This document shows, in pieces, positions 1-64,000 of a stretch of 64,000 bases of DNA. The first letter of the stretch is position 1; each line of letters opens with the position of its first letter. The notes under the pieces were generated by a model that saw only the letters and a program-made list of their open reading frames with translations, was not told the DNA's origin and searched no databases. The position numbers and the translations under genes were made by a program. This stretch comes from Demequina subtropica (GTDB lineage Bacteria > Actinomycetota > Actinomycetes > Actinomycetales > Demequinaceae), in NCBI RefSeq assembly GCF_000971235.1, contig NZ_BBMB01000008.1, positions 62,001 through 126,000 of the forward strand, in the 5' to 3' direction.

Positions 1-107
1 CTGGCGGGCATCGGCAGTCTAGCCACGCGCGTCGAGGCCTGGCTAGAGTCGGGACGAAGGGGACGAACCGACGCCCGCACCGGGCGCGACTGGAGGTGGA
101 TCCGCGC

Positions 108-1034
108 GTGGTGGACAAGGTGCCGGTGGTGTACGTCGCCGGGTGGGGCCGCAGCGGGACCACGCTCATCGACCGCATCCTGGGCCAGTCGCCCGATCTC
201 ATGTCGCTGGGCGAGGTGGGTCTGCTGCCCGAGCGGGGGATCATGGGCGGCGAGCTGTGCGGATGCGGGCTCGCGTTCCAGGAGTGCCCGTTCTGGACCG
301 CGGTCGGGGAGCGCGCCTTCGGCGGCTGGGACAAGGTCGACGCGCCCCGCATGAAGGTGCTCTTCCATGACCTGGGGCGCGTGCGCCACGACCTCCTGCC
401 GCGGTTCCTGGTCGAGCGCGGCGACTACCTGGACCGGGTGCGCGAGTACCTCGACTTCTACACGGCGGTGCTGGTCGCGGCGCATGAGGAGAGCGGACGC
501 ATCCCCATCGACTCGAGCAAGCACCCCACGGTCGCGAGCCTCCTGTCGCGCGCGGAGGGGCTCGACGTGCGCGTGCTGCACGTGGTCCGCGACCCCCGCG
601 GCGTCGCGTACTCGTGGACCAAGGCCGTGACCCGCACCGACGCCGGTGTCGGCTCGGTCGAGGAGATCACGCGCCTGGTGCCCGAGCGCAGCGGCTGGAT
701 CTGGCTGCGCATGAACGCCGTCGCGGGGTCGCTCAGACGCAAGGCGGCGGGGTACGCGCGTGTCCGGTACGAGGACGCCGTCGCGGACCCGGCCGGCGTG
801 CTCGGGGGCGCGCTCGACCGGCTCGGGCTCCCCTCGGCCGGGGTGCCCGGCATCGGCCCGGGCGGGGAGATCGACCTCGCCGCGTGCCACACGGTGGCCG
901 GCAACCCCTCGCGCATGCGGGTCGGCGCGACGCGGCTGCGGCTCGACTCGGAGTGGCGCACCGCCCTGCCGGCGGGGACGCGCCGCCGCGTCGGGCTGGT
1001 CACCACGCCCCTGCGGAAGCGCTACGGGTACTGA
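108..1034 (+). CDS. sulfotransferase family protein (1 of 5)
   Basis: This is a probable PAPS-dependent sulfotransferase that would transfer sulfate to a glycan or other cell-surface acceptor. GWGRSGTTLID at residues 12-22 matches the 5'-phosphosulfate loop, and VRDPRG near 160-165 matches the 3'-phosphate loop of the family. A Cys-rich stretch near 50-60 (CGCG, then C) is unusual. I chose GTG at 108 because the Shine-Dalgarno GGAGG (92-96) overlaps the alternative GTG at 96; GTG 111 is also possible. A -10-like TAGAGT lies at 44-49. It heads five sulfotransferase genes spaced 1-43 bp apart or overlapping. The acceptor is unknown. Confidence 0.8.
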   Translation: MVDKVPVVYVAGWGRSGTTLIDRILGQSPDLMSLGEVGLLPERGIMGGELCGCGLAFQECPFWTAVGERAFGGWDKVDAPRMKVLFHDLGRVRHDLLPRFLVERGDYLDRVREYLDFYTAVLVAAHEESGRIPIDSSKHPTVASLLSRAEGLDVRVLHVVRDPRGVAYSWTKAVTRTDAGVGSVEEITRLVPERSGWIWLRMNAVAGSLRRKAAGYARVRYEDAVADPAGVLGGALDRLGLPSAGVPGIGPGGEIDLAACHTVAGNPSRMRVGATRLRLDSEWRTALPAGTRRRVGLVTTPLRKRYGY

Positions 1035-1035
1035 C

Positions 1036-1959
1036 GTGGCGCGCGCGCATCGGACCATCCTGGTGACCGGGGTGCCACGCTCGGGCACCACGCCCATCGG
1101 CGAGGTGCTCGGCTTCGCCCCGAGCACGCGGTTCCTGTACGAGCCGCTCAACTTCGAGTCGGGGCTGCGCACGATCGACGCGTACTTCCCCACGCTGGGC
1201 GATGCCCGGGATCACGATGAGGACGTCCAGGCCATCCTCGACCTCCGCCTGCGGCTGCGCAGCGGGGTGTTCCCCGAGGACCGCGGGCTGCGCAGGCTGG
1301 GCAAGTACGTGGTCGGGGGGCAGAGCCGGGTGTCGGCGCGTTCCCTGCGCTGGGGGCCCACGCCCGACCATGTGATCTGGAAGGACCCGTTCGCGATCTT
1401 CCTGGTCGCGCGCATCGCGACACGCTTCGAGGTGCCGACCGTCATCACGATGCGCGATCCCCACGCGGTCGCGGCCAGCTTCAAGCGGCTCGGGTGGAGC
1501 TTCGACGTGCGCGGGATCCAGCGCCGGCTCGACCCGGACGGCGACGCGCCCTGGGCGCTGTCCGAGGAGGCGCTCGCGCTCGCGGAGTCGGGATCGGCGG
1601 TCACGGGTGCCGCGCTGTGGAGGCTCGGCTACGGGCATGCGAGCGCGACCACGGCGGGGCTCGCCAACGTCGCATGGGTGTCCGTCGAGGACGTGCTCGA
1701 GCAGCCCCGCGCGGTCTACGAGCGGCTCTACGAGTTCTGCGGGCTCGAGCTCTCCGAGGACGCGGCGCGCGCGCTCGAGGGCAAGTACCGCGCCGGAGGG
1801 CGCGAGACGCCCACGCGGACCCACGACAAGCATCGTGACGTCGGCGCCGTCGCCACCTACTGGCAGGGGAGCCTCACGGAGGAGGAGAACGCCGCCGTCG
1901 ATGCGCTCACCGCGGACGTGCGGGTGGGGGTCCCGGCGTCGCGCTCGGGGCTCCCGTGA
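1036..1959 (+). CDS. sulfotransferase family protein (2 of 5)
   Basis: The 307-residue product carries the PAPS 5' loop GVPRSGTTPIG at residues 12-22 and a 3'-phosphate loop RDPHAVAASF at 140-149. Both are hallmarks of the P-loop sulfotransferase superfamily. GTG 1036 starts one base after the TGA of the preceding gene, so the two are probably translationally coupled. Sequence outside the two PAPS loops differs clearly from the neighbouring sulfotransferases, which suggests different acceptors rather than recent duplication. The substrate cannot be read from the sequence. Location next to exopolysaccharide genes suggests a surface glycan. Confidence 0.8.
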   Translation: MARAHRTILVTGVPRSGTTPIGEVLGFAPSTRFLYEPLNFESGLRTIDAYFPTLGDARDHDEDVQAILDLRLRLRSGVFPEDRGLRRLGKYVVGGQSRVSARSLRWGPTPDHVIWKDPFAIFLVARIATRFEVPTVITMRDPHAVAASFKRLGWSFDVRGIQRRLDPDGDAPWALSEEALALAESGSAVTGAALWRLGYGHASATTAGLANVAWVSVEDVLEQPRAVYERLYEFCGLELSEDAARALEGKYRAGGRETPTRTHDKHRDVGAVATYWQGSLTEEENAAVDALTADVRVGVPASRSGLP

Positions 1960-2002
1960 GCGCGTCGGGTATGCCGGGAATGCACTGTTATATGGTGGCG
2001 CC

Positions 2003-2821
2003 ATGCTCGACGGGCTGAGGAGTACCACGGAGTTCATGGCGCGCAGCGCGACCTCGGGCGCGCGCGTCCTGCCGGACTTCCTCATCATCGGCGCGCAGAA
2101 GGCGGGCACCACGTCGCTGAGCGAGTACCTCGAGGAGCTCGACGCGGTGCGCCCGGCCTTCCGCAAGGAGGTCCACTACTTCGACCACCACCACACGCGC
2201 GGCGAGTCCTGGTACCGCGCGCACTTCCCGCGCGCGGGCGAGTCGCGCGACTGGCTCGCGGGCGACGCGTCGCCGTTCTACCTCGCGCACCCGAGGGCTC
2301 CCGAGCGGGCCGCCGCGCTGCTGCCCGACGCGCGCATAGTCGCGCTCCTGCGTGATCCGGTCGAGCGTGCGTTCTCGCACTTCCACCACGAGCGCGCGCT
2401 GGGGCACGAGGACGTCGAGAGCTTCCGCGAGGCCGTCGACCTCGAGGAGGAGCGCACGGCGGCCGCCTGGGAGGCGCTCGCGGCCGGGGCCCAGCGCCGC
2501 GTGGTCGCCGAGCGCTGCAGCTACGTGCGCCGCGGCCTCTACGCCCCGCAGCTGCGCCGCTGGCTCGCGCGCTACCCGCGCGACCAGGTGTTCGTGGGGC
2601 TGTCGAGCGACATGTTCGCGGACCCCACCGCCTTCCTCACGGAGGTCACGGAGTTCCTCGGGCTGGGCGGGGTGAGCCTCGCGGGCATCGACCTCGCGCC
2701 GCGCAACGCGCGCCAGTACACGGGGATCCCCGAGGAGGACGTCGCGTACGTGCGGCCGATGTTCGAGCAGGACGCCGCCGAGCTCGCGCAGCTGCTCGGC
2801 AGGGAGATCCCGTGGGCATGA
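2003..2821 (+). CDS. carbohydrate-type sulfotransferase (3 of 5)
   Basis: This 272-residue protein most resembles the carbohydrate (NDST-like) branch of sulfotransferases. GAQKAGTTSL at residues 30-39 is the PAPS 5' loop, RKEVHYFD at 54-61 resembles the family's KEPHYFD element, and RDPVERAFSHF at 117-127 is the 3' loop. The ATG at 2003 follows an AT-rich stretch (TTATAT at 1988-1993) that could be a -10 box, so a promoter may sit inside the run of sulfotransferase genes. It ends in an ATGA overlap with the next gene. This member gives the best argument that a polysaccharide is the acceptor. Confidence 0.85.
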   Translation: MLDGLRSTTEFMARSATSGARVLPDFLIIGAQKAGTTSLSEYLEELDAVRPAFRKEVHYFDHHHTRGESWYRAHFPRAGESRDWLAGDASPFYLAHPRAPERAAALLPDARIVALLRDPVERAFSHFHHERALGHEDVESFREAVDLEEERTAAAWEALAAGAQRRVVAERCSYVRRGLYAPQLRRWLARYPRDQVFVGLSSDMFADPTAFLTEVTEFLGLGGVSLAGIDLAPRNARQYTGIPEEDVAYVRPMFEQDAAELAQLLGREIPWA

Positions 2822-3726
2822 GCGAGCCGCATCGGATGGTGTTCGTGGGCGGCGCGCACCGCTCGGGCACCACGGTGCTCGCCAAGGTGATGGCCGCATC
2901 GTCCGAGATCGCCGGCCTGGTGGGGACCGGGGTGCCCGAGGACGAGGGTCAGCACCTCCAGACCGTCCTGCCGATCGCGATGGAGCTGGGCGGCCCGACC
3001 CGCTGGGCGCTGCACCCCGAGGCGCACGAGGGCCCCGCGCCCGAGCCGATGCGCGAGGACATGCGCCGGTCCATCGAGGAGGCGTGGGAGCCGTACTGGT
3101 CGTCGGATGCCGCGCTCAGGGTGGAGAAGTCGCCGCCGAACGTCGCGCGGCTGCCGTTCCTCCAGTCCGTGTGGCCGGATGCGCGGTTCATCGTCATCAC
3201 GCGCCACCCGCTGATCCAGGCGCTCGCGGTGCACAAGTGGGACCGGTCGCTGCCGATGCTGCTTCCCACGCTCGGGCTGCGCTTCGAGGGCACGCTCGAC
3301 AACTGGTTCGCCATCCACGAGGGCCTCGCGGCCGACGCCCCGGGGATCCGCAACCTGCTGGTGCTGCGGTACGAGCACCTCATGCGCGATCCGGAGCGGG
3401 AGCTGGGGAAGGTGTCGGAGTTCCTGGGGCTCTCGGAGCCGCTCGACGCCTCGATGATCGACGCCGCGCGCTCCGACGCGTACCGGGGCTTCGTGGAGAG
3501 CCAGCGCACGCGCCGATGGGGCCCGCACCCGCCCGTGATGTCGCCCACGCGTCAGCGCTCGGGCCTCAAGTGGTCCATGTACGGGTCGAGCTGGGCGGTG
3601 GTGAGCCGCGTCGACTCCCTCACCGGGAGGTACTCGCGCATCGCCGACCGCTACGAGGACCGGGCGCGCGCGCTCGGCTACTCGATGCACGATCTCGACG
3701 ACGTCCGCGAGTTCGTGGGGAGCTGA
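2818..3726 (+). CDS. sulfotransferase family protein (4 of 5)
   Basis: The product is 302 residues. GGAHRSGTTVLA at residues 11-22 is the PAPS 5' loop, EKSPPN at 103-108 matches the conserved (E/D)KSPxN element of bacterial sulfotransferases, and ITRHP at 127-131 occupies the 3'-phosphate loop. I chose ATG 2818 because it forms an ATGA overlap with the upstream stop and has a purine-rich site about 10 nt upstream; GTG 2812 is an alternative. The C-terminal part carries WGPHPPVMSPTRQ, typical of acceptor-binding tails. Acceptor unknown. Confidence 0.8.
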   Translation: MSEPHRMVFVGGAHRSGTTVLAKVMAASSEIAGLVGTGVPEDEGQHLQTVLPIAMELGGPTRWALHPEAHEGPAPEPMREDMRRSIEEAWEPYWSSDAALRVEKSPPNVARLPFLQSVWPDARFIVITRHPLIQALAVHKWDRSLPMLLPTLGLRFEGTLDNWFAIHEGLAADAPGIRNLLVLRYEHLMRDPERELGKVSEFLGLSEPLDASMIDAARSDAYRGFVESQRTRRWGPHPPVMSPTRQRSGLKWSMYGSSWAVVSRVDSLTGRYSRIADRYEDRARALGYSMHDLDDVREFVGS

Positions 3727-3727
3727 C

Positions 3728-4438
3728 ATGGCCGTCCTGACCGAGGTGAGCGCGCGCGTGCTGCCGCCCGCGCGCCGGCTCAAGTGGCGCATCGGCGCCA
3801 CCGCGTGGGGGAGCGGGGCGATCGCGCGCCTGCGCCGCCACACCCGTGGGCTGACGATGCGCGACACCGCCCTGGTGGTCGAGGGCTTCCCGCGCTCGGG
3901 CAACTCCTTCTTCGTCCGCTACCTGCGGACCTGCGACCCCGAGGTCCGGCTGGGCCACCACCTGCACGTGGTCGGGCAGTACGCGCGCGCCGCGCGGTGG
4001 GACGTGCCGGCGGTGCTGGTGGTGCGCCGGCCGCTGGACGCGGTGCTGTCGCTCCTGGTCGCGGACCCGCGCATGGACGCGGACCTCGCGGTCGAGTGGT
4101 GGCGCTTCTACCACCAGCGGATGCTCCCGTACCTCGACCGGGTCATGGTGCTGCCGTTCGAGCAGTTCACGCAGGACCCGGAGGGCGCGGCGCACGCGAT
4201 CGAGGCGCGGTACGGGCTGGACCTCCATGCCGAGCCCTACGACGAGGAGCTCCAGGAGCGCATCCGCGCCCGCCTGCTCGAGACGCCGGGCTATCAGCGC
4301 AAGGGCATGGCCGGCCTGGTGCCGGTGCCCACGGAGGAGAAGAAGGCGCGCCGCCGCGAGCTCGAGGACCGTGCCGTCGCGGCGCTCGCCGGCAGCGGCT
4401 GCGACGAGCTCCACGCGCAGATCCTGGCGCCCCGCTGA
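3728..4438 (+). CDS. short sulfotransferase-like protein (5 of 5)
   Basis: At 236 residues this is the shortest of the five. VEGFPRSGNSF at residues 51-61 replaces the usual GTT with GNS but is still recognisable as a PAPS 5' loop, and RRPLDAVLS at 100-108 fits the 3' loop. A basic segment of about 45 residues precedes the catalytic core and could lie on the membrane. The start is one base after the previous stop. The last codons (LAPR-stop) lie inside the left arm of a 19-bp perfect inverted repeat. Confidence 0.7.
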   Translation: MAVLTEVSARVLPPARRLKWRIGATAWGSGAIARLRRHTRGLTMRDTALVVEGFPRSGNSFFVRYLRTCDPEVRLGHHLHVVGQYARAARWDVPAVLVVRRPLDAVLSLLVADPRMDADLAVEWWRFYHQRMLPYLDRVMVLPFEQFTQDPEGAAHAIEARYGLDLHAEPYDEELQERIRARLLETPGYQRKGMAGLVPVPTEEKKARRRELEDRAVAALAGSGCDELHAQILAPR

Positions 4439-4492
4439 CACATGGGCGCTCGCACAGGGCCGTGTGCGCACCTCCATGTGTCAGCGGGGCGC
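4427..4492. repeat. palindromic gene-end element, family 3, copy I
   Basis: A 19-bp perfect inverted repeat has its left arm at 4427-4445 (GCGCCCCGCTGACACATGG) and its right arm at 4474-4492. An inner stem is possible from CGCACA pairing with TGTGCG. The arms contain the ends of two convergent genes, both of which finish ...LAPR-stop. It may act as a bidirectional terminator although no T-tract follows. A second copy sharing the left arm and ATGGGCGCTCGCACA lies at 5500-5551. Confidence 0.75.
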
Positions 4493-5410
4493 GAGCCGGG
4501 CGCTGATGGTCAGCCGCACCATGCGGCGGCACCACGCTGGTCGCCCGCTCAGGTCCTGGAACGAGAACCTGACCGTGTGCCATCCAGCCGAGCCGAACTC
4601 GGTGTCGCGCTCGCGGTCACGCCTCCTGGCAGCGCGGCTGCCGTGATACGCCTCGCCGTCGCACTCGATCACGGTGCGCGATCTCCGGTGGAGGGCATCG
4701 GCGGTGCGGTCCCGTCCCTCGATGACCATCGCGACCTGCCACTCGAGCTCCGCGAACTCCGGCCCGACGAACACCTCGCGCCGCGCCATCACCTCGGTCG
4801 GCGAGGTCGCGCCCGACGTGAACGCGCCCATGATCCCGTCGAACATCCGGCGATCAGGCAGGCGCGAGCGCCGCCTCGCCGCATCGATCAGGCGCCGGGG
4901 TCCCGCGATCCTGAGCCACAGCGCGCGGTACAGCACATCCTTGCGGCGCCACCTCGGGGCGCACGCCCATGCGTCGAGCAGCGCCGCCTCCGCAGGGAGG
5001 CATCGCACGCCGCTCCGGGACGATGCAGAGCGAGGCAGCCCGGTGCGCGTGAGGTCCACCCATGCGGGAGCGCGTGCGTTCCAGGCAGGCGGACCGAGGC
5101 ATCGGACCCGCTTCGGAGCTGGATAGCGCGAGTCGAGAAGGTGAAGGGCCGACTCTCCCGCGATGAGCACGCGCCCCTTCGACCAGGCTCGCACCGCCTC
5201 GCACCGCACCGCGTGGGAATCGGCGCACGCCGCCGCAACATAGACGCCGGGAAGCAGCGCGATGATGCGTCCCCGCCGCGCAGCGTTCTCCAGTCCGCGT
5301 CGTCCGACGGCCGTGAGCACCGCGCTGCGAGTCATGGCTCCCGGCGCACGCCGCTCGAGCCGCGCGACCAGCTGGTCCACGCGACGGTCAAGCTCCAGCG
5401 ACCGAGGCAC
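4481..5410 (-). CDS. DUF559 / AbiEi-type domain protein
   Basis: The 309-residue product has an N-terminal winged-helix-like region (MTRSAVLTAVGRRGLENA followed by RRGRIIALLPGVYVAA), as in AbiEi-type antitoxin or regulator proteins. Its C-terminal DUF559 domain has IECDGEAYHG near 248-257, RRRDRERD and GWHTVRF, typical of the VSR/PD-(D/E)XK-like nuclease fold. Whether it cleaves DNA is unknown, and no toxin partner is adjacent. GTG 5410 has AGGCGAGG upstream on its strand; ATG 5335 is an alternative. Family 3 palindromes bracket the gene on both sides, and a second DUF559 gene at 34353 is bracketed in the same way by a different family. Confidence 0.65.
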   Translation of the reverse strand: MPRSLELDRRVDQLVARLERRAPGAMTRSAVLTAVGRRGLENAARRGRIIALLPGVYVAAACADSHAVRCEAVRAWSKGRVLIAGESALHLLDSRYPAPKRVRCLGPPAWNARAPAWVDLTRTGLPRSASSRSGVRCLPAEAALLDAWACAPRWRRKDVLYRALWLRIAGPRRLIDAARRRSRLPDRRMFDGIMGAFTSGATSPTEVMARREVFVGPEFAELEWQVAMVIEGRDRTADALHRRSRTVIECDGEAYHGSRAARRRDRERDTEFGSAGWHTVRFSFQDLSGRPAWCRRMVRLTISARLAPR

Positions 5411-5499
5411 GCGCGCATCGTGCCTCGCCTGCGAGGACGGGCGCCGCGGTGCGCCTGGGCCTGTGGAGGGGCGACGCGGTCCGCGCGGCCGTGCACCCC

Positions 5500-5551
5500 G
5501 CTGACACATGGGCGCTCGCACACCGCCCTGCGCGTACGTTCATGTGTCAGC
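5500..5551. repeat. palindromic gene-end element, family 3, copy J
   Basis: Inverted arms GCTGACACATG (5500-5510) and CATGTGTCAGC (5541-5551) surround a GC-rich centre that begins with the same GGCGCTCGCACA as copy I at 4427-4492. The two copies are in the same orientation on either side of the DUF559 gene. The right arm includes the stop codon of the flippase gene that ends at 5547. Confidence 0.7.
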
Positions 5552-7013
5552 CGGCCGCAGACGCGGACCGACGCAGCGAGCCCGCCACCTGCCGCACGAA
5601 GCGCATGAAGGTCCGCCGCAGGCGCCCGTTGAGGGCGAGCATCAGGCCCGCCACCGCGAGGCCCGCCGCGGTGCCCGCGAGGATCTGCGGCACGTTCCCG
5701 TCGACCCAGAGCCGCGGCAGCGCCGCCGCGATCGCGATGGGCGCCGCGAACAGCGCCGTCGCGTACGCCGTCCCGCCGAGCACCGACCTTGCGGACACGC
5801 CGACGGCCCGTCCTGCGAACACCGCGCCCACGGGCCAGAACACCAGCCACGCGACGGCGTTCATCACCGACACCCCGACCACGCCCCACGGCAGGCCCGC
5901 GAGCGACAGCGCGACCACCGCCGGCTGGCTCCACAGGCTGAAGCGCAGCCCCGCGGCCGTGGCCTCGCCCGCGATGAACAGCCACTGCTGGACCGTCGCC
6001 ACCAGCCTGAAGCCGGCCCCGATGGTCACCAGCTGGAACACCACGCCGGCGACCTGCCAGTCCGGTCCCAGCAGCACCACCACCAGCGGCTCGCCTATCG
6101 CCGCGGCGAGCCACATCGCCGAGACCATCGACATCACGATCGCCACCTGGAGGCTGTCGAAGGCCCGCATCATGCGCGCGCGGTCGTCGCGCACCCGCGC
6201 CAGCAGCGGGATCGCGACCTGCTGGAGGCCGTCGGTGAGCGAGTTGACGGGCGTGGCGGACAGCTGCGACGCGCGGTCGTACTGGCCCACCATCGCGGCC
6301 GGCTGGAACAGGCCCATCACCGGCACCAGGATGCTGCGCGTGAGGCTGCGCACCATGGTGAGCCCGAAGATGTGCGCGCCCACGCGGATCAGGCCCCCGG
6401 CCTCGCGCCACTCGCCCGGCAGCCCGGGCCACCAGCGCGCCGCGAACGCGAGCCACGGCAGCTGCAGCGCCTGCGGCACCACGGCGAGCACCACCAGCGC
6501 GTACGGGCTCCCGGTCGCCGCGGCGAAGGCGACCGCCGCGCCGACGCCGATCACGCGCGTGGCCGCCACGATCGCCTGCGAGGACGCCGCCTTGAGGTCC
6601 ACCATGAGCTGCCCGCGGAACTGCGCGGTGAGGCCGGCGAGCAGCGGCACCAGCGCGAGCCAGCGCGTGAGGGGGACGATGCGCGGCTCGTCGTAGAGCG
6701 CCGCGATCGCGTCCGCGCCCAGGAAGAACGCGAGCGCGAACACCACGCCCAGACCCGCGTTGACCGCGAACAGCGAGCTGCGTGCGCGATGCGACAGGCC
6801 CGGCGCCTGCGCCACCGCCATCGGCAGCCCGAGGCCGATGATCGCGACGGCGATGTCGGACAGGCTGACCACGATCGCGACCAGGCCGAAGTACTCGGGC
6901 GCGATCCACCGTGCGAGCAGGATCACCGAGACCAGGCGCGCGGCCATCGTGACCGCCTGCGTGACGATCGCGACGACGCCGCCGCGCGCGCCCACGCGGG
7001 CCAGGTCGGTCAT
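5547..7013 (-). CDS. Wzx-like oligosaccharide flippase
   Basis: This 488-residue protein is almost entirely hydrophobic, with about 12-14 predicted membrane segments. Its opening, a short charged N-terminus then VVAIVTQAVTMAARLVSVILLA and WIAPEYFGLVAIV, is typical of the polysaccharide synthesis (Wzx/MATE-like) flippases that move lipid-linked repeat units across the membrane. I chose ATG 7013, where homology-like sequence begins (MTDLARVGARGG); longer readings add a Pro/Arg-rich segment unlike the family. It is transcribed opposite to its neighbours and is one of two flippases in the locus, the other being at 18447. Confidence 0.8.
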   Translation of the reverse strand: MTDLARVGARGGVVAIVTQAVTMAARLVSVILLARWIAPEYFGLVAIVVSLSDIAVAIIGLGLPMAVAQAPGLSHRARSSLFAVNAGLGVVFALAFFLGADAIAALYDEPRIVPLTRWLALVPLLAGLTAQFRGQLMVDLKAASSQAIVAATRVIGVGAAVAFAAATGSPYALVVLAVVPQALQLPWLAFAARWWPGLPGEWREAGGLIRVGAHIFGLTMVRSLTRSILVPVMGLFQPAAMVGQYDRASQLSATPVNSLTDGLQQVAIPLLARVRDDRARMMRAFDSLQVAIVMSMVSAMWLAAAIGEPLVVVLLGPDWQVAGVVFQLVTIGAGFRLVATVQQWLFIAGEATAAGLRFSLWSQPAVVALSLAGLPWGVVGVSVMNAVAWLVFWPVGAVFAGRAVGVSARSVLGGTAYATALFAAPIAIAAALPRLWVDGNVPQILAGTAAGLAVAGLMLALNGRLRRTFMRFVRQVAGSLRRSASAAG

Positions 7014-7164
7014 CGGGCGGGACCCCGGCTGCCGGGGACGATGCGGGGCGGTGCGATGCGGTGCGCGAGCCGACCTGCCATCCTCACCCCCGGGTGCGAT
7101 CACATGTGCTCGCACTCTACCTGGCGGGCCGCTCGCGCCCCCGGGCGAGCGGGCGCGCGGGCGA

Positions 7165-7170
7165 TAGTGT
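7165..7170 (+). promoter_or_regulatory. -10 box, leaderless start of 7178 gene
   Basis: TAGTGT ends 7 nt before the GTG at 7178. The spacing fits transcription starting at the initiation codon. No Shine-Dalgarno sequence is present. Confidence 0.5.
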
Positions 7171-7177
7171 GGCGCGC

Positions 7178-8140
7178 GTGGAGCCCAGCGCGCTGACCGC
7201 GGCGGATGCGGTGGAGCTCGCCCACGCCCTCGTGGACGGCGTGGGGCGTGCGCGCGGCATCCGCGTGCTGTTCCTCAAGGGCCCCGGCGCCGCCCATCAC
7301 GGACTGCGGCCCGCGCGCGTGAGCGCCGACGCGGACGCGATGGTGGCGCCCGGCGATCTCGCGTCGATGCTCGAGGGCCTCGCCGCGGCCGGCTGGCACG
7401 AGCGCGAGCACTCCGACCTCGCCCACCTGTTCGCGACGCACTCCGTCACGCTCATCCATGACGCCTGGCCGTGCGACATCGACGTGCACGTGCGCTTCCC
7501 GGGATTCCTGCAGGATCCTGCGGACGTGTTCGAGGCGCTGTGGGAGCGCCGCGTCCCGATCGCCCTGGCCGGTGTCGAGGTCTCCATCCCCGACCGGACC
7601 GGCGCGATCCTCATCGCGGCGCTGCACAGCCTGCGCACGCCGGCCCAGACGTCGCGGCATGCCGCCGAGGTCCGGATGCTGCTGGACATGGTCCTGCCGT
7701 CGCTCGACGAGGCCGAGCGCGAGGACCTCGCGAGCCTGGCATCCCTGACCGGGTGCCAGGACACCGCGAGGCCGGTGCTCGAGCGGTTCGTCGTGCTCCC
7801 ACCGTCCACCCCCGCGCGCGTCGACCCCGAGCTCGACGCGTGGCGGGTGCGCACGGGCGCGCAAGGATCCTCCACGGTCCAGCACTGGCAGATCATCGTG
7901 AGCTCGCCGCTGCGGCGCCGTCCGCGCCTGATCTGGAACGCGTTCTGGCGATCCGCGGAGGACCTGCGCCGCGACCACCCGGAGATCCCGCCGGGCCGCG
8001 TCGCGCTCGTGCGGGCACGCCTCGCCCGGTGGGGTCGAGGGCTGCGCGCTGCCCCGGGGGTGCTGTCCTCGCTGGCCCGGGCGCGCCGGGGCGAGACGGA
8101 CCGGACCCTCACCCGCCCCGACGGGGGAGGCGGGACATGA
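7178..8140 (+). CDS. NTP_transf_5 family nucleotidyltransferase
   Basis: The 320-residue product resembles the uncharacterised nucleotidyltransferase family NTP_transf_5. FLKGPGAA near 32-39 and SADADAMV at 49-56 form the nucleotidyltransferase active-site pattern with paired acidic residues, followed by CDIDVHVRF. Family members occur in exopolysaccharide and some peptide-modification clusters, often beside PqqD-like and HPr-kinase-like proteins, as here. GTG 7178 is supported by the -10 box 7 nt upstream; GTG 7169 is also in frame. It overlaps the following PqqD-like gene by ATGA. The molecule it modifies is unknown. Confidence 0.7.
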   Translation: MEPSALTAADAVELAHALVDGVGRARGIRVLFLKGPGAAHHGLRPARVSADADAMVAPGDLASMLEGLAAAGWHEREHSDLAHLFATHSVTLIHDAWPCDIDVHVRFPGFLQDPADVFEALWERRVPIALAGVEVSIPDRTGAILIAALHSLRTPAQTSRHAAEVRMLLDMVLPSLDEAEREDLASLASLTGCQDTARPVLERFVVLPPSTPARVDPELDAWRVRTGAQGSSTVQHWQIIVSSPLRRRPRLIWNAFWRSAEDLRRDHPEIPPGRVALVRARLARWGRGLRAAPGVLSSLARARRGETDRTLTRPDGGGGT

Positions 8141-8433
8141 CCCCCGCATCGTCCCTGCGTCGGGTGCCCGGGATCGCCGAGGTCCTGCATGACGACCGCG
8201 CCGTGGTGCTCAACCTGCCGCGCGTCGAGCAGCAGCAGTCCCCGTACCTGTTCGAGGGCACGGCCTTCGAGATCTGGACGCGCATCGACGGCACCCGCAG
8301 CGTCGACGACGTGGCGGGGGAGCTCGTCGCGGCGCATGGCGGCGAGGCCGGCGAGATCGCGGAGGCGGTCGCATCGTTCGTGGCGCAGTTGACCGAGCTG
8401 GGCCTGGTGGAGAGGATCGCGCCCCTAAACTGA
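8137..8433 (+). CDS. PqqD-like small protein (RRE fold)
   Basis: This 98-residue protein has the PqqD-family pattern: an N-terminal strand pair ending in AVVLNLPR, a central GTAFEIWTRIDGTRSVDDVAGEL helix-turn-helix core, and a C-terminal helix ending in LTELGLVERI. PqqD proteins and the related RiPP recognition elements bind leader peptides for modifying enzymes. In polysaccharide loci their role is not established. It is translationally coupled to the nucleotidyltransferase by an ATGA overlap and lies 28 bp before the BY-kinase gene. A second PqqD-like gene follows the HPrK-like gene. Confidence 0.7.
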   Translation: MTPASSLRRVPGIAEVLHDDRAVVLNLPRVEQQQSPYLFEGTAFEIWTRIDGTRSVDDVAGELVAAHGGEAGEIAEAVASFVAQLTELGLVERIAPLN

Positions 8434-8461
8434 CGAGACGAGGGACAGGAAAGAGGGATCC

Positions 8462-10018
8462 ATGGAGCTCCAGGACTACCTGCGGGTGTTCCGCGCGCAT
8501 TGGATCGTGATCGTCGTGGTCACCATGCTCGGCGGGCTGCTCGCGTTCGGGTGGACCCTCACGCAGCCGAAGGTCTACACGGCCACCGGCTCCGCCATCA
8601 TCACGACGGGCGCGAGCCAGGACCTCGGCAGCGCGCTCGTGGGCGACAACTACGCGAAGTCCCGCGTGAAGAGCTACCTGGACATCGCGAAGTCCCGCAA
8701 GGTCGCGGAGCACGCCGCGGACGAGCTGGGCCTCTCGGCGAGCGCCGATGCGCTGGTCTCCCGCGTGTCCGTCACCAACCCCGTGGACACCGCGGTCCTG
8801 CGCGTCGCCGCGAACGGGCCGACGCCGGAGGCCGCGCGCGACCTCGCCGAGGCCTGGATCGCCGGCATGACCGCCGTGGTGTCGGACCTCGAGAACGAGG
8901 GCTCCGCGGACGGCGAGGTCACCTCGGTGGTGAGCCTCCAGACCCTCGACAGCGCGGTGCTGCCGTCCGCCCCGACCTCCCCGAACGTCAAGCTCGCGGT
9001 GGTGCTCGGCGTGCTCGTGGGCCTCGCGCTCGGCATCGGCTACGCGCTCGTGAAGGCCGCGCTCGACCGGCGCCTGCGCAAGACGGAGGACGTGGAGCGC
9101 GAGTTCGACGTGCCCGTGGTGGGCGCGCTGCCCTTCGACCCGTCCTTCGCGCGCTCGGCCATGAAGGTCGACTCGAGCGACTTCGCCATGAAGGAGGCTG
9201 TGCGTCAGCTGCGCACCAACCTCCAGTTCATGGACGTCGACAACCCGCCGCGCGTCATCGTGGTCACCTCCGCGCTGCCCGGCGACGGCAAGTCCACCGC
9301 GGCGATCACGCTCGCCGAGGCGATCGCCGACTCGGGCCACGACGTGGTGCTCGTCGACGCCGACCTGCGGCGGCCGGTCATCGCCAAGAAGCTGGGCCTG
9401 GTCGAGGGCGCGGGCCTCACCGACGTCCTCGTGGGCCGGGCCTCGACCCGCGACGTGCTGCAGGCCTACGGCGACACGGGCCACCTGTTCGTGCTCGCGT
9501 CGGGCGTGATCCCGCCCAACCCGTCCGAGCTGCTCGCGTCCGATGCGATGAAGACCCTGCTCTACGGCTTCCCCGAGCACGCGATGGTGATCATCGACAC
9601 CCCGCCGCTCATCCCGGTGACCGATGCCGCGGTGCTGACGGCGCGCACCGACGGCGCGCTCGTGGTCGCCCGGTCGGGCAAGACCACCATCGATGTGCTC
9701 GACCGTGCCTTCCAGAACCTGGACAAGGTCAAGGGGCGCGCGCTCGGCGTGATCCTCAACTCGGTGCCGCGTCGTGGCGCGCACAAGGACCGCTACGCCT
9801 ATGCGTACGAGTACCAGCACAAGCAGGGTCACGGCGAGGCGAAGGCGACCCCGGCGGAGTCCGTGGCGGCGCCGCGCGCGACCGCCGGGGGCGGGCCCAA
9901 GCACGCCTCGCCGGGCCGGCCGTCCGACCAGCGACGCGAGGGTCGCCCTGAGGGCATCCTCGACTGGGACCACGTGGTCAGCGGGGAGTCGGGGGCGCGC
10001 ACGCCCGGCGAGGCCTGA
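8462..10018 (+). CDS. Wzz/BY-kinase polysaccharide copolymerase
   Basis: The 518-residue protein fuses a Wzz-type chain-length domain (membrane segments about 13-33 and 178-198, extracytoplasmic region between) to a cytoplasmic bacterial tyrosine kinase. The kinase shows Walker A ALPGDGKST at 271-279, Walker A' VLVDADLRRP at 296-305 and Walker B VIIDTPP at 376-382. A tyrosine cluster (Y445, 447, 449, 451) would be autophosphorylated. Such proteins control polymer length and export with Wzx/Wzy. A 60-residue polar tail follows the tyrosines. The cognate phosphatase would normally be a LMW-PTP; the next gene has such a domain without the catalytic Cys. Confidence 0.88.
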   Translation: MELQDYLRVFRAHWIVIVVVTMLGGLLAFGWTLTQPKVYTATGSAIITTGASQDLGSALVGDNYAKSRVKSYLDIAKSRKVAEHAADELGLSASADALVSRVSVTNPVDTAVLRVAANGPTPEAARDLAEAWIAGMTAVVSDLENEGSADGEVTSVVSLQTLDSAVLPSAPTSPNVKLAVVLGVLVGLALGIGYALVKAALDRRLRKTEDVEREFDVPVVGALPFDPSFARSAMKVDSSDFAMKEAVRQLRTNLQFMDVDNPPRVIVVTSALPGDGKSTAAITLAEAIADSGHDVVLVDADLRRPVIAKKLGLVEGAGLTDVLVGRASTRDVLQAYGDTGHLFVLASGVIPPNPSELLASDAMKTLLYGFPEHAMVIIDTPPLIPVTDAAVLTARTDGALVVARSGKTTIDVLDRAFQNLDKVKGRALGVILNSVPRRGAHKDRYAYAYEYQHKQGHGEAKATPAESVAAPRATAGGGPKHASPGRPSDQRREGRPEGILDWDHVVSGESGARTPGEA

Positions 10019-10022
10019 CGCG

Positions 10023-11417
10023 ATGCGAGAGGTGCCGGCACGCCTGCGCGTGCTCATCGTCGACTCCGACAACGCGGGCCGCTCCGCGGCGGGGGAGCGC
10101 ATGCTCCGCCGTCACCTCGCGAGCCACGGCGTGAGCGCGGAGGAGATCCGCGTCACCAGCGCGGGGCTCGACGCCGCGGACGGCGAGCCGATGCTCGACC
10201 TCGCGCGCGCCGAGATCGAGAGGAAGGGCGCCAACCCGGCCGGCTTCCGCACGCGGTCGCTCAGCGCGGTGATCGTCGACGCCGCGGACCTCATCGTCAC
10301 GGGCACCAAGGCCGAATGGGAGGCGCTCGTGGGGCGTTACCCGTATGTGGCCCGCCGCGCCTTCACCCTCTCGGAGCTCGCCTACCTCTACGACGGCGCG
10401 GTGCGCGCCGCACCGCTCGCCGAGCACCCGGCGCTGCTCAGCCGCCGCCGCGACGCCGCCGCGGCCATCCCGCTCGACTTCGAGCTCCCGCCTCTCGACG
10501 CCCTCGAGGAGCATGTCCACGAGCTGGGCGACCGCATCGACGCCGCGTGCGCGTGGATGGCCGCCGTGTGGGCGGCGCTGCTGCCCGCATCGTCCCACCC
10601 GGAGCCGAGCGCCGACGCGATGCGGCTCGACGCCTTCGGCGTCCGCCTCGCGGTGGACTTCGCGGGCTCAGGGGTGGCGCCCGTGGCCGCCGCGGCGCGG
10701 CGCATGTGGAGCCGCTGCCTGGTGCCGGGGGTGGACGATGCGCCGGTGGAGTCCGCGATCGAGGTGACGGTGGACCCCGATGCCGAGGTGATCGCTCAGG
10801 CGCGCTCGCGCGGCGGGCTCGCGTACAGCGACCCCGCGCACGCGATCCACTTCCTCACGAGCGCCATCACGGTGCGCGCGATCGAGCAGCGCGTGGGCGG
10901 GATGGTGATGCTGCACGCCGCGGGGATCGCGGCGCCCACGGGCGAGGTGGTCGGGTTCATCGCGCCCTCCGGCACGGGCAAGACCACGCTCGCGCGCACG
11001 CTCGGCGCGCACTACGGCTACGTGACCGACGAGACCCTGGCGGTCGACCCCGACCGCGGCGTCCTCCCGTACCCGAAGCCGCTGTCGATCCTCGAGCGGA
11101 GGGTGGGCGGCCTCAAGGAGGAGTGGGGACCCGAGTCGCTCGACCTGGTGCCCGTGCCGGGCGCGCCGCTGCGGCTCGCCCGCCTGGTGCTGATCGAGCG
11201 CGACGTCTACGCCGACCGGCCCGTGCTCGAGGAGCTGCCGCTCCTCGAGGGCCTCGCCCACCTGGCCGAGCAGATCTCCTTCCTCGCGCGACTGCCCCGC
11301 AAGCTCCACACGCTCGCGGACCTGGTCGAGTCCGTGGGGGGAGTCTCTCGCCTGCGGTACCGCGAGGCCAGGGACGTGATCCCGCTCATGCCCCGACTGT
11401 TCGGGGAGGCCGCATGA
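10023..11417 (+). CDS. degenerate LMW phosphatase-HPrK-like kinase fusion
   Basis: Residues 7 to about 125 resemble a low-molecular-weight tyrosine phosphatase, but the C-x5-R loop reads D14-SDNAG-R20, so the nucleophilic Cys is replaced by Asp. Residues about 200-464 resemble HPr kinase-related proteins: LHAAGIA, the P-loop APSGTGKTT at 314-322, and TDETLAV at 336-342. Phosphatase activity is unlikely, while ATP binding is plausible. HPrK-related kinases occur beside PqqD and NTP_transf_5 genes in surface-polymer clusters and phosphorylate precursor peptides in some lasso-peptide clusters. The substrate here is unknown. It starts 4 bp after the BY-kinase gene and overlaps the next gene by ATGA. 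Confidence 0.7.
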   Translation: MREVPARLRVLIVDSDNAGRSAAGERMLRRHLASHGVSAEEIRVTSAGLDAADGEPMLDLARAEIERKGANPAGFRTRSLSAVIVDAADLIVTGTKAEWEALVGRYPYVARRAFTLSELAYLYDGAVRAAPLAEHPALLSRRRDAAAAIPLDFELPPLDALEEHVHELGDRIDAACAWMAAVWAALLPASSHPEPSADAMRLDAFGVRLAVDFAGSGVAPVAAAARRMWSRCLVPGVDDAPVESAIEVTVDPDAEVIAQARSRGGLAYSDPAHAIHFLTSAITVRAIEQRVGGMVMLHAAGIAAPTGEVVGFIAPSGTGKTTLARTLGAHYGYVTDETLAVDPDRGVLPYPKPLSILERRVGGLKEEWGPESLDLVPVPGAPLRLARLVLIERDVYADRPVLEELPLLEGLAHLAEQISFLARLPRKLHTLADLVESVGGVSRLRYREARDVIPLMPRLFGEAA

Positions 11418-11713
11418 GCCCGGCAGAGGTGCCCGAGGCGGCCGCGCTCGCGGACGATGCGCGCGTGAGGTCCGTGTGGGACGACGCGATCGAGCGGGAC
11501 GGCCAGATGCTCGTGCTCGCGGGCAACGAGGTGTCGCTGCTGTCCCCGGTGGCGACCGAGCTGGTGCTCGCGGCACGGGACGGGATCTCCGTCGCGGCGC
11601 TCGGGGCGCACCTGGCCGAGGTCTTCGGCGCGCCGCCGGGCCAGGACCCCGGGGCGGCGGTGCGGGACTTCCTCGCGGCCCTGCTGCAGCGAGGCGTCAT
11701 CGCGCTCGACTGA
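11414..11713 (+). CDS. second PqqD-like small protein
   Basis: The 99-residue product ends in a PqqD-like arrangement: a strand pair (MLVLAGNEVSLLSPVATEL), a helical GISVAALGAHLAEVFG segment, and a C-terminal helix ending FLAALLQRGVIALD. It is coupled by an ATGA overlap to the HPrK-like gene, which suggests that the two act together, for example with this protein presenting a substrate to the kinase. It differs strongly from the first PqqD-like protein at 8137. No enzymatic residues are visible. Confidence 0.65.
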   Translation: MSPAEVPEAAALADDARVRSVWDDAIERDGQMLVLAGNEVSLLSPVATELVLAARDGISVAALGAHLAEVFGAPPGQDPGAAVRDFLAALLQRGVIALD

Positions 11714-11768
11714 TACAGGACTTGCCCCGGTTCGCCCCGGTATGAAGGCGGATCCGGGCTCGTGTCGC

Positions 11769-11798
11769 TTTACGCGGATCCTCGAGCGGCCGTACCCT
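11769..11798 (+). promoter_or_regulatory. probable promoter of first Tat-protein gene
   Basis: TTTACG (11769-11774) and TACCCT (11793-11798) are separated by 18 bp. The pair resembles the TTTACG...TAGAGT promoter of ftsH at 35351-35381. It lies in the 131-bp gap before the gene at 11845. Confidence 0.45.
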
Positions 11799-11844
11799 GG
11801 TCCAGCGCTGGGGGAGGGCCCGGCGCATATGAGCTGAGGGGTTC

Positions 11845-12726
11845 ATGATGAGCATTGCTGAGAGCGGTGTGTCGCGCCGTCGCATCGTCCAGGGGGCCGC
11901 GTGGGCCACGCCCGCCGTCCTCATCGCGACGGCCTCGCCGCCGGCCGCGGCGTCGCAGACGCCCGGTGCGGTCTCGCTTGCGAGCTCGAGCTTCGTCGCG
12001 AGCGGCGTCAACAGCGTGCTCACGCTCGTGGTGACCAACTCCGGTGTCGCCGGCTCGGAGCCGCTCACCGGCACGCAGGTGACGGTGACCGTTCCCGCCT
12101 CGCAGGTGACTGCGACGCCCGTGTCCTCCTCGGGCTCCGGCTGGGTCCTCACCGGCCCCACCACCAGCGGCACGTCGGTGATCTACACCGCCACGTACGC
12201 GGCGTCGATCGCGACGTCGACCTCGTCCTCCGACTTCGTGCTCACCCTCGCGCCCGCGGGCGAGGACCCCTACCCGCTCAGCGCCGCGCTCGCGGCCTCC
12301 GCCACCTCGAACGGCTCGACGGTGACGGGGAACGGCACCGTGACCCGCGCCGGCACCGCGAACCCTGTGCCGACCGCCGCCACCTCGACCGTGGTGGCCG
12401 AACCGAGCTATGACAGGGCGCTCAAGCTCTCGCTGCCGACCGGCATCGTGCTGACGGGCGCCAAGATCGTCGCGACGTGGGACATCTCGAACAGCTCCTC
12501 CGCCAAGATGGGCATCACCGGGTGGACCGTCGCCGGGTCGAACAATGCTGCGGGCACCGTGCGAACCTCCTCGGCGACCCCGAACGCCGGTACGACCGTC
12601 TCGGGCGACATCATCCTCAATTTCAAGAAGCCGACGGTCGGCGGCGCATACACGCTGGTCGTCACCGGAACGGTCTCCGGCTCCGCCACCGCGAGCACGC
12701 GCACCATCACCGGCACGTTCGCCTGA
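11845..12726 (+). CDS. Tat-signal secreted protein 1
   Basis: The 293-residue product begins with a twin-arginine leader, VSRRRIVQGAAWATPA followed by a hydrophobic stretch and ASPPAAAS, so it should be exported folded by the Tat system. The mature part is Thr/Ser-rich with beta-strand repeats such as TLVVTNSGVAGSEPL, resembling Ig-like or DUF11-type extracellular domains. No LPXTG, lipobox or C-terminal membrane anchor is visible. ATG 11845 and ATG 11848 are both possible; GAGGGG upstream is the ribosome site. The leader is nearly identical in five other genes here. Function unknown; a structural surface protein is a reasonable guess. Confidence 0.75.
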   Translation: MMSIAESGVSRRRIVQGAAWATPAVLIATASPPAAASQTPGAVSLASSSFVASGVNSVLTLVVTNSGVAGSEPLTGTQVTVTVPASQVTATPVSSSGSGWVLTGPTTSGTSVIYTATYAASIATSTSSSDFVLTLAPAGEDPYPLSAALAASATSNGSTVTGNGTVTRAGTANPVPTAATSTVVAEPSYDRALKLSLPTGIVLTGAKIVATWDISNSSSAKMGITGWTVAGSNNAAGTVRTSSATPNAGTTVSGDIILNFKKPTVGGAYTLVVTGTVSGSATASTRTITGTFA

Positions 12727-12814
12727 CCTCCGCCGCGCAGGGGTCCCGCCCTCGCCGCTGACGGACGCCGCACCTATCCTGAAGGTGCGGAATGTCCGAA
12801 GGCGCAGGTGCGGC

Positions 12815-13288
12815 ATGGGTGCAGGGCGGAGCGACGGCGGGATCTCGCGCCGGGGCGCGCTGATCGGCGCCGCCTGGACGGCGCCCGCGATCCTGATCGC
12901 CGCATCGTCCCCGGCGGCGGCGTCGTCGCCGGAGAACCCGCTCGACGGGTCGTTCATCGAGAACCTTGAGTCCGGCAACGACGACCTCTACCGCGTGACC
13001 GTCCACCTGCCCGAGGGCGTGGTGCTCGAGAACGCAACGCTCACCATCCACTGGGAGCCCACCAACGCGCCCGACGCCTCTGTCGAGGTGAGCACGGGTG
13101 GCAGCGCGTGGAGTCCGGGCGCGACGGGCGACTCGGACGTGGTGTTCGTCGCGCCCGGCCCGATCTCGGACTCCGACCAGTTCCTGGTGGCCTTTAACAA
13201 GGGCCAGAACAGGTCGCCCTTTACCGCGACCCTGTCGGGGACGGTAGGTGACCAGGATGCGTCGGTGACCTTCACGGGAGAGCTCTGA
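12815..13288 (+). CDS. Tat-signal secreted protein 2
   Basis: This is a 157-residue protein with the leader ISRRGALIGAAWTAPA, then ILIAASSPAAAS. The mature 110 residues are predicted beta-rich (VTVHLPEGVVLENATLTIHW) and lack cysteines. The ATG at 12815 has no strong ribosome site. A TATCCT box at 12773-12778 could be its -10 element. It lies 88 bp after the first Tat gene, so the genes may be transcribed separately. GCA TCG TCC in the leader is part of the GGACGATGCG decamer family. Function unknown. Confidence 0.7.
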   Translation: MGAGRSDGGISRRGALIGAAWTAPAILIAASSPAAASSPENPLDGSFIENLESGNDDLYRVTVHLPEGVVLENATLTIHWEPTNAPDASVEVSTGGSAWSPGATGDSDVVFVAPGPISDSDQFLVAFNKGQNRSPFTATLSGTVGDQDASVTFTGEL

Positions 13289-13383
13289 GGCGCACGGTTG
13301 TTGCGCCAATCCGTGCAATCCCGACAATCTCTGCTTAGCCTGATGCGTACGCGACCGCTCCGCTCCTGACCGAGGAGGATGCC

Positions 13384-13929
13384 ATGGCCGAACCGAGAAG
13401 CGACGGGATCAATCGACGCAGGGTCCTTCAGGGCGCCGCCTGGGCGGCGCCCGCGATCGTGATCGCGACGTCCGCCCCGGCGTGGGCGAGCGCCTCTCCG
13501 CCCGATCCGCCGGACATCACCGTCGACGTCAACCCCGGCGGCAACAACGTGGCGGACATCGACGTGGGCATCTCTCTCCCGGCGACCATCCCGCCGGGCT
13601 ACACGATCGACTCTCCGTTCACGGTCACCATCTCGCTCCCGCGCGACGACGCCACGCTGACCGACGTGATCCTCACCCCGTCCGACTCGAGCTTCTGGGT
13701 CGTCGACCCGACGCCGCCGGCGAACGGCGTGGACGGGGTCTCGGTCACCTACGTCGGCCCGCCGATCTCGAGCGACAATCCGTTGTCCGTGTCCATCAAT
13801 GCGGTCTTCAACAACGGCATCGACTCGAACAGCACCGACCCGCTCGACCACACCGTGTCGTGGAACTTCTCCGGCAGTGTCAACGACAACCCGGTCTCCA
13901 TCGGCGGCTCCGTGACGCTCACCAACTGA
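13384..13929 (+). CDS. Tat-signal secreted protein 3
   Basis: The 181-residue product has the leader INRRRVLQGAAWAAPA followed by IVIATSAPAWASA, a Tat signal of the same type as its neighbours. The mature region is acidic and Asn/Asp-rich (VDVNPGGNNVADIDV, SINAVFNNGIDSNS) and predicted to be all-beta. GAGGAGG immediately upstream gives the strongest ribosome site of the six Tat genes. No anchor motif is seen. It may be a secreted or wall-associated structural protein, but the sequence names no function. Confidence 0.72.
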   Translation: MAEPRSDGINRRRVLQGAAWAAPAIVIATSAPAWASASPPDPPDITVDVNPGGNNVADIDVGISLPATIPPGYTIDSPFTVTISLPRDDATLTDVILTPSDSSFWVVDPTPPANGVDGVSVTYVGPPISSDNPLSVSINAVFNNGIDSNSTDPLDHTVSWNFSGSVNDNPVSIGGSVTLTN

Positions 13930-14058
13930 CCGGCGACCCCGCCCGCGGCAGGCGGCCGGTGTGCCGAATGCGAGGTTTGCCCTTGCCTGTCCCTGTGACC
14001 TTCGTCACACCGGTTCGCATCGTCCGACATTCCGGAAAAGGGGCGGGACCTTCGCCCG

Positions 14059-14064
14059 TAACGT
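14059..14064 (+). promoter_or_regulatory. -10 box, leaderless start of Tat gene 4
   Basis: TAACGT ends 6 nt before the GTG at 14071. No Shine-Dalgarno sequence is seen, which fits a leaderless mRNA. Confidence 0.5.
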
Positions 14065-14070
14065 CGCCGT

Positions 14071-14811
14071 GTGACGGACATCTCAAGGCGACGCGTGGTG
14101 GTCGGGGCTGCCTGGGCGACCCCGGCGATCCTGGTCGCGACCAGCTCGCCCCCGGCCGCCGCGTCGGGCGGCGCCTCCTGCTCTGAGGCGGACAACGGCT
14201 CCACCGCGCTCGTGAGCGCGCTCGGCTGGGAGGTCACCAGCGGCAGCGTCGACGCCCAGTACGGCACCAACGGATGGACGCCCGCCGTCGCCGGCGACAG
14301 CACGACCATCACGAACGACTGGTTCGACGTCGGCACGGCCAAGGGCTTCAAGTCGATGGACGACAACGCCTCCGCTGCGACGCCCGCCGTGGTGGTCGCC
14401 CGGTATGCGTTCACCGCGGTGCGGGGGGCCGTGTACAACGTGGCCTTCACCTCGAAGGTGGGCTACGGCAACGGCACCTCGACCTCCCGCCAGAGCATGG
14501 TGGTCTCGGTGGACGATGCGGCGGGATCGGTGGCGCTGGCCAAGGTGTCGGTCGCGCACAGCGCCGCGTTCGGCGGCTGGGGCGGGGTCCCGGCCGGCAA
14601 CTCCTCCGATGCCACGATGGCGGCGGACGGGTACACCATGCAGGCCCCGGGAAGCCAGGCGCGGACGGTGCAGGTCACCGGCAACGGCGGTCAGGCCGTG
14701 CTCACGTTCACGTTCACCATCGAGCCCGTCGCGACGGGCGAGACCAAGCCCGTGAGCGACGACATCTGGGTCTCGCTGCCCGTGGTGACGCAGGTGGCCT
14801 GCGCGGCCTGA
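14071..14811 (+). CDS. Tat-signal secreted protein 4
   Basis: This 246-residue protein starts almost directly with its Tat motif, ISRRRVVVGAAWATPA, then ILVATSSPPAAAS. The start is a GTG with a -10 box 6 nt upstream. The mature part contains one Cys near its N-terminus (ASCSEA) and one near its C-terminus (VACAA), which could form a disulfide joining the ends of the domain. Its signal peptide is almost the same as that of the next gene, pointing to duplication with divergence of the mature regions. Function unknown. Confidence 0.72.
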   Translation: MTDISRRRVVVGAAWATPAILVATSSPPAAASGGASCSEADNGSTALVSALGWEVTSGSVDAQYGTNGWTPAVAGDSTTITNDWFDVGTAKGFKSMDDNASAATPAVVVARYAFTAVRGAVYNVAFTSKVGYGNGTSTSRQSMVVSVDDAAGSVALAKVSVAHSAAFGGWGGVPAGNSSDATMAADGYTMQAPGSQARTVQVTGNGGQAVLTFTFTIEPVATGETKPVSDDIWVSLPVVTQVACAA

Positions 14812-14890
14812 CCATGTCCGCCGTCTGGGGCAATCCGGGCGTTCGGCGCGCACGAGGGCGAACGTCATGAACACCCTCGAACATGCCGCA

Positions 14891-14896
14891 TACTCT
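14891..14896 (+). promoter_or_regulatory. -10 box, leaderless start of Tat gene 5
   Basis: TACTCT ends 5 nt before the GTG at 14902. The arrangement matches that of Tat gene 4. Confidence 0.45.
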
Positions 14897-14901
14897 GTTA
14901 T

Positions 14902-15408
14902 GTGACGGAGATCTCTCGCAGGCGCGTGATCGCCGGGGCGGCCTGGGCCACCCCGGCGATTCTTGTCGCCACCAGCTCGCCGCCGGCAGCGGCCTCCGGC
15001 GGCAGCAGCGGCACCACCCCGCCGGTCACGGGCGCCGCGCTCACCGAGCACCACTTCGGCGGCGGATCCGGATGGGACGGGCCGCCCTCGGCGCTCACCC
15101 TCCAGCTCCAGTACGCGGTCAAGTACATGGAGGGCTGGCCCTCGACGCTCGTGGTGCCCACCACGTGGGTCATCACGCTGCGCGACGCCACCGGCGCGGT
15201 GGTGGGCTCGGCGACCGGCACGGCCGCCGTGAGCCAATCCGCGACCGCACAGGTCCGCACCACGCTGTCGGTGACGAAGACGGGCACGCACTCGGCTTCC
15301 TACCTGGTGACCGCCGGCTCGGCCACGGTCGACGGCGTCACCTACAAGCCCGACGACCTCATGAGCCAGCAACCGGTCACCATCGTGGTCGACAGGCTCG
15401 CCTGGTAG
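14902..15408 (+). CDS. Tat-signal secreted protein 5
   Basis: The 168-residue product has the leader ISRRRVIAGAAWATPA then ILVATSSPPAAAS, only two or three residues different from Tat protein 4. The mature region is a predicted beta-sandwich (PSTLVVPTTWVITLRD and TLSVTKTGTHSASYLVTAG) ending in VDRLAW without an anchor. The mature part shows no clear similarity to the other Tat proteins. This is the last member of the tandem group; the acetyltransferase on the opposite strand converges on it with only 16 bp between them. Confidence 0.72.
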   Translation: MTEISRRRVIAGAAWATPAILVATSSPPAAASGGSSGTTPPVTGAALTEHHFGGGSGWDGPPSALTLQLQYAVKYMEGWPSTLVVPTTWVITLRDATGAVVGSATGTAAVSQSATAQVRTTLSVTKTGTHSASYLVTAGSATVDGVTYKPDDLMSQQPVTIVVDRLAW

Positions 15409-15424
15409 TCAGCGCGGATCGGGT

Positions 15425-15994
15425 TCAGTCGCGGGCGTGAGCCGACTCTGGCAGCTCGCGGATGACTTTGGCGGGGACCCCGGCTACCACCGTGTTGGCC
15501 GCCACGTCCTTGGTCACCACCGACCCCGCGCCGATGATGGCGTTGGTGCCGATGCTCACCCCGGGCATGATGTACGCGCTACGTCCGATCCAGACGTTGT
15601 CGCCGATCCTCACCGGTGAGATCTTGATGCCCTCGCCCGCGACCAGCTCATGGTTGCCCGTGTCGAAGATGGCGGCGTAGGGGCCGATCTGCACCCGGTC
15701 GCCGATGGTGATCGCTTGGTGGCAGCCGATGGTCACCCCTGCGTTCGCGAAGAACCGGTGACCGATCTCGAGGTGAGCGCCCGGCATCACCACGAACGTC
15801 GAGCGCGCCTCGCGGTTGAGGAACCACGCGTCCTCGCCCAGGGTGATGGTTCCCTCGTTCTGGAAGACCGAGCGCATCGGCCCCATGGTCGGGCGGCCCG
15901 CGTAGGTGACGCCGGCGGCTCGGAGGATCACCTCGGCCCGCAGTCTCGATGCCTCGAACTGGATCTTCCTGCGCACCCGCAACGCCATCGACAC
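15425..15994 (-). CDS. hexapeptide-repeat acyltransferase
   Basis: The 189-residue protein is a left-handed beta-helix acyltransferase, probably an O-acetyltransferase acting on a sugar of the surface polymer with acetyl-CoA. Hexapeptide repeats run from about 75 to 175: [46 protein letters not shown]. They end in [13 protein letters not shown], the usual C-terminal signature. NHEL in the central loop could supply the catalytic His. GTG 15994 is favoured by GAGGGGGG upstream; ATG 15988 is an alternative. Confidence 0.82.
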
Positions 15995-16092
15995 GATGGC
16001 CCCCCCTCATCGCGATGCCGGTCCGGAAGATCCGGAATGCGGCGCCTGAGGTGCACCCTACGCGCAGGTGATCGCCCTGGGAAGGGGGCTGA

Positions 16093-17181
16093 TCAGGCCG
16101 CGCCCCAGGTACGTTGCGCGTACGCACGCTGGATGCCCGCCCAGTGGAGGGAGCGCTCGAGCACGTGCGCGCCCATCTGGTCGAGCTCCGCAGCGAGCTC
16201 GCGGGCACGCGCCGCCGCACCGTCGGGGGTGACGGTGTCGTCGAGGCCCAGCCGGCGCGCGTCGATCGAGTCGAGGTAGTCCCACGCCTTGTCGCGATAC
16301 GCGAAGAGCAGCACGGGCGCACCGGCGGCCGCCGCGAGGATCGAACCGTGCAGCCTGACTGCGATGCCGGTGGCGCATGTGCCCAACGCCGTCATGAGCG
16401 CGGGGACGTCCGCATGCGCGAGCACGGGCTCGTCGTATCCGAGCCGTGCGATCGCCTCCGCGGTGGGCTCGCTGTCCCACGGGGTGAAGGCGACCGGGAG
16501 CGGCCGCAGCCCCGCGGAGGCGAGCTCGCGCGCCGCCGCCACCGTCAGGGCGATGGATGTCTCGACCTCGTCGCGGCGGGCCTCGGGCGCCCCCGCGACG
16601 TTGACCAGGAAGCGGTCCCGCGCCGTCCCGTTCCCCGCACCGTACGTCGCGGCGAGGCCGAGTGCCGTGTCGCCGACCACCTCGACGCGGGGCACGCCGG
16701 CCTCCTCGAGCCGCCGCGCGGAGATGGGGCCGCGCACGCCGACGGCAGCGAAGCGCGAGAGGAGCGCGACCCACCGCGGGTCGAGCGTGAAGCCGGGGCC
16801 CTGGGAGAACCCGCTGCTGCCCACCCCGGTGCCGAAGGTCCAGGCGTGCTCCACCATGTCGCCCCAGGCCTCGACCTGATCGAGCCAGTAGCCGTTGATC
16901 AGCGTGCCGCCCCCCAGCAGCGCGCCGTCGAAGTACCGCCGCGCGCTCAGGCCCAGGCGGGCGAGCCTGCGCTCGCGCGACAGGTAGGGGACCCGGTCGA
17001 GGTAGACGCCGAGCTCCTCACCGAGCGCCCGCGTCGCGTCGTGGATCGCGAGATCGCCGAGGTTGTCCTCGATGCCGGGGCATACGAGCGCGACGCGTCG
17101 GGGCCAGGCCTGGCCGGCTGCGCGACGATGCCGCGCAAGTGCCGCATCGTCATTGAGGCCGGTGACGTATCGGGTGATCAT
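16093..17181 (-). CDS. polysaccharide pyruvyl transferase family protein
   Basis: The 362-residue product fits the polysaccharide pyruvyl transferase family, which adds ketal-linked pyruvate from PEP to sugars of exopolymers. CPGIEDNLGDLAIHDATRAL near 34-53 is the family's N-terminal GNxGD-like loop. LLGGGTLING near 88-97 and a C-terminal VLLFAYRDKAWDYLDSI segment complete the two Rossmann-like halves. It lies in the same orientation as the acetyltransferase, 98 bp upstream of it, and diverges from the GT4 gene. PEP specificity is assumed from the family. Confidence 0.75.
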   Translation of the reverse strand: MITRYVTGLNDDAALARHRRAAGQAWPRRVALVCPGIEDNLGDLAIHDATRALGEELGVYLDRVPYLSRERRLARLGLSARRYFDGALLGGGTLINGYWLDQVEAWGDMVEHAWTFGTGVGSSGFSQGPGFTLDPRWVALLSRFAAVGVRGPISARRLEEAGVPRVEVVGDTALGLAATYGAGNGTARDRFLVNVAGAPEARRDEVETSIALTVAAARELASAGLRPLPVAFTPWDSEPTAEAIARLGYDEPVLAHADVPALMTALGTCATGIAVRLHGSILAAAAGAPVLLFAYRDKAWDYLDSIDARRLGLDDTVTPDGAAARARELAAELDQMGAHVLERSLHWAGIQRAYAQRTWGAA

Positions 17182-17236
17182 CGGGCCGTGCTCCCATTCT
17201 TCGTGTGAACCACGAGGTAGATGAGGGGCGCGTGCC

Positions 17237-17242
17237 TAGGAT
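17237..17242 (+). promoter_or_regulatory. -10 box, leaderless start of GT4 gene
   Basis: TAGGAT ends 6 nt before ATG 17249. No Shine-Dalgarno sequence is present. Confidence 0.55.
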
Positions 17243-17248
17243 AGCCAC

Positions 17249-18331
17249 ATGAGGATCGTCCACGCCCTTGGCGACTTCAACGACGTCGGCGGAATCCAGA
17301 CCTACGTGCGGGAGCTCGCCGCGGCCCAGCGCGCGCTCGGCCATGAGGTCCGGGTGGTTGCCGGGGCCGGCCCCGCCGACCTCCACGCCTCCGACGTGGC
17401 GGCGTTCCACCCCGACATCGTGCATGCCCACGACGCGTGGTTCGAAGGCCGCGTCGGGGGCGCGCGCCACGTCCGCTCGTTCCACAACTTCGACTTCGGC
17501 TGCTCGTCGCGGGTGCGCTACCTGGGCGAGGGAGAGCCCTGCACGCGAGGCCACGGTCCCGGTTGCGTCCTCCAGTGGCCGCGCTGCGCCCACACGCTGC
17601 GGATCGACCACCTCGCGCGCCACTACCAGGAGGCCTCGCGCGAGACCTCGGCGATGAGCGAGCACGATGCGGTGGTCGTGTACTCGCGCTACGTCGCCGA
17701 CCTCGCGCTCGCGGTGGGCGTCGACGAGGCGCGGCTCCAGACCGTGCCGTGCCCTGCGCCCCGCGTGGAGATCGACCCGGGGTTCGAGACCGCGGAGCCG
17801 GGCATGGTGACGTTCATCGGGCGGCTCGCGCCGTCCAAGGGCGCGGACGTGCTCATCCGCGCGGTGGCGGAGGTGGGTGAGGCGCGTCTCCGCATCGTCG
17901 GCGCCGGCTTCGACGAGCAGCGGGTGCGCGAGCTCGCCGAGAAGGTGGCTCCCGGCCGCGTCGAGTTCCTGGGATGGCGCGCGGGCGACGCGCTGTGGGC
18001 GGAGTATGCGCGCGCCACCGTGGTCGTGATGCCGAACCGCTGGCCCGAGCCGTTCGGGCTTGTCGGGGTCGAGGCGGGCTGGGCCGGCCGCCCGGTGATC
18101 GCGAGTCACACCGGCGGGGTCAAGGACTGGCTGAAGGACGGCGAGACCGGGATCGGCGTGAAGGCGGGCAGCGTGGAGTCCCTCGCGGCCGCCGTGGACG
18201 CTCTGGTCTCGGATCCGGGCACAGCGCGCGTCATGGGCGCCGCGGGGCGCGCCCACATCGAGGCCTGGCCGGATGCGCAGGACCACGCGCGTGCGCTGCT
18301 CGCGAGCTACGAGGTGCCCGCGGGCTCCTAG
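17249..18331 (+). CDS. glycosyltransferase family 4
   Basis: This 360-residue retaining glycosyltransferase has the GT-B fold. GGIQTYVRELA near 14-24 belongs to the N-terminal acceptor domain, FIGRLAPSKGADVLI begins the donor domain, and EPFGLVGVEA near 267-276 is the E-x7-E donor-binding motif. A Cys-rich segment (C85, C98, C106, C113) in the N-terminal half is typical of a GT4 subgroup and may bind metal or form disulfides. It probably adds a sugar to the lipid-linked repeat unit. The leaderless ATG follows TAGGAT. Confidence 0.85.
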   Translation: MRIVHALGDFNDVGGIQTYVRELAAAQRALGHEVRVVAGAGPADLHASDVAAFHPDIVHAHDAWFEGRVGGARHVRSFHNFDFGCSSRVRYLGEGEPCTRGHGPGCVLQWPRCAHTLRIDHLARHYQEASRETSAMSEHDAVVVYSRYVADLALAVGVDEARLQTVPCPAPRVEIDPGFETAEPGMVTFIGRLAPSKGADVLIRAVAEVGEARLRIVGAGFDEQRVRELAEKVAPGRVEFLGWRAGDALWAEYARATVVVMPNRWPEPFGLVGVEAGWAGRPVIASHTGGVKDWLKDGETGIGVKAGSVESLAAAVDALVSDPGTARVMGAAGRAHIEAWPDAQDHARALLASYEVPAGS

Positions 18332-18369
18332 GCCTTCCCACAAACGCCGCATAAGGGCATGATCGCTAT

Positions 18370-18388
18370 GCGGGCCCCGTCGGCCCGC
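18370..18388 (+). terminator. GC-rich hairpin after GT4 gene
   Basis: GCGGGCC (18370-18376) pairs with GGCCCGC (18382-18388) around a 5-nt loop, 39 bp after the GT4 stop. There is no T-tract, so it may be a weak terminator or a leader structure of the next gene. Confidence 0.35.
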
Positions 18389-18446
18389 GCCAGGGGTGGG
18401 GGGCCGCCCCGCATGCAACCGCGGAGCTCATGAGGGGGAGGCGCGG

Positions 18447-19751
18447 ATGGCTGGTGGTGCATCGGGGGTGCGGGCCGCGGCGAGCGCCGCGCGCCACCAC
18501 GCGCGGCGGACGCTCAGCTTTGCGTCGATCTCGATCCTCACGCAGGTGGTCGCGTTCCTGTCCGGGCTGATCGTGGTCCGGGTGCTCGACAAGCCCGAGT
18601 ACGCGCTCTACGGCATCGCCATCTCGACGGTCGCCGCCGCAGCGGTGATGTCGGACTCCGGCATCAGGTCGACGCTGCTCGCCGCGGTCGGTCGCGTGCA
18701 GCTCGACGGGACCCCGATGGCGCCGCACTTCCGTGCCGCGATGCATGCGCGTCGCATCATGGTGCTGCTCTCTCTGCCCGTGCTTGCGGCCCTGACCCTG
18801 TTTCTCCTGCTCTCGAACGGCAGCCCCAGCGCCCAGGCGCTCCTCATCGTGGCGCTCGTCGCCGTCGCGGTCGTCGCGGACACGCGCTCCACCTTGCTCT
18901 TCGTCTCGCTTCAGGTGTGGAACAGGACCACCACGCTCCAGGTGATCCAGCTCGTCGCCGCCGCGGCTCGCCTCGCGGTGCTCGTCGCGCTGTGGGCCGT
19001 TCCGGTCGAATGGGTGCCGGCGTTCCTGGCGGTCCAGGCTGGGGTCTCGATCGCGCAGCTGTGGGCTACCCGTCGCATCACCGCCCCGCTCCTCACGGAG
19101 CCCGAGCCCGATTCGGACCTCCCGCACACCGCGTCCGGGGCCCCGTACCGCAGCGCGCTCTCCCACACGGTCCCGAAGAACCTCCTCTCGGTCGCCGCGC
19201 CGCAGCTGGTGAACCTCGTGCTCACCATGGCCGGCAACACCGCGGCGATCGCGGAGATCGCGGCGCTGTCGCGGTTCGCGATGGTCTTCGTGGTGGTCCA
19301 GCAGGTCGCCGACAGCATCGTCGCGCCCGCCGTGGCGCGCAGCGCTCCCACCCGGTCCGCGACATCGCGGGCCGCGCGCATCGTGATCAGCGTCTACCTG
19401 TTCGGCGTGATCGCGTTCGTGCTCATGCTCTGGTGGTTCAGCGACCTCGCGCTGTCCCTGCTCGGCCCCGGATACGAGGGGCTCGACATCGAGCTGGTGC
19501 TCATCGCGACAGGATTCGGGCTCACGAGCCTCGCCAACTACGGCCTCGGCTCGATCAACCATGCGCGGGGCTGGACGCGACACGGGTGGACCTACGTGCC
19601 GCTGTTCTTCCTGTGGGCGGGGATCACGCTGCTCACGGTGGACATCACCACGTCGGTGGGCGCGGCGACGATGTACGCGACCATGGCGCTCGTCCCGCTC
19701 GCGAGCCAGGTGCTGCGGTACTTCGTCGGCCTGCGCGAGCTCGAGCCGTGA
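18447..19751 (+). CDS. second polysaccharide flippase
   Basis: The 434-residue membrane protein has about 12 predicted segments and begins RRTLSFASISILTQVVAFLSGLIVVRVLDKPEYALYGIA, the typical entry of Wzx-type flippases. It would translocate an undecaprenyl-linked repeat unit. ATG 18447 is preceded by GAGGGGGAGG. It differs clearly from the flippase at 5547, so the locus may export two glycans, or one of the flippases may have another role. The next gene starts 88 bp downstream. Confidence 0.8.
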   Translation: MAGGASGVRAAASAARHHARRTLSFASISILTQVVAFLSGLIVVRVLDKPEYALYGIAISTVAAAAVMSDSGIRSTLLAAVGRVQLDGTPMAPHFRAAMHARRIMVLLSLPVLAALTLFLLLSNGSPSAQALLIVALVAVAVVADTRSTLLFVSLQVWNRTTTLQVIQLVAAAARLAVLVALWAVPVEWVPAFLAVQAGVSIAQLWATRRITAPLLTEPEPDSDLPHTASGAPYRSALSHTVPKNLLSVAAPQLVNLVLTMAGNTAAIAEIAALSRFAMVFVVVQQVADSIVAPAVARSAPTRSATSRAARIVISVYLFGVIAFVLMLWWFSDLALSLLGPGYEGLDIELVLIATGFGLTSLANYGLGSINHARGWTRHGWTYVPLFFLWAGITLLTVDITTSVGAATMYATMALVPLASQVLRYFVGLRELEP

Positions 19752-19839
19752 CGGTGGAGCCGCCGGCGAGACGCCCCTTTCGCGCCGCCCTGGCGGTCAT
19801 TAGCATGCGAGTACACGACCAGTGGCTGGGGGGACCGCC

Positions 19840-20793
19840 ATGACCGACGTCGACATCACCGTGGTGGTGCCCACGCTCGACCGTCCGGACGATCTCGCAC
19901 GCTGCCTCGACGGAGTGGCCGCGCAACGCTTCGCGCCAGCCGAGATCGTGGTGGTGATCCAGGCGCACGACGACGCCTCGAGGGCGGTCGCCGACCGCTA
20001 TGGCGCGAGGGTCGCGGTCGTCGACAAACCGGGGCTGGCCGCTGCCATCGAACAGGGGATCGCCGCGGCGAGGACCGGGGTCGTCGCCTTCATCGACGAC
20101 GACGCCGTCCCGCGGGCGGGCTGGGTCGCACGCATCGCCGGAGCCTATGCAGAGGATCCGCGGCTCGGCTTCCTGGGTGGGCGGGACAACGTCGACGGCG
20201 ATGCGGACGCGGGAGCCGCGTCCCTGCCGGTCGGGCTGCTTCGGCGCGGCACGCTTCACGGCAACCACCACCTCGGCAAGGGGCCGATGCGGCCCGCCGA
20301 CCATGTCAAGGGCGCCAACATGTCCTTCCGCACACGCGCCGTGCGGGGCCTGCCGCTCGGCGACCTCGTGGCCGGTGGCGGTGCACAGGCTGGCAACGAG
20401 CTCTTCCTGAGCTTCTGCGCCAAGCGGCGCGGGTACGAGGGTGCCTACGATCCCGCGGTGGTGGTCGACCACTACCCTGCGACCCGCGCGCAGGGCGACG
20501 AACGCGATCGCTTCTCCCGTGAGCGCACCCGGCTCGACACGCGCAACGCGCTCGCCGCGATCAGGGCCTTCCTGCCATGGTGGCAGGGTGCCTTGTACGC
20601 GACGCGCATGGTGGTGATCGGTCACCGCAAGCACCCAGGCATGGTGGTCGCCGTGCTCAACCGGCTCCAGCGGGTGCCCGACGGGGGATATCTGTCTGCG
20701 AACCTGCGCGGGGTCGCGGACGGCTGGCGGGACGGTGGCCGGATCCGTCGGGACGTGGCCCGGACCGCCGCCCCGGCGGCCGCTCATGCCTAG
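19840..20793 (+). CDS. glycosyltransferase family 2
   Basis: This 317-residue GT-A enzyme shows ITVVVPTLDRPDDLARCLDG at its N-terminus and VVAFIDDDAVPRAGW near 87-101, the DxD-type donor site. A later GANMSFRTRA and a histidine-rich acceptor region are typical of GT2 enzymes that make exopolysaccharides. ATG 19840 follows GGGGGGACC. Its TAG stop at 20791-20793 overlaps the stop of the convergent metX gene within CCTAGG, so there is no room for a separate terminator. Confidence 0.85.
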   Translation: MTDVDITVVVPTLDRPDDLARCLDGVAAQRFAPAEIVVVIQAHDDASRAVADRYGARVAVVDKPGLAAAIEQGIAAARTGVVAFIDDDAVPRAGWVARIAGAYAEDPRLGFLGGRDNVDGDADAGAASLPVGLLRRGTLHGNHHLGKGPMRPADHVKGANMSFRTRAVRGLPLGDLVAGGGAQAGNELFLSFCAKRRGYEGAYDPAVVVDHYPATRAQGDERDRFSRERTRLDTRNALAAIRAFLPWWQGALYATRMVVIGHRKHPGMVVAVLNRLQRVPDGGYLSANLRGVADGWRDGGRIRRDVARTAAPAAAHA

Positions 20794-22013
20794 GCGCGCG
20801 CCGCGGCCGTGACCTTCGTGAGGATGCCCCGCACCGCATCGTCCAGGCCCGAGCCCTCCACCAGGAAGCCGTCGTGACCCACCTCCGAGTGGAGCAGCGT
20901 GACGCCCTCGCATCGGGGCAGAGCCGCGGCCAGGCGCTCGGAGTCGGCGAGCGGGTAGAGCCGGTCCGAGTCGATCGCGACCACCAGCGCCTCGCCGTCG
21001 TACTCGGCCAGCGCCGCCTCGACGCCCCCGCGGCCGCGCCCGACATCGTGGGTGTTGATCGCGTGGAGCATGCGCAGGTAGGTGTTGGCGTCGAAACGAC
21101 GCGCGAGCTTCTCCGCGTGGTGGTCCAGGTAGGACTCGACCGCGAAGACTCCGCCCGGGCGGAGCACGTCGCCCTCCTGCGCGCCGCGCCCGAAGCGCCC
21201 GTTGAGCTCGGGTCCGGAGCGGTACGTCGTGTGCGCGATCGCGCGTGCGATGCCCAGGCCCGTGTGCGGTCCCTCGCCGGCCGGGGCGTCGTAGTAGTCG
21301 CCGCCGCGGAACGCCGGATCGAGCCGGATGGCCGCGCCCTGCGTCGCGTGCCACGCGATCTGGTCCGCGGTGGTGGCCGCGGTGGACCCGATCGCGCCGA
21401 TCGCGCGCACCCGCTCGGGGAACGTCGCGGCCCACTCGACCGCGCGCATCCCGCCCATGCTCGGCCCGATCACCAGCGCCCACGCCTCGATCCCCAGATG
21501 GTCCGCGAGGCGAGACTCCGCGATCACCATGTCGTGCAACGTGACGTCGGGGAACTCGGACCCCCACGGGTGGCCGTCCGACGGGTGCGGGTGCGCGGGC
21601 CCGGTGCTGCCCTGGCAGCCGCCCACCACGTTCGCGCTCACCACGAACCAACGGTCGGTGTCGATGGGGCGTCCCGGACCCACGAGCCCGTTCCACCAGC
21701 CGCCCGTGAGGTGGCCCTCGCCCGCGTCGCCCACCACGTGGCTGTCGCCCGTGAACGCGTGCGCGACGTACACCGCGTTGTCGCGCGCCGCGTTGAGCGT
21801 CCCCCAGGTCTCGTATGCGAGCGTGACGTCCAGCCCGCCCCTCGGGTCCGCCTCGAGCGGCAGCCAGCCGATGTCGACGAACCTCCGCTCGCCGGGGTGA
21901 TCTCCGGGTCTCCAGGCGGCCGATGCGGGGATCGGCCCCAGCGCGGCGCGGCTCTCCGCGCGCGAGGGGGTCGAGCCCGGCGCCCAGCCCGTCTCGACGT
22001 GGTCGCCGCTCAT
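20790..22013 (-). CDS. metX: homoserine O-acetyltransferase (first copy)
   Basis: The 407-residue alpha/beta-hydrolase catalyses acetyl transfer from acetyl-CoA to L-homoserine, the first committed step of methionine synthesis. The nucleophile is Ser185 in GPSMGGMRAVEW. The Asp (AIDSDRLYP) and His (VGHDGFL) of the triad are present near the C-terminus, and GGCQGSTGPAHPHP is the family signature. Its ATG overlaps the metY TGA (ATGA), so the pair is one operon. A second, about equally intact metX lies at 27521. Whether one copy uses succinyl-CoA cannot be decided by eye. Confidence 0.92.
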   Translation of the reverse strand: MSGDHVETGWAPGSTPSRAESRAALGPIPASAAWRPGDHPGERRFVDIGWLPLEADPRGGLDVTLAYETWGTLNAARDNAVYVAHAFTGDSHVVGDAGEGHLTGGWWNGLVGPGRPIDTDRWFVVSANVVGGCQGSTGPAHPHPSDGHPWGSEFPDVTLHDMVIAESRLADHLGIEAWALVIGPSMGGMRAVEWAATFPERVRAIGAIGSTAATTADQIAWHATQGAAIRLDPAFRGGDYYDAPAGEGPHTGLGIARAIAHTTYRSGPELNGRFGRGAQEGDVLRPGGVFAVESYLDHHAEKLARRFDANTYLRMLHAINTHDVGRGRGGVEAALAEYDGEALVVAIDSDRLYPLADSERLAAALPRCEGVTLLHSEVGHDGFLVEGSGLDDAVRGILTKVTAAARA

Positions 22014-23365
22014 GCGTGCGCGACCTCCGCATCGTCCGTGGCCGCGACGCGCGCGGCGGCCTCGAAGCCGCGGCCCAGGTCCGTGAGGATGTCGTCGATG
22101 TGCTCGATGCCCACGGAGAGCCTGACGAGCCCGGGGGTGACACCCGCCTCCGCCTGCTCGTCTGCCGTGAGCTGCGAGTGCGTGGTGGTCGCCGGATGGA
22201 TCGCGAGCGAGCGCACGTCGCCGATGTTCGCCACCAGCGAGTGCAGCTCGAGCGCGTCGACGAAGGCCTGGCCGGCGTCCTTGCCGCCCGCGATCTCGAA
22301 CGCGAGCACCGCTCCACCGCCTCGGGGGGCGTACTTGCGCTGCAGGTGGTGCCACGGGCTGCTCGCGAGGCCGCTGTAGGCGACCGCGAGGACCTGAGGG
22401 TGGCCCTCGAGGAAGTCGGCGACGCGCACGGCGTTCTCGACGTGGCGCTCGACGCGCAGGCTCAGCGTCTCGATGCCCTGGGCGATGAGGAACGCGTTGA
22501 AGGGGCTGATCGCGGCCCCGGTGTCCCGGAGCAGCTGGACGCGGGCCTTGAGGATGAAGGCGAGGTTCGCGCCGAGCGGGGAGCCCACGCCCAGGTCGCG
22601 CGCGTAGACCAGGCCGTTGTAGCTGGGGTCGGGGGAGTTGAAGCCCGGGAAGCGGTCGGGGTGGCGTGCGTAGTCGAACGCTCCGCCGTCGACGATGACG
22701 CCGCCGATCGCGGTGCCGTGGCCGCCCAGGTACTTGGTGGCGGAGTGGGTGACGATGTCCGCGCCCCACGCGAGCGGGTTGACCAGGTAGGGCGACGCGA
22801 CCGTGTTGTCCACGATGAGCGGCACGCCCACCTCGTGCGCGACGGCGGCGACGGCCTCGATGTCGAGGAGGTCCTGCTTGGGGTTCGAGATCGACTCGCC
22901 GAAGAACGCCTTGGTGGTGGGGCGGACGGCCTTGCGCCAGCTCTCCGGGTCGTCAGGGTCCTCGACGAAGGTGACCTCGATGCCGAACCGGGGAAGCGTG
23001 TGGCGGAACAGGTTGGACGTGCCGCCGTAGAGCGACGGTGAGGCGACGATGTGGTCGCCCGCGTGGGCGAGGTTCTGGATCGCGAGCGTGTTCGCCGCGG
23101 AGCCGGAGCTCACCAGAAGCGCGCCCACGCCGCCCTCGAGGGCCGCGATGCGGGTCTCGACCGCCTCGGTGGTGGGGTTGCCCAGGCGCGTGTAGATGGG
23201 GCCCAGCTCGCCGAGCGCGAAGCGGGCCGCGGCCTGGGTGGTGTCCTCGAAGACGAAGGACGTCGTCTGGTAGATCGGCAGCGCCCGGGCGCCGGTCTCG
23301 GCGTCGGGGGTCTGGCCGGCGTGGACCTGCAGCGTCTCGAAGGCCCAGGTGGGGGTGGTGGTCAT
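22010..23365 (-). CDS. metY: O-acetylhomoserine sulfhydrylase
   Basis: The 451-residue PLP enzyme makes homocysteine from O-acetylhomoserine and sulfide. The PLP lysine is K211 in HSATKYLGGHG. YTRLGNPT near 58-65 and VSSGSAA near 85-91 are conserved PLP-site segments. The ATG at 23365 has AGGAG five bases upstream; longer readings in the same frame lack family-like sequence. Its 5' leader holds two stable hairpins but no SAM-riboswitch GGCAACC core. It is followed by metX with a 4-bp overlap. Confidence 0.93.
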   Translation of the reverse strand: MTTTPTWAFETLQVHAGQTPDAETGARALPIYQTTSFVFEDTTQAAARFALGELGPIYTRLGNPTTEAVETRIAALEGGVGALLVSSGSAANTLAIQNLAHAGDHIVASPSLYGGTSNLFRHTLPRFGIEVTFVEDPDDPESWRKAVRPTTKAFFGESISNPKQDLLDIEAVAAVAHEVGVPLIVDNTVASPYLVNPLAWGADIVTHSATKYLGGHGTAIGGVIVDGGAFDYARHPDRFPGFNSPDPSYNGLVYARDLGVGSPLGANLAFILKARVQLLRDTGAAISPFNAFLIAQGIETLSLRVERHVENAVRVADFLEGHPQVLAVAYSGLASSPWHHLQRKYAPRGGGAVLAFEIAGGKDAGQAFVDALELHSLVANIGDVRSLAIHPATTTHSQLTADEQAEAGVTPGLVRLSVGIEHIDDILTDLGRGFEAAARVAATDDAEVAHA

Positions 23366-23699
23366 GGTGGCTCCTGTGTCGGGATCGGTCTCGGGGGTGA
23401 GGCGGATCCGCGGCCCCAGGTCTGGTGCCGCCGGCCATCGGGCGTGCAAGCGCGCCGACCGCCCGCGACCCTGGGGGCGCGGCGCGACACGTGGCGTGTG
23501 GGCCCGGAGGTGCTTTTGCTCGCGGGCCTCAGGCCTTCTCGCGAGCGGCGCCCTCACGGGCGCACGCCGAACGTGCGCTGGTCAGCGGCACATTCGACGG
23601 AGCATGGGAGCGACTGTAGGGGGCGATCCGATCGCGGTCAACCCGGGATCGCTCGGGATGCCGACGCGCATGGCGGGACATACGCTGACAAGAGGCGCG
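23366..23699. other. intergenic: metY leader and Tat gene 6 promoter
   Basis: This 334-bp stretch holds no convincing gene. On the minus strand, towards metY, are two adjacent hairpins: GCTCGCG (23518-23524) pairing with CGCGAGC (23540-23546), and GCGCCC (23548-23553) pairing with GGGCGC (23558-23563). On the plus strand TACGCT (23681-23686) could be the -10 box of the Tat gene at 23700. Confidence 0.45.
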
Positions 23700-24221
23700 A
23701 TGTCTGGGGGCGGCATGGACGATCTGCGGCGCGGCGCGGGGCCCGCGCGCCGGGGAGTGATCATGGGCGCGGCGTGGGCCGCGCCGGCGATCGTGATCGC
23801 CGCCTCGGCGCCGGCCGCGGCCACCTCCAACGTGGTGAACAGCGACGTCACGGTGATCTCTAGCGTGAGCATCGGCGTGGGATGGGGAACCACCCCGAAC
23901 AGCGTCGGCGGTGAGATCAGCTTCTACCTCGGCTACGACGCCGATTGGATGGCCGCGGGCATCACCGAGGTGCCTGCCACGCTCACCCTGACGGCCGTCC
24001 GCACCGACGTCGATCCGAACGAGACCGTCACGAGCACGCTGCCGATCACCATCATCGGCTCGGGGCAGGCGGTGCAGATCATCATCGACGACATCCCGCC
24101 AGGTGAGTACGAGGTCAGCTACTCGATCATCGCGGACGCCGTGGTGGGCAGCGACGGCGTGACGTACCAGGCGAATCCTGCGTCAGGTGGGCCCACGTCC
24201 GTCACCGTACCTGCGCCTTGA
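23700..24221 (+). CDS. Tat-signal secreted protein 6
   Basis: The 173-residue product carries the shared leader with a slightly longer N-terminus: PARRGVIMGAAWAAPA, then IVIAASAPAAATS. The mature region is acidic and beta-rich (ATLTLTAVRTDVDPNE, ITIIGSGQAVQIIIDD). It is separated from the other five by about 8 kb, including the met operon, yet keeps the GAAW-xxPA core exactly. AGAGG lies just upstream of the ATG. Function unknown. The shared leader suggests a common export or processing route. Confidence 0.7.
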   Translation: MSGGGMDDLRRGAGPARRGVIMGAAWAAPAIVIAASAPAAATSNVVNSDVTVISSVSIGVGWGTTPNSVGGEISFYLGYDADWMAAGITEVPATLTLTAVRTDVDPNETVTSTLPITIIGSGQAVQIIIDDIPPGEYEVSYSIIADAVVGSDGVTYQANPASGGPTSVTVPAP

Positions 24222-24391
24222 CCTTGCGCCCTTGGTCTGCCCGGGTGTCTGCGCAGCGAGCGATCCCGCCGCGCGGTCACCGAGGGTGCACATCTCGGAC
24301 GAATCGGTTGACGTCGACGCGCCGCCTCGCTATTCATTGACGTGACGGTGCCGGAGCGGGTGCCGTCCGTGCTGGTTGAGGGGGGCATGGC

Positions 24392-25135
24392 ATGGAAGAT
24401 CCGCGCGTGAGACCGGACCTGCTGATGCTGTTCGGCGACTCGATCGCCAACGGCTTGGGGGTGCGTGAGGGGCGGTACGGCGCGCAGCTCGCCGAGCGCC
24501 TTGGTTGCGAGCTCGTCGATCTCAGCTGGACCGCGCGTCAGGCTCCGGAGTCGCTGTCCCTGCTTCGTGAGTCGGATGCGGTGCCCACGTACGCGGTGAT
24601 CGCCCACGGCGTCACCGAGGCGATCGTGCGGCCCACGCGCAGGAGCCTGCGCATCGTGCCGGGCCGATGGCGCAGGCCCGGCTGGATGGACCCCCGGCCG
24701 TACTACTCGCGGCGTCGGCGGCGTCGCGCGCTCGAGCGCGCGGAGTCCGAGCTGCGGTGGCGCGTGAAGAACCTCCTCATCCGGCTCGATGGCGGCGTGC
24801 AGTTCACGCCGCTCGACGAGTATGTCGATGCGGTCCGCGGCCTTGTCGACGAACTTCACGCTCGCGGCGCAGCCGTCGTGGTCCTCGGGCCTCCAGAACT
24901 TGAGGGGCGGTACTTCCCGGGGTCGATCGAGGAGCAGCGCCGATACGCTGCCGCGGCCCGGGCCGTGGTCGAGGAGCAGGGCGCCACCTGGGTGCCGCTT
25001 GCTGGCCGTATGGACCTGTGGGAGCACTTCTTCCACGACCGCTTCCACCCCAACCTCGATGGTCACACCCGCATCGCGGACCTGGTCGAGGGCGCAGTCG
25101 GCCGTGACGCGAGGAGCGACCTCGATCCGGTGTGA
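24392..25135 (+). CDS. SGNH/GDSL hydrolase
   Basis: This 247-residue cytoplasmic-type SGNH hydrolase shows block I FGDSIANG near 14-21 (catalytic Ser), an AHG segment near 69-71, block III-like ELHARGAAVVVLGPPE, and block V DRFHPN with the catalytic Asp and His near 213-218. No signal peptide is seen. Such enzymes remove or transfer acyl groups on sugars, and in this locus it could edit O-acetylation of the glycan. The substrate is not predictable. Downstream acyltransferases support an acyl-glycan context. Confidence 0.8.
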   Translation: MEDPRVRPDLLMLFGDSIANGLGVREGRYGAQLAERLGCELVDLSWTARQAPESLSLLRESDAVPTYAVIAHGVTEAIVRPTRRSLRIVPGRWRRPGWMDPRPYYSRRRRRRALERAESELRWRVKNLLIRLDGGVQFTPLDEYVDAVRGLVDELHARGAAVVVLGPPELEGRYFPGSIEEQRRYAAAARAVVEEQGATWVPLAGRMDLWEHFFHDRFHPNLDGHTRIADLVEGAVGRDARSDLDPV

Positions 25136-25153
25136 GCTGCGCGCGGCCCGGGC

Positions 25154-26158
25154 TTAGGCGGGGACGCGGGCCGGAGCGGGCGCAGTGCGCTCGCCGAGGG
25201 CCGCGCGACCTGCGCCGAAGGTGCGCAGGGCCTTGACGCCCAGGATCGATCCGAAGATCCCTGCGATCGACATGAGAGCGAGGTTCAGCGGGAGGATCTC
25301 GACCCCGAGCGCCCGTGTCGCGCCCGCAGCCGCGAGGATTGCGAACGGGTGGAGCAGGAAGATCCCGTACGAGTAGCCGCCGATCCATGCGAGGAAGTCG
25401 TGCTTGAGGCCGAAGCCGATGAAGGCGAGCGGGAAGGTGATGCCGAGGACGATGCCGAGGATGTCCTGCCGCTGGTGCGAGGAGATGGACCAGATGTCGA
25501 GCACCGCGAGCTGGGTGTAGGCGAGCAGGAGCACTGTGGCGCCTGTCATCGCCCATGCCCAGCCGCGGCCCGCGCGCACCCAGCCGAAGCGCACCGATGC
25601 GAGCCCGGCGATGAAGAACAGTCCCAGGTAGAGCGCGCTCGTGAACTGGAGGAGGCTCGTGGCCGCAGTGAGGTTGACCAGCACGTTGATGGCGACGAGG
25701 GCTGCGAAGACCGCGGCGACGCTCGTGCGTCGGTTCAGCACGCCGTACGAGTCCGCCAGCGCGACCGCCGCGTAGACCCAGAACGTCGCGAGCAGGAACC
25801 AGTACGGGGCGAGCGAGTACAGCAGCCAGTTCCAGGGCGCGAGCCCGATCGGGTCGCCGAACCCGACGGTGTACTGGGCGATGCCGATCAGCGGCACGAA
25901 GATCAGGTACGGCACCAGCAGGCGACGGACCTTCTTGCCCAGGTAAGAGCCGTAAAGGGCCGGGTCGGTGAGGGGGCGCCAGGCGTAGACCACGCCTGAC
26001 AGGAAGGCGAAGAGCGGCATCCGGATGTAGAGGAAGGTGTCGGCGTACCACTCGAGGTAGTCGGCCTCTCCCCAGCGGTTCTGCGCGACGTGCAGCGTGA
26101 CGAGCAGGATGCATGCGATCCCGCGCAGCGAGTCGACGGTCTTGTCCCGTGCGGCCAT
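25154..26158 (-). CDS. membrane acyltransferase 3 family protein (a)
   Basis: The 334-residue protein has about ten membrane segments and the acyltransferase 3 entry DKTVDSLRGIACILLVTLHVAQNRWG with the conserved His at the end of helix 1, followed by MPLFAFLSGVVYAW. Family members O-acylate polysaccharides, peptidoglycan or antibiotics using a cytoplasmic acyl donor. It diverges from the acyltransferase at 26386 across a 227-bp gap and converges with the SGNH hydrolase. The substrate is probably the local surface glycan. Confidence 0.8.
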   Translation of the reverse strand: MAARDKTVDSLRGIACILLVTLHVAQNRWGEADYLEWYADTFLYIRMPLFAFLSGVVYAWRPLTDPALYGSYLGKKVRRLLVPYLIFVPLIGIAQYTVGFGDPIGLAPWNWLLYSLAPYWFLLATFWVYAAVALADSYGVLNRRTSVAAVFAALVAINVLVNLTAATSLLQFTSALYLGLFFIAGLASVRFGWVRAGRGWAWAMTGATVLLLAYTQLAVLDIWSISSHQRQDILGIVLGITFPLAFIGFGLKHDFLAWIGGYSYGIFLLHPFAILAAAGATRALGVEILPLNLALMSIAGIFGSILGVKALRTFGAGRAALGERTAPAPARVPA

Positions 26159-26385
26159 GGTTGTCCCCCCCCTTGGCGGTGGCGTCGAGACGCGTCGCCA
26201 CCGAGTGCTCCCTCCTCGTCAACGTAACCCGGGTGCTTGCGTGTTGTCACGCAAACTATGAACAAACGGACGGAACGCCTGCGGCGGAAGCGTGTGCTGG
26301 ACCCCTACTGCACGACGCATATCGTCGTTACGATGGCCGCGTGGGGTGCACGCGCCCACGGGCATCGTCGATCGGGGGGAGGACG

Positions 26386-27516
26386 ATGAGCACGTCGCTG
26401 AGGGCGCCGGTCAACGCGGTCGGCAGGTTCGCGCACGTCGATGCGTTGCGCGCCTTCGCGGTGCTCGTCGTGGTCGGGCAGCACGTGGTGTACCGCGGGC
26501 TGCCCGGCGAGTCGGGTGTGACCGTCTTCTTCGGCATCAGCGGCTTCATCATCACGTGGCTCATGCTGCGCGAGAAGAGCGCGGAGGGAGGATTCCGTGT
26601 CGGCGCCTTCTACTTCCGCCGCATCGTGAAGCTCGCTCCACCGTTCCTGGTCATCATCCTGGTCCCCACCCTGGTCTACGGGCTCGTGGAGCCCGTCGCG
26701 GCGCCGGCGGTCCTCAGCCAGGTCTTCTTCGGCTACAACTGGCTGCTCATCTTCGACCCGCTCCTCGCGTCGCAGGTGCTGCCGGGCACCATCGTCGTAT
26801 GGAGCCTCGCGGTCGAGGAGCAGTTCTACATCGCCTTCGCGCTCATCTGGCTCGCGGTGGCCCGCACCCGCGCATGGCTGGAATGGGCTCTCGGAGTGGC
26901 GGTGGCGGCGATCGTCACGGGCATCGCCGTGCGGATCGTGCTGGTGCAGGACCCCGCCGGCTACTACCACGCGCGGTGGGGCACGGACGCGCGCATGGAC
27001 GCGATCGGGATCGGCGTGCTCGCCGCGGTGGCGTTGTTCGCTTGGCAGCGCGGCTCGCTGCCTTGGCTAGCGCGGCTCGCCCATCCGGCGACGCCTGCGG
27101 TGGCGGTCGCGCTGTACTGCGGCTCGCTGCTCATCGCGCCCGTGCAGTGGGAGCTGACGGTGGCGCCCATCCTGCAGGTCTGCGGAGCGGTGCTGCTCAT
27201 CCTGTACGGGCTGCTGCCTCGTCAGGGAGCGGTCGCCGGCGCTTTCGACAAAGGTGTGTCGTGGCGTCCCCTGCAGCTCGTGGGTCTCGCGAGCTACAGC
27301 ATCTACCTGATCCACTATCCGCTGGGCACGCTCATCGGGGCGCCGCTCGAGGCGGTGATGCCCAAGGTGCTCGCGAACCTCGCGACGGGTGTGATCGCGG
27401 TGCTGGCAGGTGTGGCGGTGTACAGGCTCGTCGAGGTGCCGGCGCTTGCCTGGCGCAAGCGCCGCGAGCGTGCGCGCGCCGCACGCTCCGCGCACGTCGC
27501 TGCGGGCGCGGGCTGA
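26386..27516 (+). CDS. membrane acyltransferase 3 family protein (b)
   Basis: The 376-residue protein begins FAHVDALRAFAVLVVVGQHVVYRG and continues VTVFFGISGFIITWLM, the OafA/YrhL-type acyltransferase signature, with WSLAVEEQFY in the middle. About ten membrane segments are predicted and no extra SGNH domain is fused. ATG 26386 has GGGGGAGGA upstream and lies on a GACGATG sequence. It is unlike the divergent acyltransferase at 25154 in most of its length, so the two probably acylate different positions. Its 3' end lies 4 bp from the convergent second metX. Confidence 0.85.
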   Translation: MSTSLRAPVNAVGRFAHVDALRAFAVLVVVGQHVVYRGLPGESGVTVFFGISGFIITWLMLREKSAEGGFRVGAFYFRRIVKLAPPFLVIILVPTLVYGLVEPVAAPAVLSQVFFGYNWLLIFDPLLASQVLPGTIVVWSLAVEEQFYIAFALIWLAVARTRAWLEWALGVAVAAIVTGIAVRIVLVQDPAGYYHARWGTDARMDAIGIGVLAAVALFAWQRGSLPWLARLAHPATPAVAVALYCGSLLIAPVQWELTVAPILQVCGAVLLILYGLLPRQGAVAGAFDKGVSWRPLQLVGLASYSIYLIHYPLGTLIGAPLEAVMPKVLANLATGVIAVLAGVAVYRLVEVPALAWRKRRERARAARSAHVAAGAG

Positions 27517-27520
27517 CCGG

Positions 27521-28717
27521 TCAAAGCCGCCGCTCGAACTCCTCCATGAACGCGTTCATCTGCGCGGTCTCGACCAGGAAGCCGTCGTGGCCCACGGGGG
27601 AGTGCACCACCTTGACGCCCTCCGAGCCCGACAGTGCGGCATCGAGCCGCTGCGAGTTCGCGAGCGGGTAGAGGCGATCCGAGTCGATCGCGATGACGAG
27701 CGCGGGATCCGTGTACCGCGCCAGCGCGGTCTCGACGCCGCCGCGTCCGCGGCCCACATCGTGCGACTGGATCGCCTGGGCCAGCCGCACGTAGGTGTTG
27801 GCGTCGAAGCGTCGCGCGAGCTTGCGCGCGTGGTGCTCGAGGTAGGACTGCACCGAGAACAGGCCGCCCTTGCCCAGCGGGTCCGAGTCGCCCTGGTAGC
27901 CGCGGTCGAAGCGCTCGTTGAGCTCCCCCGCGCTGCGGTACGTCGTGTGCGCGATCATGCGCGCGATGCCGATGCCCACGTGCGGGCCGTCGCCGTCCGC
28001 CGCGTCGTAGTAGTCGCCGTCCCTGAAGCGGGGGTCCGCCTTGATCGCGGCGAGCTGCGCGGTGGACCACGCGATCTGGTCGGCCGTGGTCGCGCCCGTC
28101 GATCCCACGGGGGCGACCGCGCCGACGCGCTCGGGGGCCATCGCGACCCACTCGAGCGCGCGCATGCCGCCCATCGACGGGCCGGTCATGAGCTTCCAGC
28201 GGTCGATGCCCAGGTGGTCGGCGAGGAGCATCTCGGCGCGCGCCATGTCGCGCATCGTCACGTACGGGAAGCGTGAGCCCCACGGGCGGCCGTCCTCCGG
28301 GTGCGCGCTCGCGGGACCGGTCGAGCCCTGGCAGCCGCCGATGACGTTCGCGCACACGATGAAGTGGCGTGCGGGGTCGATCGGCTTGTCGGGGCCGACC
28401 ATCGCGTTCCACCAGCCGCCCGTGTGGTGGCCCGGCTCGGCGGGGCCGAAAACGTGGCTGTCGCCCGTGAGGGCGTGCGCGACGTACACCGCGTTGCTCT
28501 TGTCGGGCGCCAGCTCGCCCCACGTCTCGTACGCGAGCACCGCGCCGGGGAGCACGCCCGTCGGATCCGCCTCGAGCGGCAGGTCGCCGAGCGGGAGGAA
28601 GAGGCGGCGCCCCGGGTGGTCGCCCTCGCGCCACGCGGCGCTCGCGGGAATGGGTGCGCCGGCGCCCGGGCCCTCGTCCGCGGCCTTGGCGTCGGTCTCG
28701 ATCCCGTCGTCGTCCAT
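27521..28717 (-). CDS. metX: homoserine O-acetyltransferase (second copy)
   Basis: The 398-residue alpha/beta-hydrolase is a full homologue of the product at 20790. It has Ser181 in GPSMGGMRALEW, GGCQGSTGPASAHP, AIDSDRLYP and VGHDGFLVE. The catalytic residues are therefore intact in both copies. The N-terminal 20 residues are acidic and differ from copy one. It is monocistronic, with TAGGCT 7 nt before the ATG, while the first copy depends on metY for expression. A difference in acyl donor, regulation or acceptor is possible. Confidence 0.88.
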   Translation of the reverse strand: MDDDGIETDAKAADEGPGAGAPIPASAAWREGDHPGRRLFLPLGDLPLEADPTGVLPGAVLAYETWGELAPDKSNAVYVAHALTGDSHVFGPAEPGHHTGGWWNAMVGPDKPIDPARHFIVCANVIGGCQGSTGPASAHPEDGRPWGSRFPYVTMRDMARAEMLLADHLGIDRWKLMTGPSMGGMRALEWVAMAPERVGAVAPVGSTGATTADQIAWSTAQLAAIKADPRFRDGDYYDAADGDGPHVGIGIARMIAHTTYRSAGELNERFDRGYQGDSDPLGKGGLFSVQSYLEHHARKLARRFDANTYVRLAQAIQSHDVGRGRGGVETALARYTDPALVIAIDSDRLYPLANSQRLDAALSGSEGVKVVHSPVGHDGFLVETAQMNAFMEEFERRL

Positions 28718-28724
28718 GGCGCTC

Positions 28725-28730
28725 AGCCTA
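28725..28730 (-). promoter_or_regulatory. -10 box, leaderless start of second metX
   Basis: On the minus strand TAGGCT ends 7 nt before ATG 28717. It is the same TANNNT arrangement as for the other leaderless starts in the window. Confidence 0.5.
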
Positions 28731-28870
28731 GAGGTCTTGCGGGGTGCGCCCGCGGCGGCTCATGCCGGGCCGCTCCCGTGCCGATGCCTGAGGTAGGCCC
28801 GAGAGCGTGTGCGGCACGGGGTTCCGCAAACCGCGTCTCGGGCCTAGGATCAGTGGCGGAAGTTACTGAT

Positions 28871-30346
28871 GTGACAAACGTGACCAGGGCGGTGGATGTG
28901 ACGGCAGGGGTTCGGCGGGTGCTTGCGCTCGTGACGATGTTCGCGATCGCCGGCGCGGTGGTCGTGGCGGGTCCGACGCATCGTGCCCGTGCCGAGGACT
29001 ACCCGGGCCAGGCCGAGATCGACGCGGCGCGCGCCGCGGCGGACGATCTCGCCTCGGGCATCGACGAGCTCGACAACGCGATCGCCGCGCTCGCGGCCGC
29101 GCGCGACGAGGCCACCGCGAACGCCCTGCTCGCGGGCGAGGACTACATCGAGGCGCAGGACACCGCGGACGCAGCCCAGGACACGCTCGCGGCCGCGAAC
29201 GATCGCGCCGCCCAGGCGGAGAAGGAGCTCGCCATCGCGCGCGAGAACCTCGCGGCCGTCGCGCAGGCGGCCTACCGGGACTCGGGCTCGATGAGCCAGA
29301 TCGGGGCCGTGGTGGGCGCCGAGTCGGTCGACGACGTCATCGCGCGCACCGAGGCCTTCGAGCGCGGCTCGGACGAGGCAGACGTCTGGGTGCAACGCGT
29401 GCAGGCGGCCGAGCTGGTCGCGAGCACGATGCGCGAGTACGCGGACGATGCGGCCGCCGAGGCCGATGCCGCAGCAGCCGAGGCCAAGTCCGCCTACGCC
29501 GAGGCGCAGGACGCTCAGGACCACGCCGAGCGGGCGGTGGCCGAGGCCGACGCGACCCGCGCCGACGCCGTGACGCGCCTCGCCGAGCTGCGTGGCGTGA
29601 CGGTCGCGCTCGAGGAGGAGCGGCAGGCCGGGCTCGAGGCGGAGCGCGCCGCGCGCGAGCAGGCGGAGGCCGAGGCACGCCAGCGGGCGGCGGAGGAGGC
29701 CGCGCAGGCCGAGCAGACCTCGCGTCCCCGTCCGACCTCCACCCCGACGTCGACGGCGACCTCGACCCCCAAGCCGACCACCACCTCCACGGCGACGTCC
29801 ACCCCCAAGCCGACCACCACCTCCACCCCGAAGCCGACCACCACCTCGACGCCGACCGAGACCTCGGAGCCCGAGGAGACGGAGACCTCGGAGCCCGAGG
29901 AGACGTCGACGCCCAAGCCGACCGCCACGTCGGAGCCGGAGACGCCCACCACCGCCTGGAAGTCGACCGCGGCCCAGGGCGTCGCGGCGTCCAATGCCGC
30001 GCTCGGGCTGTCGGGCAAGCCCTATCAGCTGGGGGCCTCGGGCCCGACGTACTTCGACTGCTCGGGGCTGACTTCGACGGCGTGGTCGTCGGCGGGCCAC
30101 TGGATCACGCGCTCGTCGCGGACCCAGTACGCGTACACCACGCACCTGTCGTACTCGCAGATCCGGCCGGGCGACCTGGTCTTCTACGCGACCAACACGT
30201 CGGACCCGTCGACGATCTACCACGTGGCGATGTACGTGGGCAACGGCATGGTGATGGAGGCGGTCAACCCCTCCAAGGTCTCCGGCACGCGCGGCCTCTA
30301 CGCGTGGATGGCGTCGAACATGATGCCGTACATCGGCCGCCCCTGA
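28871..30346 (+). CDS. RipA-like NlpC/P60 peptidoglycan endopeptidase
   Basis: The 491-residue exported protein has an N-terminal hydrophobic signal (VLALVTMFAIAGAVVVAG), then about 230 residues of Ala/Glu-rich coiled coil. A 75-residue linker built on TSTPKPTT repeats follows, then a C-terminal NlpC/P60 domain. FDCSGLTSTAW holds the catalytic Cys and YHVAMYVGNG the His. Proteins of this build split peptidoglycan stems during septum separation, with the coiled coil acting in autoinhibition or recruitment. GTG 28871 is favoured by GGCGGAAG upstream and a TAGGAT -10 box (28845-28850); three further in-frame GTGs follow. Confidence 0.85.
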   Translation: MTNVTRAVDVTAGVRRVLALVTMFAIAGAVVVAGPTHRARAEDYPGQAEIDAARAAADDLASGIDELDNAIAALAAARDEATANALLAGEDYIEAQDTADAAQDTLAAANDRAAQAEKELAIARENLAAVAQAAYRDSGSMSQIGAVVGAESVDDVIARTEAFERGSDEADVWVQRVQAAELVASTMREYADDAAAEADAAAAEAKSAYAEAQDAQDHAERAVAEADATRADAVTRLAELRGVTVALEEERQAGLEAERAAREQAEAEARQRAAEEAAQAEQTSRPRPTSTPTSTATSTPKPTTTSTATSTPKPTTTSTPKPTTTSTPTETSEPEETETSEPEETSTPKPTATSEPETPTTAWKSTAAQGVAASNAALGLSGKPYQLGASGPTYFDCSGLTSTAWSSAGHWITRSSRTQYAYTTHLSYSQIRPGDLVFYATNTSDPSTIYHVAMYVGNGMVMEAVNPSKVSGTRGLYAWMASNMMPYIGRP

Positions 30347-30352
30347 CCGCCG

Positions 30353-30459
30353 CCCGACAGCCGCAACGGATCTCGCGGCGACACGCCGCCGATACGACGC
30401 GAAAAGCCCCCGACACGCCGCGGAACCGGGATCGATTCCGTTGGCAGTGTCGGGGGCTT
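30353..30459. repeat. palindromic gene-end element, family 2, copy A
   Basis: The outer CCCGACAGCCGCAACGGA matches copies B and C. The inner part contains a long-stem hairpin with AAGCCCCCGACAC (30404-30416) pairing with GTGTCGGGGGCTT (30447-30459), and CGGAA...TTCCG inside. It lies between two convergent genes (the endopeptidase and ppa) and is a good bidirectional terminator candidate. Confidence 0.7.
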
Positions 30460-30469
30460 GCGCGTCGGA

Positions 30470-30991
30470 TCAGTGCTGCGGCGGGTGCAGCGGGTTGAGG
30501 GTCGCGAAGGGCGTGCCCTTGGCGCGCTCGAAGGACGAGCGGATCTCCTCCTCGGCCTCCTCGCGCGACACCCAGTGGGCGCCCTCGACGGACTTGCCGG
30601 GCTCGAGGTCCTTGTAGACCTCGAAGAAGTGCTGGACCTCGAGGCGGTGGAAGTCGGAGACGTCGGTGAGCTCCTGGCGCCACGTCTGGCGCTGGTCGCC
30701 GACCGGAACGCACAGGACCTTGTCGTCACCGCCGGCCTCGTCGCGCATGCGGAACATGCCGAGCGCGCGGCACCGGATCTGGCAGCCGGGGAACGTGGGC
30801 TCCTCGAGCAGCACGAGCGCGTCCAGCGGGTCCCCGTCCTCACCGAGCGTCCCGTCGATGAAGCCATAATCGTCCGGGTAGCGCGTGGAGGTGAACAGCA
30901 TGCGGTCGAGCACGATGCGGCCGGTGTGGTGATCCACCTCGTACTTGTTGCGCGAGCCCTTCGGGATCTCGATGGTGACGTCGAATTCCAT
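30470..30991 (-). CDS. ppa: inorganic pyrophosphatase
   Basis: The 173-residue family I pyrophosphatase hydrolyses PPi with Mg2+. [13 protein letters not shown] near 8-20 holds the substrate Lys/Arg residues. [22 protein letters not shown] near 40-61 contains the metal-binding acidic cluster, and KDLEPGK near the C-terminus is typical. ATG 30991 fits the family start ([10 protein letters not shown]). It shares a 76-bp divergent promoter region with the carboxypeptidase gene, matching the ppa-dacB arrangement known from mycobacteria. Confidence 0.95.
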
Positions 30992-31067
30992 GCCTGGCGT
31001 CCTTAGCGTTAGGTCTGAGGTCCTGGTGCGGTCCGGTACTAGTGTGGCGCATGTTCGGAGGTCGTGG
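30992..31067. promoter_or_regulatory. divergent ppa / carboxypeptidase promoter region
   Basis: TACTAG (31037-31042) is a plausible plus-strand -10 box for the carboxypeptidase gene, and TAACGC on the minus strand one for ppa. GGAGG at 31057-31061 is the ribosome site that decides the GTG 31068 start. Confidence 0.45.
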
Positions 31068-32504
31068 GTGCGAAGGATTGTCGCGGGTGCGCTGGTCACC
31101 CTGCTGGTGCTGGCGGGCGGCTACCTGTACGCCGACGCGCAGGACTGGGTGCCGGGCTGGATCACCGCCGCACCCGTGGACGTGCCGCAGGCGCCGTTCA
31201 TCACCCAGGAGCCCGTGACGGTCGAGAGCCCCGCCGGGACGGACGCGGTGGCGGACATGGACCCCGACGCGCCGCGTCCCTCGGCCTCCGAGGTGCAGGC
31301 GCTCGCGGAGGCCGTGCGCGCCGACTCCCGCACCGGGGACTCGACCCACATCTCCGTGGTCGACTACCTCGACGGCACCGTCTACGCGGACGTGGATGCG
31401 TCCGACCCCCAGGTGCCCGCCTCGACCACCAAGCTCATCACAGTGATCGCGGCCGTCTCGCAGCTGGGCGCCGACTACACCACGTCGACCACGGTCCGCT
31501 GGGATGCGGGGACCCGCACCCTCACGCTCGTGGCGGGAGGCGACTCCCTGCTCGCGGCGGACCAGGGCCACCACGGAGACGTGGACGATGCGGAGGACGC
31601 CGCCCAGGGATGGGCCGGTCTCGGCGACCTCGCCGACCAGGTGCTCGAGTCGCTCGGCGACGATGCGGCGGGCGCCGTGCGCGTCGAGATCGACGACTCG
31701 GACTTCCCGGGGCCCGCGTGGCCGAAGGAGTGGCCCCAGTACGCGTTCGACATGGGCTACGCGGCGCCGGTGTCGGGGCTCGCCGTCGACGCGGCGCGTC
31801 TGACCGACGACAACTACGCGAAGCGCGCCGCCGACCCGTCGCTGCACGCGGGCGGGCTCTTCGTCGACGTGCTCGAGGCACGCGGCCTCACCGTGGAGGG
31901 AGAGGTGACCCGCGCATCGTCCCCCGTGGCGGACGATGCGGAGGCGGTGGAGATCGCCTCCGTCGAGTCGGCGCCGCTGGCGGAGGTCTCCCGCCACCTG
32001 CTGTCGGTGTCGGACAACACGGTGGCCGAGCAGGTGGCCCGCGTGCTCGCGCTCGAGATGGACTACAAGGCGACGCCCGCGGGCGAGGCGAGGGCGATCC
32101 GTCGCGCGCTCAACCAGATCGGGGCCGACATCGAGGGGCTAGAGCTCCACGACGGCGCGGGCTTCTCCGACCGCAACCAGATCTCCCCGGCGACCATGAC
32201 GAGCGCGCTCCTCGCGGCGCGCGACGTGCCCGCGCTTGACGGGCTGCTCGACTGGCTCCCGCTCGCGGGCCTCGAGGGCACCGTGGAGACGCGCTACACG
32301 GACACCTCGCCCGCAGGGTACTGGCGCGCCAAGACCGGGTCGCTCACCGGGGTCACCGCGATCGCGGGCGTCATCGTGACGGCGGACGGGCGGCCGCTCG
32401 CGGTGTCGATCCTCGCCGACGGCATGCCCTACGGGCAGACGGCACCGAAGGCCGCGTTCGACGTGCTGCTCGACGCGCTGGCAGAATGCGGCTGTGCAGG
32501 ATGA
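31068..32504 (+). CDS. dacB: D-Ala-D-Ala carboxypeptidase (PBP4 family, S13)
   Basis: The 478-residue exported penicillin-binding protein starts with a hydrophobic signal or anchor ([19 protein letters not shown]). The three serine-penicilloyl motifs are visible: SxxK as ASTTKL near 121-126, SxN as SVSDN near 312-316, and KTG as KTGSLTG near 423-429. It trims or cleaves peptidoglycan stem peptides. GTG 31068 is set by GGAGG 6 nt upstream. Three copies of the decamer-related sequence encode DDA or ASS in the middle of the protein. tilS starts 11 bp before its stop. Confidence 0.88.
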
Positions 32505-33564
32505 GGCCGGGCCGGACCAGGGACAGGCAGTGACGGGTCCGCACCCCGCGGTCGCGGCGTGCCGGGTCGCGGTCCGCGATGCGCTCGGCGATCTCGAGCT
32601 CGGCACGCGCGTGTGGGTCGCGTGCTCCGGAGGCCCCGACTCGCTCGCGCTCGCCGCGGCCGTCGCGTTCGTCGCGCGCAAGCAGGGGCTCTTCGCCGGC
32701 GCGATCATCGTCGACCACGGGCTGCAGCCCGACTCGGCCGTGGTGGCCGAGCGCGCGGCGCATGAGGTCCGCAGGGCGGGGATCCACACGGTCCACATCG
32801 AGCGGGTGGTCGTGGGACGCGCCGGGGGCATGGAGGCGGCGGCCCGCGAGGCGCGCTACGCCGCGCTCGACGCGCGCATCGACGCCGAGGGCGGGCTCGA
32901 CCCCGTCCTGCTCACCGGCCACACCATGGACGACCAGGCCGAGACCGTGCTGCTCGCGCTCGCACGCGGCTCCGGCGCGCGCGCCCTGTCGGGCATTCCC
33001 GCCCGCCGCGGGCGCATCGTCCGCCCGTTCCTCACGGTGCGGCGCAAGGACACCCTCGCCGCGTGCCAGGCGCTCGACCTCGACCCGTGGCACGACCCGA
33101 CGAACGTCAGCGAGGACGGTCCACGGCGCTCGGCGCTGCGCACACGCGTGATGCCCGCGCTCGTCGAGGTGCTCGGCCCCGGGGTGGTCTCTGGGCTGGC
33201 ACGCTCGGCCGCGCTGCTCCAGGCCGACGCCGACGAGCTCGACCGGCAGGCGCGCTCCCACGCCGCCGCCGCATCGTCCTGGGCGAAGGCCCCCGCGGCC
33301 TCCGCGGCGGCGGGACGCGCCGACGAGTGGCGCTGCGACATGCTCGCCGCCCTGCCCGACGCGATCCGCACGCGCATGCTCAAGATGATGGCCGAGAACA
33401 AGGGCGCCGGACCGCTGACCGCGACCCACGTGGCGGCCCTCGACTCGCTGGTCATGCAGTGGAAGGGGCAGGGCGCGATCTCGCTTCCCGGCGGCTACGA
33501 GGCCCGCCGCGAGTATGGCAGGCTGGTCATCAGCCACCCGGGACATAAGGAGAGGCCAGCGTGA
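32494..33564 (+). CDS. tilS: tRNA(Ile)-lysidine synthetase
   Basis: The 356-residue N-type ATP pyrophosphatase converts C34 of tRNA-Ile(CAU) to lysidine. The PP-loop SGGPDSLAL lies near 45-53, and VDHGLQPDS and TGHTMDDQAETVLLALARGSG follow as in the family. The C-terminal substrate domain is shorter than in E. coli, as usual in actinobacteria. GTG 32494 overlaps dacB; GTG 32530, with AGGGACAGG in front of it, is an equally good start and would give 344 residues. It overlaps hpt by GTGA. Confidence 0.92.
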   Translation: MQDEAGPDQGQAVTGPHPAVAACRVAVRDALGDLELGTRVWVACSGGPDSLALAAAVAFVARKQGLFAGAIIVDHGLQPDSAVVAERAAHEVRRAGIHTVHIERVVVGRAGGMEAAAREARYAALDARIDAEGGLDPVLLTGHTMDDQAETVLLALARGSGARALSGIPARRGRIVRPFLTVRRKDTLAACQALDLDPWHDPTNVSEDGPRRSALRTRVMPALVEVLGPGVVSGLARSAALLQADADELDRQARSHAAAASSWAKAPAASAAAGRADEWRCDMLAALPDAIRTRMLKMMAENKGAGPLTATHVAALDSLVMQWKGQGAISLPGGYEARREYGRLVISHPGHKERPA

Positions 33565-34118
33565 GCTTCCAGTACGACATGAGCGACTTCTCCGAGGTGC
33601 TCGTGAGCGAGAACGCGATCGGGCGCAAGCTCGACGAGATGGCGGCCGAGATCCGCGCCGACTACGCGGACCAGGACCTGCTGCTCGTGGGCGTCCTCAA
33701 GGGCGCCGTGATGGTGATGGCGGACCTCGCGCGGCGCATGCCGCCGGCCGTGCAGATGGACTGGATGGCGGTGTCCTCCTACGGCTCGGGCACCAAGTCC
33801 TCCGGCGTGGTGCGGATCCTCAAGGATCTCGACGCGGACCTCACCGGCCGCCACGTGCTGATCGTCGAGGACATCATCGACACCGGCGTCACGCTGTCGT
33901 GGCTCACCGGCAACCTGCGCTCGCGCGGCGCGGCCTCGGTCGAGGTCGCCGCGCTGCTGCGCAAGCCCGAGGCCGCCGTGGTCGACGTGCCGGTCAAGTA
34001 CCTGGGCTTCGACATCCCGAACCAGTTCGTCGTGGGCTACGGCCTGGACTTCGCGGAGGACTACCGCACGCTGCCGTTCGTGGCGGTGCTCAAGCCCGAG
34101 GTCTACGCGGACAAGTAA
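33561..34118 (+). CDS. hpt: hypoxanthine phosphoribosyltransferase
   Basis: The 185-residue purine salvage enzyme makes IMP or GMP from hypoxanthine or guanine and PRPP. VLIVEDIIDTGVTL near 95-108 is the PRPP-binding motif, SSYGSGTKSSG near 72-82 the flexible loop, and VGVLKGAVM the pyrophosphate loop. The GTG start overlaps the tilS stop (GTGA), and tilS-hpt-ftsH order is widely conserved in bacteria. Here, however, a DUF559 gene and two palindromic elements separate hpt from ftsH. Confidence 0.95.
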   Translation: MSFQYDMSDFSEVLVSENAIGRKLDEMAAEIRADYADQDLLLVGVLKGAVMVMADLARRMPPAVQMDWMAVSSYGSGTKSSGVVRILKDLDADLTGRHVLIVEDIIDTGVTLSWLTGNLRSRGAASVEVAALLRKPEAAVVDVPVKYLGFDIPNQFVVGYGLDFAEDYRTLPFVAVLKPEVYADK

Positions 34119-34135
34119 CCCGTCCCGACTCTGCT

Positions 34136-34253
34136 GCGGCTCCGCCACACGGATTCGCGGCTCCGCCACACGTCGCTCGGCGTGTCATCGGCGTGTCGTG
34201 CCGATATCAGCGGATTCGTTGAGCTCGCGCCTGTCGCGGTGTGGCGGAGCCGC
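34136..34253. repeat. palindromic gene-end element, family 1, copy F
   Basis: Two direct copies of GCGGCTCCGCCACAC (34136-34150 and 34157-34171) are followed by CGCTCGGCGTGTC and, after about 65 bp, by the inverted arm GTGTGGCGGAGCCGC (34239-34253). It lies between hpt and the DUF559 gene. Copy G on the other side of that gene is in the opposite orientation. Confidence 0.8.
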
Positions 34254-34352
34254 GATGGTGGGCGAATCCACAGACCGCCTCGAGGCCTGCCTCGTCCACA
34301 GGTGCGCCCGGGCGATGCCCCGAGCTCGGACCTCTTGCAGCAAGGTCCGGGC

Positions 34353-35180
34353 ATGGATGTCCTGGGATTCCTGGCTCGAGAGGGCGGCGCGGCACGCCTC
34401 GAAGCGCTGCTCACGGCGGGAGCCTCGGAGAACGAGGTCCGGCGGGCGGTGGCGCGAGGGATGATCCACCGCCCCTTGCGAGGGTGCTACGCGCTCCCGA
34501 ACGCAACGCGCGCGGCGATCCTTCGGGCGTCGTACCGGGCTTCGCTGTGCTGCACCTCGATGTGCGAGGCGCACAAGCTCCCGGTCATCGCGCGCGACGG
34601 CATCGTTCATCTGGTGGTGCCGCGCGATCGCGCGCGCCGGGCGACGGACCGGCGACCGAGCGACGGGCTGGTGCTGCACCGGCTCGACCCCGTTGCGGGG
34701 CTCCCGACCAACCGCATCGCTTTCGGACTCGACATGCTCGGGCGGTGCGCGGACCGGATGCAGCAGATCGTCGCGGTCGATGCCGCTCTGCACCGGGGGA
34801 TGATCTCCCGGGCCGACATCCTGCGATTCGCGCTCACCGACCCGGTCCGGCGCCGGTGGCTCTACGAGATGGCGGACGGTGCCTCGGAGTCCCTGCTCGA
34901 GACGATCGTGCGAGTCGCGCTCGTCGAGGCGGGCCTCAGCGTGCGAAGCCAGGCCCGTGTCCCCGGCGCAGGGCGCGTCGACCTCCTCGTGGAGGGGCGC
35001 ATCGTGGTGCAGACGGACGGCGACGAGCACCACAGCTCGCCCGCGGATGTCGCGGAGGACAAGCGCAGGGATCGCGCATGCCTCGCGGCCAAGCTCCCGG
35101 CGCTCAGGTTCACCTACCGCGAGGTCATGGGAGACATCGAAGGTGTCGTGCGCGAGGTCCTCCGGGTCCTGACGCGGTAG
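34353..35180 (+). CDS. second DUF559 / AbiEi-like protein
   Basis: The 275-residue product has a short N-terminal DNA-binding-like region ([36 protein letters not shown]) as in AbiEi-type proteins. Its C-terminal DUF559-like domain has [20 protein letters not shown] near 220-239 and [10 protein letters not shown], acidic and basic residues placed as in PD-(D/E)XK nucleases. It has the same architecture as the gene at 4481 but low identity by eye. It interrupts the conserved hpt-ftsH order and is enclosed by inverted copies F and G. Function unknown; a defence or selfish element is possible. Confidence 0.62.
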
Positions 35181-35197
35181 TCCGGCCCTGTCGGCTC

Positions 35198-35315
35198 GCG
35201 GCTCCGCCACACAAGGACGACGTGGTGAGACCCAGGCCAGGCGCACAGGAGCCGACTCGCCGGCGACACGCCGAGCGGTGTGTGGCGGAGCCGTGAATCG
35301 GTGTGGCGGAGCCGC
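35198..35315. repeat. palindromic gene-end element, family 1, copy G
   Basis: GCGGCTCCGCCACAC (35198-35212) faces two inverted copies at 35280-35293 (GTGTGGCGGAGCCG) and 35301-35315 (GTGTGGCGGAGCCGC). ACACGCCGAGCGGTG corresponds to the inverted CGCTCGGCGTGT core. Relative to copies F and H it is reversed. Confidence 0.8.
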
Positions 35316-35350
35316 AGGTAGAGGGCGAGGGGCACGCCGTGAGCGAAACC

Positions 35351-35381
35351 TTTACGTTCGGTCTGAGCCAGCGCGTAGAGT
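35351..35381 (+). promoter_or_regulatory. ftsH promoter
   Basis: TTTACG (35351-35356) and TAGAGT (35376-35381) are 19 bp apart, 10 bp before the ftsH ATG. The short distance suggests a leaderless or very short leader. It separates ftsH transcription from the DUF559 gene. Confidence 0.55.
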
Positions 35382-35391
35382 CGGGGGCACG

Positions 35392-37443
35392 ATGAAGAAC
35401 GTCCTCAACATCCGCCTGATCATCTTCTATGTCGCCGCGGCGCTGCTCGTCGCCTGGGTCGTGTCCGGGCTGCTCTCGCCGCGCACGCAGCAGGTCGACA
35501 CATCGGTCGGTCTCGACATGCTCGAGCAGCAGGTCGCCGACCAGGTCAAGATCGTCGACGGCGATCAGCGCGTCGAGATCACCCTGATCGACTCCGAGGA
35601 CTTCCCGGAGGGCACGCCCGAGGAGTGGGCGGACTACCGCGGCAAGGTCGAGTTCTTCTACGTCGAGCCCCAGGGCCAGGAGATCGTCGACGCCGTCAAG
35701 GCCGCCGACCCGGCCCAGGGCTACAACTCCGAGGTGCCGCAGAGCTCGATCTGGGCGTCGATCGCGTTCACGTTCCTCCCGATCCTGCTGCTCGTGGGCC
35801 TGTTCTGGTTCCTCATGTCGAACATGCAGGGCGGCGGTGGCGGCCGCCTCATGAGCTTCGGCAAGTCGAAGGCGTCGATGGTGACGCCCGACACCCCGAC
35901 CGTGAAGTTCGAGGACGTCGCGGGCGTGGACGAGGCGGTCGAGGAGCTCAAGGAGATCGAGGAGTTCCTCGAGAACCCGGCCAAGTTCCAGGCCGTGGGC
36001 GCCAAGATCCCCAAGGGCGTCCTGCTCTACGGCCCGCCCGGCACCGGCAAGACGCTGCTCGCGCGCGCCGTCGCTGGTGAGGCCGGCGTGCCCTTCTTCA
36101 GCATCTCCGGGTCCGACTTCGTCGAGATGTTCGTCGGTGTCGGTGCGAGCCGCGTGCGCGACCTGTTCGAGCAGGCCAAGAAGAACAGCCCCGCGATCAT
36201 CTTCGTCGACGAGATCGACGCCGTCGGTCGCCACCGCGGCGCCGGCATGGGCGGCGGTCACGACGAGCGCGAGCAGACCCTCAACCAGATGCTGGTCGAG
36301 ATGGACGGCTTCGACATCCACACCAACATCATCATGATCGCGGCGACCAACCGCCCCGACATCCTCGACCCCGCCCTTCTCAGGCCCGGACGCTTCGACC
36401 GCCAGGTGGGCGTCGACGCCCCCGACCTCAAGGGCCGCGTCAAGGTGCTCGAGGTGCACGCCAAGGGCAAGCCCATCTCGCCCGAGGTGGACCTCGACGC
36501 CCTGGCCCGCCGCACGCCCGGCTTCACCGGCGCGGACCTCGCGAACGTCCTCAACGAGGCCGCGCTGCTCACGGCGCGCCGCGAGAAGCAGCTCATCGGC
36601 CCCGACGAGATGGACGAGGCGATCGACCGCGTCATCGCCGGCCCGCAGAAGCGCACCCGCGTGATGAACGACCACGACAAGACGGTCACGGCGTATCACG
36701 AGGGCGGCCACGCCCTGGTCGCCGCGGCCATGCGCCACACGGACCCCGTCACCAAGGTGACCATCCTGCCCCGCGGCCGCGCCCTCGGGTACACGATGGT
36801 GATGCCGCAGGAGGACCGCTACTCCAAGACGCGCAACCAGCTGCTCGACAACCTCGCGTACGCGATGGGCGGCCGCATCGCGGAGGAGCTGATCTTCGGC
36901 GACCCGTCGACGGGCGCGAGCAACGACATCCAGCAGGCCACCGAGATCGCCAAGCAGATGGTGACCGAGTACGGCATGTCCACCAAGGTGGGCTCCGTGC
37001 GGCTCACCGGCAGCTCGGGCGAGGTGTTCCTGGGCCGCGACATGGGCCACGGCCGCGAGTACTCCGAGTCCGTCGCGTCGACCGTCGACCAGGAGGTCCG
37101 GGGACTGCTCGACAACGCGATGGCGGAGGCGACGATCGCGCTGACGCAGAACCGTGCGGTGCTCGACGCCCTTGCCGCGGCGCTGCTCGAGAAGGAGACG
37201 CTCGGCGAGACCGAGCTCGCGGAGATCTTCGCCGACGTCGAGAAGATCACCGCGCGCGACGAGTGGATCTCCGGTCGCTGGATCGAGGCCGCCCCCGCGA
37301 CCGCCAAGGGCGGCGCCATCGAGGCGCCCGCCAAGGCCGTGGCGACGGACGATGCGGCGCCCGCCGAGGTACCCGCCGGCGCCCCCGCAGGCGAAGAGGA
37401 CGCCGTCCCGGCGCCCGAGCTGGTCGAGCCGAAGGACCAGTGA
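35392..37443 (+). CDS. ftsH: ATP-dependent zinc metalloprotease FtsH
   Basis: The 683-residue membrane AAA+ protease degrades membrane and regulatory proteins. Two membrane segments (about 8-27 and 122-143) bracket the extracytoplasmic region. Walker A GPPGTGKT lies at 214-221, Walker B IIFVDEID near 268-275, and the zinc site HEGGH at 436-440, where HEAGH is the commoner form. The Ala/Pro/Glu-rich C-terminal tail is typical of actinobacteria. The decamer GGACGATGCG occurs in the tail as codons for DDA. folE overlaps its stop by GTGA, starting the folate operon. Confidence 0.96.
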
Positions 37444-38012
37444 CGGTGCCGGTCGACAAGCCGCGGATCGAGAGCGCCGTCAGGGAGATCCTGGCCGCCG
37501 TCGGCGAGGACCCGGACCGCGACGGGCTCAAGGACACCCCCAGCCGGGTGGCGCGCGCGTACGAGGAGTTCTTCAGGGGCCTCCATGAGGACCCGGCGGA
37601 CGTCCTCAGCGCGGTCTTCGAGCTGGGCCACGAGGAGATGATCCTGGTCAAGGACATCGAGCTGTACTCGATGTGCGAGCACCACCTGGTGCCGTTCCAC
37701 GGCGTCGCGCACGTCGCGTACATCCCCGGCACGGACGGCCGCATCACCGGGCTCTCCAAGCTCGCGCGCCTGGTCGACGTCTACGCCAAGCGCCCCCAGG
37801 TGCAGGAGCGGCTCACCACGCAGGTGGCCGATGCGCTCGTGGACGAGCTCGGTGCGCGCGGCGTGATCGTCGTGGTCGAGGCCGAGCACCTGTGCATGTC
37901 GATGCGCGGCGTCCGCAAGCCCGGCTCGCGCACGGTCACCAGCGCGGTCCGCGGGATCATGCGGGACGCCGCGACGCGCGCCGAGGCGATGAGCCTCATC
38001 GTCGGCAAGTAG
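37440..38012 (+). CDS. folE: GTP cyclohydrolase I
   Basis: The 190-residue enzyme opens GTP to form 7,8-dihydroneopterin triphosphate, the first step of folate synthesis. Zinc ligands are in [12 protein letters not shown] and [10 protein letters not shown], with [23 protein letters not shown] between them. Regular FolE length and the complete zinc site indicate the type IA enzyme. GTG 37440 makes a GTGA overlap with ftsH; GTG 37446 is also possible. folP follows 13 bp downstream. Confidence 0.95.
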
Positions 38013-38025
38013 GAGGTCGCCGGAC

Positions 38026-38853
38026 ATGACGCTGGTCATGGGGATCCTCAACGTCACTCCGGACAGCTTCAGCGACGGCGGCATGTACGCCGAGCTCGAC
38101 GCGGCGATCGCGCGCGGCGTGCAGCTCGCGCACGACGGCGCGGACCTGGTCGACGTGGGCGGCGAGTCCACCCGCCCGGGCGCCGCGCGCGTCACCGTCG
38201 AGGAGGAGCAGCGCCGCGTCGTGCCGGTCATCCGCGCGCTCGCACAGGCCGGCGTCGCGACGAGCATCGACACCATGAACGCCGCGACCGCGCGCGCCGC
38301 CGTCGAGGCCGGCGCGAGCATCGTCAACGACGTCTCGGGCGGGCTCGCGGACGATGCGATGGCCGCGACCGTCGCCGACCTCGCCGTCGACTTCATCGCC
38401 ATGCACTGGCGCGCCCACTCCACGGAGATGGACCACCGCGACGAGTACGCGGACGTCGTGCGCGAGGTGGGCGACGAGCTCGCCGCGCGCGTCGACGCCC
38501 TCGTCGCCGCGGGCGTCCGCGAGGAGCGCATCGTCCTCGACCCGGGCCTGGGCTTCTCCAAGGTGACGGACTCGAACTGGCCGCTGCTCGCGAACCTCGA
38601 CGCATGGTCGCGCGGGCACCGCGTGCTGGTGGGCGCGAGCCGCAAGCGCTTCCTCGGCGCCGCGATCGCGCGCCCGGGCGTGGACGCCGGCGACCCGACG
38701 ATGCGCGAGCACGCCACCACCGCGGTGACCTCCCTGGCAGCCGCGCACGGCGCCTGGGCGGTGCGGGTGCACGATGCGGCAGCGGCTGTCGACGCGACGC
38801 GCGTCGTGTCGGCTTGGGAGAACGCACGTCGACCGGAAGGATGGGCCTCATGA
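38026..38853 (+). CDS. folP: dihydropteroate synthase
   Basis: The 275-residue TIM-barrel enzyme condenses pterin pyrophosphate with p-aminobenzoate and is the sulfonamide target. MGILNVTPDSFSDGG at 5-19, DVGGESTRPGA near 45-55 and GASRKRF near 204-210 are the three conserved substrate loops. TAGGAGG precedes the ATG. It overlaps the folB-folK fusion by ATGA. Two perfect decamer-family sites lie inside it, one read as DDA and one as RIV. Confidence 0.95.
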   Translation: MTLVMGILNVTPDSFSDGGMYAELDAAIARGVQLAHDGADLVDVGGESTRPGAARVTVEEEQRRVVPVIRALAQAGVATSIDTMNAATARAAVEAGASIVNDVSGGLADDAMAATVADLAVDFIAMHWRAHSTEMDHRDEYADVVREVGDELAARVDALVAAGVREERIVLDPGLGFSKVTDSNWPLLANLDAWSRGHRVLVGASRKRFLGAAIARPGVDAGDPTMREHATTAVTSLAAAHGAWAVRVHDAAAAVDATRVVSAWENARRPEGWAS

Positions 38854-39884
38854 CGACGCCGACCATCACCCCGTACCTCAAGGACGGGATCGAGCTCGAC
38901 CAGATCATCGTCCAGGGCATTCGTGTCACCGGCTTCCACGGGGTCTACGCCCCGGAGAAGGAGTCGGGGCAGCTGTTCCTCGCCGATGTGGTGGCCCACG
39001 TGTCCACGCGCATCGCGGCCGACAAGGACGATCTGCTCCGCACCGTCAACTACTCGGAGATCGCCGACCGCACCGCCGAGGTGCTCGGCGGCGATCCCTC
39101 CGACCTGCTCGAGACCGTCGCCGAGCACATCGCGCGCGCGATCCTCGAGATGCCCGGCGTGCAGGCGGTGGACGTCATCGTCCACAAGCCGCAGGCCCCG
39201 CTGCACGTCGAGTTCCGCGACGTCATGGTGAAGATCCGCCGCGACCTGCGCTCGGGCACGCTGTGGGCGGACAAGCGCATCGGCTCGTCGGCGGGCGGCT
39301 CGGGCGACCCGTTCGCCCCCGCGCCGCGCTCGGGCGACCCCGCGGACGCGCAGCCCCTTCAGCCCGTGACCGCCTACCTGGGCCTCGGGGGCAACATCGG
39401 CGACGTCGACACGTCCTTCCGTGAGGCGCTGTGGGAGCTGCACCGCATCCCGGGCATCGAGGTGCTGCGAGCCTCCTCGCTGTTCCGCACGCGCCCTGTG
39501 GGCGGACCCGAGCAGGCCGACTTCCTCAACGTCGTCGTCGCGGTCGAGACCGCGCTCGCGCCGCGCGCGCTGCTCGCCGCGTGCCAGGGCGTCGAGGTCC
39601 TCCACGGACGTGAGCGGCGTGAGGAGAACGGTCCGCGGACGCTGGACATCGACGTGCTCGCGTACGACGCGATGACTCTCGACGCCGACGATCTGAAGGT
39701 CCCGCACCCGCGCGCGGCCGAGCGGGCGTTCGTGCTCCAGCCGTGGGCGACGCTCGCCCCCGACTTCGAGCTCCCGGGCGCGGGCCGCATCGGCGACCTC
39801 GCGGCGGCGATCGGCACCGACGGCGTCGAGCTCGTGGCGGAGCGCTGGCCAGCGGCGCAGGAGAGCGCGAACCCCCAGGCGTGA
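38850..39884 (+). CDS. folK: FolB-FolK bifunctional folate enzyme
   Basis: The 344-residue protein fuses dihydroneopterin aldolase and HPPK. Residues about 18-132 are FolB (IIVQGIRVTGFHGVYAPEKESGQ, VNYSEIADRT, VDVIVHKPQAPL). An Asp/Pro/Ala linker from about 145 to 170 joins FolK, with AYLGLGGNIGDV near 173-184 and ENGPRTLDIDVLAYD near 258-272 holding the ATP and Mg2+ residues. In mycobacteria the two are separate adjacent genes. The ATGA overlap with folP keeps the whole pathway in one operon. Confidence 0.93.
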   Translation: MTTPTITPYLKDGIELDQIIVQGIRVTGFHGVYAPEKESGQLFLADVVAHVSTRIAADKDDLLRTVNYSEIADRTAEVLGGDPSDLLETVAEHIARAILEMPGVQAVDVIVHKPQAPLHVEFRDVMVKIRRDLRSGTLWADKRIGSSAGGSGDPFAPAPRSGDPADAQPLQPVTAYLGLGGNIGDVDTSFREALWELHRIPGIEVLRASSLFRTRPVGGPEQADFLNVVVAVETALAPRALLAACQGVEVLHGRERREENGPRTLDIDVLAYDAMTLDADDLKVPHPRAAERAFVLQPWATLAPDFELPGAGRIGDLAAAIGTDGVELVAERWPAAQESANPQA

Positions 39885-39918
39885 ACGGCATGGGCGCCCG
39901 GGCGGCAGCGAGGTCGCG

Positions 39919-40386
39919 ATGACCCCGCTGAGCCGCACACGCCTCGTCGTGCTCGCCTCCGTGATGGGGCTCGTGGCGTGGGCGATCGCCCGCATGGCCG
40001 TCGCGTCCGGCTCGACGCCCCTCGCGGTGCCCTGGACGGTGCTCGTGGTCGCGGGCCTCGTGGGGGTGCTCGTGCTCTGGCTCGGCTGGGCGGTGCGGCA
40101 GTACCGACGCGGCAAGAACCCGGGGCTCAGCGGGCTGCGCGCCGCGCGGACCGCGGTGCTCGCGCAGGCGTGCGCCTACACGGGCTCGATCATCGCGGGC
40201 GCCTTCGCGGGCTACGGCCTCGCGATCGCGCTCGAGTGGTCGCATGCGCCGCGGCGCGAGGTGGCGATCTCGGCGTTCGTCGCGGTGCTCGGCGGGCTCG
40301 TGCTCGTGGCTGCGGCGCTGATCGCCGAGCACTGGTGCAAGGACAGCCGCGACGACGACAACGAGGGCGGCTCCGCGCCGGCCTGA
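39919..40386 (+). CDS. DUF3180 family membrane protein
   Basis: The 155-residue product has four predicted membrane segments (about 8-29, 38-58, 78-100, 111-131) and ends in an acidic tail (DSRDDDNEGG). Length, topology and position directly after folK match the DUF3180 proteins conserved in actinobacteria. No catalytic motif is visible. It is likely co-transcribed with the folate genes. Role unknown. Confidence 0.75.
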   Translation: MTPLSRTRLVVLASVMGLVAWAIARMAVASGSTPLAVPWTVLVVAGLVGVLVLWLGWAVRQYRRGKNPGLSGLRAARTAVLAQACAYTGSIIAGAFAGYGLAIALEWSHAPRREVAISAFVAVLGGLVLVAAALIAEHWCKDSRDDDNEGGSAPA

Positions 40387-40453
40387 CACGCGTCCGCCGA
40401 GGAGGGCGCGTCGCGGGTGCCGGGCCGCGGTCCACCCCTGGCACACTGAAGTC

Positions 40454-40936
40454 ATGAGCTGGTACGAGAACGCCGCTGCTCCGTGGGTCCCGGTCTCCCG
40501 CAGGCTCATCACCGCGCGGCTCGTCCCCGCGGGGATCGTGTTCGGCCTGCTCGTGCTCGCGAGCCTCGTGGTCGCGCTCGCGACGGGCGAGCCATGGTTC
40601 CTCCTCGGGTCCATCGCGATCCTGGCGATCGGCGCGTGGGTCGCCTGGGTGATCGTCCGCCAGGTGGGCGCCCACGCATGGGCGGAGGGGGAGGACGACC
40701 TCCTGGTGCGCAAGGGCCGCATGTTCCGCTCCGTCACGGTGGTGCCGTACGGGCGCATGCAGTTCGTCGACGTCAAGGCCGGTCCGCTCGACCGCGCCCT
40801 CGGCATCGCGACGGTGCAGCTCCACACCGCCTCTCCCGGCACGGACGCCTCGATCGCGGGGGTGCCCGCGGAGGAGGCCGCGCGCCTCCGTGACCGCCTC
40901 ACCACACGCGGCGAGGCACGGCTGGCGGGTCTGTGA
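40454..40936 (+). CDS. bacterial PH-domain membrane protein (YdbS-like)
   Basis: The 160-residue protein has two N-terminal membrane segments (about 26-43 and 47-70) followed by one bPH2 domain. The domain begins AWAEGEDDLLVRKGRMFRSVTVVPYGRMQFVDVKAGPLDRALGI, the usual family pattern. It is encoded next to a larger PH-domain protein with a GTGA overlap, the ydbS-ydbT arrangement found in many Gram-positives. The pair probably forms a membrane complex. A role in bacteriocin or envelope-stress resistance is known for some relatives, but no specific function can be claimed here. Confidence 0.8.
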   Translation: MSWYENAAAPWVPVSRRLITARLVPAGIVFGLLVLASLVVALATGEPWFLLGSIAILAIGAWVAWVIVRQVGAHAWAEGEDDLLVRKGRMFRSVTVVPYGRMQFVDVKAGPLDRALGIATVQLHTASPGTDASIAGVPAEEAARLRDRLTTRGEARLAGL

Positions 40937-42546
40937 GCGTCGACGGCTCGGTCTACCGGGCCCCTCGCGAGTGGACGCGCCTCCACCCGGTGTCGCCGCT
41001 GCTCGGCGGCTGGGCCGTGCTCGGCCTCATCTTCGCGTACCTCATCCATCAGCGGCTCCCGGACTGGGTCGCGGGAGACGAGGGCGGCTGGGACTTCCTC
41101 GACCAGTTCCCGCTGGTCGGGCTCGCCATCGCCGCCGCGCTCGGCTTCGCCGCCACGCTCGCGATCTCGGTGTGGCAGTGGCGCCGCACCGAGTTCCGCA
41201 TCGGGGACGACGCGGTCTACCTGCGCCGCGGCATCGTCACCCAGCAGCAGCGCCAGGCGCGGCTCGACCGGCTCCAGGCGGTCGACGTGGTGCAGCCGCT
41301 GCTCGCGCGGCTGTTCGGCTTCGCGGCGCTCTCGGTCCAGGTCGCGGGCGGCGAGGGTTCGGGCATCGAGCTCAAGTTCCTGCGCCTGGGCGACGCGGAG
41401 GCGCTGCGCAACGAGATCCTCTACCTCGCCGCGGGGCTCAAGGAAGGCGACCAGGAGCCGCCGGCTCCCGCCGACGGTGGGGACGATGCGGGCGTCGCGG
41501 GCGCATCGTCATTCCGCGACCTCGCGGCCGACCGGGCCCGCGCGTTCGAGCGTCCCGAGGACGTGCTGTCGGGTCGCGAGCGGGTCCGGACCGCTGTCGC
41601 GGCGGCGGAGGAGCGCGAGGTGTACCGCGTCCCGCTCGGGAGGCTCGTGCTCTCGACGCTGTTCTCCGGCCCCGCGATCTTCGTGCTGCTCGCGCCGCTC
41701 ACGGGGCTCCTCGCCACCGTGTTCCTCAAGGTCGACGTGCTGGGCGGCCTTCTCGCCGCCATCGGTACCAGCCTGTTCGCGATCATCGGTGCGCTGGGCG
41801 CGCTGCTCGGGTTCTTCTGGACGCGCATCAACGGCGGCTTCGGCTTCACCGCGGCGCTGTCGGCGGACGGGCTGCGGCTGCGGCACGGCCTCATGGAGAC
41901 GCGGCGCCAGACGGTGCCCCCGGGCCGCGTCCAGGCGATCCGCCTGCACCAGCCGCCGCTGTGGCGCGGTCAGGACTGGTGGCGCATCACGCTCAACGTC
42001 GCCGGCTACGGCGCCACGGACGAGGCCGTGTCGGTGCTGCACCCGGTCGCCACGCGCGAGGAGGCCCTCACCGCGGTGTGGCTGGTCCTGCCCGACCTCG
42101 GCGAGCCCGACCCGTACGGCACGCTCGGATTCGCGCTGCACGGCACCGGCTCCGAGGGCGGCTTCCTCACCAGCCCCGAGCGCGCTCGCCGGCTCGACCC
42201 GCTCCAGTGGCGCTTCCGCGGTGTGCGCGCGACCGAGCGAGCGCTGCTCATCCGGCGCGGCCGCTGGTCGCGCGAGCTCGTGATCGTCCCCCACGAGCGC
42301 ACCCAGTCGCTGGGCCTGACCCAGGGTCCCGTGCGCCGCTCGCTGCGCCTCGCGAACGTCGAGGTCCACTCGACCGCGGGGCCCGTCACGCCGGTCGCGG
42401 CGCACCTGGACCTCGACGACGCGATCGCGTTGCTCGACGCGCAGGCCACGAGGGCCCGCGAGGGCAGGAGGCGCCAGACCCCCGAGCAATGGATGACGGC
42501 GGTGGGCCTGGCGCCCGCCTCTCCCGAAGGAGACCCGCATGGATGA
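40933..42546 (+). CDS. bacterial PH-domain membrane protein (YdbT-like)
   Basis: The 537-residue partner has two membrane hairpins (about 25-80 and 235-300) and at least two bPH2 domains. The first starts EFRIGDDAVYLRRGIVTQQQRQARLDRLQAVDVVQPLLARLFG. The second repeats the pattern as GFTAALSADGLRLRHGLMETRRQTVPPGRVQAIRLHQPPLWR. A third, weaker copy follows in the C-terminal 120 residues. GTG 40933 overlaps the upstream gene by 4 bp. The next gene starts 8 bp before its stop. Confidence 0.8.
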   Translation: MSVDGSVYRAPREWTRLHPVSPLLGGWAVLGLIFAYLIHQRLPDWVAGDEGGWDFLDQFPLVGLAIAAALGFAATLAISVWQWRRTEFRIGDDAVYLRRGIVTQQQRQARLDRLQAVDVVQPLLARLFGFAALSVQVAGGEGSGIELKFLRLGDAEALRNEILYLAAGLKEGDQEPPAPADGGDDAGVAGASSFRDLAADRARAFERPEDVLSGRERVRTAVAAAEEREVYRVPLGRLVLSTLFSGPAIFVLLAPLTGLLATVFLKVDVLGGLLAAIGTSLFAIIGALGALLGFFWTRINGGFGFTAALSADGLRLRHGLMETRRQTVPPGRVQAIRLHQPPLWRGQDWWRITLNVAGYGATDEAVSVLHPVATREEALTAVWLVLPDLGEPDPYGTLGFALHGTGSEGGFLTSPERARRLDPLQWRFRGVRATERALLIRRGRWSRELVIVPHERTQSLGLTQGPVRRSLRLANVEVHSTAGPVTPVAAHLDLDDAIALLDAQATRAREGRRRQTPEQWMTAVGLAPASPEGDPHG

Positions 42547-43468
42547 CGTCCGCGGACACGCGGTCAACGGCAACACCCGGCGGCCCGGCCGCCTGCGCAT
42601 CGGCGTGGTCGGGGCAGGCCGCGTGGGCGCGGTGCTCGCCGCCGCGCTGCGCGAGGCCGGTCATGAGATCGTCGCCGCGTCGGGTGTCTCCGACGCGACG
42701 CTGTCGCGCATCGACGCGCTCCTGCCGGGTGTCCCGGTCGCCGACCCCGACGAGGTGGTGCGCGCCGCGGAGCTGGTGCTGCTCACCGTCCCGGACGATG
42801 CGATCGGCCCCGTCGCGGCCGGCCTCGCCAAGGTCGAGGCGTGGCGCCCGGGTCAGCTGGTGGTGCACACGTCCGGCCGGCACGGGATCGACGTGCTCGC
42901 GCAGTCGGGAGCCGCCGGCATCGTGCCGCTCGCGATCCACCCTGCGATGACCTTCACCGGCACGTCGATGGACCGCTCGCGGCTGACGGACGCCGTGTTC
43001 GCCGTGACCGCGCCGCCCGGCATGCTGCCGATCGCCCAGGCGCTCGTGGTCGAGATGGGCGGCGAGCCCGTGGTGGTCGAGGAGTGGGACCGCCCGCTCT
43101 ACCACGCGGCCCTGGTGCACGGCGCGAACCACGTGGTCACGGCCGTCGCGCAGGCGAGCGGCGTGCTCGCGCGCATCGGCATCGAGGAGCCGGCGCGCGT
43201 GCTCGGGCCGCTCATCCACGCGTCCGTCGACGGCGCGCTGCGCGACGCGCCGGGCGCCGTCTCCACTCTGACGGGACCCGTGGTTCGCGGCGACGCGGGC
43301 ACGGTCGCTGCGCACCTGCGGGCGCTCGAGGGGCAGCCCGAGGCGCTTTTCGCGTATCGTGCCATGGCGCGCGCCACGGCAGACCTGGCGCTCAGCGGCG
43401 GCCGCATCGGCCCCGCGCAGTACGCCGACCTCATCGCGACGCTCGGCACCGACGGAATGGGAGATTGA
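42539..43468 (+). CDS. Rossmann-fold DUF2520 oxidoreductase-like protein
   Basis: The 309-residue protein has an N-terminal NAD(P)-binding Rossmann domain (IGVVGAGRVGAVLAAALREAGHEI near 21-44). A C-terminal DUF2520 helical domain begins YHAALVHGANHVVTA. The arrangement resembles ketopantoate or prephenate reductases. It is coupled to panC by TGATG and its position before panC is conserved in actinobacteria, so a role linked to pantoate supply is possible but unproven. AAGGAG 8 nt upstream decides the ATG. Confidence 0.8.
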   Translation: MDDVRGHAVNGNTRRPGRLRIGVVGAGRVGAVLAAALREAGHEIVAASGVSDATLSRIDALLPGVPVADPDEVVRAAELVLLTVPDDAIGPVAAGLAKVEAWRPGQLVVHTSGRHGIDVLAQSGAAGIVPLAIHPAMTFTGTSMDRSRLTDAVFAVTAPPGMLPIAQALVVEMGGEPVVVEEWDRPLYHAALVHGANHVVTAVAQASGVLARIGIEEPARVLGPLIHASVDGALRDAPGAVSTLTGPVVRGDAGTVAAHLRALEGQPEALFAYRAMARATADLALSGGRIGPAQYADLIATLGTDGMGD

Positions 43469-44328
43469 TGCGCATCGTCCACACGGCGAGCGACCTCCGA
43501 GGGACCGCGACGCGGCCCTCCAGGCGTGAGGGGGACCGCGCGTCGCGGGCCGTCGTCATGACCATGGGGGCGCTGCACGAGGGCCATCTGGCGCTCGTGC
43601 GCGCGGCACGCGAGGCGGCCGACGAGGTGGTGGTGACCATCTTCGTCAACCCTCTCCAGTTCGACGACGCCGACGACCTGGACCGCTACCCGCGCACGCT
43701 CGACGAGGACTGCGCGCTGCTCGAGCCGCTCGGCGTGGACGTGGTCTTCGCGCCGTCGGTCGAGGAGGTGTACGCCGGGGGCGAGCCCGTGGTGACCGTC
43801 TCCGCCGGCGCGATCGGCGAGGTCTTCGAGGGAGCGCATCGTCCCGGGCACTTCGACGGCGTGCTCACCGTCGTGGCGAAGCTGCTCAACCTCACCCAGC
43901 CGGACCTCGCGTTCTTCGGGCAGAAGGACGCGCAGCAGGTCATCGCCGTGCGGACCATGGTGCGCGACCTCAACTTCCCCGTCCAGGTGGTGGCCGTGCC
44001 CACCGTCCGCGACAAGGACGGCCTGGCGCTGTCCTCGCGCAACGTGTTCCTGTCGCCGGCCGAGCGGGAGAGCGCGCTCGCCCTCTCGGCGGCGCTGCGC
44101 GAGGCCGATGCGGCGGTCCGGTCGGGCGACGGGGTGTCCGCGGCGCTCGCGGTCGGGCGCGCGGTGCTCGCCTCCGAGCCGGGCGTCGAGGTCGACTATC
44201 TCGAGTTCCAGGACCCCGTGACCGCCGACGTGGTGCCCGAGGGCTACCGTGGAGAGGCGGTGCTCGCCGTCGCCGCCCGCGTGGGCGAGACCCGGCTCAT
44301 CGACAACCTGGTGACGCGGTTCGCCTGA
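43468..44328 (+). CDS. panC: pantoate-beta-alanine ligase
   Basis: The 286-residue enzyme joins pantoate and beta-alanine using ATP. MTMGALHEGHLALV near 34-47 carries the HIGH-type ATP site, FVNPLQF the pantoate site, FGQKDAQQ near 151-158 and LSSRNVFLSPAER near 189-201 the KMSKS-like region. ATG 43468 overlaps the preceding stop by one base. Two decamer-family sites occur, one immediately at the start codon (ATG CGC ATC GTC CAC). panD follows after palindromic element B. Confidence 0.95.
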   Translation: MRIVHTASDLRGTATRPSRREGDRASRAVVMTMGALHEGHLALVRAAREAADEVVVTIFVNPLQFDDADDLDRYPRTLDEDCALLEPLGVDVVFAPSVEEVYAGGEPVVTVSAGAIGEVFEGAHRPGHFDGVLTVVAKLLNLTQPDLAFFGQKDAQQVIAVRTMVRDLNFPVQVVAVPTVRDKDGLALSSRNVFLSPAERESALALSAALREADAAVRSGDGVSAALAVGRAVLASEPGVEVDYLEFQDPVTADVVPEGYRGEAVLAVAARVGETRLIDNLVTRFA

Positions 44329-44348
44329 CGCTTCCCGCCCATCCCGCC

Positions 44349-44444
44349 CGACAGCCCCAACGGAGCTGGTCCCGACACGCCGGGCCGGCCCGCGCATCGT
44401 GACCCGATCCCCGGCGTGTCACGGCGAACTCCGTTCGTGCTGTC
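44349..44444. repeat. palindromic gene-end element, family 2, copy B
   Basis: CGACAGCCCCAACGGAGCTGG at the left mirrors GAACTCCGTTCGTGCTGTC at the right, with an inner CCCGACACGCCGG pairing with CCGGCGTGTC. It fills the panC-panD gap. The same outer and inner arms recur in copies A, C, D and E. Confidence 0.8.
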
Positions 44445-44463
44445 CAGAATCAGAAGGCAACTC

Positions 44464-44928
44464 ATGACCTCGCTCCAGCGCCCGATGATGATCTCCAAGA
44501 TCCACCGGGCCACCGTGACCCAGGCGGACCTCCACTACGTGGGCTCCGTCACCATCGACGTCGACCTCATGGAGGCGGCGGACCTGCTGCCCGGCCAGCA
44601 GGTGGACATCGTCGACGTCACCAACGGCGCGCGGCTCACCACCTACGCGATCCCCGGAGAGCGGGGCTCGGGCGTGCTGTGCATCAACGGCGCGGCCGCG
44701 CACCTCATCACCGAGGGCGACCTGGTGATCATCATCGGCTACGGCATGCTCGCGGATGCCGAGGCGCGGACCTTCGAGCCGCACGTGGTCTTCGTCGACG
44801 CGGCCAACCGCGTCGTGCAGCTCTCCGACGAGCCCGGGCTCGTGCCGGACAACGCCGCCGGCCTCGAGCCCTCGGGCCTCCCGGTGCATGGGTTCCACAC
44901 GCAGGGCTGGGACGCGTACCCCTCCTAG
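44464..44928 (+). CDS. panD: aspartate 1-decarboxylase
   Basis: The 154-residue pyruvoyl enzyme makes beta-alanine for pantothenate. The self-cleavage site is the Gly-Ser in HYVGSVTID near residues 24-30; cleavage gives the pyruvoyl beta and alpha chains. [20 protein letters not shown] is the usual core. The C-terminal 35 residues (after [11 protein letters not shown]) are an extension common in actinobacterial PanD. ATG 44464 fits family length. It is separated from panC by element B and followed by element H, so its transcript may be short. Confidence 0.93.
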
Positions 44929-44931
44929 CCC

Positions 44932-45049
44932 GCGGCTCCGCCACACCAGATCGCGGCTCCGCCACACACCGCTCGGCGTGTCGTCGGTGTGTTGCGCGGG
45001 CCGATGACCGAAACACCCGTATCCGCCCGCGTTCGTGTGGCGGAGCCGC
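44932..45049. repeat. palindromic gene-end element, family 1, copy H
   Basis: GCGGCTCCGCCACAC occurs at 44932-44946 and 44953-44967, followed by CGCTCGGCGTGTCGTC. The inverted arm GTGTGGCGGAGCCGC lies at 45035-45049, with a partial further repeat GTGTGGCGG behind it. It has the same orientation as copy F and separates panD from nadB. Confidence 0.8.
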
Positions 45050-45085
45050 GTGTGGCGGGGTGCCGGGGTCCCGCATCGGCGCCGG

Positions 45086-45091
45086 TAACCT
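45086..45091 (+). promoter_or_regulatory. -10 box, leaderless start of nadB
   Basis: TAACCT ends 7 nt before ATG 45099, with no Shine-Dalgarno sequence between them. Confidence 0.5.
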
Positions 45092-45098
45092 GACGTTC

Positions 45099-46793
45099 AT
45101 GACCGCCTTCGTGCGCAGCCTCGCCGCGCCTCAGCCCGGCTGGACCATCGAGACCGACGTCATCGTGGTGGGGTCCGGCATCGCCGGGCTCACCACCGCG
45201 CTGGACCTGCGCGAGCGCGTGGACCGGGTGCTCGTGGTGACCAAGGGCCTCCTGTCGTCGGGCAGCACGGTGTGGGCGCAGGGCGGCATCGCGGCGGCGC
45301 TCGACCCGGAGGACACCCCCGAGGAGCATCTCGAGGACACGCTCGTCGCCGGGGTGGGGCTGTGCTCAGAGGAGGCCGTGCGGGTCCTCGTCACGGAGGG
45401 GCCGCACTCGATCCGCAAGCTGCTGCGCCGCGGCGCGCAGTTCGACACCGGGCCCAACGGCGACCTCACGCTCACGCGCGAGGGCGGCCACCACCGCGAC
45501 CGCATCGTGCACGCGGGCGGCGACGCCACCGGTGCCGAGGTGTCCCGCGCCCTGGTCGAGCAGCTCGAGGCGATCCGCAACGACCCCGGCATCGAGGTGA
45601 TCGAGCACGCGATGGTGGTCGACCTCCTCACGGGCGCTCCCGACGCCGACGGCCGCCCGGGCCCCGTGTGCGGCGCGACCATCCACGTGATCGGGGAGGG
45701 CTCGCGCGACGGCGTCGGTGCAGCGCTCGCGAAGGCCGTCGTGTTCGCGACCGGGGGCATCGGGCAGGTGTTCCGCTCGTCCACCAACCCCGCGTCCTCC
45801 ACGGGCGACGGGCTCGCCACCGCCCTGCGGGCCGGCGCGGCGGTCGCGGACGTCGAGTTCGTCCAGTTCCACCCCACCGTGCTGTGGCAGGGCGCCAACG
45901 CGCGCGGCCAGCTGCCCCTCATCTCCGAGGCGGTCCGCGGCGAGGGCGCCTACCTCCTCAACGGCGCCGGCGAGCGCTTCATGGTGGGCCGCCACGAGCT
46001 CGCGGAGCTCGCGCCCCGCGACGTGGTGAGCCGCAACATCGTCGACGCGATGCGCGAGGAGGACGCGGACTCCGTCTTCCTCGACTGCCGCCACCTCGAG
46101 CGCGGCTTCCTCAAGCGTCGCTTCCCGTCCATCTGGGCCTCGCTCCAGGAGCACGGCCTCGACATGGCGAACGACCTGATCCCGGTCGCGCCCGCGCAGC
46201 ACTTCCACTCCGGCGGCATCCTCACCGACCTTCACGGGCGCTCCACGCAGAAGGGCCTCTACGCGATCGGCGAGGCGGCCTGCACGGGGGTCCACGGCGC
46301 CAACCGACTCGCGTCGAACTCGCTGCTCGAGGGGCTCGTGTTCGCGCGACGGGCGGCGCGGGATGCCGCCGCGATGGTCGCGGACGGCGTGCTCCCGCAG
46401 CTCGAGCCCGTCGAGCGGGTGGGCGAGTCCGCGCTGGTCCCGGCGACGATGCGCCCGCGCGTCCAGGCCATCGCGCACGAGGGCGCGGGTCCGGTCCGCG
46501 ACGGCGACGGGTTGGACGATGCGGTCGCGCGGCTGGACCGCATCCGGGCGCGGTTCCACACCGAGCCGGTCGCCACGGTGGTGCCGCAGGTGGCCGAGTG
46601 GGAGACCACCAACATCGTCGCGGCGGCATCGGTGCTGTGCGAGGCGGCGCTCCTGCGCGAGGAGTCCCGCGGCGGGCATCAGCGCGCCGACTTCCCTGCG
46701 ACCGACGACGCCTGGTCCGTGCGGCTCGCGGCACGGCTGGACCCCGACGGCACGCTGGTGTTCGCGAAGGCGCCGCTCGAGCTGGGCGAGTAG
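45099..46793 (+). CDS. nadB: L-aspartate oxidase
   Basis: The 564-residue flavoprotein oxidises L-aspartate to iminoaspartate for NAD synthesis. VIVVGSGIAGLTTALDL near 21-37 binds FAD, STVWAQGGIAAALD near 58-71 and GVHGANRLASNSLLEGLVF near 399-417 are family signatures. The C-terminal helical domain is complete. nadA is not seen nearby and nadC is 3.5 kb downstream. The intervening redox genes appear to be an insertion into an ancestral nad cluster. Start is leaderless. Confidence 0.93.
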   Translation: MTAFVRSLAAPQPGWTIETDVIVVGSGIAGLTTALDLRERVDRVLVVTKGLLSSGSTVWAQGGIAAALDPEDTPEEHLEDTLVAGVGLCSEEAVRVLVTEGPHSIRKLLRRGAQFDTGPNGDLTLTREGGHHRDRIVHAGGDATGAEVSRALVEQLEAIRNDPGIEVIEHAMVVDLLTGAPDADGRPGPVCGATIHVIGEGSRDGVGAALAKAVVFATGGIGQVFRSSTNPASSTGDGLATALRAGAAVADVEFVQFHPTVLWQGANARGQLPLISEAVRGEGAYLLNGAGERFMVGRHELAELAPRDVVSRNIVDAMREEDADSVFLDCRHLERGFLKRRFPSIWASLQEHGLDMANDLIPVAPAQHFHSGGILTDLHGRSTQKGLYAIGEAACTGVHGANRLASNSLLEGLVFARRAARDAAAMVADGVLPQLEPVERVGESALVPATMRPRVQAIAHEGAGPVRDGDGLDDAVARLDRIRARFHTEPVATVVPQVAEWETTNIVAAASVLCEAALLREESRGGHQRADFPATDDAWSVRLAARLDPDGTLVFAKAPLELGE

Positions 46794-46814
46794 CGGCGCG
46801 GTCGCCCGCTCCGC

Positions 46815-46915
46815 CCCGACAGCCGCAACGGAGCTGGTCCCGACACGCCGACGCCGCACCGCCCCCAGGGGGGACGATGCGGCGTGTCGGCTCGAGATCC
46901 GTTGCCGCTGTCGGG
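46815..46915. repeat. palindromic gene-end element, family 2, copy C
   Basis: CCCGACAGCCGCAACGGAGC at the left mirrors GATCCGTTGCCGCTGTCGGG at the right. The inner CCCGACACGCCG pairs with CGGCGTGTCGG. A perfect GGACGATGCG lies in the centre (46872). It sits between two convergent genes and could terminate both. Confidence 0.8.
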
Positions 46916-46928
46916 CCGTCGCGGAGGG

Positions 46929-48611
46929 TCAGGCGTTCGCCGGCTGGAACGCCCCCGTCGCGAGCTCGAGGCCGGGCACCGCCTCGACGAGCGTGAACAT
47001 GCCGCCGTCGAGCGTCGCGGAGTCGAGGCCGTGCTGCGCCAGCACGCGGTGCGCGTAGTAGGAGCGCACGCCCGACGCGCACAGGACGCGCACCGGACGG
47101 CCGGCGGCCATCTGCTTGACGCCCTCGATGTACTCGCGGATGTGCGTGTGCGGGAGGTTGAGCGCCTCGGGCAGGTGGCCCATGGCGTACTCGCGCTCCG
47201 AGCGGACGTCGATGAGCAGCGCGTTCTCGCGGGCCCAGTCGAGGTCCTGGAAGCGCCACGTCTTGGTGGTGCCGTTGACGACGTTCTGGGCCAGGAAGCC
47301 GAGCATGTTGACCGGGTCCTTCGCGGAGCCGAACGGCGGCGCGTACGCGAGCTCGAGCTCCGCGATGTCGTCGACGTCCATGCCCGCACGCAGGGCGGTC
47401 GCGAGCACGTCGATGCGCTTGTCGGCGCCGTCGGGGCCCACGGCCTGCGCGCCGAGCAGCTTGCCGTCGGGCGAGAAGACGCCCATGAGGTGGAGGATCT
47501 GCGAGCCGGGGTAGTAGCCGGCGTGGTTGCCCGGGTGGGTGTGGACCACGAAGTACTCGATGCCCGCCTGGTCGAGCATGCGCGGCGACGCGCCCGTCAT
47601 CGCGGCGGTGAGGCCGAAGGCGCGGACGATGGCGGTGCCCAGCACGGGCTGCGCCTGGTCGACGCGGCCCATGATCGAGTCGGCGGCGCGGCGGCCCTGG
47701 CGGTTCGCGGGTCCCGCGAGCGGCACCGGGCCCACCTGGCCGGTGACGCCGTGGCGCACGGCGATCGCGTCGCCGGCGGCCCAGATGTGCGGGTCGGAGG
47801 TCTGCTGCTGCGCGTCCACGAGGATCGCGCCGCGCTCGGTGAGCTCGAGGCCGGCCTCGGCGGCGAGCGCCGTATTGGGCTTCACGCCCACCGACATCAC
47901 GACGATGTCGGCCGGCACCTCGGTGCCGTCGCCGAGCGTCACGGTGACCGCCGCATCGTCCCCGCCCGCGCGGATGCCCGTCGCGGCGACGCCGGTGCGG
48001 ACGTCGACGCCGTGCGACGCGAGCTCCTTCTCGACGAGCGCGCTCATCTCGGGCGCGAGCGGCGGGAGCACCTGCGGGGCGAGCTCGACGAGCGTGACCT
48101 CGAGGCCGCGGTGGCGGAAGGCCTCGGCCGTCTCGAGGCCGATGAAGCCGGCGCCCATGACGACGGCGCGCTTCGCGGTCGCGGTGCGGGCAGCGAGCTC
48201 GCGCGCCTCGTCGACGGTGCGGAGGTGGGTGACCTCGGGGAGGTCGACGCCGGGGATGGGCGGGACGATGGCGTCCGCGCCGGGCGACAGCACCAGCGCG
48301 TCGTACTCGAAGGTCTCGGTGCCGGCGGGCGTCGCGACCAGGACGGTCTGCGCCTCGCGGTCGATGCTGATGACCTCGTGCTCGATGCGCACGTCGAGGT
48401 CGAGCTCGGCCTTGAGGGACGCGGGGGAGTGGAGCAGCAGGTACGAGTCCTGCTCGATCTCGCCGCCCACGTGGTACGGGAGCCCGCAGTTCGCGAAGGA
48501 GACGTACCTGCCCTTCTCGAACACGATGATCTCGGCCTGCTCGTTGAGCCGGCGTGCCCGGGCCGCGGCGCTCATGCCGCCCGCCACTCCACCGATCACC
48601 AGGATGCGCAT
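46929..48611 (-). CDS. CoA-disulfide / persulfide reductase with rhodanese domain
   Basis: The 560-residue protein has an FAD/NAD(P)H disulfide-reductase core (IGGVAGGMSAAARARRL, active Cys42 in FANCGLPYHVGG, AGDAIAVRHGVTG). A C-terminal rhodanese domain carries C511 in VLCASGVRS. Relatives reduce CoA disulfides or CoA/thiol persulfides with the rhodanese handling sulfane sulfur. A perfect ATACCCCCGGGGGTAT operator lies 42 bp upstream of its ATG, and the likely regulator is encoded at 49993. I infer a role in persulfide removal rather than general thiol reduction. Confidence 0.85.
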   Translation of the reverse strand: MRILVIGGVAGGMSAAARARRLNEQAEIIVFEKGRYVSFANCGLPYHVGGEIEQDSYLLLHSPASLKAELDLDVRIEHEVISIDREAQTVLVATPAGTETFEYDALVLSPGADAIVPPIPGVDLPEVTHLRTVDEARELAARTATAKRAVVMGAGFIGLETAEAFRHRGLEVTLVELAPQVLPPLAPEMSALVEKELASHGVDVRTGVAATGIRAGGDDAAVTVTLGDGTEVPADIVVMSVGVKPNTALAAEAGLELTERGAILVDAQQQTSDPHIWAAGDAIAVRHGVTGQVGPVPLAGPANRQGRRAADSIMGRVDQAQPVLGTAIVRAFGLTAAMTGASPRMLDQAGIEYFVVHTHPGNHAGYYPGSQILHLMGVFSPDGKLLGAQAVGPDGADKRIDVLATALRAGMDVDDIAELELAYAPPFGSAKDPVNMLGFLAQNVVNGTTKTWRFQDLDWARENALLIDVRSEREYAMGHLPEALNLPHTHIREYIEGVKQMAAGRPVRVLCASGVRSYYAHRVLAQHGLDSATLDGGMFTLVEAVPGLELATGAFQPANA

Positions 48612-48652
48612 GCGATGTCCTTCCGTCGAAAGTTCGTGAACCAGGCTAACAG

Positions 48653-48668
48653 ATACCCCCGGGGGTAT
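48653..48668. promoter_or_regulatory. CsoR/CstR-type operator 1
   Basis: ATACCCCCGGGGGTAT is a perfect 16-bp palindrome upstream of the reductase gene. It matches operators 2 (50299-50315) and 3 (56677-56692) and the general form of CsoR-family sites. Confidence 0.7.
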
Positions 48669-48765
48669 ATTCCGACCTTGGTCCCGAGGCTTCTCTCACG
48701 GGGACGATGCGGCGCGCCGCGTACCTTCATGCTACGGCGACGCCCCGCGCAGCGCCGGCCTTGCC

Positions 48766-49845
48766 TCACGCGGTCGGCTCGGGCTCCGGCTCCGCATCTG
48801 GCGCTTGCCTGGCGGCGTGCCGCTCGGCGAGCGCGCGGCCGGTGCGGTGCGCCAGCCGGACCGAGGGGCGCTCGACCGCAAGGTAGAAGGCGACGGTCGC
48901 GGCAGCTGTCCCGCACGCGTACAGCACGAGGTCGGTCAGGCCGCCGGTGAGCGTCGAGACGCCGACTGTCGTGAGGACGAGCGAGTGGACCAGGTACAGG
49001 GAGTAGCTCGCCGCGCCGGCTCGATCGAGGGCGGTGAGGGTGCGGGAGTGCGTGGTTGCAGCCGAGTGGTAGACCGCCTCGAGCCCGATCCATGCGGCGA
49101 GCGGGATCGAGTACAACGTGAGCAGGAAGAGGTTGCTCGCCAGCGGTCCGACGAACTGGCCGCCATGGAACTTCACCATCAGCAGGATCACGCTCGAGAC
49201 GACGACCGCGGCGCGCACCCCTCGCAGGGCGCGGGTGCTCAGCACCGGCAGGTCCGTGTAGTGCTCCGCGAGCACCGCGCCGAGCAGCCAGATCGGCAGG
49301 CCCACCACCGGCGTCCACCAGCCGAAGACGAAGTACTCGAGGTCGCCGTCCACGATCGCGTGGTAGCCGACGACCGTGACGAGCGCCGCGATGACGAGCG
49401 AACCCACGGCGATCCAGTGCATGCGGATCCGCGTGCGGACGAGCAGCGGGTATACCGCGTAGAACCCGAGCTCGCAGATGACGCTCCAGAGGATCGTGCG
49501 CATCCAGTCGAAGTGGGGCGGCACGGTGCCGAGGAGGGCGGAGAGGAGCATGAACGCCAGGATCGGCGGCACGATGCGCAGGCCCCGGCGCGCGGCGAAC
49601 TGCGCCACATCGAGCTTGCGGCCCCGCGCCTGGGGAAGGTGGATGACGAACCCGCTCAGCACGAAGAAGACGGCCACCGCGGCGGGCCCGTTGAAGGAGT
49701 TCGCCAGCACGGTGTCGAGGCCTTCGCCCAAGGTCGACCCGATGAGCGGCGAGAGCGACGCGCCGACCGCATAGTGGAAATGGAACAGCGCCACCACGAG
49801 CGCGCAGATGAACCTGATCGCATCCAGCCCGACCACACGTTGCAT
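48766..49845 (-). CDS. membrane acyltransferase 3 family protein (c)
   Basis: The 359-residue protein has about ten membrane segments. It opens VVGLDAIRFICALVVALFHFHYAVG, with the conserved Arg and His of the acyltransferase 3 family, and continues AVFFVLSGFVIHLPQ. The C-terminus is a Pro/Glu tail. It sits between the reductase and its presumed regulator but has no CsoR-type box in front of it; the upstream 147 bp are comparatively AT-rich. It is a third member of the family in this window. Substrate unknown. Confidence 0.82.
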   Translation of the reverse strand: MQRVVGLDAIRFICALVVALFHFHYAVGASLSPLIGSTLGEGLDTVLANSFNGPAAVAVFFVLSGFVIHLPQARGRKLDVAQFAARRGLRIVPPILAFMLLSALLGTVPPHFDWMRTILWSVICELGFYAVYPLLVRTRIRMHWIAVGSLVIAALVTVVGYHAIVDGDLEYFVFGWWTPVVGLPIWLLGAVLAEHYTDLPVLSTRALRGVRAAVVVSSVILLMVKFHGGQFVGPLASNLFLLTLYSIPLAAWIGLEAVYHSAATTHSRTLTALDRAGAASYSLYLVHSLVLTTVGVSTLTGGLTDLVLYACGTAAATVAFYLAVERPSVRLAHRTGRALAERHAARQAPDAEPEPEPTA

Positions 49846-49992
49846 GGCACCCCCCGAGCCCCTCGCGTGCGTGCACGACGATCACGGCATCATGCCGCGT
49901 ATTCGGGAGAATAGTGGGACAAACGGGACGCGTGTCAAGGTTAGGGGCGCTACAGAGACGGCCCAGCGCCCGCAGGCCGGGCGGTGTTGGGC

Positions 49993-52943
<2,951 letters not shown>

Positions 52944-52944
52944 C

Positions 52945-53136
52945 ATGCCGATCTGGCAGCAGGTGCTGGTCGGCGTCATCCCGTCGATCGGCGTCGGCGC
53001 GCTGTTCTGGTACGTCATGCGCGCCGTGATCCGCGCGGACCGCAACGAGCGCGCGGCGCTCGCGGCCGCCGAGGCGGGCGACGATGCGACCGAGGCCGCG
53101 GAGCCGACCGAGGCGGGGAGCTCCGCTCAGGCGTGA
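52945..53136 (+). CDS. small membrane protein after lysS
   Basis: The 63-residue product has one membrane segment (QVLVGVIPSIGVGALFWYVMRAVI, about 5-28), then RADRNER and an acidic Ala/Glu tail. It starts one base after the lysS stop. Tiny proteins of this shape follow lysS in several actinobacteria. The tail contains the GACGATGC sequence as DDA. No function is known. Confidence 0.6.
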   Translation: MPIWQQVLVGVIPSIGVGALFWYVMRAVIRADRNERAALAAAEAGDDATEAAEPTEAGSSAQA

Positions 53137-53151
53137 GGCGCGCGTCGCGCG

Positions 53152-53340
53152 TCAGCGCGACGAGTGCCGCGGTGCCTGGTTCTCGACGGCGTAGGCGAGC
53201 GCTCCCGCGCCGGCCAGGCACGCGAAGGACAGCAGCCACAGCGCCGCCGCGACGCCTTCGAGGGCAGGGATCTGCGAGAAGGCGACGGCGATCGCCGCGA
53301 TAAGGCTCAGGGCGCTCGCGGCGCGCAGCTCCGTCAGCAT
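53152..53340 (-). CDS. small two-segment membrane protein
   Basis: The 62-residue product has two hydrophobic segments (ALSLIAAIAVAFSQI and VAAALWLLSFACLAGAGALAYAV) with a short loop and ends in a basic tail (RHSSR). ATG 53340 is used. It converges with the previous small gene with 15 bp between them. No family could be recognised. Coding is supported by composition and clear membrane topology only. Confidence 0.45.
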   Translation of the reverse strand: MLTELRAASALSLIAAIAVAFSQIPALEGVAAALWLLSFACLAGAGALAYAVENQAPRHSSR

Positions 53341-53606
53341 TCATCCTCCGTCAGATGCGTGGCCACCGATGGCCCGGCTCCGCACGTTACCGGTGCGACG
53401 GCGGCAAGGCAACGACCTGGCCGGATGCCGGTGTCGCGCGCGTTCGCGTGGCGGGGGAGCGTGATTATCGGCGCCTGTCGGCCCATTTTTGGAAAAGGTG
53501 GCCGATTCATCTCCGAAACCCGATTCGATAATCGGCGGGAACGCAATTGACGCGCACGTGTCGGGAATGCGAATATCGGGGTCACATGCTGAGGAAGGGA
53601 ACTGCT
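53341..53606. other. AT-richer region upstream of lsr2
   Basis: This 266-bp gap contains stretches such as CCATTTTTGGAAAAGG (53484-53499) and CGATTCGATAATCGGCGG that are clearly AT-richer than their surroundings, plus GAATATCGG near 53572. Lsr2 prefers AT-rich DNA, so autoregulation is possible. No gene is evident. Confidence 0.4.
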
Positions 53607-53930
53607 GTGGCGCAGAAGGTTCAGGTGGTCCTGGTCGACGACATCGACGGCACCGCCGCGTCCGAGACCGTGTCGTTCTCCCTCGATGGGTCGTCCTACG
53701 AGATCGACCTCACCGAGGGCAACGCCCAGAAGCTCCGTGACGCGCTGGCGCCGTGGATCGCTGCCGGCCGTCGCACCGCGACGCGCAAGGCCCCGACCCG
53801 CGCACGCAAGTCCGCGTCCGGGCCCGCGCCCGCCGCGATCCGTGCATGGGCGAAGGAGAACGGCGTCGACGTCCCTGAGCGCGGGCGCATCCCGTCGAAG
53901 GTCCGCGAGGCCTACGACGCCGCGCAGTGA
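53607..53930 (+). CDS. lsr2: Lsr2 nucleoid-associated protein
   Basis: The 107-residue protein is the actinobacterial H-NS analogue that silences AT-rich DNA. The N-terminal dimerisation domain reads AQKVQVVLVDDIDGTAASETVSFSLDGSSYEIDLTE. A basic linker (RTATRKAPTRARK) precedes the C-terminal DNA-binding domain with the RGR minor-groove hook in VPERGRIPSKVREAYDAA. GTG 53607 follows AGGAAGGGA. It follows lysS at a short distance, as in mycobacteria. The next gene overlaps it by GTGA. Confidence 0.95.
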   Translation: MAQKVQVVLVDDIDGTAASETVSFSLDGSSYEIDLTEGNAQKLRDALAPWIAAGRRTATRKAPTRARKSASGPAPAAIRAWAKENGVDVPERGRIPSKVREAYDAAQ

Positions 53931-54994
53931 CGCTCCTCTGGGGCACCTATCCGGTCGCGGGGCTCGGCACCCCGGCCGGGCTCGGGGAGGGCATCTGGCG
54001 TTCCGCCACCCCTGAGTCGGTCGCCTCGGAGCAGGTGCTCGAGCTGTCCGCGCCCTCGTTCCTCGTCGCGCACCCGACGCTGCCGCTGGTCTACGCGGCG
54101 TGCGAGCTGCCTGCGAGCGAGGTCGCCGTGCTCGACGTGAGCCGCCCGGCCGCCCCGCGCATCGTCGCGCGGCTGGTGACGGGCGGTGCCGATGCGTGCC
54201 ACCTGCTGCTCGCGGGCGACGCGCGGACGCTCTATGTGAGCCACTACTCGAGCGGGGACCTCGCCGTGGTCCCGCTCGGCGAGGACGGGCTGCCGTCGGA
54301 CGATGCGCCCGCCCAGCTGTGGGGCCACGCCGGCTCGGGCCCGAACGTGGACAGGCAGGAGGCGCCGCACGCGCACTCGGCGACGCTCGCGCCGGGCGGA
54401 CGGCACGTGCTCGTGGCTGACCTCGGCACCGACCAGCTGCGTCGGTACAGGATCCTCGACGGCGGGCTGCTCGAGCCCGACGGCATCGCCGCGGTGCTGC
54501 CCCCGGGCGCCGGCCCGCGTCACATCGTGGTGCGCGGGAACCTGCTCTACGCGACGTGCGAGCTCGACCACCAGGTCCGGACGCTCCGCTGGGACGCCGC
54601 ATCGTCCACCGCCGAGGTGATCGCCGAGCGGCCGTCCACCATGGCCCCGCCCCGCACCGCCGAGCTGCAGGACGCGCACCTTGCGCTCGTGCCGGGGCAT
54701 ACGGGCGACGTGCTGCTGGTCTCGGTGCGAGGCGCGGACGTGATCTCGGTCTTCGACGTCGCGCCCGAGGGTGAGCTCGCGTACCGCGGAGCCTTCGATG
54801 CCGGGCACTGGCCGCGGTACTTCGCGGCCTTCGACGACAGGCTCGTGGTGGGGGAGGAGCGCGGCCACCGCGTGCGCTCATACGCGCTCGCCGACGTGAT
54901 CGGGATGCCGCCCGAGCTGGGGGTGGGCGAGGTGGTCGAGCTGCCGCATGAGGTCGGCGAGGTCCCGAGCCCCGCCTGCGTGATCGAGGTCTGA
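53927..54994 (+). CDS. lactonase-family beta-propeller protein
   Basis: The 355-residue protein resembles the 7-bladed 6-phosphogluconolactonase (YbhE/Pgl) family. Typical blade segments include HPTLPLVYAACEL, CHLLLAGDARTLYVSHYSSGDLAVVPL, AHSATLAPGGRHVLVADLGTDQLRRYRI, GAGPRHIVVRGNLLYATCEL and WPRYFAAFDDRLVVG. No signal peptide is seen. The GTG start overlaps the lsr2 stop. Whether it hydrolyses 6-phosphogluconolactone or another lactone cannot be told from sequence. Confidence 0.78.
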   Translation: MTLLWGTYPVAGLGTPAGLGEGIWRSATPESVASEQVLELSAPSFLVAHPTLPLVYAACELPASEVAVLDVSRPAAPRIVARLVTGGADACHLLLAGDARTLYVSHYSSGDLAVVPLGEDGLPSDDAPAQLWGHAGSGPNVDRQEAPHAHSATLAPGGRHVLVADLGTDQLRRYRILDGGLLEPDGIAAVLPPGAGPRHIVVRGNLLYATCELDHQVRTLRWDAASSTAEVIAERPSTMAPPRTAELQDAHLALVPGHTGDVLLVSVRGADVISVFDVAPEGELAYRGAFDAGHWPRYFAAFDDRLVVGEERGHRVRSYALADVIGMPPELGVGEVVELPHEVGEVPSPACVIEV

Positions 54995-55015
54995 CCGCGC
55001 CCCGATCGCGCGGGA

Positions 55016-55255
55016 TCAGGCGAGCGGCGCGAGCAGCTCCTTGACGGCCGAGGCGGTGGGCACGCGGCCGGACATGAGCAGCTTCTCGTCGACCACCAGG
55101 CCCGGCGTGCGCATGACGCCGTAGCCGGCGATGGCGCCGTAGTCGGTGACCTTCTCGAAGGTGGCGTCGAGGCCCAGCTCCGCCGCGGCCTCGCGGGTGA
55201 CGCGCTCGAGGTTCGCGCAGTTGGTGCAGCCGGGGCCGAGGATCTTGATGATCAT
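55016..55255 (-). CDS. small thioredoxin-fold redox protein
   Basis: The 79-residue protein has a CxxC active site (CTNC, residues 10-13) in ILGPGCTNCANLE and the conserved RTPGLVVDEKLLMSGRVP segment with the cis-Pro. It matches the minimal thioredoxin-like proteins commonly paired with DUF318-type permeases. It is the last gene of the ArsR-permease operon, 22 bp after the permease. It probably acts as a thiol partner of the permease or its cargo. Confidence 0.85.
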   Translation of the reverse strand: MIIKILGPGCTNCANLERVTREAAAELGLDATFEKVTDYGAIAGYGVMRTPGLVVDEKLLMSGRVPTASAVKELLAPLA

Positions 55256-55277
55256 GAGGGGTTCCTTTCGGGTGGGT

Positions 55278-56333
55278 TCACGCGGGGAGGACGGCGTTGA
55301 AGAGGTAGCCGACGGCGACGATGCCGGCGGTCACCACGGCGATGAACAGCCCGATGAGCTGCGGCTTGAGCAAGCGGCGCAGCAGGATCATCTCGGGCAG
55401 GCTGAGCGCGACCGTGGCCATCATGAAGGCGAGCAGCGTGCCCATCGGGAGGCCCTTGTCGAACAGGGCCTCGACCATGGGGAGCACTCCGGCGGCGTTC
55501 GAGTACAGGGGTACGCCGAGCAGGACGGCGAGCGGGACGGCGAGCAGGTTCTCGGGGCCGGCGTGGTCGGCGAACCACTGCTCGGGCGCCCAGCCGTGGA
55601 TCGCGGCGCCGATGCCAATGCCGACGATCAGGTACGGCCAGATCTTCTTGAGGATGTCCCGGACCTCCTCGAGGCCCATCTGGATGCGGTCGTTCCACGT
55701 GAGCGAGTAGCCGGGGTCGACGGCCTGGCCTCCCAGCGTGGTCTCGAAGACGAACGGCTCGATCCAGCGCTCGGGTCGCATGCGGCCGAGGATGAAGCCG
55801 GCGACGATGGCGATGGTGAGACCCGCGCCCACGTAGAGAAGCGTGGGTCCCCAGCCGAACAGCCCGAGCAGGAGCGCGATGGCGACCTCGTTCACCAGCG
55901 GGCTCGCGATGAGGAAGCTCAGGGTGACACCCACGGGGACGCCGGCCGCGACGAAGCCGATGAAGGCCGGCACGGCCGAGCACGAGCAGAACGGGGTGAC
56001 CACGCCGAGCGCCGCGGCGGCCACGTTGCCCACGCCCTCGCGCTTGCCACCCAGGATCGCGCGCGTGCGCTCGACGGACATGAAGGACCGCAGCACCGTG
56101 ACGAGGAAGATGATCCCGGCCAGCAGCAGCAGGATCTTGACGGTGTCGTAAAGGAAGAAGTGGATGCCGGAGCCCAGGCGCGTCTCCAGGTCGAGGCCGA
56201 CGGCATCGCCGAGCAGCCAGTCCCAGAAGGGCAGGTTGACGGAGTACAGCGCCCACCAGGCGAGCGCGGCGGCGCCCAGCCCGACCCAGCGCTGACGCGG
56301 GTTCGCGCGGTGCACGCGTTCCATCACCGTCAT
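55278..56333 (-). CDS. DUF318/ArsP-type permease
   Basis: The 351-residue membrane protein has 8-10 predicted segments and the motif TPFCSCSAVPAF near 110-121, whose Cys pair defines this permease family. Relatives export organoarsenicals or other soft-ligand substrates, and many are found beside a thioredoxin-like protein and an ArsR regulator, as here. Its ATG overlaps the arsR stop (ATGA). Because a CsoR/CstR-type box lies upstream of the operon, the cargo may be a sulfur or thiol species rather than arsenic. Confidence 0.82.
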   Translation of the reverse strand: MTVMERVHRANPRQRWVGLGAAALAWWALYSVNLPFWDWLLGDAVGLDLETRLGSGIHFFLYDTVKILLLLAGIIFLVTVLRSFMSVERTRAILGGKREGVGNVAAAALGVVTPFCSCSAVPAFIGFVAAGVPVGVTLSFLIASPLVNEVAIALLLGLFGWGPTLLYVGAGLTIAIVAGFILGRMRPERWIEPFVFETTLGGQAVDPGYSLTWNDRIQMGLEEVRDILKKIWPYLIVGIGIGAAIHGWAPEQWFADHAGPENLLAVPLAVLLGVPLYSNAAGVLPMVEALFDKGLPMGTLLAFMMATVALSLPEMILLRRLLKPQLIGLFIAVVTAGIVAVGYLFNAVLPA

Positions 56334-56665
56334 CACGCACCTCCGAGGTCGCGGGCGGGCGCGGGAAGCGCTCCGGCCAGGCGGGACGATGCGTCGGCCG
56401 CCAGGGCGTAGTCGATCCAGCGGCCGCGGCGGGTCGCGGTGACCAGCTCCGCGTCGCGCAGGATCCGAAGGTGGTAGCTCAGCAGCGTGCTCGACACGTC
56501 GACGTGCTCCTGGAGGTCGCACACGCAGCGGGGCCCATCGGCCAGGCGCTCCAGCACCGTCCACCGGACCGGATCCGCGGCCGCCTGGAGGAGCGCCACA
56601 GCCGTCGCGGGGTCGGTCGGGGGCGCCTGCCGGAGCAGGACCGGGGCCGCCGACGATTGAGCCAC
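56333..56665 (-). CDS. ArsR-family repressor
   Basis: The 110-residue winged-helix protein has PRCVCDLQEHVDVSSTLLSYHLRILRDAELVTATRRGRWIDYAL. The CVC pair in the alpha-3 region matches the ArsR metal(loid)-binding position, and SSTLLSYHLRIL is the recognition helix. It should repress its own operon until a thiophilic ligand binds. GTG 56665 is the start. The operon promoter also contains a CsoR/CstR-like box, giving potential dual control. Confidence 0.87.
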   Translation of the reverse strand: MAQSSAAPVLLRQAPPTDPATAVALLQAAADPVRWTVLERLADGPRCVCDLQEHVDVSSTLLSYHLRILRDAELVTATRRGRWIDYALAADASSRLAGALPAPARDLGGA

Positions 56666-56676
56666 AATTGAAGTGT

Positions 56677-56692
56677 GTACCCGTGGGGGTAT
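56677..56692. promoter_or_regulatory. CsoR/CstR-type operator 3
   Basis: GTACCCGTGGGGGTAT lies 12 bp upstream of the arsR start. It keeps both half-sites of operators 1 and 2 (TACCC and GGGGTAT) with three mismatches. The repressor at 49993 could therefore act on this operon. Confidence 0.55.
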
Positions 56693-56733
56693 CGCGTTCC
56701 GGGACCGTGGTCCCGTTGCCCTCCCCGCACAAT

Positions 56734-56831
56734 TGACAGTCCCAACGGACCTGGTCCCGGTTGCGCGGCGTGTCGGGCCCGGAACCGGGCGACACGCCGC
56801 ATCGTCCCGGCGAACTCCGTTGCGACTGTCA
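56734..56831. repeat. palindromic gene-end element, family 2, copy E
   Basis: TGACAGTCCCAACGGACC at the left mirrors GAACTCCGTTGCGACTGTCA at the right. The inner GCGGCGTGTCGGGCCCGG pairs with CCGGGCGACACGCCGC. A CGCATCGTCC decamer lies at 56798. Unlike the other copies it stands between two divergent starts, so it cannot be a simple 3'-end terminator here. Confidence 0.8.
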
Positions 56832-56882
56832 GGAGGGGCGGGCGCTGGGACCTCAGTCCAGCGCGGGCCCCGGAGACCGCAC

Positions 56883-56888
56883 TAGGCT
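56883..56888 (+). promoter_or_regulatory. -10 box, leaderless start of gpmA
   Basis: TAGGCT ends 6 nt before ATG 56895; no Shine-Dalgarno sequence is present. Confidence 0.55.
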
Positions 56889-56894
56889 GACCGC

Positions 56895-57641
56895 ATGACC
56901 TACACATTGATCCTGCTCCGCCATGGCGAGAGCGAGTGGAACGAGAAGAACCTGTTCACGGGCTGGGTCGACGTCCCGCTGAACGACAAGGGCTGGGGCG
57001 AGGCCGTCCGCGGCGGCGAGCTCCTCAAGGAGGAGGGCATCCTCCCCGACGTGGTGCACACCTCGTTGCTGCGTCGCGCGATCATGACGGCGAACCTCGC
57101 GCTCGACTCGGCGGACCGCCACTGGATCCCCGTGAAGCGCCACTGGCGCCTCAACGAGCGTCACTACGGCGACCTCCAGGGCAAGAACAAGGCCGAGACC
57201 CTCGAGCAGTTCGGCGAGGAGAAGTTCATGATCTGGCGCCGCAGCTACGACGTGCCGCCGCCGGAGATCTCCGCCGAGAACACGTTCACGCAGGAGGGCG
57301 ACCCGCGCTACGCCGGCGAGGCCATCCCGAAGACCGAGTGCCTCAAGGACGTCCTCGAGCGCGCGCTTCCCTACTGGGAGGAGCAGGTGGTCCCGGACCT
57401 CAAGGCCGGCAAGACCACGCTGGTCGCGGCGCACGGCAACTCGCTGCGCGCGATCGTCAAGCACCTCGACGACATCGCGGACGACGCGATCGTGGGCGTC
57501 AACATCCCCACGGGCATCCCGCTGGTCTACCACCTCGACGAGGAGACCCTGAAGCCCACCAACCCGGGCGGCACGTACCTCGACCCCGAGGCCGCCGCGG
57601 CCGCCATCCAGGCCGTCGCCAACCAGGGCAAGAAGAAGTAA
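56895..57641 (+). CDS. gpmA: 2,3-BPG-dependent phosphoglycerate mutase
   Basis: The 248-residue glycolytic enzyme interconverts 3- and 2-phosphoglycerate. [18 protein letters not shown] near 8-25 contains the phospho-accepting His, [17 protein letters not shown] near 90-106 and [14 protein letters not shown] near 178-191 complete the active site. Length fits the dPGM family. It stands close to the phoU/senX3/regX3 genes, as gpm1 does in mycobacteria, and is followed by a strong terminator. Confidence 0.95.
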
Positions 57642-57656
57642 CGCACCCGCGTCGCC

Positions 57657-57694
57657 GGAGGCCCCCGACCACCAGGTCGGGGGCCTCCGTGCTT
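57657..57694 (+). terminator. Rho-independent terminator of gpmA
   Basis: GGAGGCCCCCGACC (57657-57670) pairs with GGTCGGGGGCCTCC (57675-57688) around a 4-nt loop, followed by GTGCTTT. Confidence 0.8.
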
Positions 57695-57731
57695 TCCGGG
57701 GACGATGTGCGGCGCTCGCTCCGAGGACCAG

Positions 57732-57737
57732 TAGCCT
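57732..57737 (+). promoter_or_regulatory. -10 box, leaderless start of 57744 gene
   Basis: TAGCCT ends 6 nt before GTG 57744. Confidence 0.5.
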
Positions 57738-57743
57738 TCGCAC

Positions 57744-58637
57744 GTGCAGCGGGACGGGACGGCAGGGCGGGATGGGCGCCGCCGCATCCACGCGGCTTGG
57801 AGCGTCATCGCCATGGTGCTCGCCGCGGCGGCTGCCGCGTTCACCGGCACCCTCATCGATTTCGACCTCCACCTGGGTGACGATGCCCCGACGGCGTCAG
57901 CCACGATCCTGGAGACCGGGACGCTGCTAGGCGCGAGCTGGGCGACGATCGAGTTCACCACGCAGGACGGCCGGGCCGTGACCACGTCCTCGATCGATGT
58001 TGCCGGCAGGCCGGAGGCGGGCTCCACCGTGCTCGTCCGCTACTCGTCCGAGGACCCCGCCTACTACGTCCGCGGCGACGCACTCGGCACCGTGGGGAGC
58101 GACACCATCGCCTTCGCTGCGATCGCGGTCGCCCTCTTCGCGCTCGGCCTCGTGCTCCGGCGTCGCCGTCGTCGCGGGAAGCCGCGACGCGGATTCCGCG
58201 CCTGGTGGACGTCGCAGCAGGGGGCGGCGACCTGTGGGCTCGTCGTCGCCTTGCTCTGCGGCACCATCGCGACCGCCGGCATCGACTCCATGGCTCACCT
58301 GGACGCCGACGATCCCTTGGCCGAGGCCACGGTGACCGATCGCTGGTGGGCGGGACGAGGCGGCGATCACATCGAGTTCGTGTTCGAGACCGAGTCCGGT
58401 CAGGTGGTGATCGGACAGTCGTCCGCCGGAGGCCGCGAGATCGGCGACACCTTCGCCGTGCGCTACGACCCCGACGACCCCGCGTACTACTACGGGCCCG
58501 CCGACGGTGACGGCGCCGATGCCGTGCTCGTGTGGGGCATGGGCATCGTCGCCGTGCTCGCCCTCGTCTACGCCGCGCTCGGCCTGGCCGGTCGACTGCC
58601 TGGGTGGGCGCTCAACCGCTGGACCCTCGACGCCTGA
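57744..58637 (+). CDS. DUF3592-like membrane protein, two repeats
   Basis: The 297-residue protein is an internal duplication. Each half has a membrane segment, an extracytoplasmic beta-domain, and a second membrane segment. The first half has TIEFTTQDGRAV...VLVRYSSEDPAYYVRG; the second has HIEFVFETESGQVV...FAVRYDPDDPAYYYG. The VRY..xDPxxYY pattern is typical of DUF3592 domains. A basic cluster (RRRRRRGKPRR) joins the halves in the cytoplasm. Function unknown. It is monocistronic between two terminators. Confidence 0.7.
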   Translation: MQRDGTAGRDGRRRIHAAWSVIAMVLAAAAAAFTGTLIDFDLHLGDDAPTASATILETGTLLGASWATIEFTTQDGRAVTTSSIDVAGRPEAGSTVLVRYSSEDPAYYVRGDALGTVGSDTIAFAAIAVALFALGLVLRRRRRRGKPRRGFRAWWTSQQGAATCGLVVALLCGTIATAGIDSMAHLDADDPLAEATVTDRWWAGRGGDHIEFVFETESGQVVIGQSSAGGREIGDTFAVRYDPDDPAYYYGPADGDGADAVLVWGMGIVAVLALVYAALGLAGRLPGWALNRWTLDA

Positions 58638-58667
58638 GTCGCCTCCGCATCGTCCCGCGGGGAAGCA

Positions 58668-58695
58668 GAAGGCCCCCGCCTGAGCGGGGGCCTTC
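58668..58695. terminator. bidirectional terminator, 57744 gene / phoU
   Basis: GAAGGCCCCCGC (58668-58679) pairs with GCGGGGGCCTTC (58684-58695) around CTGA. It serves two convergent genes. Confidence 0.78.
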
Positions 58696-58712
58696 GTCGC
58701 GTGAGGTGCGCG

Positions 58713-59372
58713 TCAGATCTTGGCGTCGGTGTCCGACAGATCGCCCGTGACCAGGTAGACGATGCGGCGGGAGACGCCCACGGCGTGGTCGCCGAAGCGC
58801 TCGAAGTAGCGGGCCAGCAGCGCGAGGTCGAGCGTCTCGCGCGGGGTGCCCTGGTACTCGCCGTCGACGATCGCCTTGTAGGCGCGCGCGTGGAGCTGGT
58901 CCAGGTTGTCGTCGTCGGACACGATCGCCGCGGCGACGTTGAGGTCGCGGGTCTCGAGCAGGCGGACGGTCTCGGCGGCAGCCTCCTTGGCCGCCTCCGC
59001 CATGCCGGTGACGATCTCGCGGTGCGAGTCGGGGATCGCCGACTCGGGGTAGGCGCGGCGCGCGGCCTCGGCGATGTGCTGGGCGAGGTCGCCCATGCGC
59101 TCGAGCGAGGCCGAGATCCGCAGCGACGAGATGATCGTGCGCAGGTCGAGGCCCACCGGCTGCTGCTGCGCGATGAGCAGCACGCAGCGCTCGTCGACCA
59201 GGGACTCGAGCTCGTCGAGCTTCGCGTCCTTCGCGATCACGCTCTGCGCGAGCTCCACGTCGCTGGACAGGATGGCGGTCGAGGCGTCGGTGATGGCGCC
59301 CTCGACGTGACGCGCCATCGCGATCAGGTCGTCCGCGAGCTCCGACATCTCGGCATTGAACAGGGTCCGCAT
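58713..59372 (-). CDS. phoU: phosphate regulon protein PhoU
   Basis: The 219-residue protein is two three-helix PhoU repeats. Each carries an acidic metal-binding stretch, for example ISASLERMGDLAQHIAEAARR near 90-110 and ARYFERFGDHAVGVSRRI near 187-204. PhoU links Pst transport to the sensor kinase and limits phosphate uptake. It diverges from senX3 across a region with PHO-box-like repeats, so both may be under RegX3 control. Confidence 0.93.
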   Translation of the reverse strand: MRTLFNAEMSELADDLIAMARHVEGAITDASTAILSSDVELAQSVIAKDAKLDELESLVDERCVLLIAQQQPVGLDLRTIISSLRISASLERMGDLAQHIAEAARRAYPESAIPDSHREIVTGMAEAAKEAAAETVRLLETRDLNVAAAIVSDDDNLDQLHARAYKAIVDGEYQGTPRETLDLALLARYFERFGDHAVGVSRRIVYLVTGDLSDTDAKI

Positions 59373-59425
59373 GGCTCTCCTTCTTGCTGTGCCCCCCTAG
59401 TCTGGCATCACTGCCAGGCACCTTG

Positions 59426-59484
59426 GGCGAACGGCCTGATGACCTCGGTGAACAATCGGTGCCATCCGTGAACATTGGGTGAAC
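59426..59484. promoter_or_regulatory. PHO-box repeats, phoU/senX3 region
   Basis: GGCGAAC (59426), GGTGAAC (59447), CGTGAAC (59467) and GGTGAAC (59478) are spaced 21, 20 and 11 bp apart, i.e. helical phase. They are the complement of the GTTCACC unit bound by PhoP/RegX3-type regulators. Confidence 0.65.
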
Positions 59485-59499
59485 GTGGGGGCGCATGGA

Positions 59500-59505
59500 T
59501 ACTGT
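59500..59505 (+). promoter_or_regulatory. -10 box, leaderless start of senX3
   Basis: TACTGT ends 6 nt before ATG 59512, just downstream of the GGTGAAC repeats. Confidence 0.5.
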
Positions 59506-59511
59506 GTCGCC

Positions 59512-60621
59512 ATGAGTCCGGAGGTGTGGATCGCCGCGATCGTCGGCGCCGCCGTCGGCGCCCTCGTCGTGTCCGTCACGTTGCTGCTGCGCCGTCGCAA
59601 CGAGGCCATCTCGGCGACCCTGGTGCCGCATCGCACCAGGCAGCTCATGAGCGCCCTTCAGTCGGGCACCGTCGTGATCCGCCGCGACCGCCGGAGCGCC
59701 TACAGCAACAGCGCGGCGGCGGCGCTCGGCGTCGCACGCCCGGACGGCGCCCTCAACTCCGACCTCGCGGATCTCGCGGAGGAGGCGTGGCGCCGCCAGA
59801 TGCCGCTCGAGGACGAGGTCGCGGTCCACCGCGGCGTGCTCACCAACCCGCGCTTCGTCCACGTCCGCGTGACGCCGCTGGACGACGAGCTGTGCCTCGC
59901 GGTGGTCAACGACAACACCGAGTCGCGCGCCGCCGAGCAGTCCCGTCGCGAGTTCGCGGTCAACGTGTCGCACGAGCTCAAGACCCCGGTCGGTGCGCTG
60001 AGCCTGCTCGCGGAGACCATCGAGGAGGGCGCCGACGACCCTGACCTGGTGCGCAAGTTCGCCAAGAAGATGCGCAAGGAGTCGCGCCGCCTCACCAAGC
60101 TCATCCAGGAGATCATCGAGATCTCGCGCCTTCAAGGCGGCGGCTCCGTGGTGGAGCACGAGGAGCTCCATCTCGAGGGCGTGGTGCACGAGGCGATCGA
60201 GGGCGCGCGCCTGGGTGCCGAGGCGAAGGACATGCGGCTCGTCATGGACGTGCGGGAGCGCTCCACGGTCCTGGGCGACCGCGACCTCCTGGTGATGGCG
60301 CTGCGCAACCTCATCGACAACGCGGTCGCGTACTCGGACGAGGGCACCGAGGTGGTCGTCTCCGTGGCGGCGCGCGACGGCGTCGCCTCCGTCGCGGTGA
60401 TCGACAAGGGCATCGGCATCGATGCGGGCGATCAGGAACGCATCTTCGAGCGCTTCTACCGCGCCGACCCGGCCCGCTCGCGCGAGACCGGCGGCACGGG
60501 CCTGGGCCTCAGCATCGTCAAGCACATCGCACTTCAGCACTCCGGCTCGGTGGCCCTGTGGTCCGAGCCTGGGGTGGGCTCCACCTTCACCCTCAAGCTC
60601 GCAGTACACCGGGAGGCATGA
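59512..60621 (+). CDS. senX3: phosphate sensor histidine kinase SenX3
   Basis: The 369-residue kinase has one membrane segment (about 6-27), a PAS-like domain (45-140), a HisKA domain with H154 in FAVNVSHELKTPVGAL, and an ATPase domain with NLIDNAVAYSDEG, DKGIGI and GGTGLGLSI. The short membrane part without a sizeable outer domain indicates sensing through Pst/PhoU, as in SenX3/PhoR types. Its stop overlaps the regX3 start. The start is leaderless behind TACTGT. Confidence 0.92.
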   Translation: MSPEVWIAAIVGAAVGALVVSVTLLLRRRNEAISATLVPHRTRQLMSALQSGTVVIRRDRRSAYSNSAAAALGVARPDGALNSDLADLAEEAWRRQMPLEDEVAVHRGVLTNPRFVHVRVTPLDDELCLAVVNDNTESRAAEQSRREFAVNVSHELKTPVGALSLLAETIEEGADDPDLVRKFAKKMRKESRRLTKLIQEIIEISRLQGGGSVVEHEELHLEGVVHEAIEGARLGAEAKDMRLVMDVRERSTVLGDRDLLVMALRNLIDNAVAYSDEGTEVVVSVAARDGVASVAVIDKGIGIDAGDQERIFERFYRADPARSRETGGTGLGLSIVKHIALQHSGSVALWSEPGVGSTFTLKLAVHREA

Positions 60622-61316
60622 TGACCGAGGCGCGGATCCTCGTGGTCGAGGACGAGGAGTCGTACCGCGACTCTCTCCAGTTCCTGCTCGAGCGCGAGGG
60701 GTTCTCCGTCGCGCTCGCGGCGACGGGGACGGCCGGCCTCGACGCGTTCATCCGTGACGGCGCCGACCTCATCCTGCTCGACCTCATGCTCCCGGGCATG
60801 TCGGGGCCGGAGGTCTTCAAGGCGGTGCGCGAGCGGTCCGACGTGCCCGTGATCATGGTGACGGCCAAGGACGACCAGGTGGACCGCATCATCGGCCTCG
60901 AGCTGGGCGCCGACGACTACGTGACCAAGCCGTACTCGGGCCGCGAGCTGGTCGCGCGCATCCGCGCGGTGCTGCGCCGCTACGCCGCGGGCGCCGGGGA
61001 CATCGCCGACGAGCCCGAGCGCCTCACCATCGCGGGGATCACCCTCGATCCCGAGCGCCTCCAGCTCACGCGCGACGGCCAGACCCAGTCGCTGCCGCCC
61101 AAGGAGTTCGCGCTCCTGCACCTGCTGGCGCAGAACGCGGGTCGCGTGCTCCCGCGCCAGGTCATCATCGACCGCGTCTGGGGCTCCGACTACTTCGGCG
61201 ACACCAAGACGCTCGACGTCCACATCAAGCGCATCCGCAGCCGCGTCGAGGCGGACCCGTCGGAGCCGACGCTCATCCAGACCGTGCGCGGGGTCGGGTA
61301 CAGCTTCGAGGCGTGA
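60618..61316 (+). CDS. regX3: phosphate response regulator RegX3
   Basis: The 232-residue OmpR-type regulator has a receiver domain with D55 as the phosphorylation site (LILLDLMLPG) and K104 in YVTKPYS. A winged-helix DNA-binding domain spans about 130-230 (KEFALLHLLAQNAGRVLPRQVIIDRVW, VDVHIKRIR-like LDVHIKRIRSRVE). ATG 60618 overlaps the senX3 stop; ATG 60621 is the alternative. It should bind the GTTCACC repeats upstream of pstS. Confidence 0.93.
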   Translation: MMTEARILVVEDEESYRDSLQFLLEREGFSVALAATGTAGLDAFIRDGADLILLDLMLPGMSGPEVFKAVRERSDVPVIMVTAKDDQVDRIIGLELGADDYVTKPYSGRELVARIRAVLRRYAAGAGDIADEPERLTIAGITLDPERLQLTRDGQTQSLPPKEFALLHLLAQNAGRVLPRQVIIDRVWGSDYFGDTKTLDVHIKRIRSRVEADPSEPTLIQTVRGVGYSFEA

Positions 61317-61408
61317 GCCCGCAGCGTCCGCCGCGGTTGGACGATGCGGGCCGCCGACGCGGTCCTCGGCCGCGCATCATCGTCACGTTTCGATAACGGC
61401 GCGGGCGC

Positions 61409-61436
61409 GTTCACCTGATGTTCACCGTGAGTTCAG
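61409..61436 (+). promoter_or_regulatory. PHO box upstream of pstS
   Basis: Three direct repeats on an 11-bp period start at 61409 (GTTCACC), 61420 (GTTCACC) and 61431 (GTTCAG). They lie 69-96 bp before the pstS ATG, the expected place for RegX3 activation. Confidence 0.8.
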
Positions 61437-61504
61437 AATCCGCCCCGTGACCCGTTACCTCGCCTCCCTAACGTGAGGGTCATCCGGCATCGAGCCGGGG
61501 AACC

Positions 61505-62671
61505 ATGAACGTGAGGAAACTCGAAGTGAAGCTTGTGATCCGTTCCGGTGCGGTGCTGACCGCGGCCGCCCTGTCGTTCACGCTCGCCGCGTGCTCGCCC
61601 ACCAACGAGGCTCCCGCGGGCGGCTCGACCGACGAGTCCACCGCTGGCACGACCACCGAGTCGACCGACGGCGCGATGGAGATCTCCGGCAACCTCCAGG
61701 GTGCCGGCGCCTCCTCGCAGGAGTCCGCGATGGACGCCTGGCGCGCGAAGTTCCAGGAGGCCAACCCCGATGTGACCGTCGGCTACGACCCGGTCGGCTC
61801 GGGTGGCGGCATCGAGCAGTTCCTCGCCTCCGCGGTCCCGTTCGCGGGCTCGGACGGCCTGCTCGACTCGGAGGAGTACGCCGCGGCCGTCGAGCGCTGC
61901 GACGGCGACGGTGGCGCGTACCACCTGCCGATGTACATCTCGCCCGTCGCCGTGATCTTCAACCTCGACGGCATCACGTCGCTCAATATGGACGCCGCGA
62001 CCATCGCGCAGATCTTCGACGGCAAGATCACCAAGTGGAACGACGAGGCGATCGCGTCGCAGAACGAGGGCGTCGAGCTCCCCGACACGACCATCACCGT
62101 CGCGCACCGCTCGGACTCGTCCGGCACCTCGGACAACTTCACCGACTACCTCGAGCAGGCGTCGGATGGCGCGTGGCCGTACGAGGCGACCAAGGAGTTC
62201 GACTCCGCCGCCTCGCAGAAGGTCGGCTACGACGGCACCTCGGCCCTCGTCGAGGGCGTCACCTCGACGCCGGGCGCGATCGGCTACGCCGACGCCTCGC
62301 GCGCGGGCTCGCTCGGCACCGTCGCCCTCAAGGTCGGCGACGCGTACGTGCCCTACTCGGCCGAGGCCGCCGCGAACATCATCGCCGCGTCGCCCCTGTC
62401 GGACGAGGCCAACGGTGAGAACGACCTCGCGTACGCGATCGACCGCACCACGACCGACTCCTCGGCCTACCCGCTGACGCTCGTGAGCTACCACATCGTC
62501 TGCTCGCAGTACGACGACGAGACCGAGCGCGCGCTGGTCACGGCCTTCGAGAAGTACGTCGCCTCCGAGGAGGGCCAGGCGGTCGCCGCCGAGGCCGCCG
62601 GCTCCGCGCCGCTCCCCGCCGACCTCTCCGCTCACGTCGAGTCGATCCTCGACGAGATCGCGGCCGGCTGA
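61505..62671 (+). CDS. pstS: phosphate-binding lipoprotein PstS
   Basis: The 388-residue protein is the high-affinity phosphate receptor of the Pst ABC transporter. The signal peptide ends in the lipobox LAAC (Cys30), followed by a Ser/Thr/Gly-rich spacer. Phosphate ligands are in GAGASSQESAMDAW, SGGGIEQFL, GSDGLL and AHRSDSSGTSDNFTDYL. ATG 61505 is used here; a downstream GTG (61511) would shorten only the n-region. A strong hairpin separates it from pstC. Confidence 0.94.
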   Translation: MNVRKLEVKLVIRSGAVLTAAALSFTLAACSPTNEAPAGGSTDESTAGTTTESTDGAMEISGNLQGAGASSQESAMDAWRAKFQEANPDVTVGYDPVGSGGGIEQFLASAVPFAGSDGLLDSEEYAAAVERCDGDGGAYHLPMYISPVAVIFNLDGITSLNMDAATIAQIFDGKITKWNDEAIASQNEGVELPDTTITVAHRSDSSGTSDNFTDYLEQASDGAWPYEATKEFDSAASQKVGYDGTSALVEGVTSTPGAIGYADASRAGSLGTVALKVGDAYVPYSAEAAANIIAASPLSDEANGENDLAYAIDRTTTDSSAYPLTLVSYHIVCSQYDDETERALVTAFEKYVASEEGQAVAAEAAGSAPLPADLSAHVESILDEIAAG

Positions 62672-62690
62672 GACCGACGCCTGACCTGAC

Positions 62691-62727
62691 GGTGGTGGGC
62701 CTGCCCGTGAGGGGCGGGCCCACCACC
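62691..62727 (+). terminator. hairpin between pstS and pstC
   Basis: GGTGGTGGGCC...GCCC pairs with GGGCGGGCCCACCACC around GTGA. No T-tract follows. It may act as an attenuator or 3'-stabiliser that makes PstS more abundant than the permease. Confidence 0.55.
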
Positions 62728-62768
62728 TCGCCCATTACGATGGGCGCAGATCCGAGGGAGAACCGCGC

Positions 62769-63767
62769 GTGACCACCACCGAGACGCAGCCTGAGGCTGC
62801 TCCGCCGAGCGACTACGGGACCCATCCCGGCGCCTTCGCCAACAGCTTCTTCAAGAGGCTGTCGACGGCAGCCGGCTCGCTCATCCTCATCACTCTCGCG
62901 GCGGTCGCCACCTTCCTCCTGGTGGAGGCCTGGCCCGCGATGACGATGGGCGCGGAGGAGCTCGGCAAGGTCGTCTCCTTCATCAAGCCCGACCAGGGCC
63001 AGAGCCTCATCGAGATCGTCGGCTACCTGGTCTACGGCACGCTGCTGATCTCGCTGATCGCGCTGCTGCTCGCGACGCCCGTCTCGATCGGCATCGCGCT
63101 CTTCATCTCGCACTTCGCCCCGCGCAGGCTCGCGCAGGGGCTCGGGTACCTCATCGACCTGCTCGCGGCCGTGCCCTCGGTGGTCTACGGCCTGTGGGGC
63201 GTCGCGGTGCTCGTGCCGTTCCTCCAGCCCTTCTACCAGTTCCTCGCGGACTACTTCGGCTGGATCCCCCTCTTCGCGCCGCCGGAGTCCGGCGAGATCT
63301 TCACGGGCCGCGTGGCGATGTCCGCGGGCATCGTGCTCGCGATCATGATCATCCCGATCATCTCCGCGGTCTCCCGCGAGGTCTTCCTCCAGACGCCCAA
63401 GCTCCACGAGGAGGCGGCGCTCGCGATGGGCGCGACGCGCTGGGAGATGATCCGCATGGCGGTCTTCCCGTTCGGCCGCTCGGGCATGGTCGGCGCCACG
63501 ATGCTCGGCCTGGGCCGCGCGCTCGGCGAGACGATGGCGGTGCTCATGATCATCGGCCCCGGCCTCACCTACTCGCTGCTGGTGCTCCAGCCCAACCAGC
63601 ACAACACCATCGCCGCGTACATCGCGCTGCAGTTCCCCGAGGCCAACGCCACGGGTGTGAGCTCGCTGATCGCGATGGGTCTCGCGCTGTTCCTCATCAC
63701 CCTGCTCGTCAACATGCTCGCGCGCTGGATCGTGTCGCGCCGCAGCGAATTCTCGGGAGCCAACTGA
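62769..63767 (+). CDS. pstC: phosphate ABC transporter permease PstC
   Basis: The 332-residue permease has six predicted membrane segments and the cytoplasmic EAA-type loop EEAALAMGATRWEMIRMAVFPFGRSGMVGATMLGLGRALGE near 217-258. GTG 62769 is preceded by GAGGGAGAA. TACGAT at 62736-62741 could be a weak internal promoter. Its TGA overlaps the pstA ATG (TGATG), so PstC and PstA are made in equal amounts. Confidence 0.94.
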   Translation: MTTTETQPEAAPPSDYGTHPGAFANSFFKRLSTAAGSLILITLAAVATFLLVEAWPAMTMGAEELGKVVSFIKPDQGQSLIEIVGYLVYGTLLISLIALLLATPVSIGIALFISHFAPRRLAQGLGYLIDLLAAVPSVVYGLWGVAVLVPFLQPFYQFLADYFGWIPLFAPPESGEIFTGRVAMSAGIVLAIMIIPIISAVSREVFLQTPKLHEEAALAMGATRWEMIRMAVFPFGRSGMVGATMLGLGRALGETMAVLMIIGPGLTYSLLVLQPNQHNTIAAYIALQFPEANATGVSSLIAMGLALFLITLLVNMLARWIVSRRSEFSGAN

Positions 63768-64000
63768 TGGCGACGTCGACCATGCCCCTGGGCGCGCTGT
63801 CGCGCTCGCGCCGGATGAAGAACGCCATGATGACCGTGGTCATCTACGCGGCCTTCGCCGTCGCGGTGATCCCGCTCATCTGGCTCGCGGTGACCGTGGT
63901 GGTCAACGGCCTCGACCGCTTCATGATCTCGGACGCGAACGGCCTCGACTCGGGCTTCAACCTCGAGTTCCTCAACCAGACGATGCGCGGCATCTACGGC
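63767..64000 (+). CDS. pstA: phosphate ABC transporter permease PstA (partial)
   Basis: The first 78 codons are present and the frame is open to the window edge. The protein begins with a charged segment (SRSRRMKNAMMT) and a membrane segment (VVIYAAFAVAVIPLIWLAVTVVV), as PstA does. GLDRFMISDANG follows, outside the membrane. TGATG coupling to pstC supports the assignment. pstB should follow beyond the window. Confidence 0.88.
   Translation, partial: MATSTMPLGALSRSRRMKNAMMTVVIYAAFAVAVIPLIWLAVTVVVNGLDRFMISDANGLDSGFNLEFLNQTMRGIYG

Follow-up and report, generated by a model that had tools for sequence, protein, structure and literature searches.

A probable RRE-guided modification system of Demequina subtropica in which a Tat signal may double as the leader

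A block of five enzyme genes in Demequina subtropica (Demequinaceae, Actinomycetota) probably encodes an RRE-guided modification system, in which a Tat signal would double as the leader and a kinase, followed by a nucleotidyltransferase, would modify the precursor before its export. The association between this block and the leader is more than chance. The window, i.e., the whole stretch of DNA that was analysed, comprises 64,000 nt (NZ_BBMB01000008.1, positions 62,001-126,000), and its relevant features are listed in Table 1.

Table 1. Enzyme genes and Tat leader proteins in the window.
Feature	Coordinates	Strand	Details
NTP_transf_5 nucleotidyltransferase	7178..8140	+	320 aa, GTG start; Pfam 37.1 bits (cut-off 31.2)
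PqqD1, stand-alone PqqD-like protein	8137..8433	+	98 aa; Pfam PqqD 38.7 bits (cut-off 23.4)
Wzz/BY-kinase	8462..10018	+	518 aa; Pfam Wzz, GNVR, ParA-type domains; TIGR01007 141.5 bits (cut-off 108.05)
Dead LMW-phosphatase domain + HprK-like kinase fusion	10023..11417	+	464 aa; LMWPc 27.6 bits (cut-off 23.2)
PqqD2, second PqqD-like protein	11414..11713	+	99 aa; Pfam PqqD 20.3 bits, below cut-off 23.4
Tat leader protein 1	11845..12726	+	293 aa; leader VSRRRIVQGAAWATPAVLIATASPPAAAS
Tat leader protein 2	12815..13288	+	157 aa; alternative start upstream possible
Tat leader protein 3	13384..13929	+	181 aa; RR-x4-GAAW leader
Tat leader protein 4	14071..14811	+	246 aa; RR-x4-GAAW leader
Tat leader protein 5	14902..15408	+	168 aa; RR-x4-GAAW leader
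Tat leader protein 6	23715..24221	+	168 aa; leader profile match G000:C16:85745, E 1.1e-9

The initial annotation had reported five coupled enzyme genes at 7178-11713, and we recovered every one of them, all on the + strand, with neighbouring genes overlapping or being separated by 4-28 bases. The five Tat proteins with an RR-x4-GAAW leader that it had placed after the block were also all confirmed, although the sixth one had been overlooked. The kinase fusion was found together with the block in 20 further genomes of the genus, and full-length homologues of the fusion were present in 21 of the 47 genomes of the host family. Genes neighbouring the block encoded sulfotransferases, flippases, glycosyltransferases, one pyruvyltransferase and one acyltransferase. 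Rfam and tRNA scans of the 64,000-nt window gave no matches.

The N-terminal domain of the kinase fusion matched the LMW-PTP fold (Z 21.5, rmsd 1.7, 147 aligned). Its expected catalytic Cys, placed with what we take to be the LMW phosphatase motif, was replaced by D, G or S in all 21 genus homologues having the LMWPc domain, in agreement with the earlier label of pseudo-phosphatase. In the kinase part, the motifs APSGTGKTT and YVTDE were conserved among the genus homologues (n = 21), and H, GxGKxT, DE, KP, K and R were invariant across 35 kinase sequences. The name HprK-like is given on weak grounds: the match to TIGR04352 was partial and weak (22.5 bits for a cut-off of 200), Foldseek gave matches to PEPCK (1os1, E 4.8e-6) with a TM of only 0.36, no HprK chain was present among the best 50 fold matches listed, and a PDB profile search with the kinase recovered ABC ATPases and other P-loop proteins among the best 60 of 509 matches. 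VIA-align listed the phosphatase domain only and was uninformative on the kinase fold. Since Pfam Hpr_kinase_C, with zero matches in the host genome, missed the kinase, we built our own kinase profiles.

The residues K34-G35, D51-x-D53 and D102-x-H104 of the NTP_transf_5 protein, which we take to be catalytic, were conserved in 38-40 of 42 homologues, and this protein is a candidate transferase acting on the phosphorylated precursor. The third gene is predicted, by its TIGR01007 score above the cut-off, to be of the exopolysaccharide chain-length and export regulator type. The BY-kinase gene was located immediately upstream of the kinase gene in 20 of the 21 genus loci; in one genome (G023), remnants of the nucleotidyltransferase separate the two. 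In contrast, a BY-kinase was encoded within about 10 kb of the kinase in only 18 of the 49 kinase loci of other families, and the direct link to glycan export suggested by the initial annotation is not supported.

The AF2 model of PqqD1 (pLDDT 92.9) exhibited the winged-helix RRE fold. The best folds for this model were 5v1v, 5v1u and 6jx3, which are lasso RREs with bound leaders (for 5v1v, Foldseek TM 0.78/0.86; Z 13.0, rmsd 2.4, 88 aligned), and it also matched 8hkr, a methyltransferase domain (Z 11.4). A profile search of the PDB recovered PqqD, PbaB1, TbiB1 and LppB. On the basis of the model, PqqD1 is a predicted leader-binding protein. In other families, a PqqD2 profile match was present in 27 of the 49 kinase loci and PqqD2 was often joined to the C-terminus of the kinase, with kinase and PqqD matches in one open frame at 19 of these loci; in one case (L091), the kinase was followed by two PqqD stretches.

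The leaders exhibited the predicted features of Tat signals, namely the twin Arg, a hydrophobic stretch and an A-x-A site, and TatC is encoded in the genome. They carry [Y/W]xxPx[hydrophobic], the motif recognised by lasso RREs, here in the form WxxPx[IV]; the accessible part of PMC13381572 gives the RRE-binding consensus as [Y/W]xxPx[L/V/I/A/F/Y]. The W-x-x-P stretch is located within the h-region, which TatC should read too. Among 82 distinct leaders (81 from outside the host family and one from the genus itself), W12 was present in 76, P15 in 81 and S29, a Ser usually found 17 residues downstream of the Trp, in 75. In one genome (G202), Leu or Ile replaces the Trp in all five leaders. S29, conserved rather than invariant, was also recovered in 56 of 64 genus leaders with a search pattern that leaves position 29 free. 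As a background control, which is crude for the first mature residue and includes membrane segments, 248 signal-like segments were examined, and a Ser occupied the equivalent position in 16 of them. Because S29 lies at the cleavage site, part of its conservation could serve the signal peptidase.

Leader sequences were alike and mature parts diverse; one of the ten leader proteins compared (L187) was from the genus itself. The leader-bearing proteins are whole domains of up to several hundred residues rather than small peptides, with up to 12 leader genes per genome (G360). No last residue was common to the C-terminal stretches listed for them, and a search of these tails for a C-terminal Ser that the kinase could target gave none. 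Overall, leaders were more similar within genomes (0.625) than between genomes of a family (0.525; 0 of 2000 shuffles), although one family (f17) exhibited the opposite trend (0.426 and 0.493, respectively, with 4 pairs).

Leader genes were present in all 21 regions of 16-22 kb around the genus kinase fusion. In the host family, all 22 kinase-bearing genomes (the 21 with fusion homologues and G041) had the leader, as against 1 of the 25 that lack the kinase (Fisher 1.6e-12, a kind of value that overstates independence since the genomes are related). In the order, 273 genomes outside the host family included 43 with the leader, of which 40 had the kinase, and 47 with the kinase, of which 40 had the leader, while 223 had neither; with a leader profile built from the genus only, the kinase was present in 34 of 36 leader genomes. 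In a further family (n = 186), the kinase was found in 94 of 95 leader genomes and the leader in 94 of 110 kinase genomes, and 75 genomes had neither. This last sample shares 17 kinase genomes with the order sample, and the three samples overlap partly.

Genomes with a leader and no kinase were G018, G056, G117, G252 and G349, the latter, 83% complete, being the sole one in the 186-genome family. The kinase was present with no leader at the threshold in 16 of 110 genomes of that family and 7 of 47 of the order. Few candidates were scored per genome (10 in the order sample, 17 in the 186-genome family and, for the leader, 27 to 44), and leaders or kinases could therefore have been missed both ways. 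G073 was removed from the leader-only genomes, a broader profile having recovered a kinase that the genus kinase profile missed. The kinase match beside the leader of G018 reads as an ABC transporter ATPase and no kinase was found in this genome, which thus remains an exception. In other families, many leader genes are distant from the kinase, so that linkage alone is insufficient to explain the association, and we set it aside.

The initial annotation had suggested that the Tat leader belongs to the block and could be the target of the PqqD proteins, and had named independent occurrence of the Tat proteins and the enzymes as the observation that would speak against it. We looked for such independence and did not find it (22/22 against 1/25 and 94/95, as above). 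The suggestion is well supported by the co-occurrence in the three samples, and further by the RRE fold of the PqqD1 model, the kinase-PqqD fusions and the match of the leader to the RRE consensus.

We propose that PqqD1, together with PqqD2 as a partner that docks to the kinase or is fused with it, would bind Trp-x-x-Pro-x-[Ile/Val] within the hydrophobic stretch of the Tat signal. A serine would then be phosphorylated by the HprK-like kinase; the most likely site is the conserved Ser located 17 residues downstream of the Trp, which, being at the signal-peptidase site, would end up at or next to the mature N-terminus. The phosphate would in turn be extended by the NTP_transf_5 enzyme with a sugar or a nucleotidyl moiety; this order of the two steps is the one that we infer, as is a tie to exopolysaccharide. 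Dissociation from the RRE would expose the signal, Tat would export the protein and the signal peptidase would cut off the leader.

TorD and DmsD, two redox-enzyme maturation proteins, are Tat proofreading chaperones, and the PqqD proteins could similarly delay export until folding, with the kinase and nucleotidyltransferase acting on, say, the export machinery or a polysaccharide. An RRE fold alongside a co-occurring Tat leader, as well as substrates that are whole domains and not small peptides, would suit such chaperones. We nevertheless consider this role improbable, as the leader tracks the kinase profile, the kinase shares one frame with PqqD in 19 of 49 loci, and the motifs of both the kinase and the nucleotidyltransferase are conserved, neither of which a chaperone requires. 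The sugar-related neighbours of the block (sulfotransferases, flippases, glycosyltransferases, pyruvyltransferase and acyltransferase) and the position of the BY-kinase immediately upstream of the kinase in the genus could instead indicate that the block serves exopolysaccharide regulation alone, with the BY-kinase or the polymer as the target of its HprK-like kinase, and that the Tat proteins are co-inherited matrix proteins sharing a leader through gene duplication. This is quite improbable in our opinion: outside the genus, the presence of leader genes follows the kinase although they are often distant from it, the BY-kinase is close to it in a minority of loci (18/49), and leaders are alike whereas mature parts are diverse.

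An RRE-guided system could also modify the leader proteins elsewhere than on the conserved Ser, for instance on a C-terminal Ser, or with a group besides phosphate and sugar. S29 is not invariant, and the paeninodin kinase targets a C-terminal Ser according to the accessible part of PMC8498205, but the C-terminal stretches listed here have no last residue in common, and we regard this variant as unlikely.

The enzyme set resembles peptide-phosphorylating machinery, and RRE-guided modification of Tat precursors would be a new way of marking proteins before export. Small natural-product peptides are known to be modified under the guidance of an RRE; in the present case, entire exported proteins appear to be handled by the same logic, their export signal serving as the tag. 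If true, this would provide a function for many unannotated actinobacterial Tat proteins, explain the near-fixed Trp, Pro and Ser of their signals and offer a candidate link between protein and glycan that can be tested directly. Under this reading, a 29-residue leader profile would predict the substrates genome by genome. More tentatively, the block may be a general secretory route of these Actinomycetota, in which the Tat signal is the RRE tag and a single kinase/nucleotidyltransferase set provides many folded exports, unrelated to one another, with a phosphate-linked sugar at their N-terminus. The sugar group might then fasten proteins to the exopolysaccharide or the cell surface, replacing a sorting signal.

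A literature search, with most subscription papers and preprints outside its reach, recovered no case of an RRE that recognises a Tat leader. The pairing of an HprK-like kinase with a PqqD-like protein recalls HPr-rel-A, going by the family names TIGR04352 (HprK-related kinase A) and TIGR04353 (PqqD-related chaperone), although our kinase scored 22.5 bits for a cut-off of 200 and the PqqD proteins 17.5 and 13.9 bits for a cut-off of 35. The closest known systems are LPP and the paeninodin-type lasso peptides of Bacillota. In paeninodin and pseudomycoidin, an RRE, an HprK kinase and a nucleotidyltransferase likewise act on one substrate, pseudomycoidin being phosphoglycosylated by HprK and the nucleotidyltransferase, and WxxP is present in most Bacillota lasso leaders (accessible parts of PMC8498205, PMC5067487 and PMC13381572). 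In contrast, the substrates described here are not small peptides, the tails listed lack a conserved C-terminal Ser, and neither a macrolactam cyclase nor a B2 peptidase was found among the 19 window genes scanned (2812 to 20793).

The initial annotation had regarded the locus as outside the described classes, a statement that has to be qualified: LPP (linear polyphosphorylated peptides), described in May 2026 in Nat Commun from Bacillota, uses the same three enzyme types (PMC13381572). In both systems, a discrete RRE accompanies an HprK-like kinase (here a weak label) and an NTP transferase, the loci are polysaccharide loci, and precursors with a [Y/W]xxP leader motif combine a conserved N-terminus with a variable C-terminus. 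In LPP, the HprK-like kinase phosphorylates Ser 3 of the core, 18 residues past the Tyr of the motif in the numbering of that paper, the corresponding distance being 17 residues here. No SpI-type peptidase or MsbA-type transporter, both parts of LPP in that text, was found among the same 19 window genes. As compared with that description of LPP, a Tat signal peptide takes the role of the leader, with WxxPx[IV] instead of YxxPxVLxHQxIxFETxxS, the substrates reach several hundred residues with up to 12 leader genes per genome, and an actinobacterial host encodes two PqqD proteins and a kinase that is often fused to PqqD.

The genome under study (genus Demequina, Micrococcales, Actinomycetota) encodes TatC, and its enzyme block of five tightly spaced genes sits within a polysaccharide locus comprising sulfotransferase-like genes, two flippases, two glycosyltransferases, a pyruvyltransferase and an acyltransferase. 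The second of the two sulfotransferase-like genes scored below the Pfam cut-off, as did, slightly, a nuclease-like gene of the same locus; PMC8498205 describes a putative sulfotransferase in some Firmicutes lasso clusters as well.

Coordinates of the block, the leader genes and neighboring features (window positions)
Feature	Position	Remarks
Two adjoining sulfotransferase-like genes	2812-4438	upstream of the block
MTES_1575/DUF559-type nuclease-like gene	4481-5521 (-)	in the polysaccharide locus
Enzyme block	7178-11713	NTP_transf_5, PqqD1, Wzz/BY-kinase, phosphatase-kinase fusion, PqqD2
PqqD1	8137-8433	PqqD-like protein
Fourth block gene		dead LMW-phosphatase domain fused to HprK-like kinase
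Five Tat proteins	to 15408	downstream of the block; one common leader
Sixth leader gene	23715-24221	leader-profile match

Full-length homologues of the kinase fusion were recovered in 21 of the 47 genomes of Demequinaceae, every one in Demequina. PqqD2 came next after the kinase at all 21 loci, and all 21 regions fetched contained leader genes (1-6 per region, 64 by a strict pattern). The nucleotidyltransferase, on either side of the kinase, was found in 20/21 regions, as was PqqD1 (the last one at the region edge), whose position varied, at some loci being among the Tat genes or downstream of them. The BY-kinase lay immediately upstream of the kinase in 20/21 loci, the exception being genome G023 (L059, L045), in whose main locus nucleotidyltransferase remnants separate the two and frame changes split both the BY-kinase and nucleotidyltransferase genes. 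This genome carries two PqqD1 copies and leader genes about 650 kb from the kinase, this second cluster including truncated leader genes.

The initial annotation had linked the Tat proteins to the enzyme block, and a check for independent occurrence across genomes supported the view that the shared leader belongs with it. A profile built from 32 genus leaders (E 0.01) matched 23 of the 47 family genomes, namely every one of the 21 fusion-bearing genomes, G041, whose two kinase copies lack the phosphatase part, and G018, where the block is absent; the leader was thus present in 22/22 genomes with the kinase versus 1/25 without. In G041 (L055, L056), a PqqD2 domain follows each kinase copy in frame, and the genome has a single weak leader gene. 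The order sample held 297 genomes, 24 of them from Demequinaceae; among the remaining 273, broad profiles (kinase E 1e-15, leader E 1e-6) detected the kinase in 47 (weakly in G068), the leader in 43 and both in 40. With the genus-only leader profile, made without any other family (E 1e-5), 36 of the order genomes outside Demequinaceae matched, 34 of them with the kinase. In a further family of 186 genomes and 53 genera, the same broad thresholds gave 110 genomes with the kinase, 95 with the leader, 94 with both and 75 with neither, this sample sharing 17 kinase genomes with the order sample, some of which supplied profile rows. All these counts ignore the kinship of genomes and score part of each genome's candidates. 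The association goes beyond physical linkage, as many leader genes of the 186-genome family are distant from the kinase. Three genomes of one genus (G117, G252 and G056; L139, L140, L176) have leader genes without a detectable kinase, and another partner may serve them.

Outside Demequinaceae, we inspected 49 kinase loci from 45 genomes. Within about 10 kb of the kinase, a leader gene lay in 16 (17 with the broad profile), a PqqD2 match in 27, an NTP_transf_5 gene in 21, a BY-kinase in 18 and a PqqD1 match in 12. In 19/49 loci one open frame holds both PqqD and kinase matches; at L091 the kinase is followed by two PqqD stretches, and L088, read by eye, is similar.

The leader spans 29 positions, with RR at 3-4, W12, P15, I/V at 17, P24 and S29. 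Among the 64 genus leaders, position 17 is I or V in 62 and position 29, which the search pattern ignores, is Ser in 56. The wider set of 82 distinct leaders (81 from outside the family, found by a profile covering the scored positions, one row misaligned) has S29 in 75, W12 in 76, P15 in 81 and I/V at position 17 in 67. The stretch W12-x-x-P15-x-[IV]17 matches the consensus [Y/W]xxPx[L/V/I/A/F/Y] bound by RiPP recognition elements (RREs), as given in PMC13381572. The same source places the phosphorylated Ser of linear polyphosphorylated peptides (LPP) 18 residues past the Tyr of the motif, versus 17 after the Trp in the Tat leader. All five leaders of G202 (L117, L145, L162) carry Leu/Ile at the position that is mostly Trp elsewhere, and such a shift across the whole genome would predict that its RRE pocket is altered. 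The mature parts are diverse: in a Pfam scan of ten (nine from outside the genus, L187 inside), three, all from G202, exceeded the cut-off as NHL, RCC1 and Big_1-type beta structures, and seven had no match; the first five Tat proteins of the window likewise yielded nothing over the Pfam cut-off.

The best solved relatives of the PqqD1 profile were PqqD, the lasso RREs PbaB1 and TbiB1, and LppB (E 6e-6 to 3e-4). Its structure model (pLDDT 92.9) matched best the folds of TbiB1 and TfuB1, two lasso RREs whose solved structures include their leaders; the fourth-ranked match was a methyltransferase domain (8hkr, Z 11.4). Residues 6-34 weakly resemble SepF (Pfam E 0.0075, PDB E 0.03), probably by chance. 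In the kinase, H, GxGKxT, DE, KP, K and R are invariant across 35 sequences, but it matches HprK families weakly. The LMW-phosphatase domain retains its fold (Z 21.5) and has lost the catalytic Cys; the nucleotidyltransferase conserves DxD plus a third Asp.

Our direct observations are of anatomy and co-occurrence alone. As a mechanism, we propose that the Tat signal would bind the RRE in beta-strand form, placing the kinase at the Ser ending the leader, that the nucleotidyltransferase may extend the phosphate, and that release from the RRE would permit Tat export. Because the RRE would cover the stretch that Tat must read, this suggests modification before export. The polysaccharide neighborhood, together with the BY-kinase, gives a hint of a function at the surface, a weaker one outside the genus.

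Our literature search found no comparable system of whole proteins with Tat signals. In the window, two LPP features and the lasso features were not found, and we therefore did not assign the block to either class. LPP and paeninodin-type lasso peptides of Bacillota share the enzyme types and motif of the block (PMC13381572, PMC8498205, PMC5067487), whereas here the substrates are whole proteins, many per genome, the leader is a Tat signal and the hosts are Actinomycetota.
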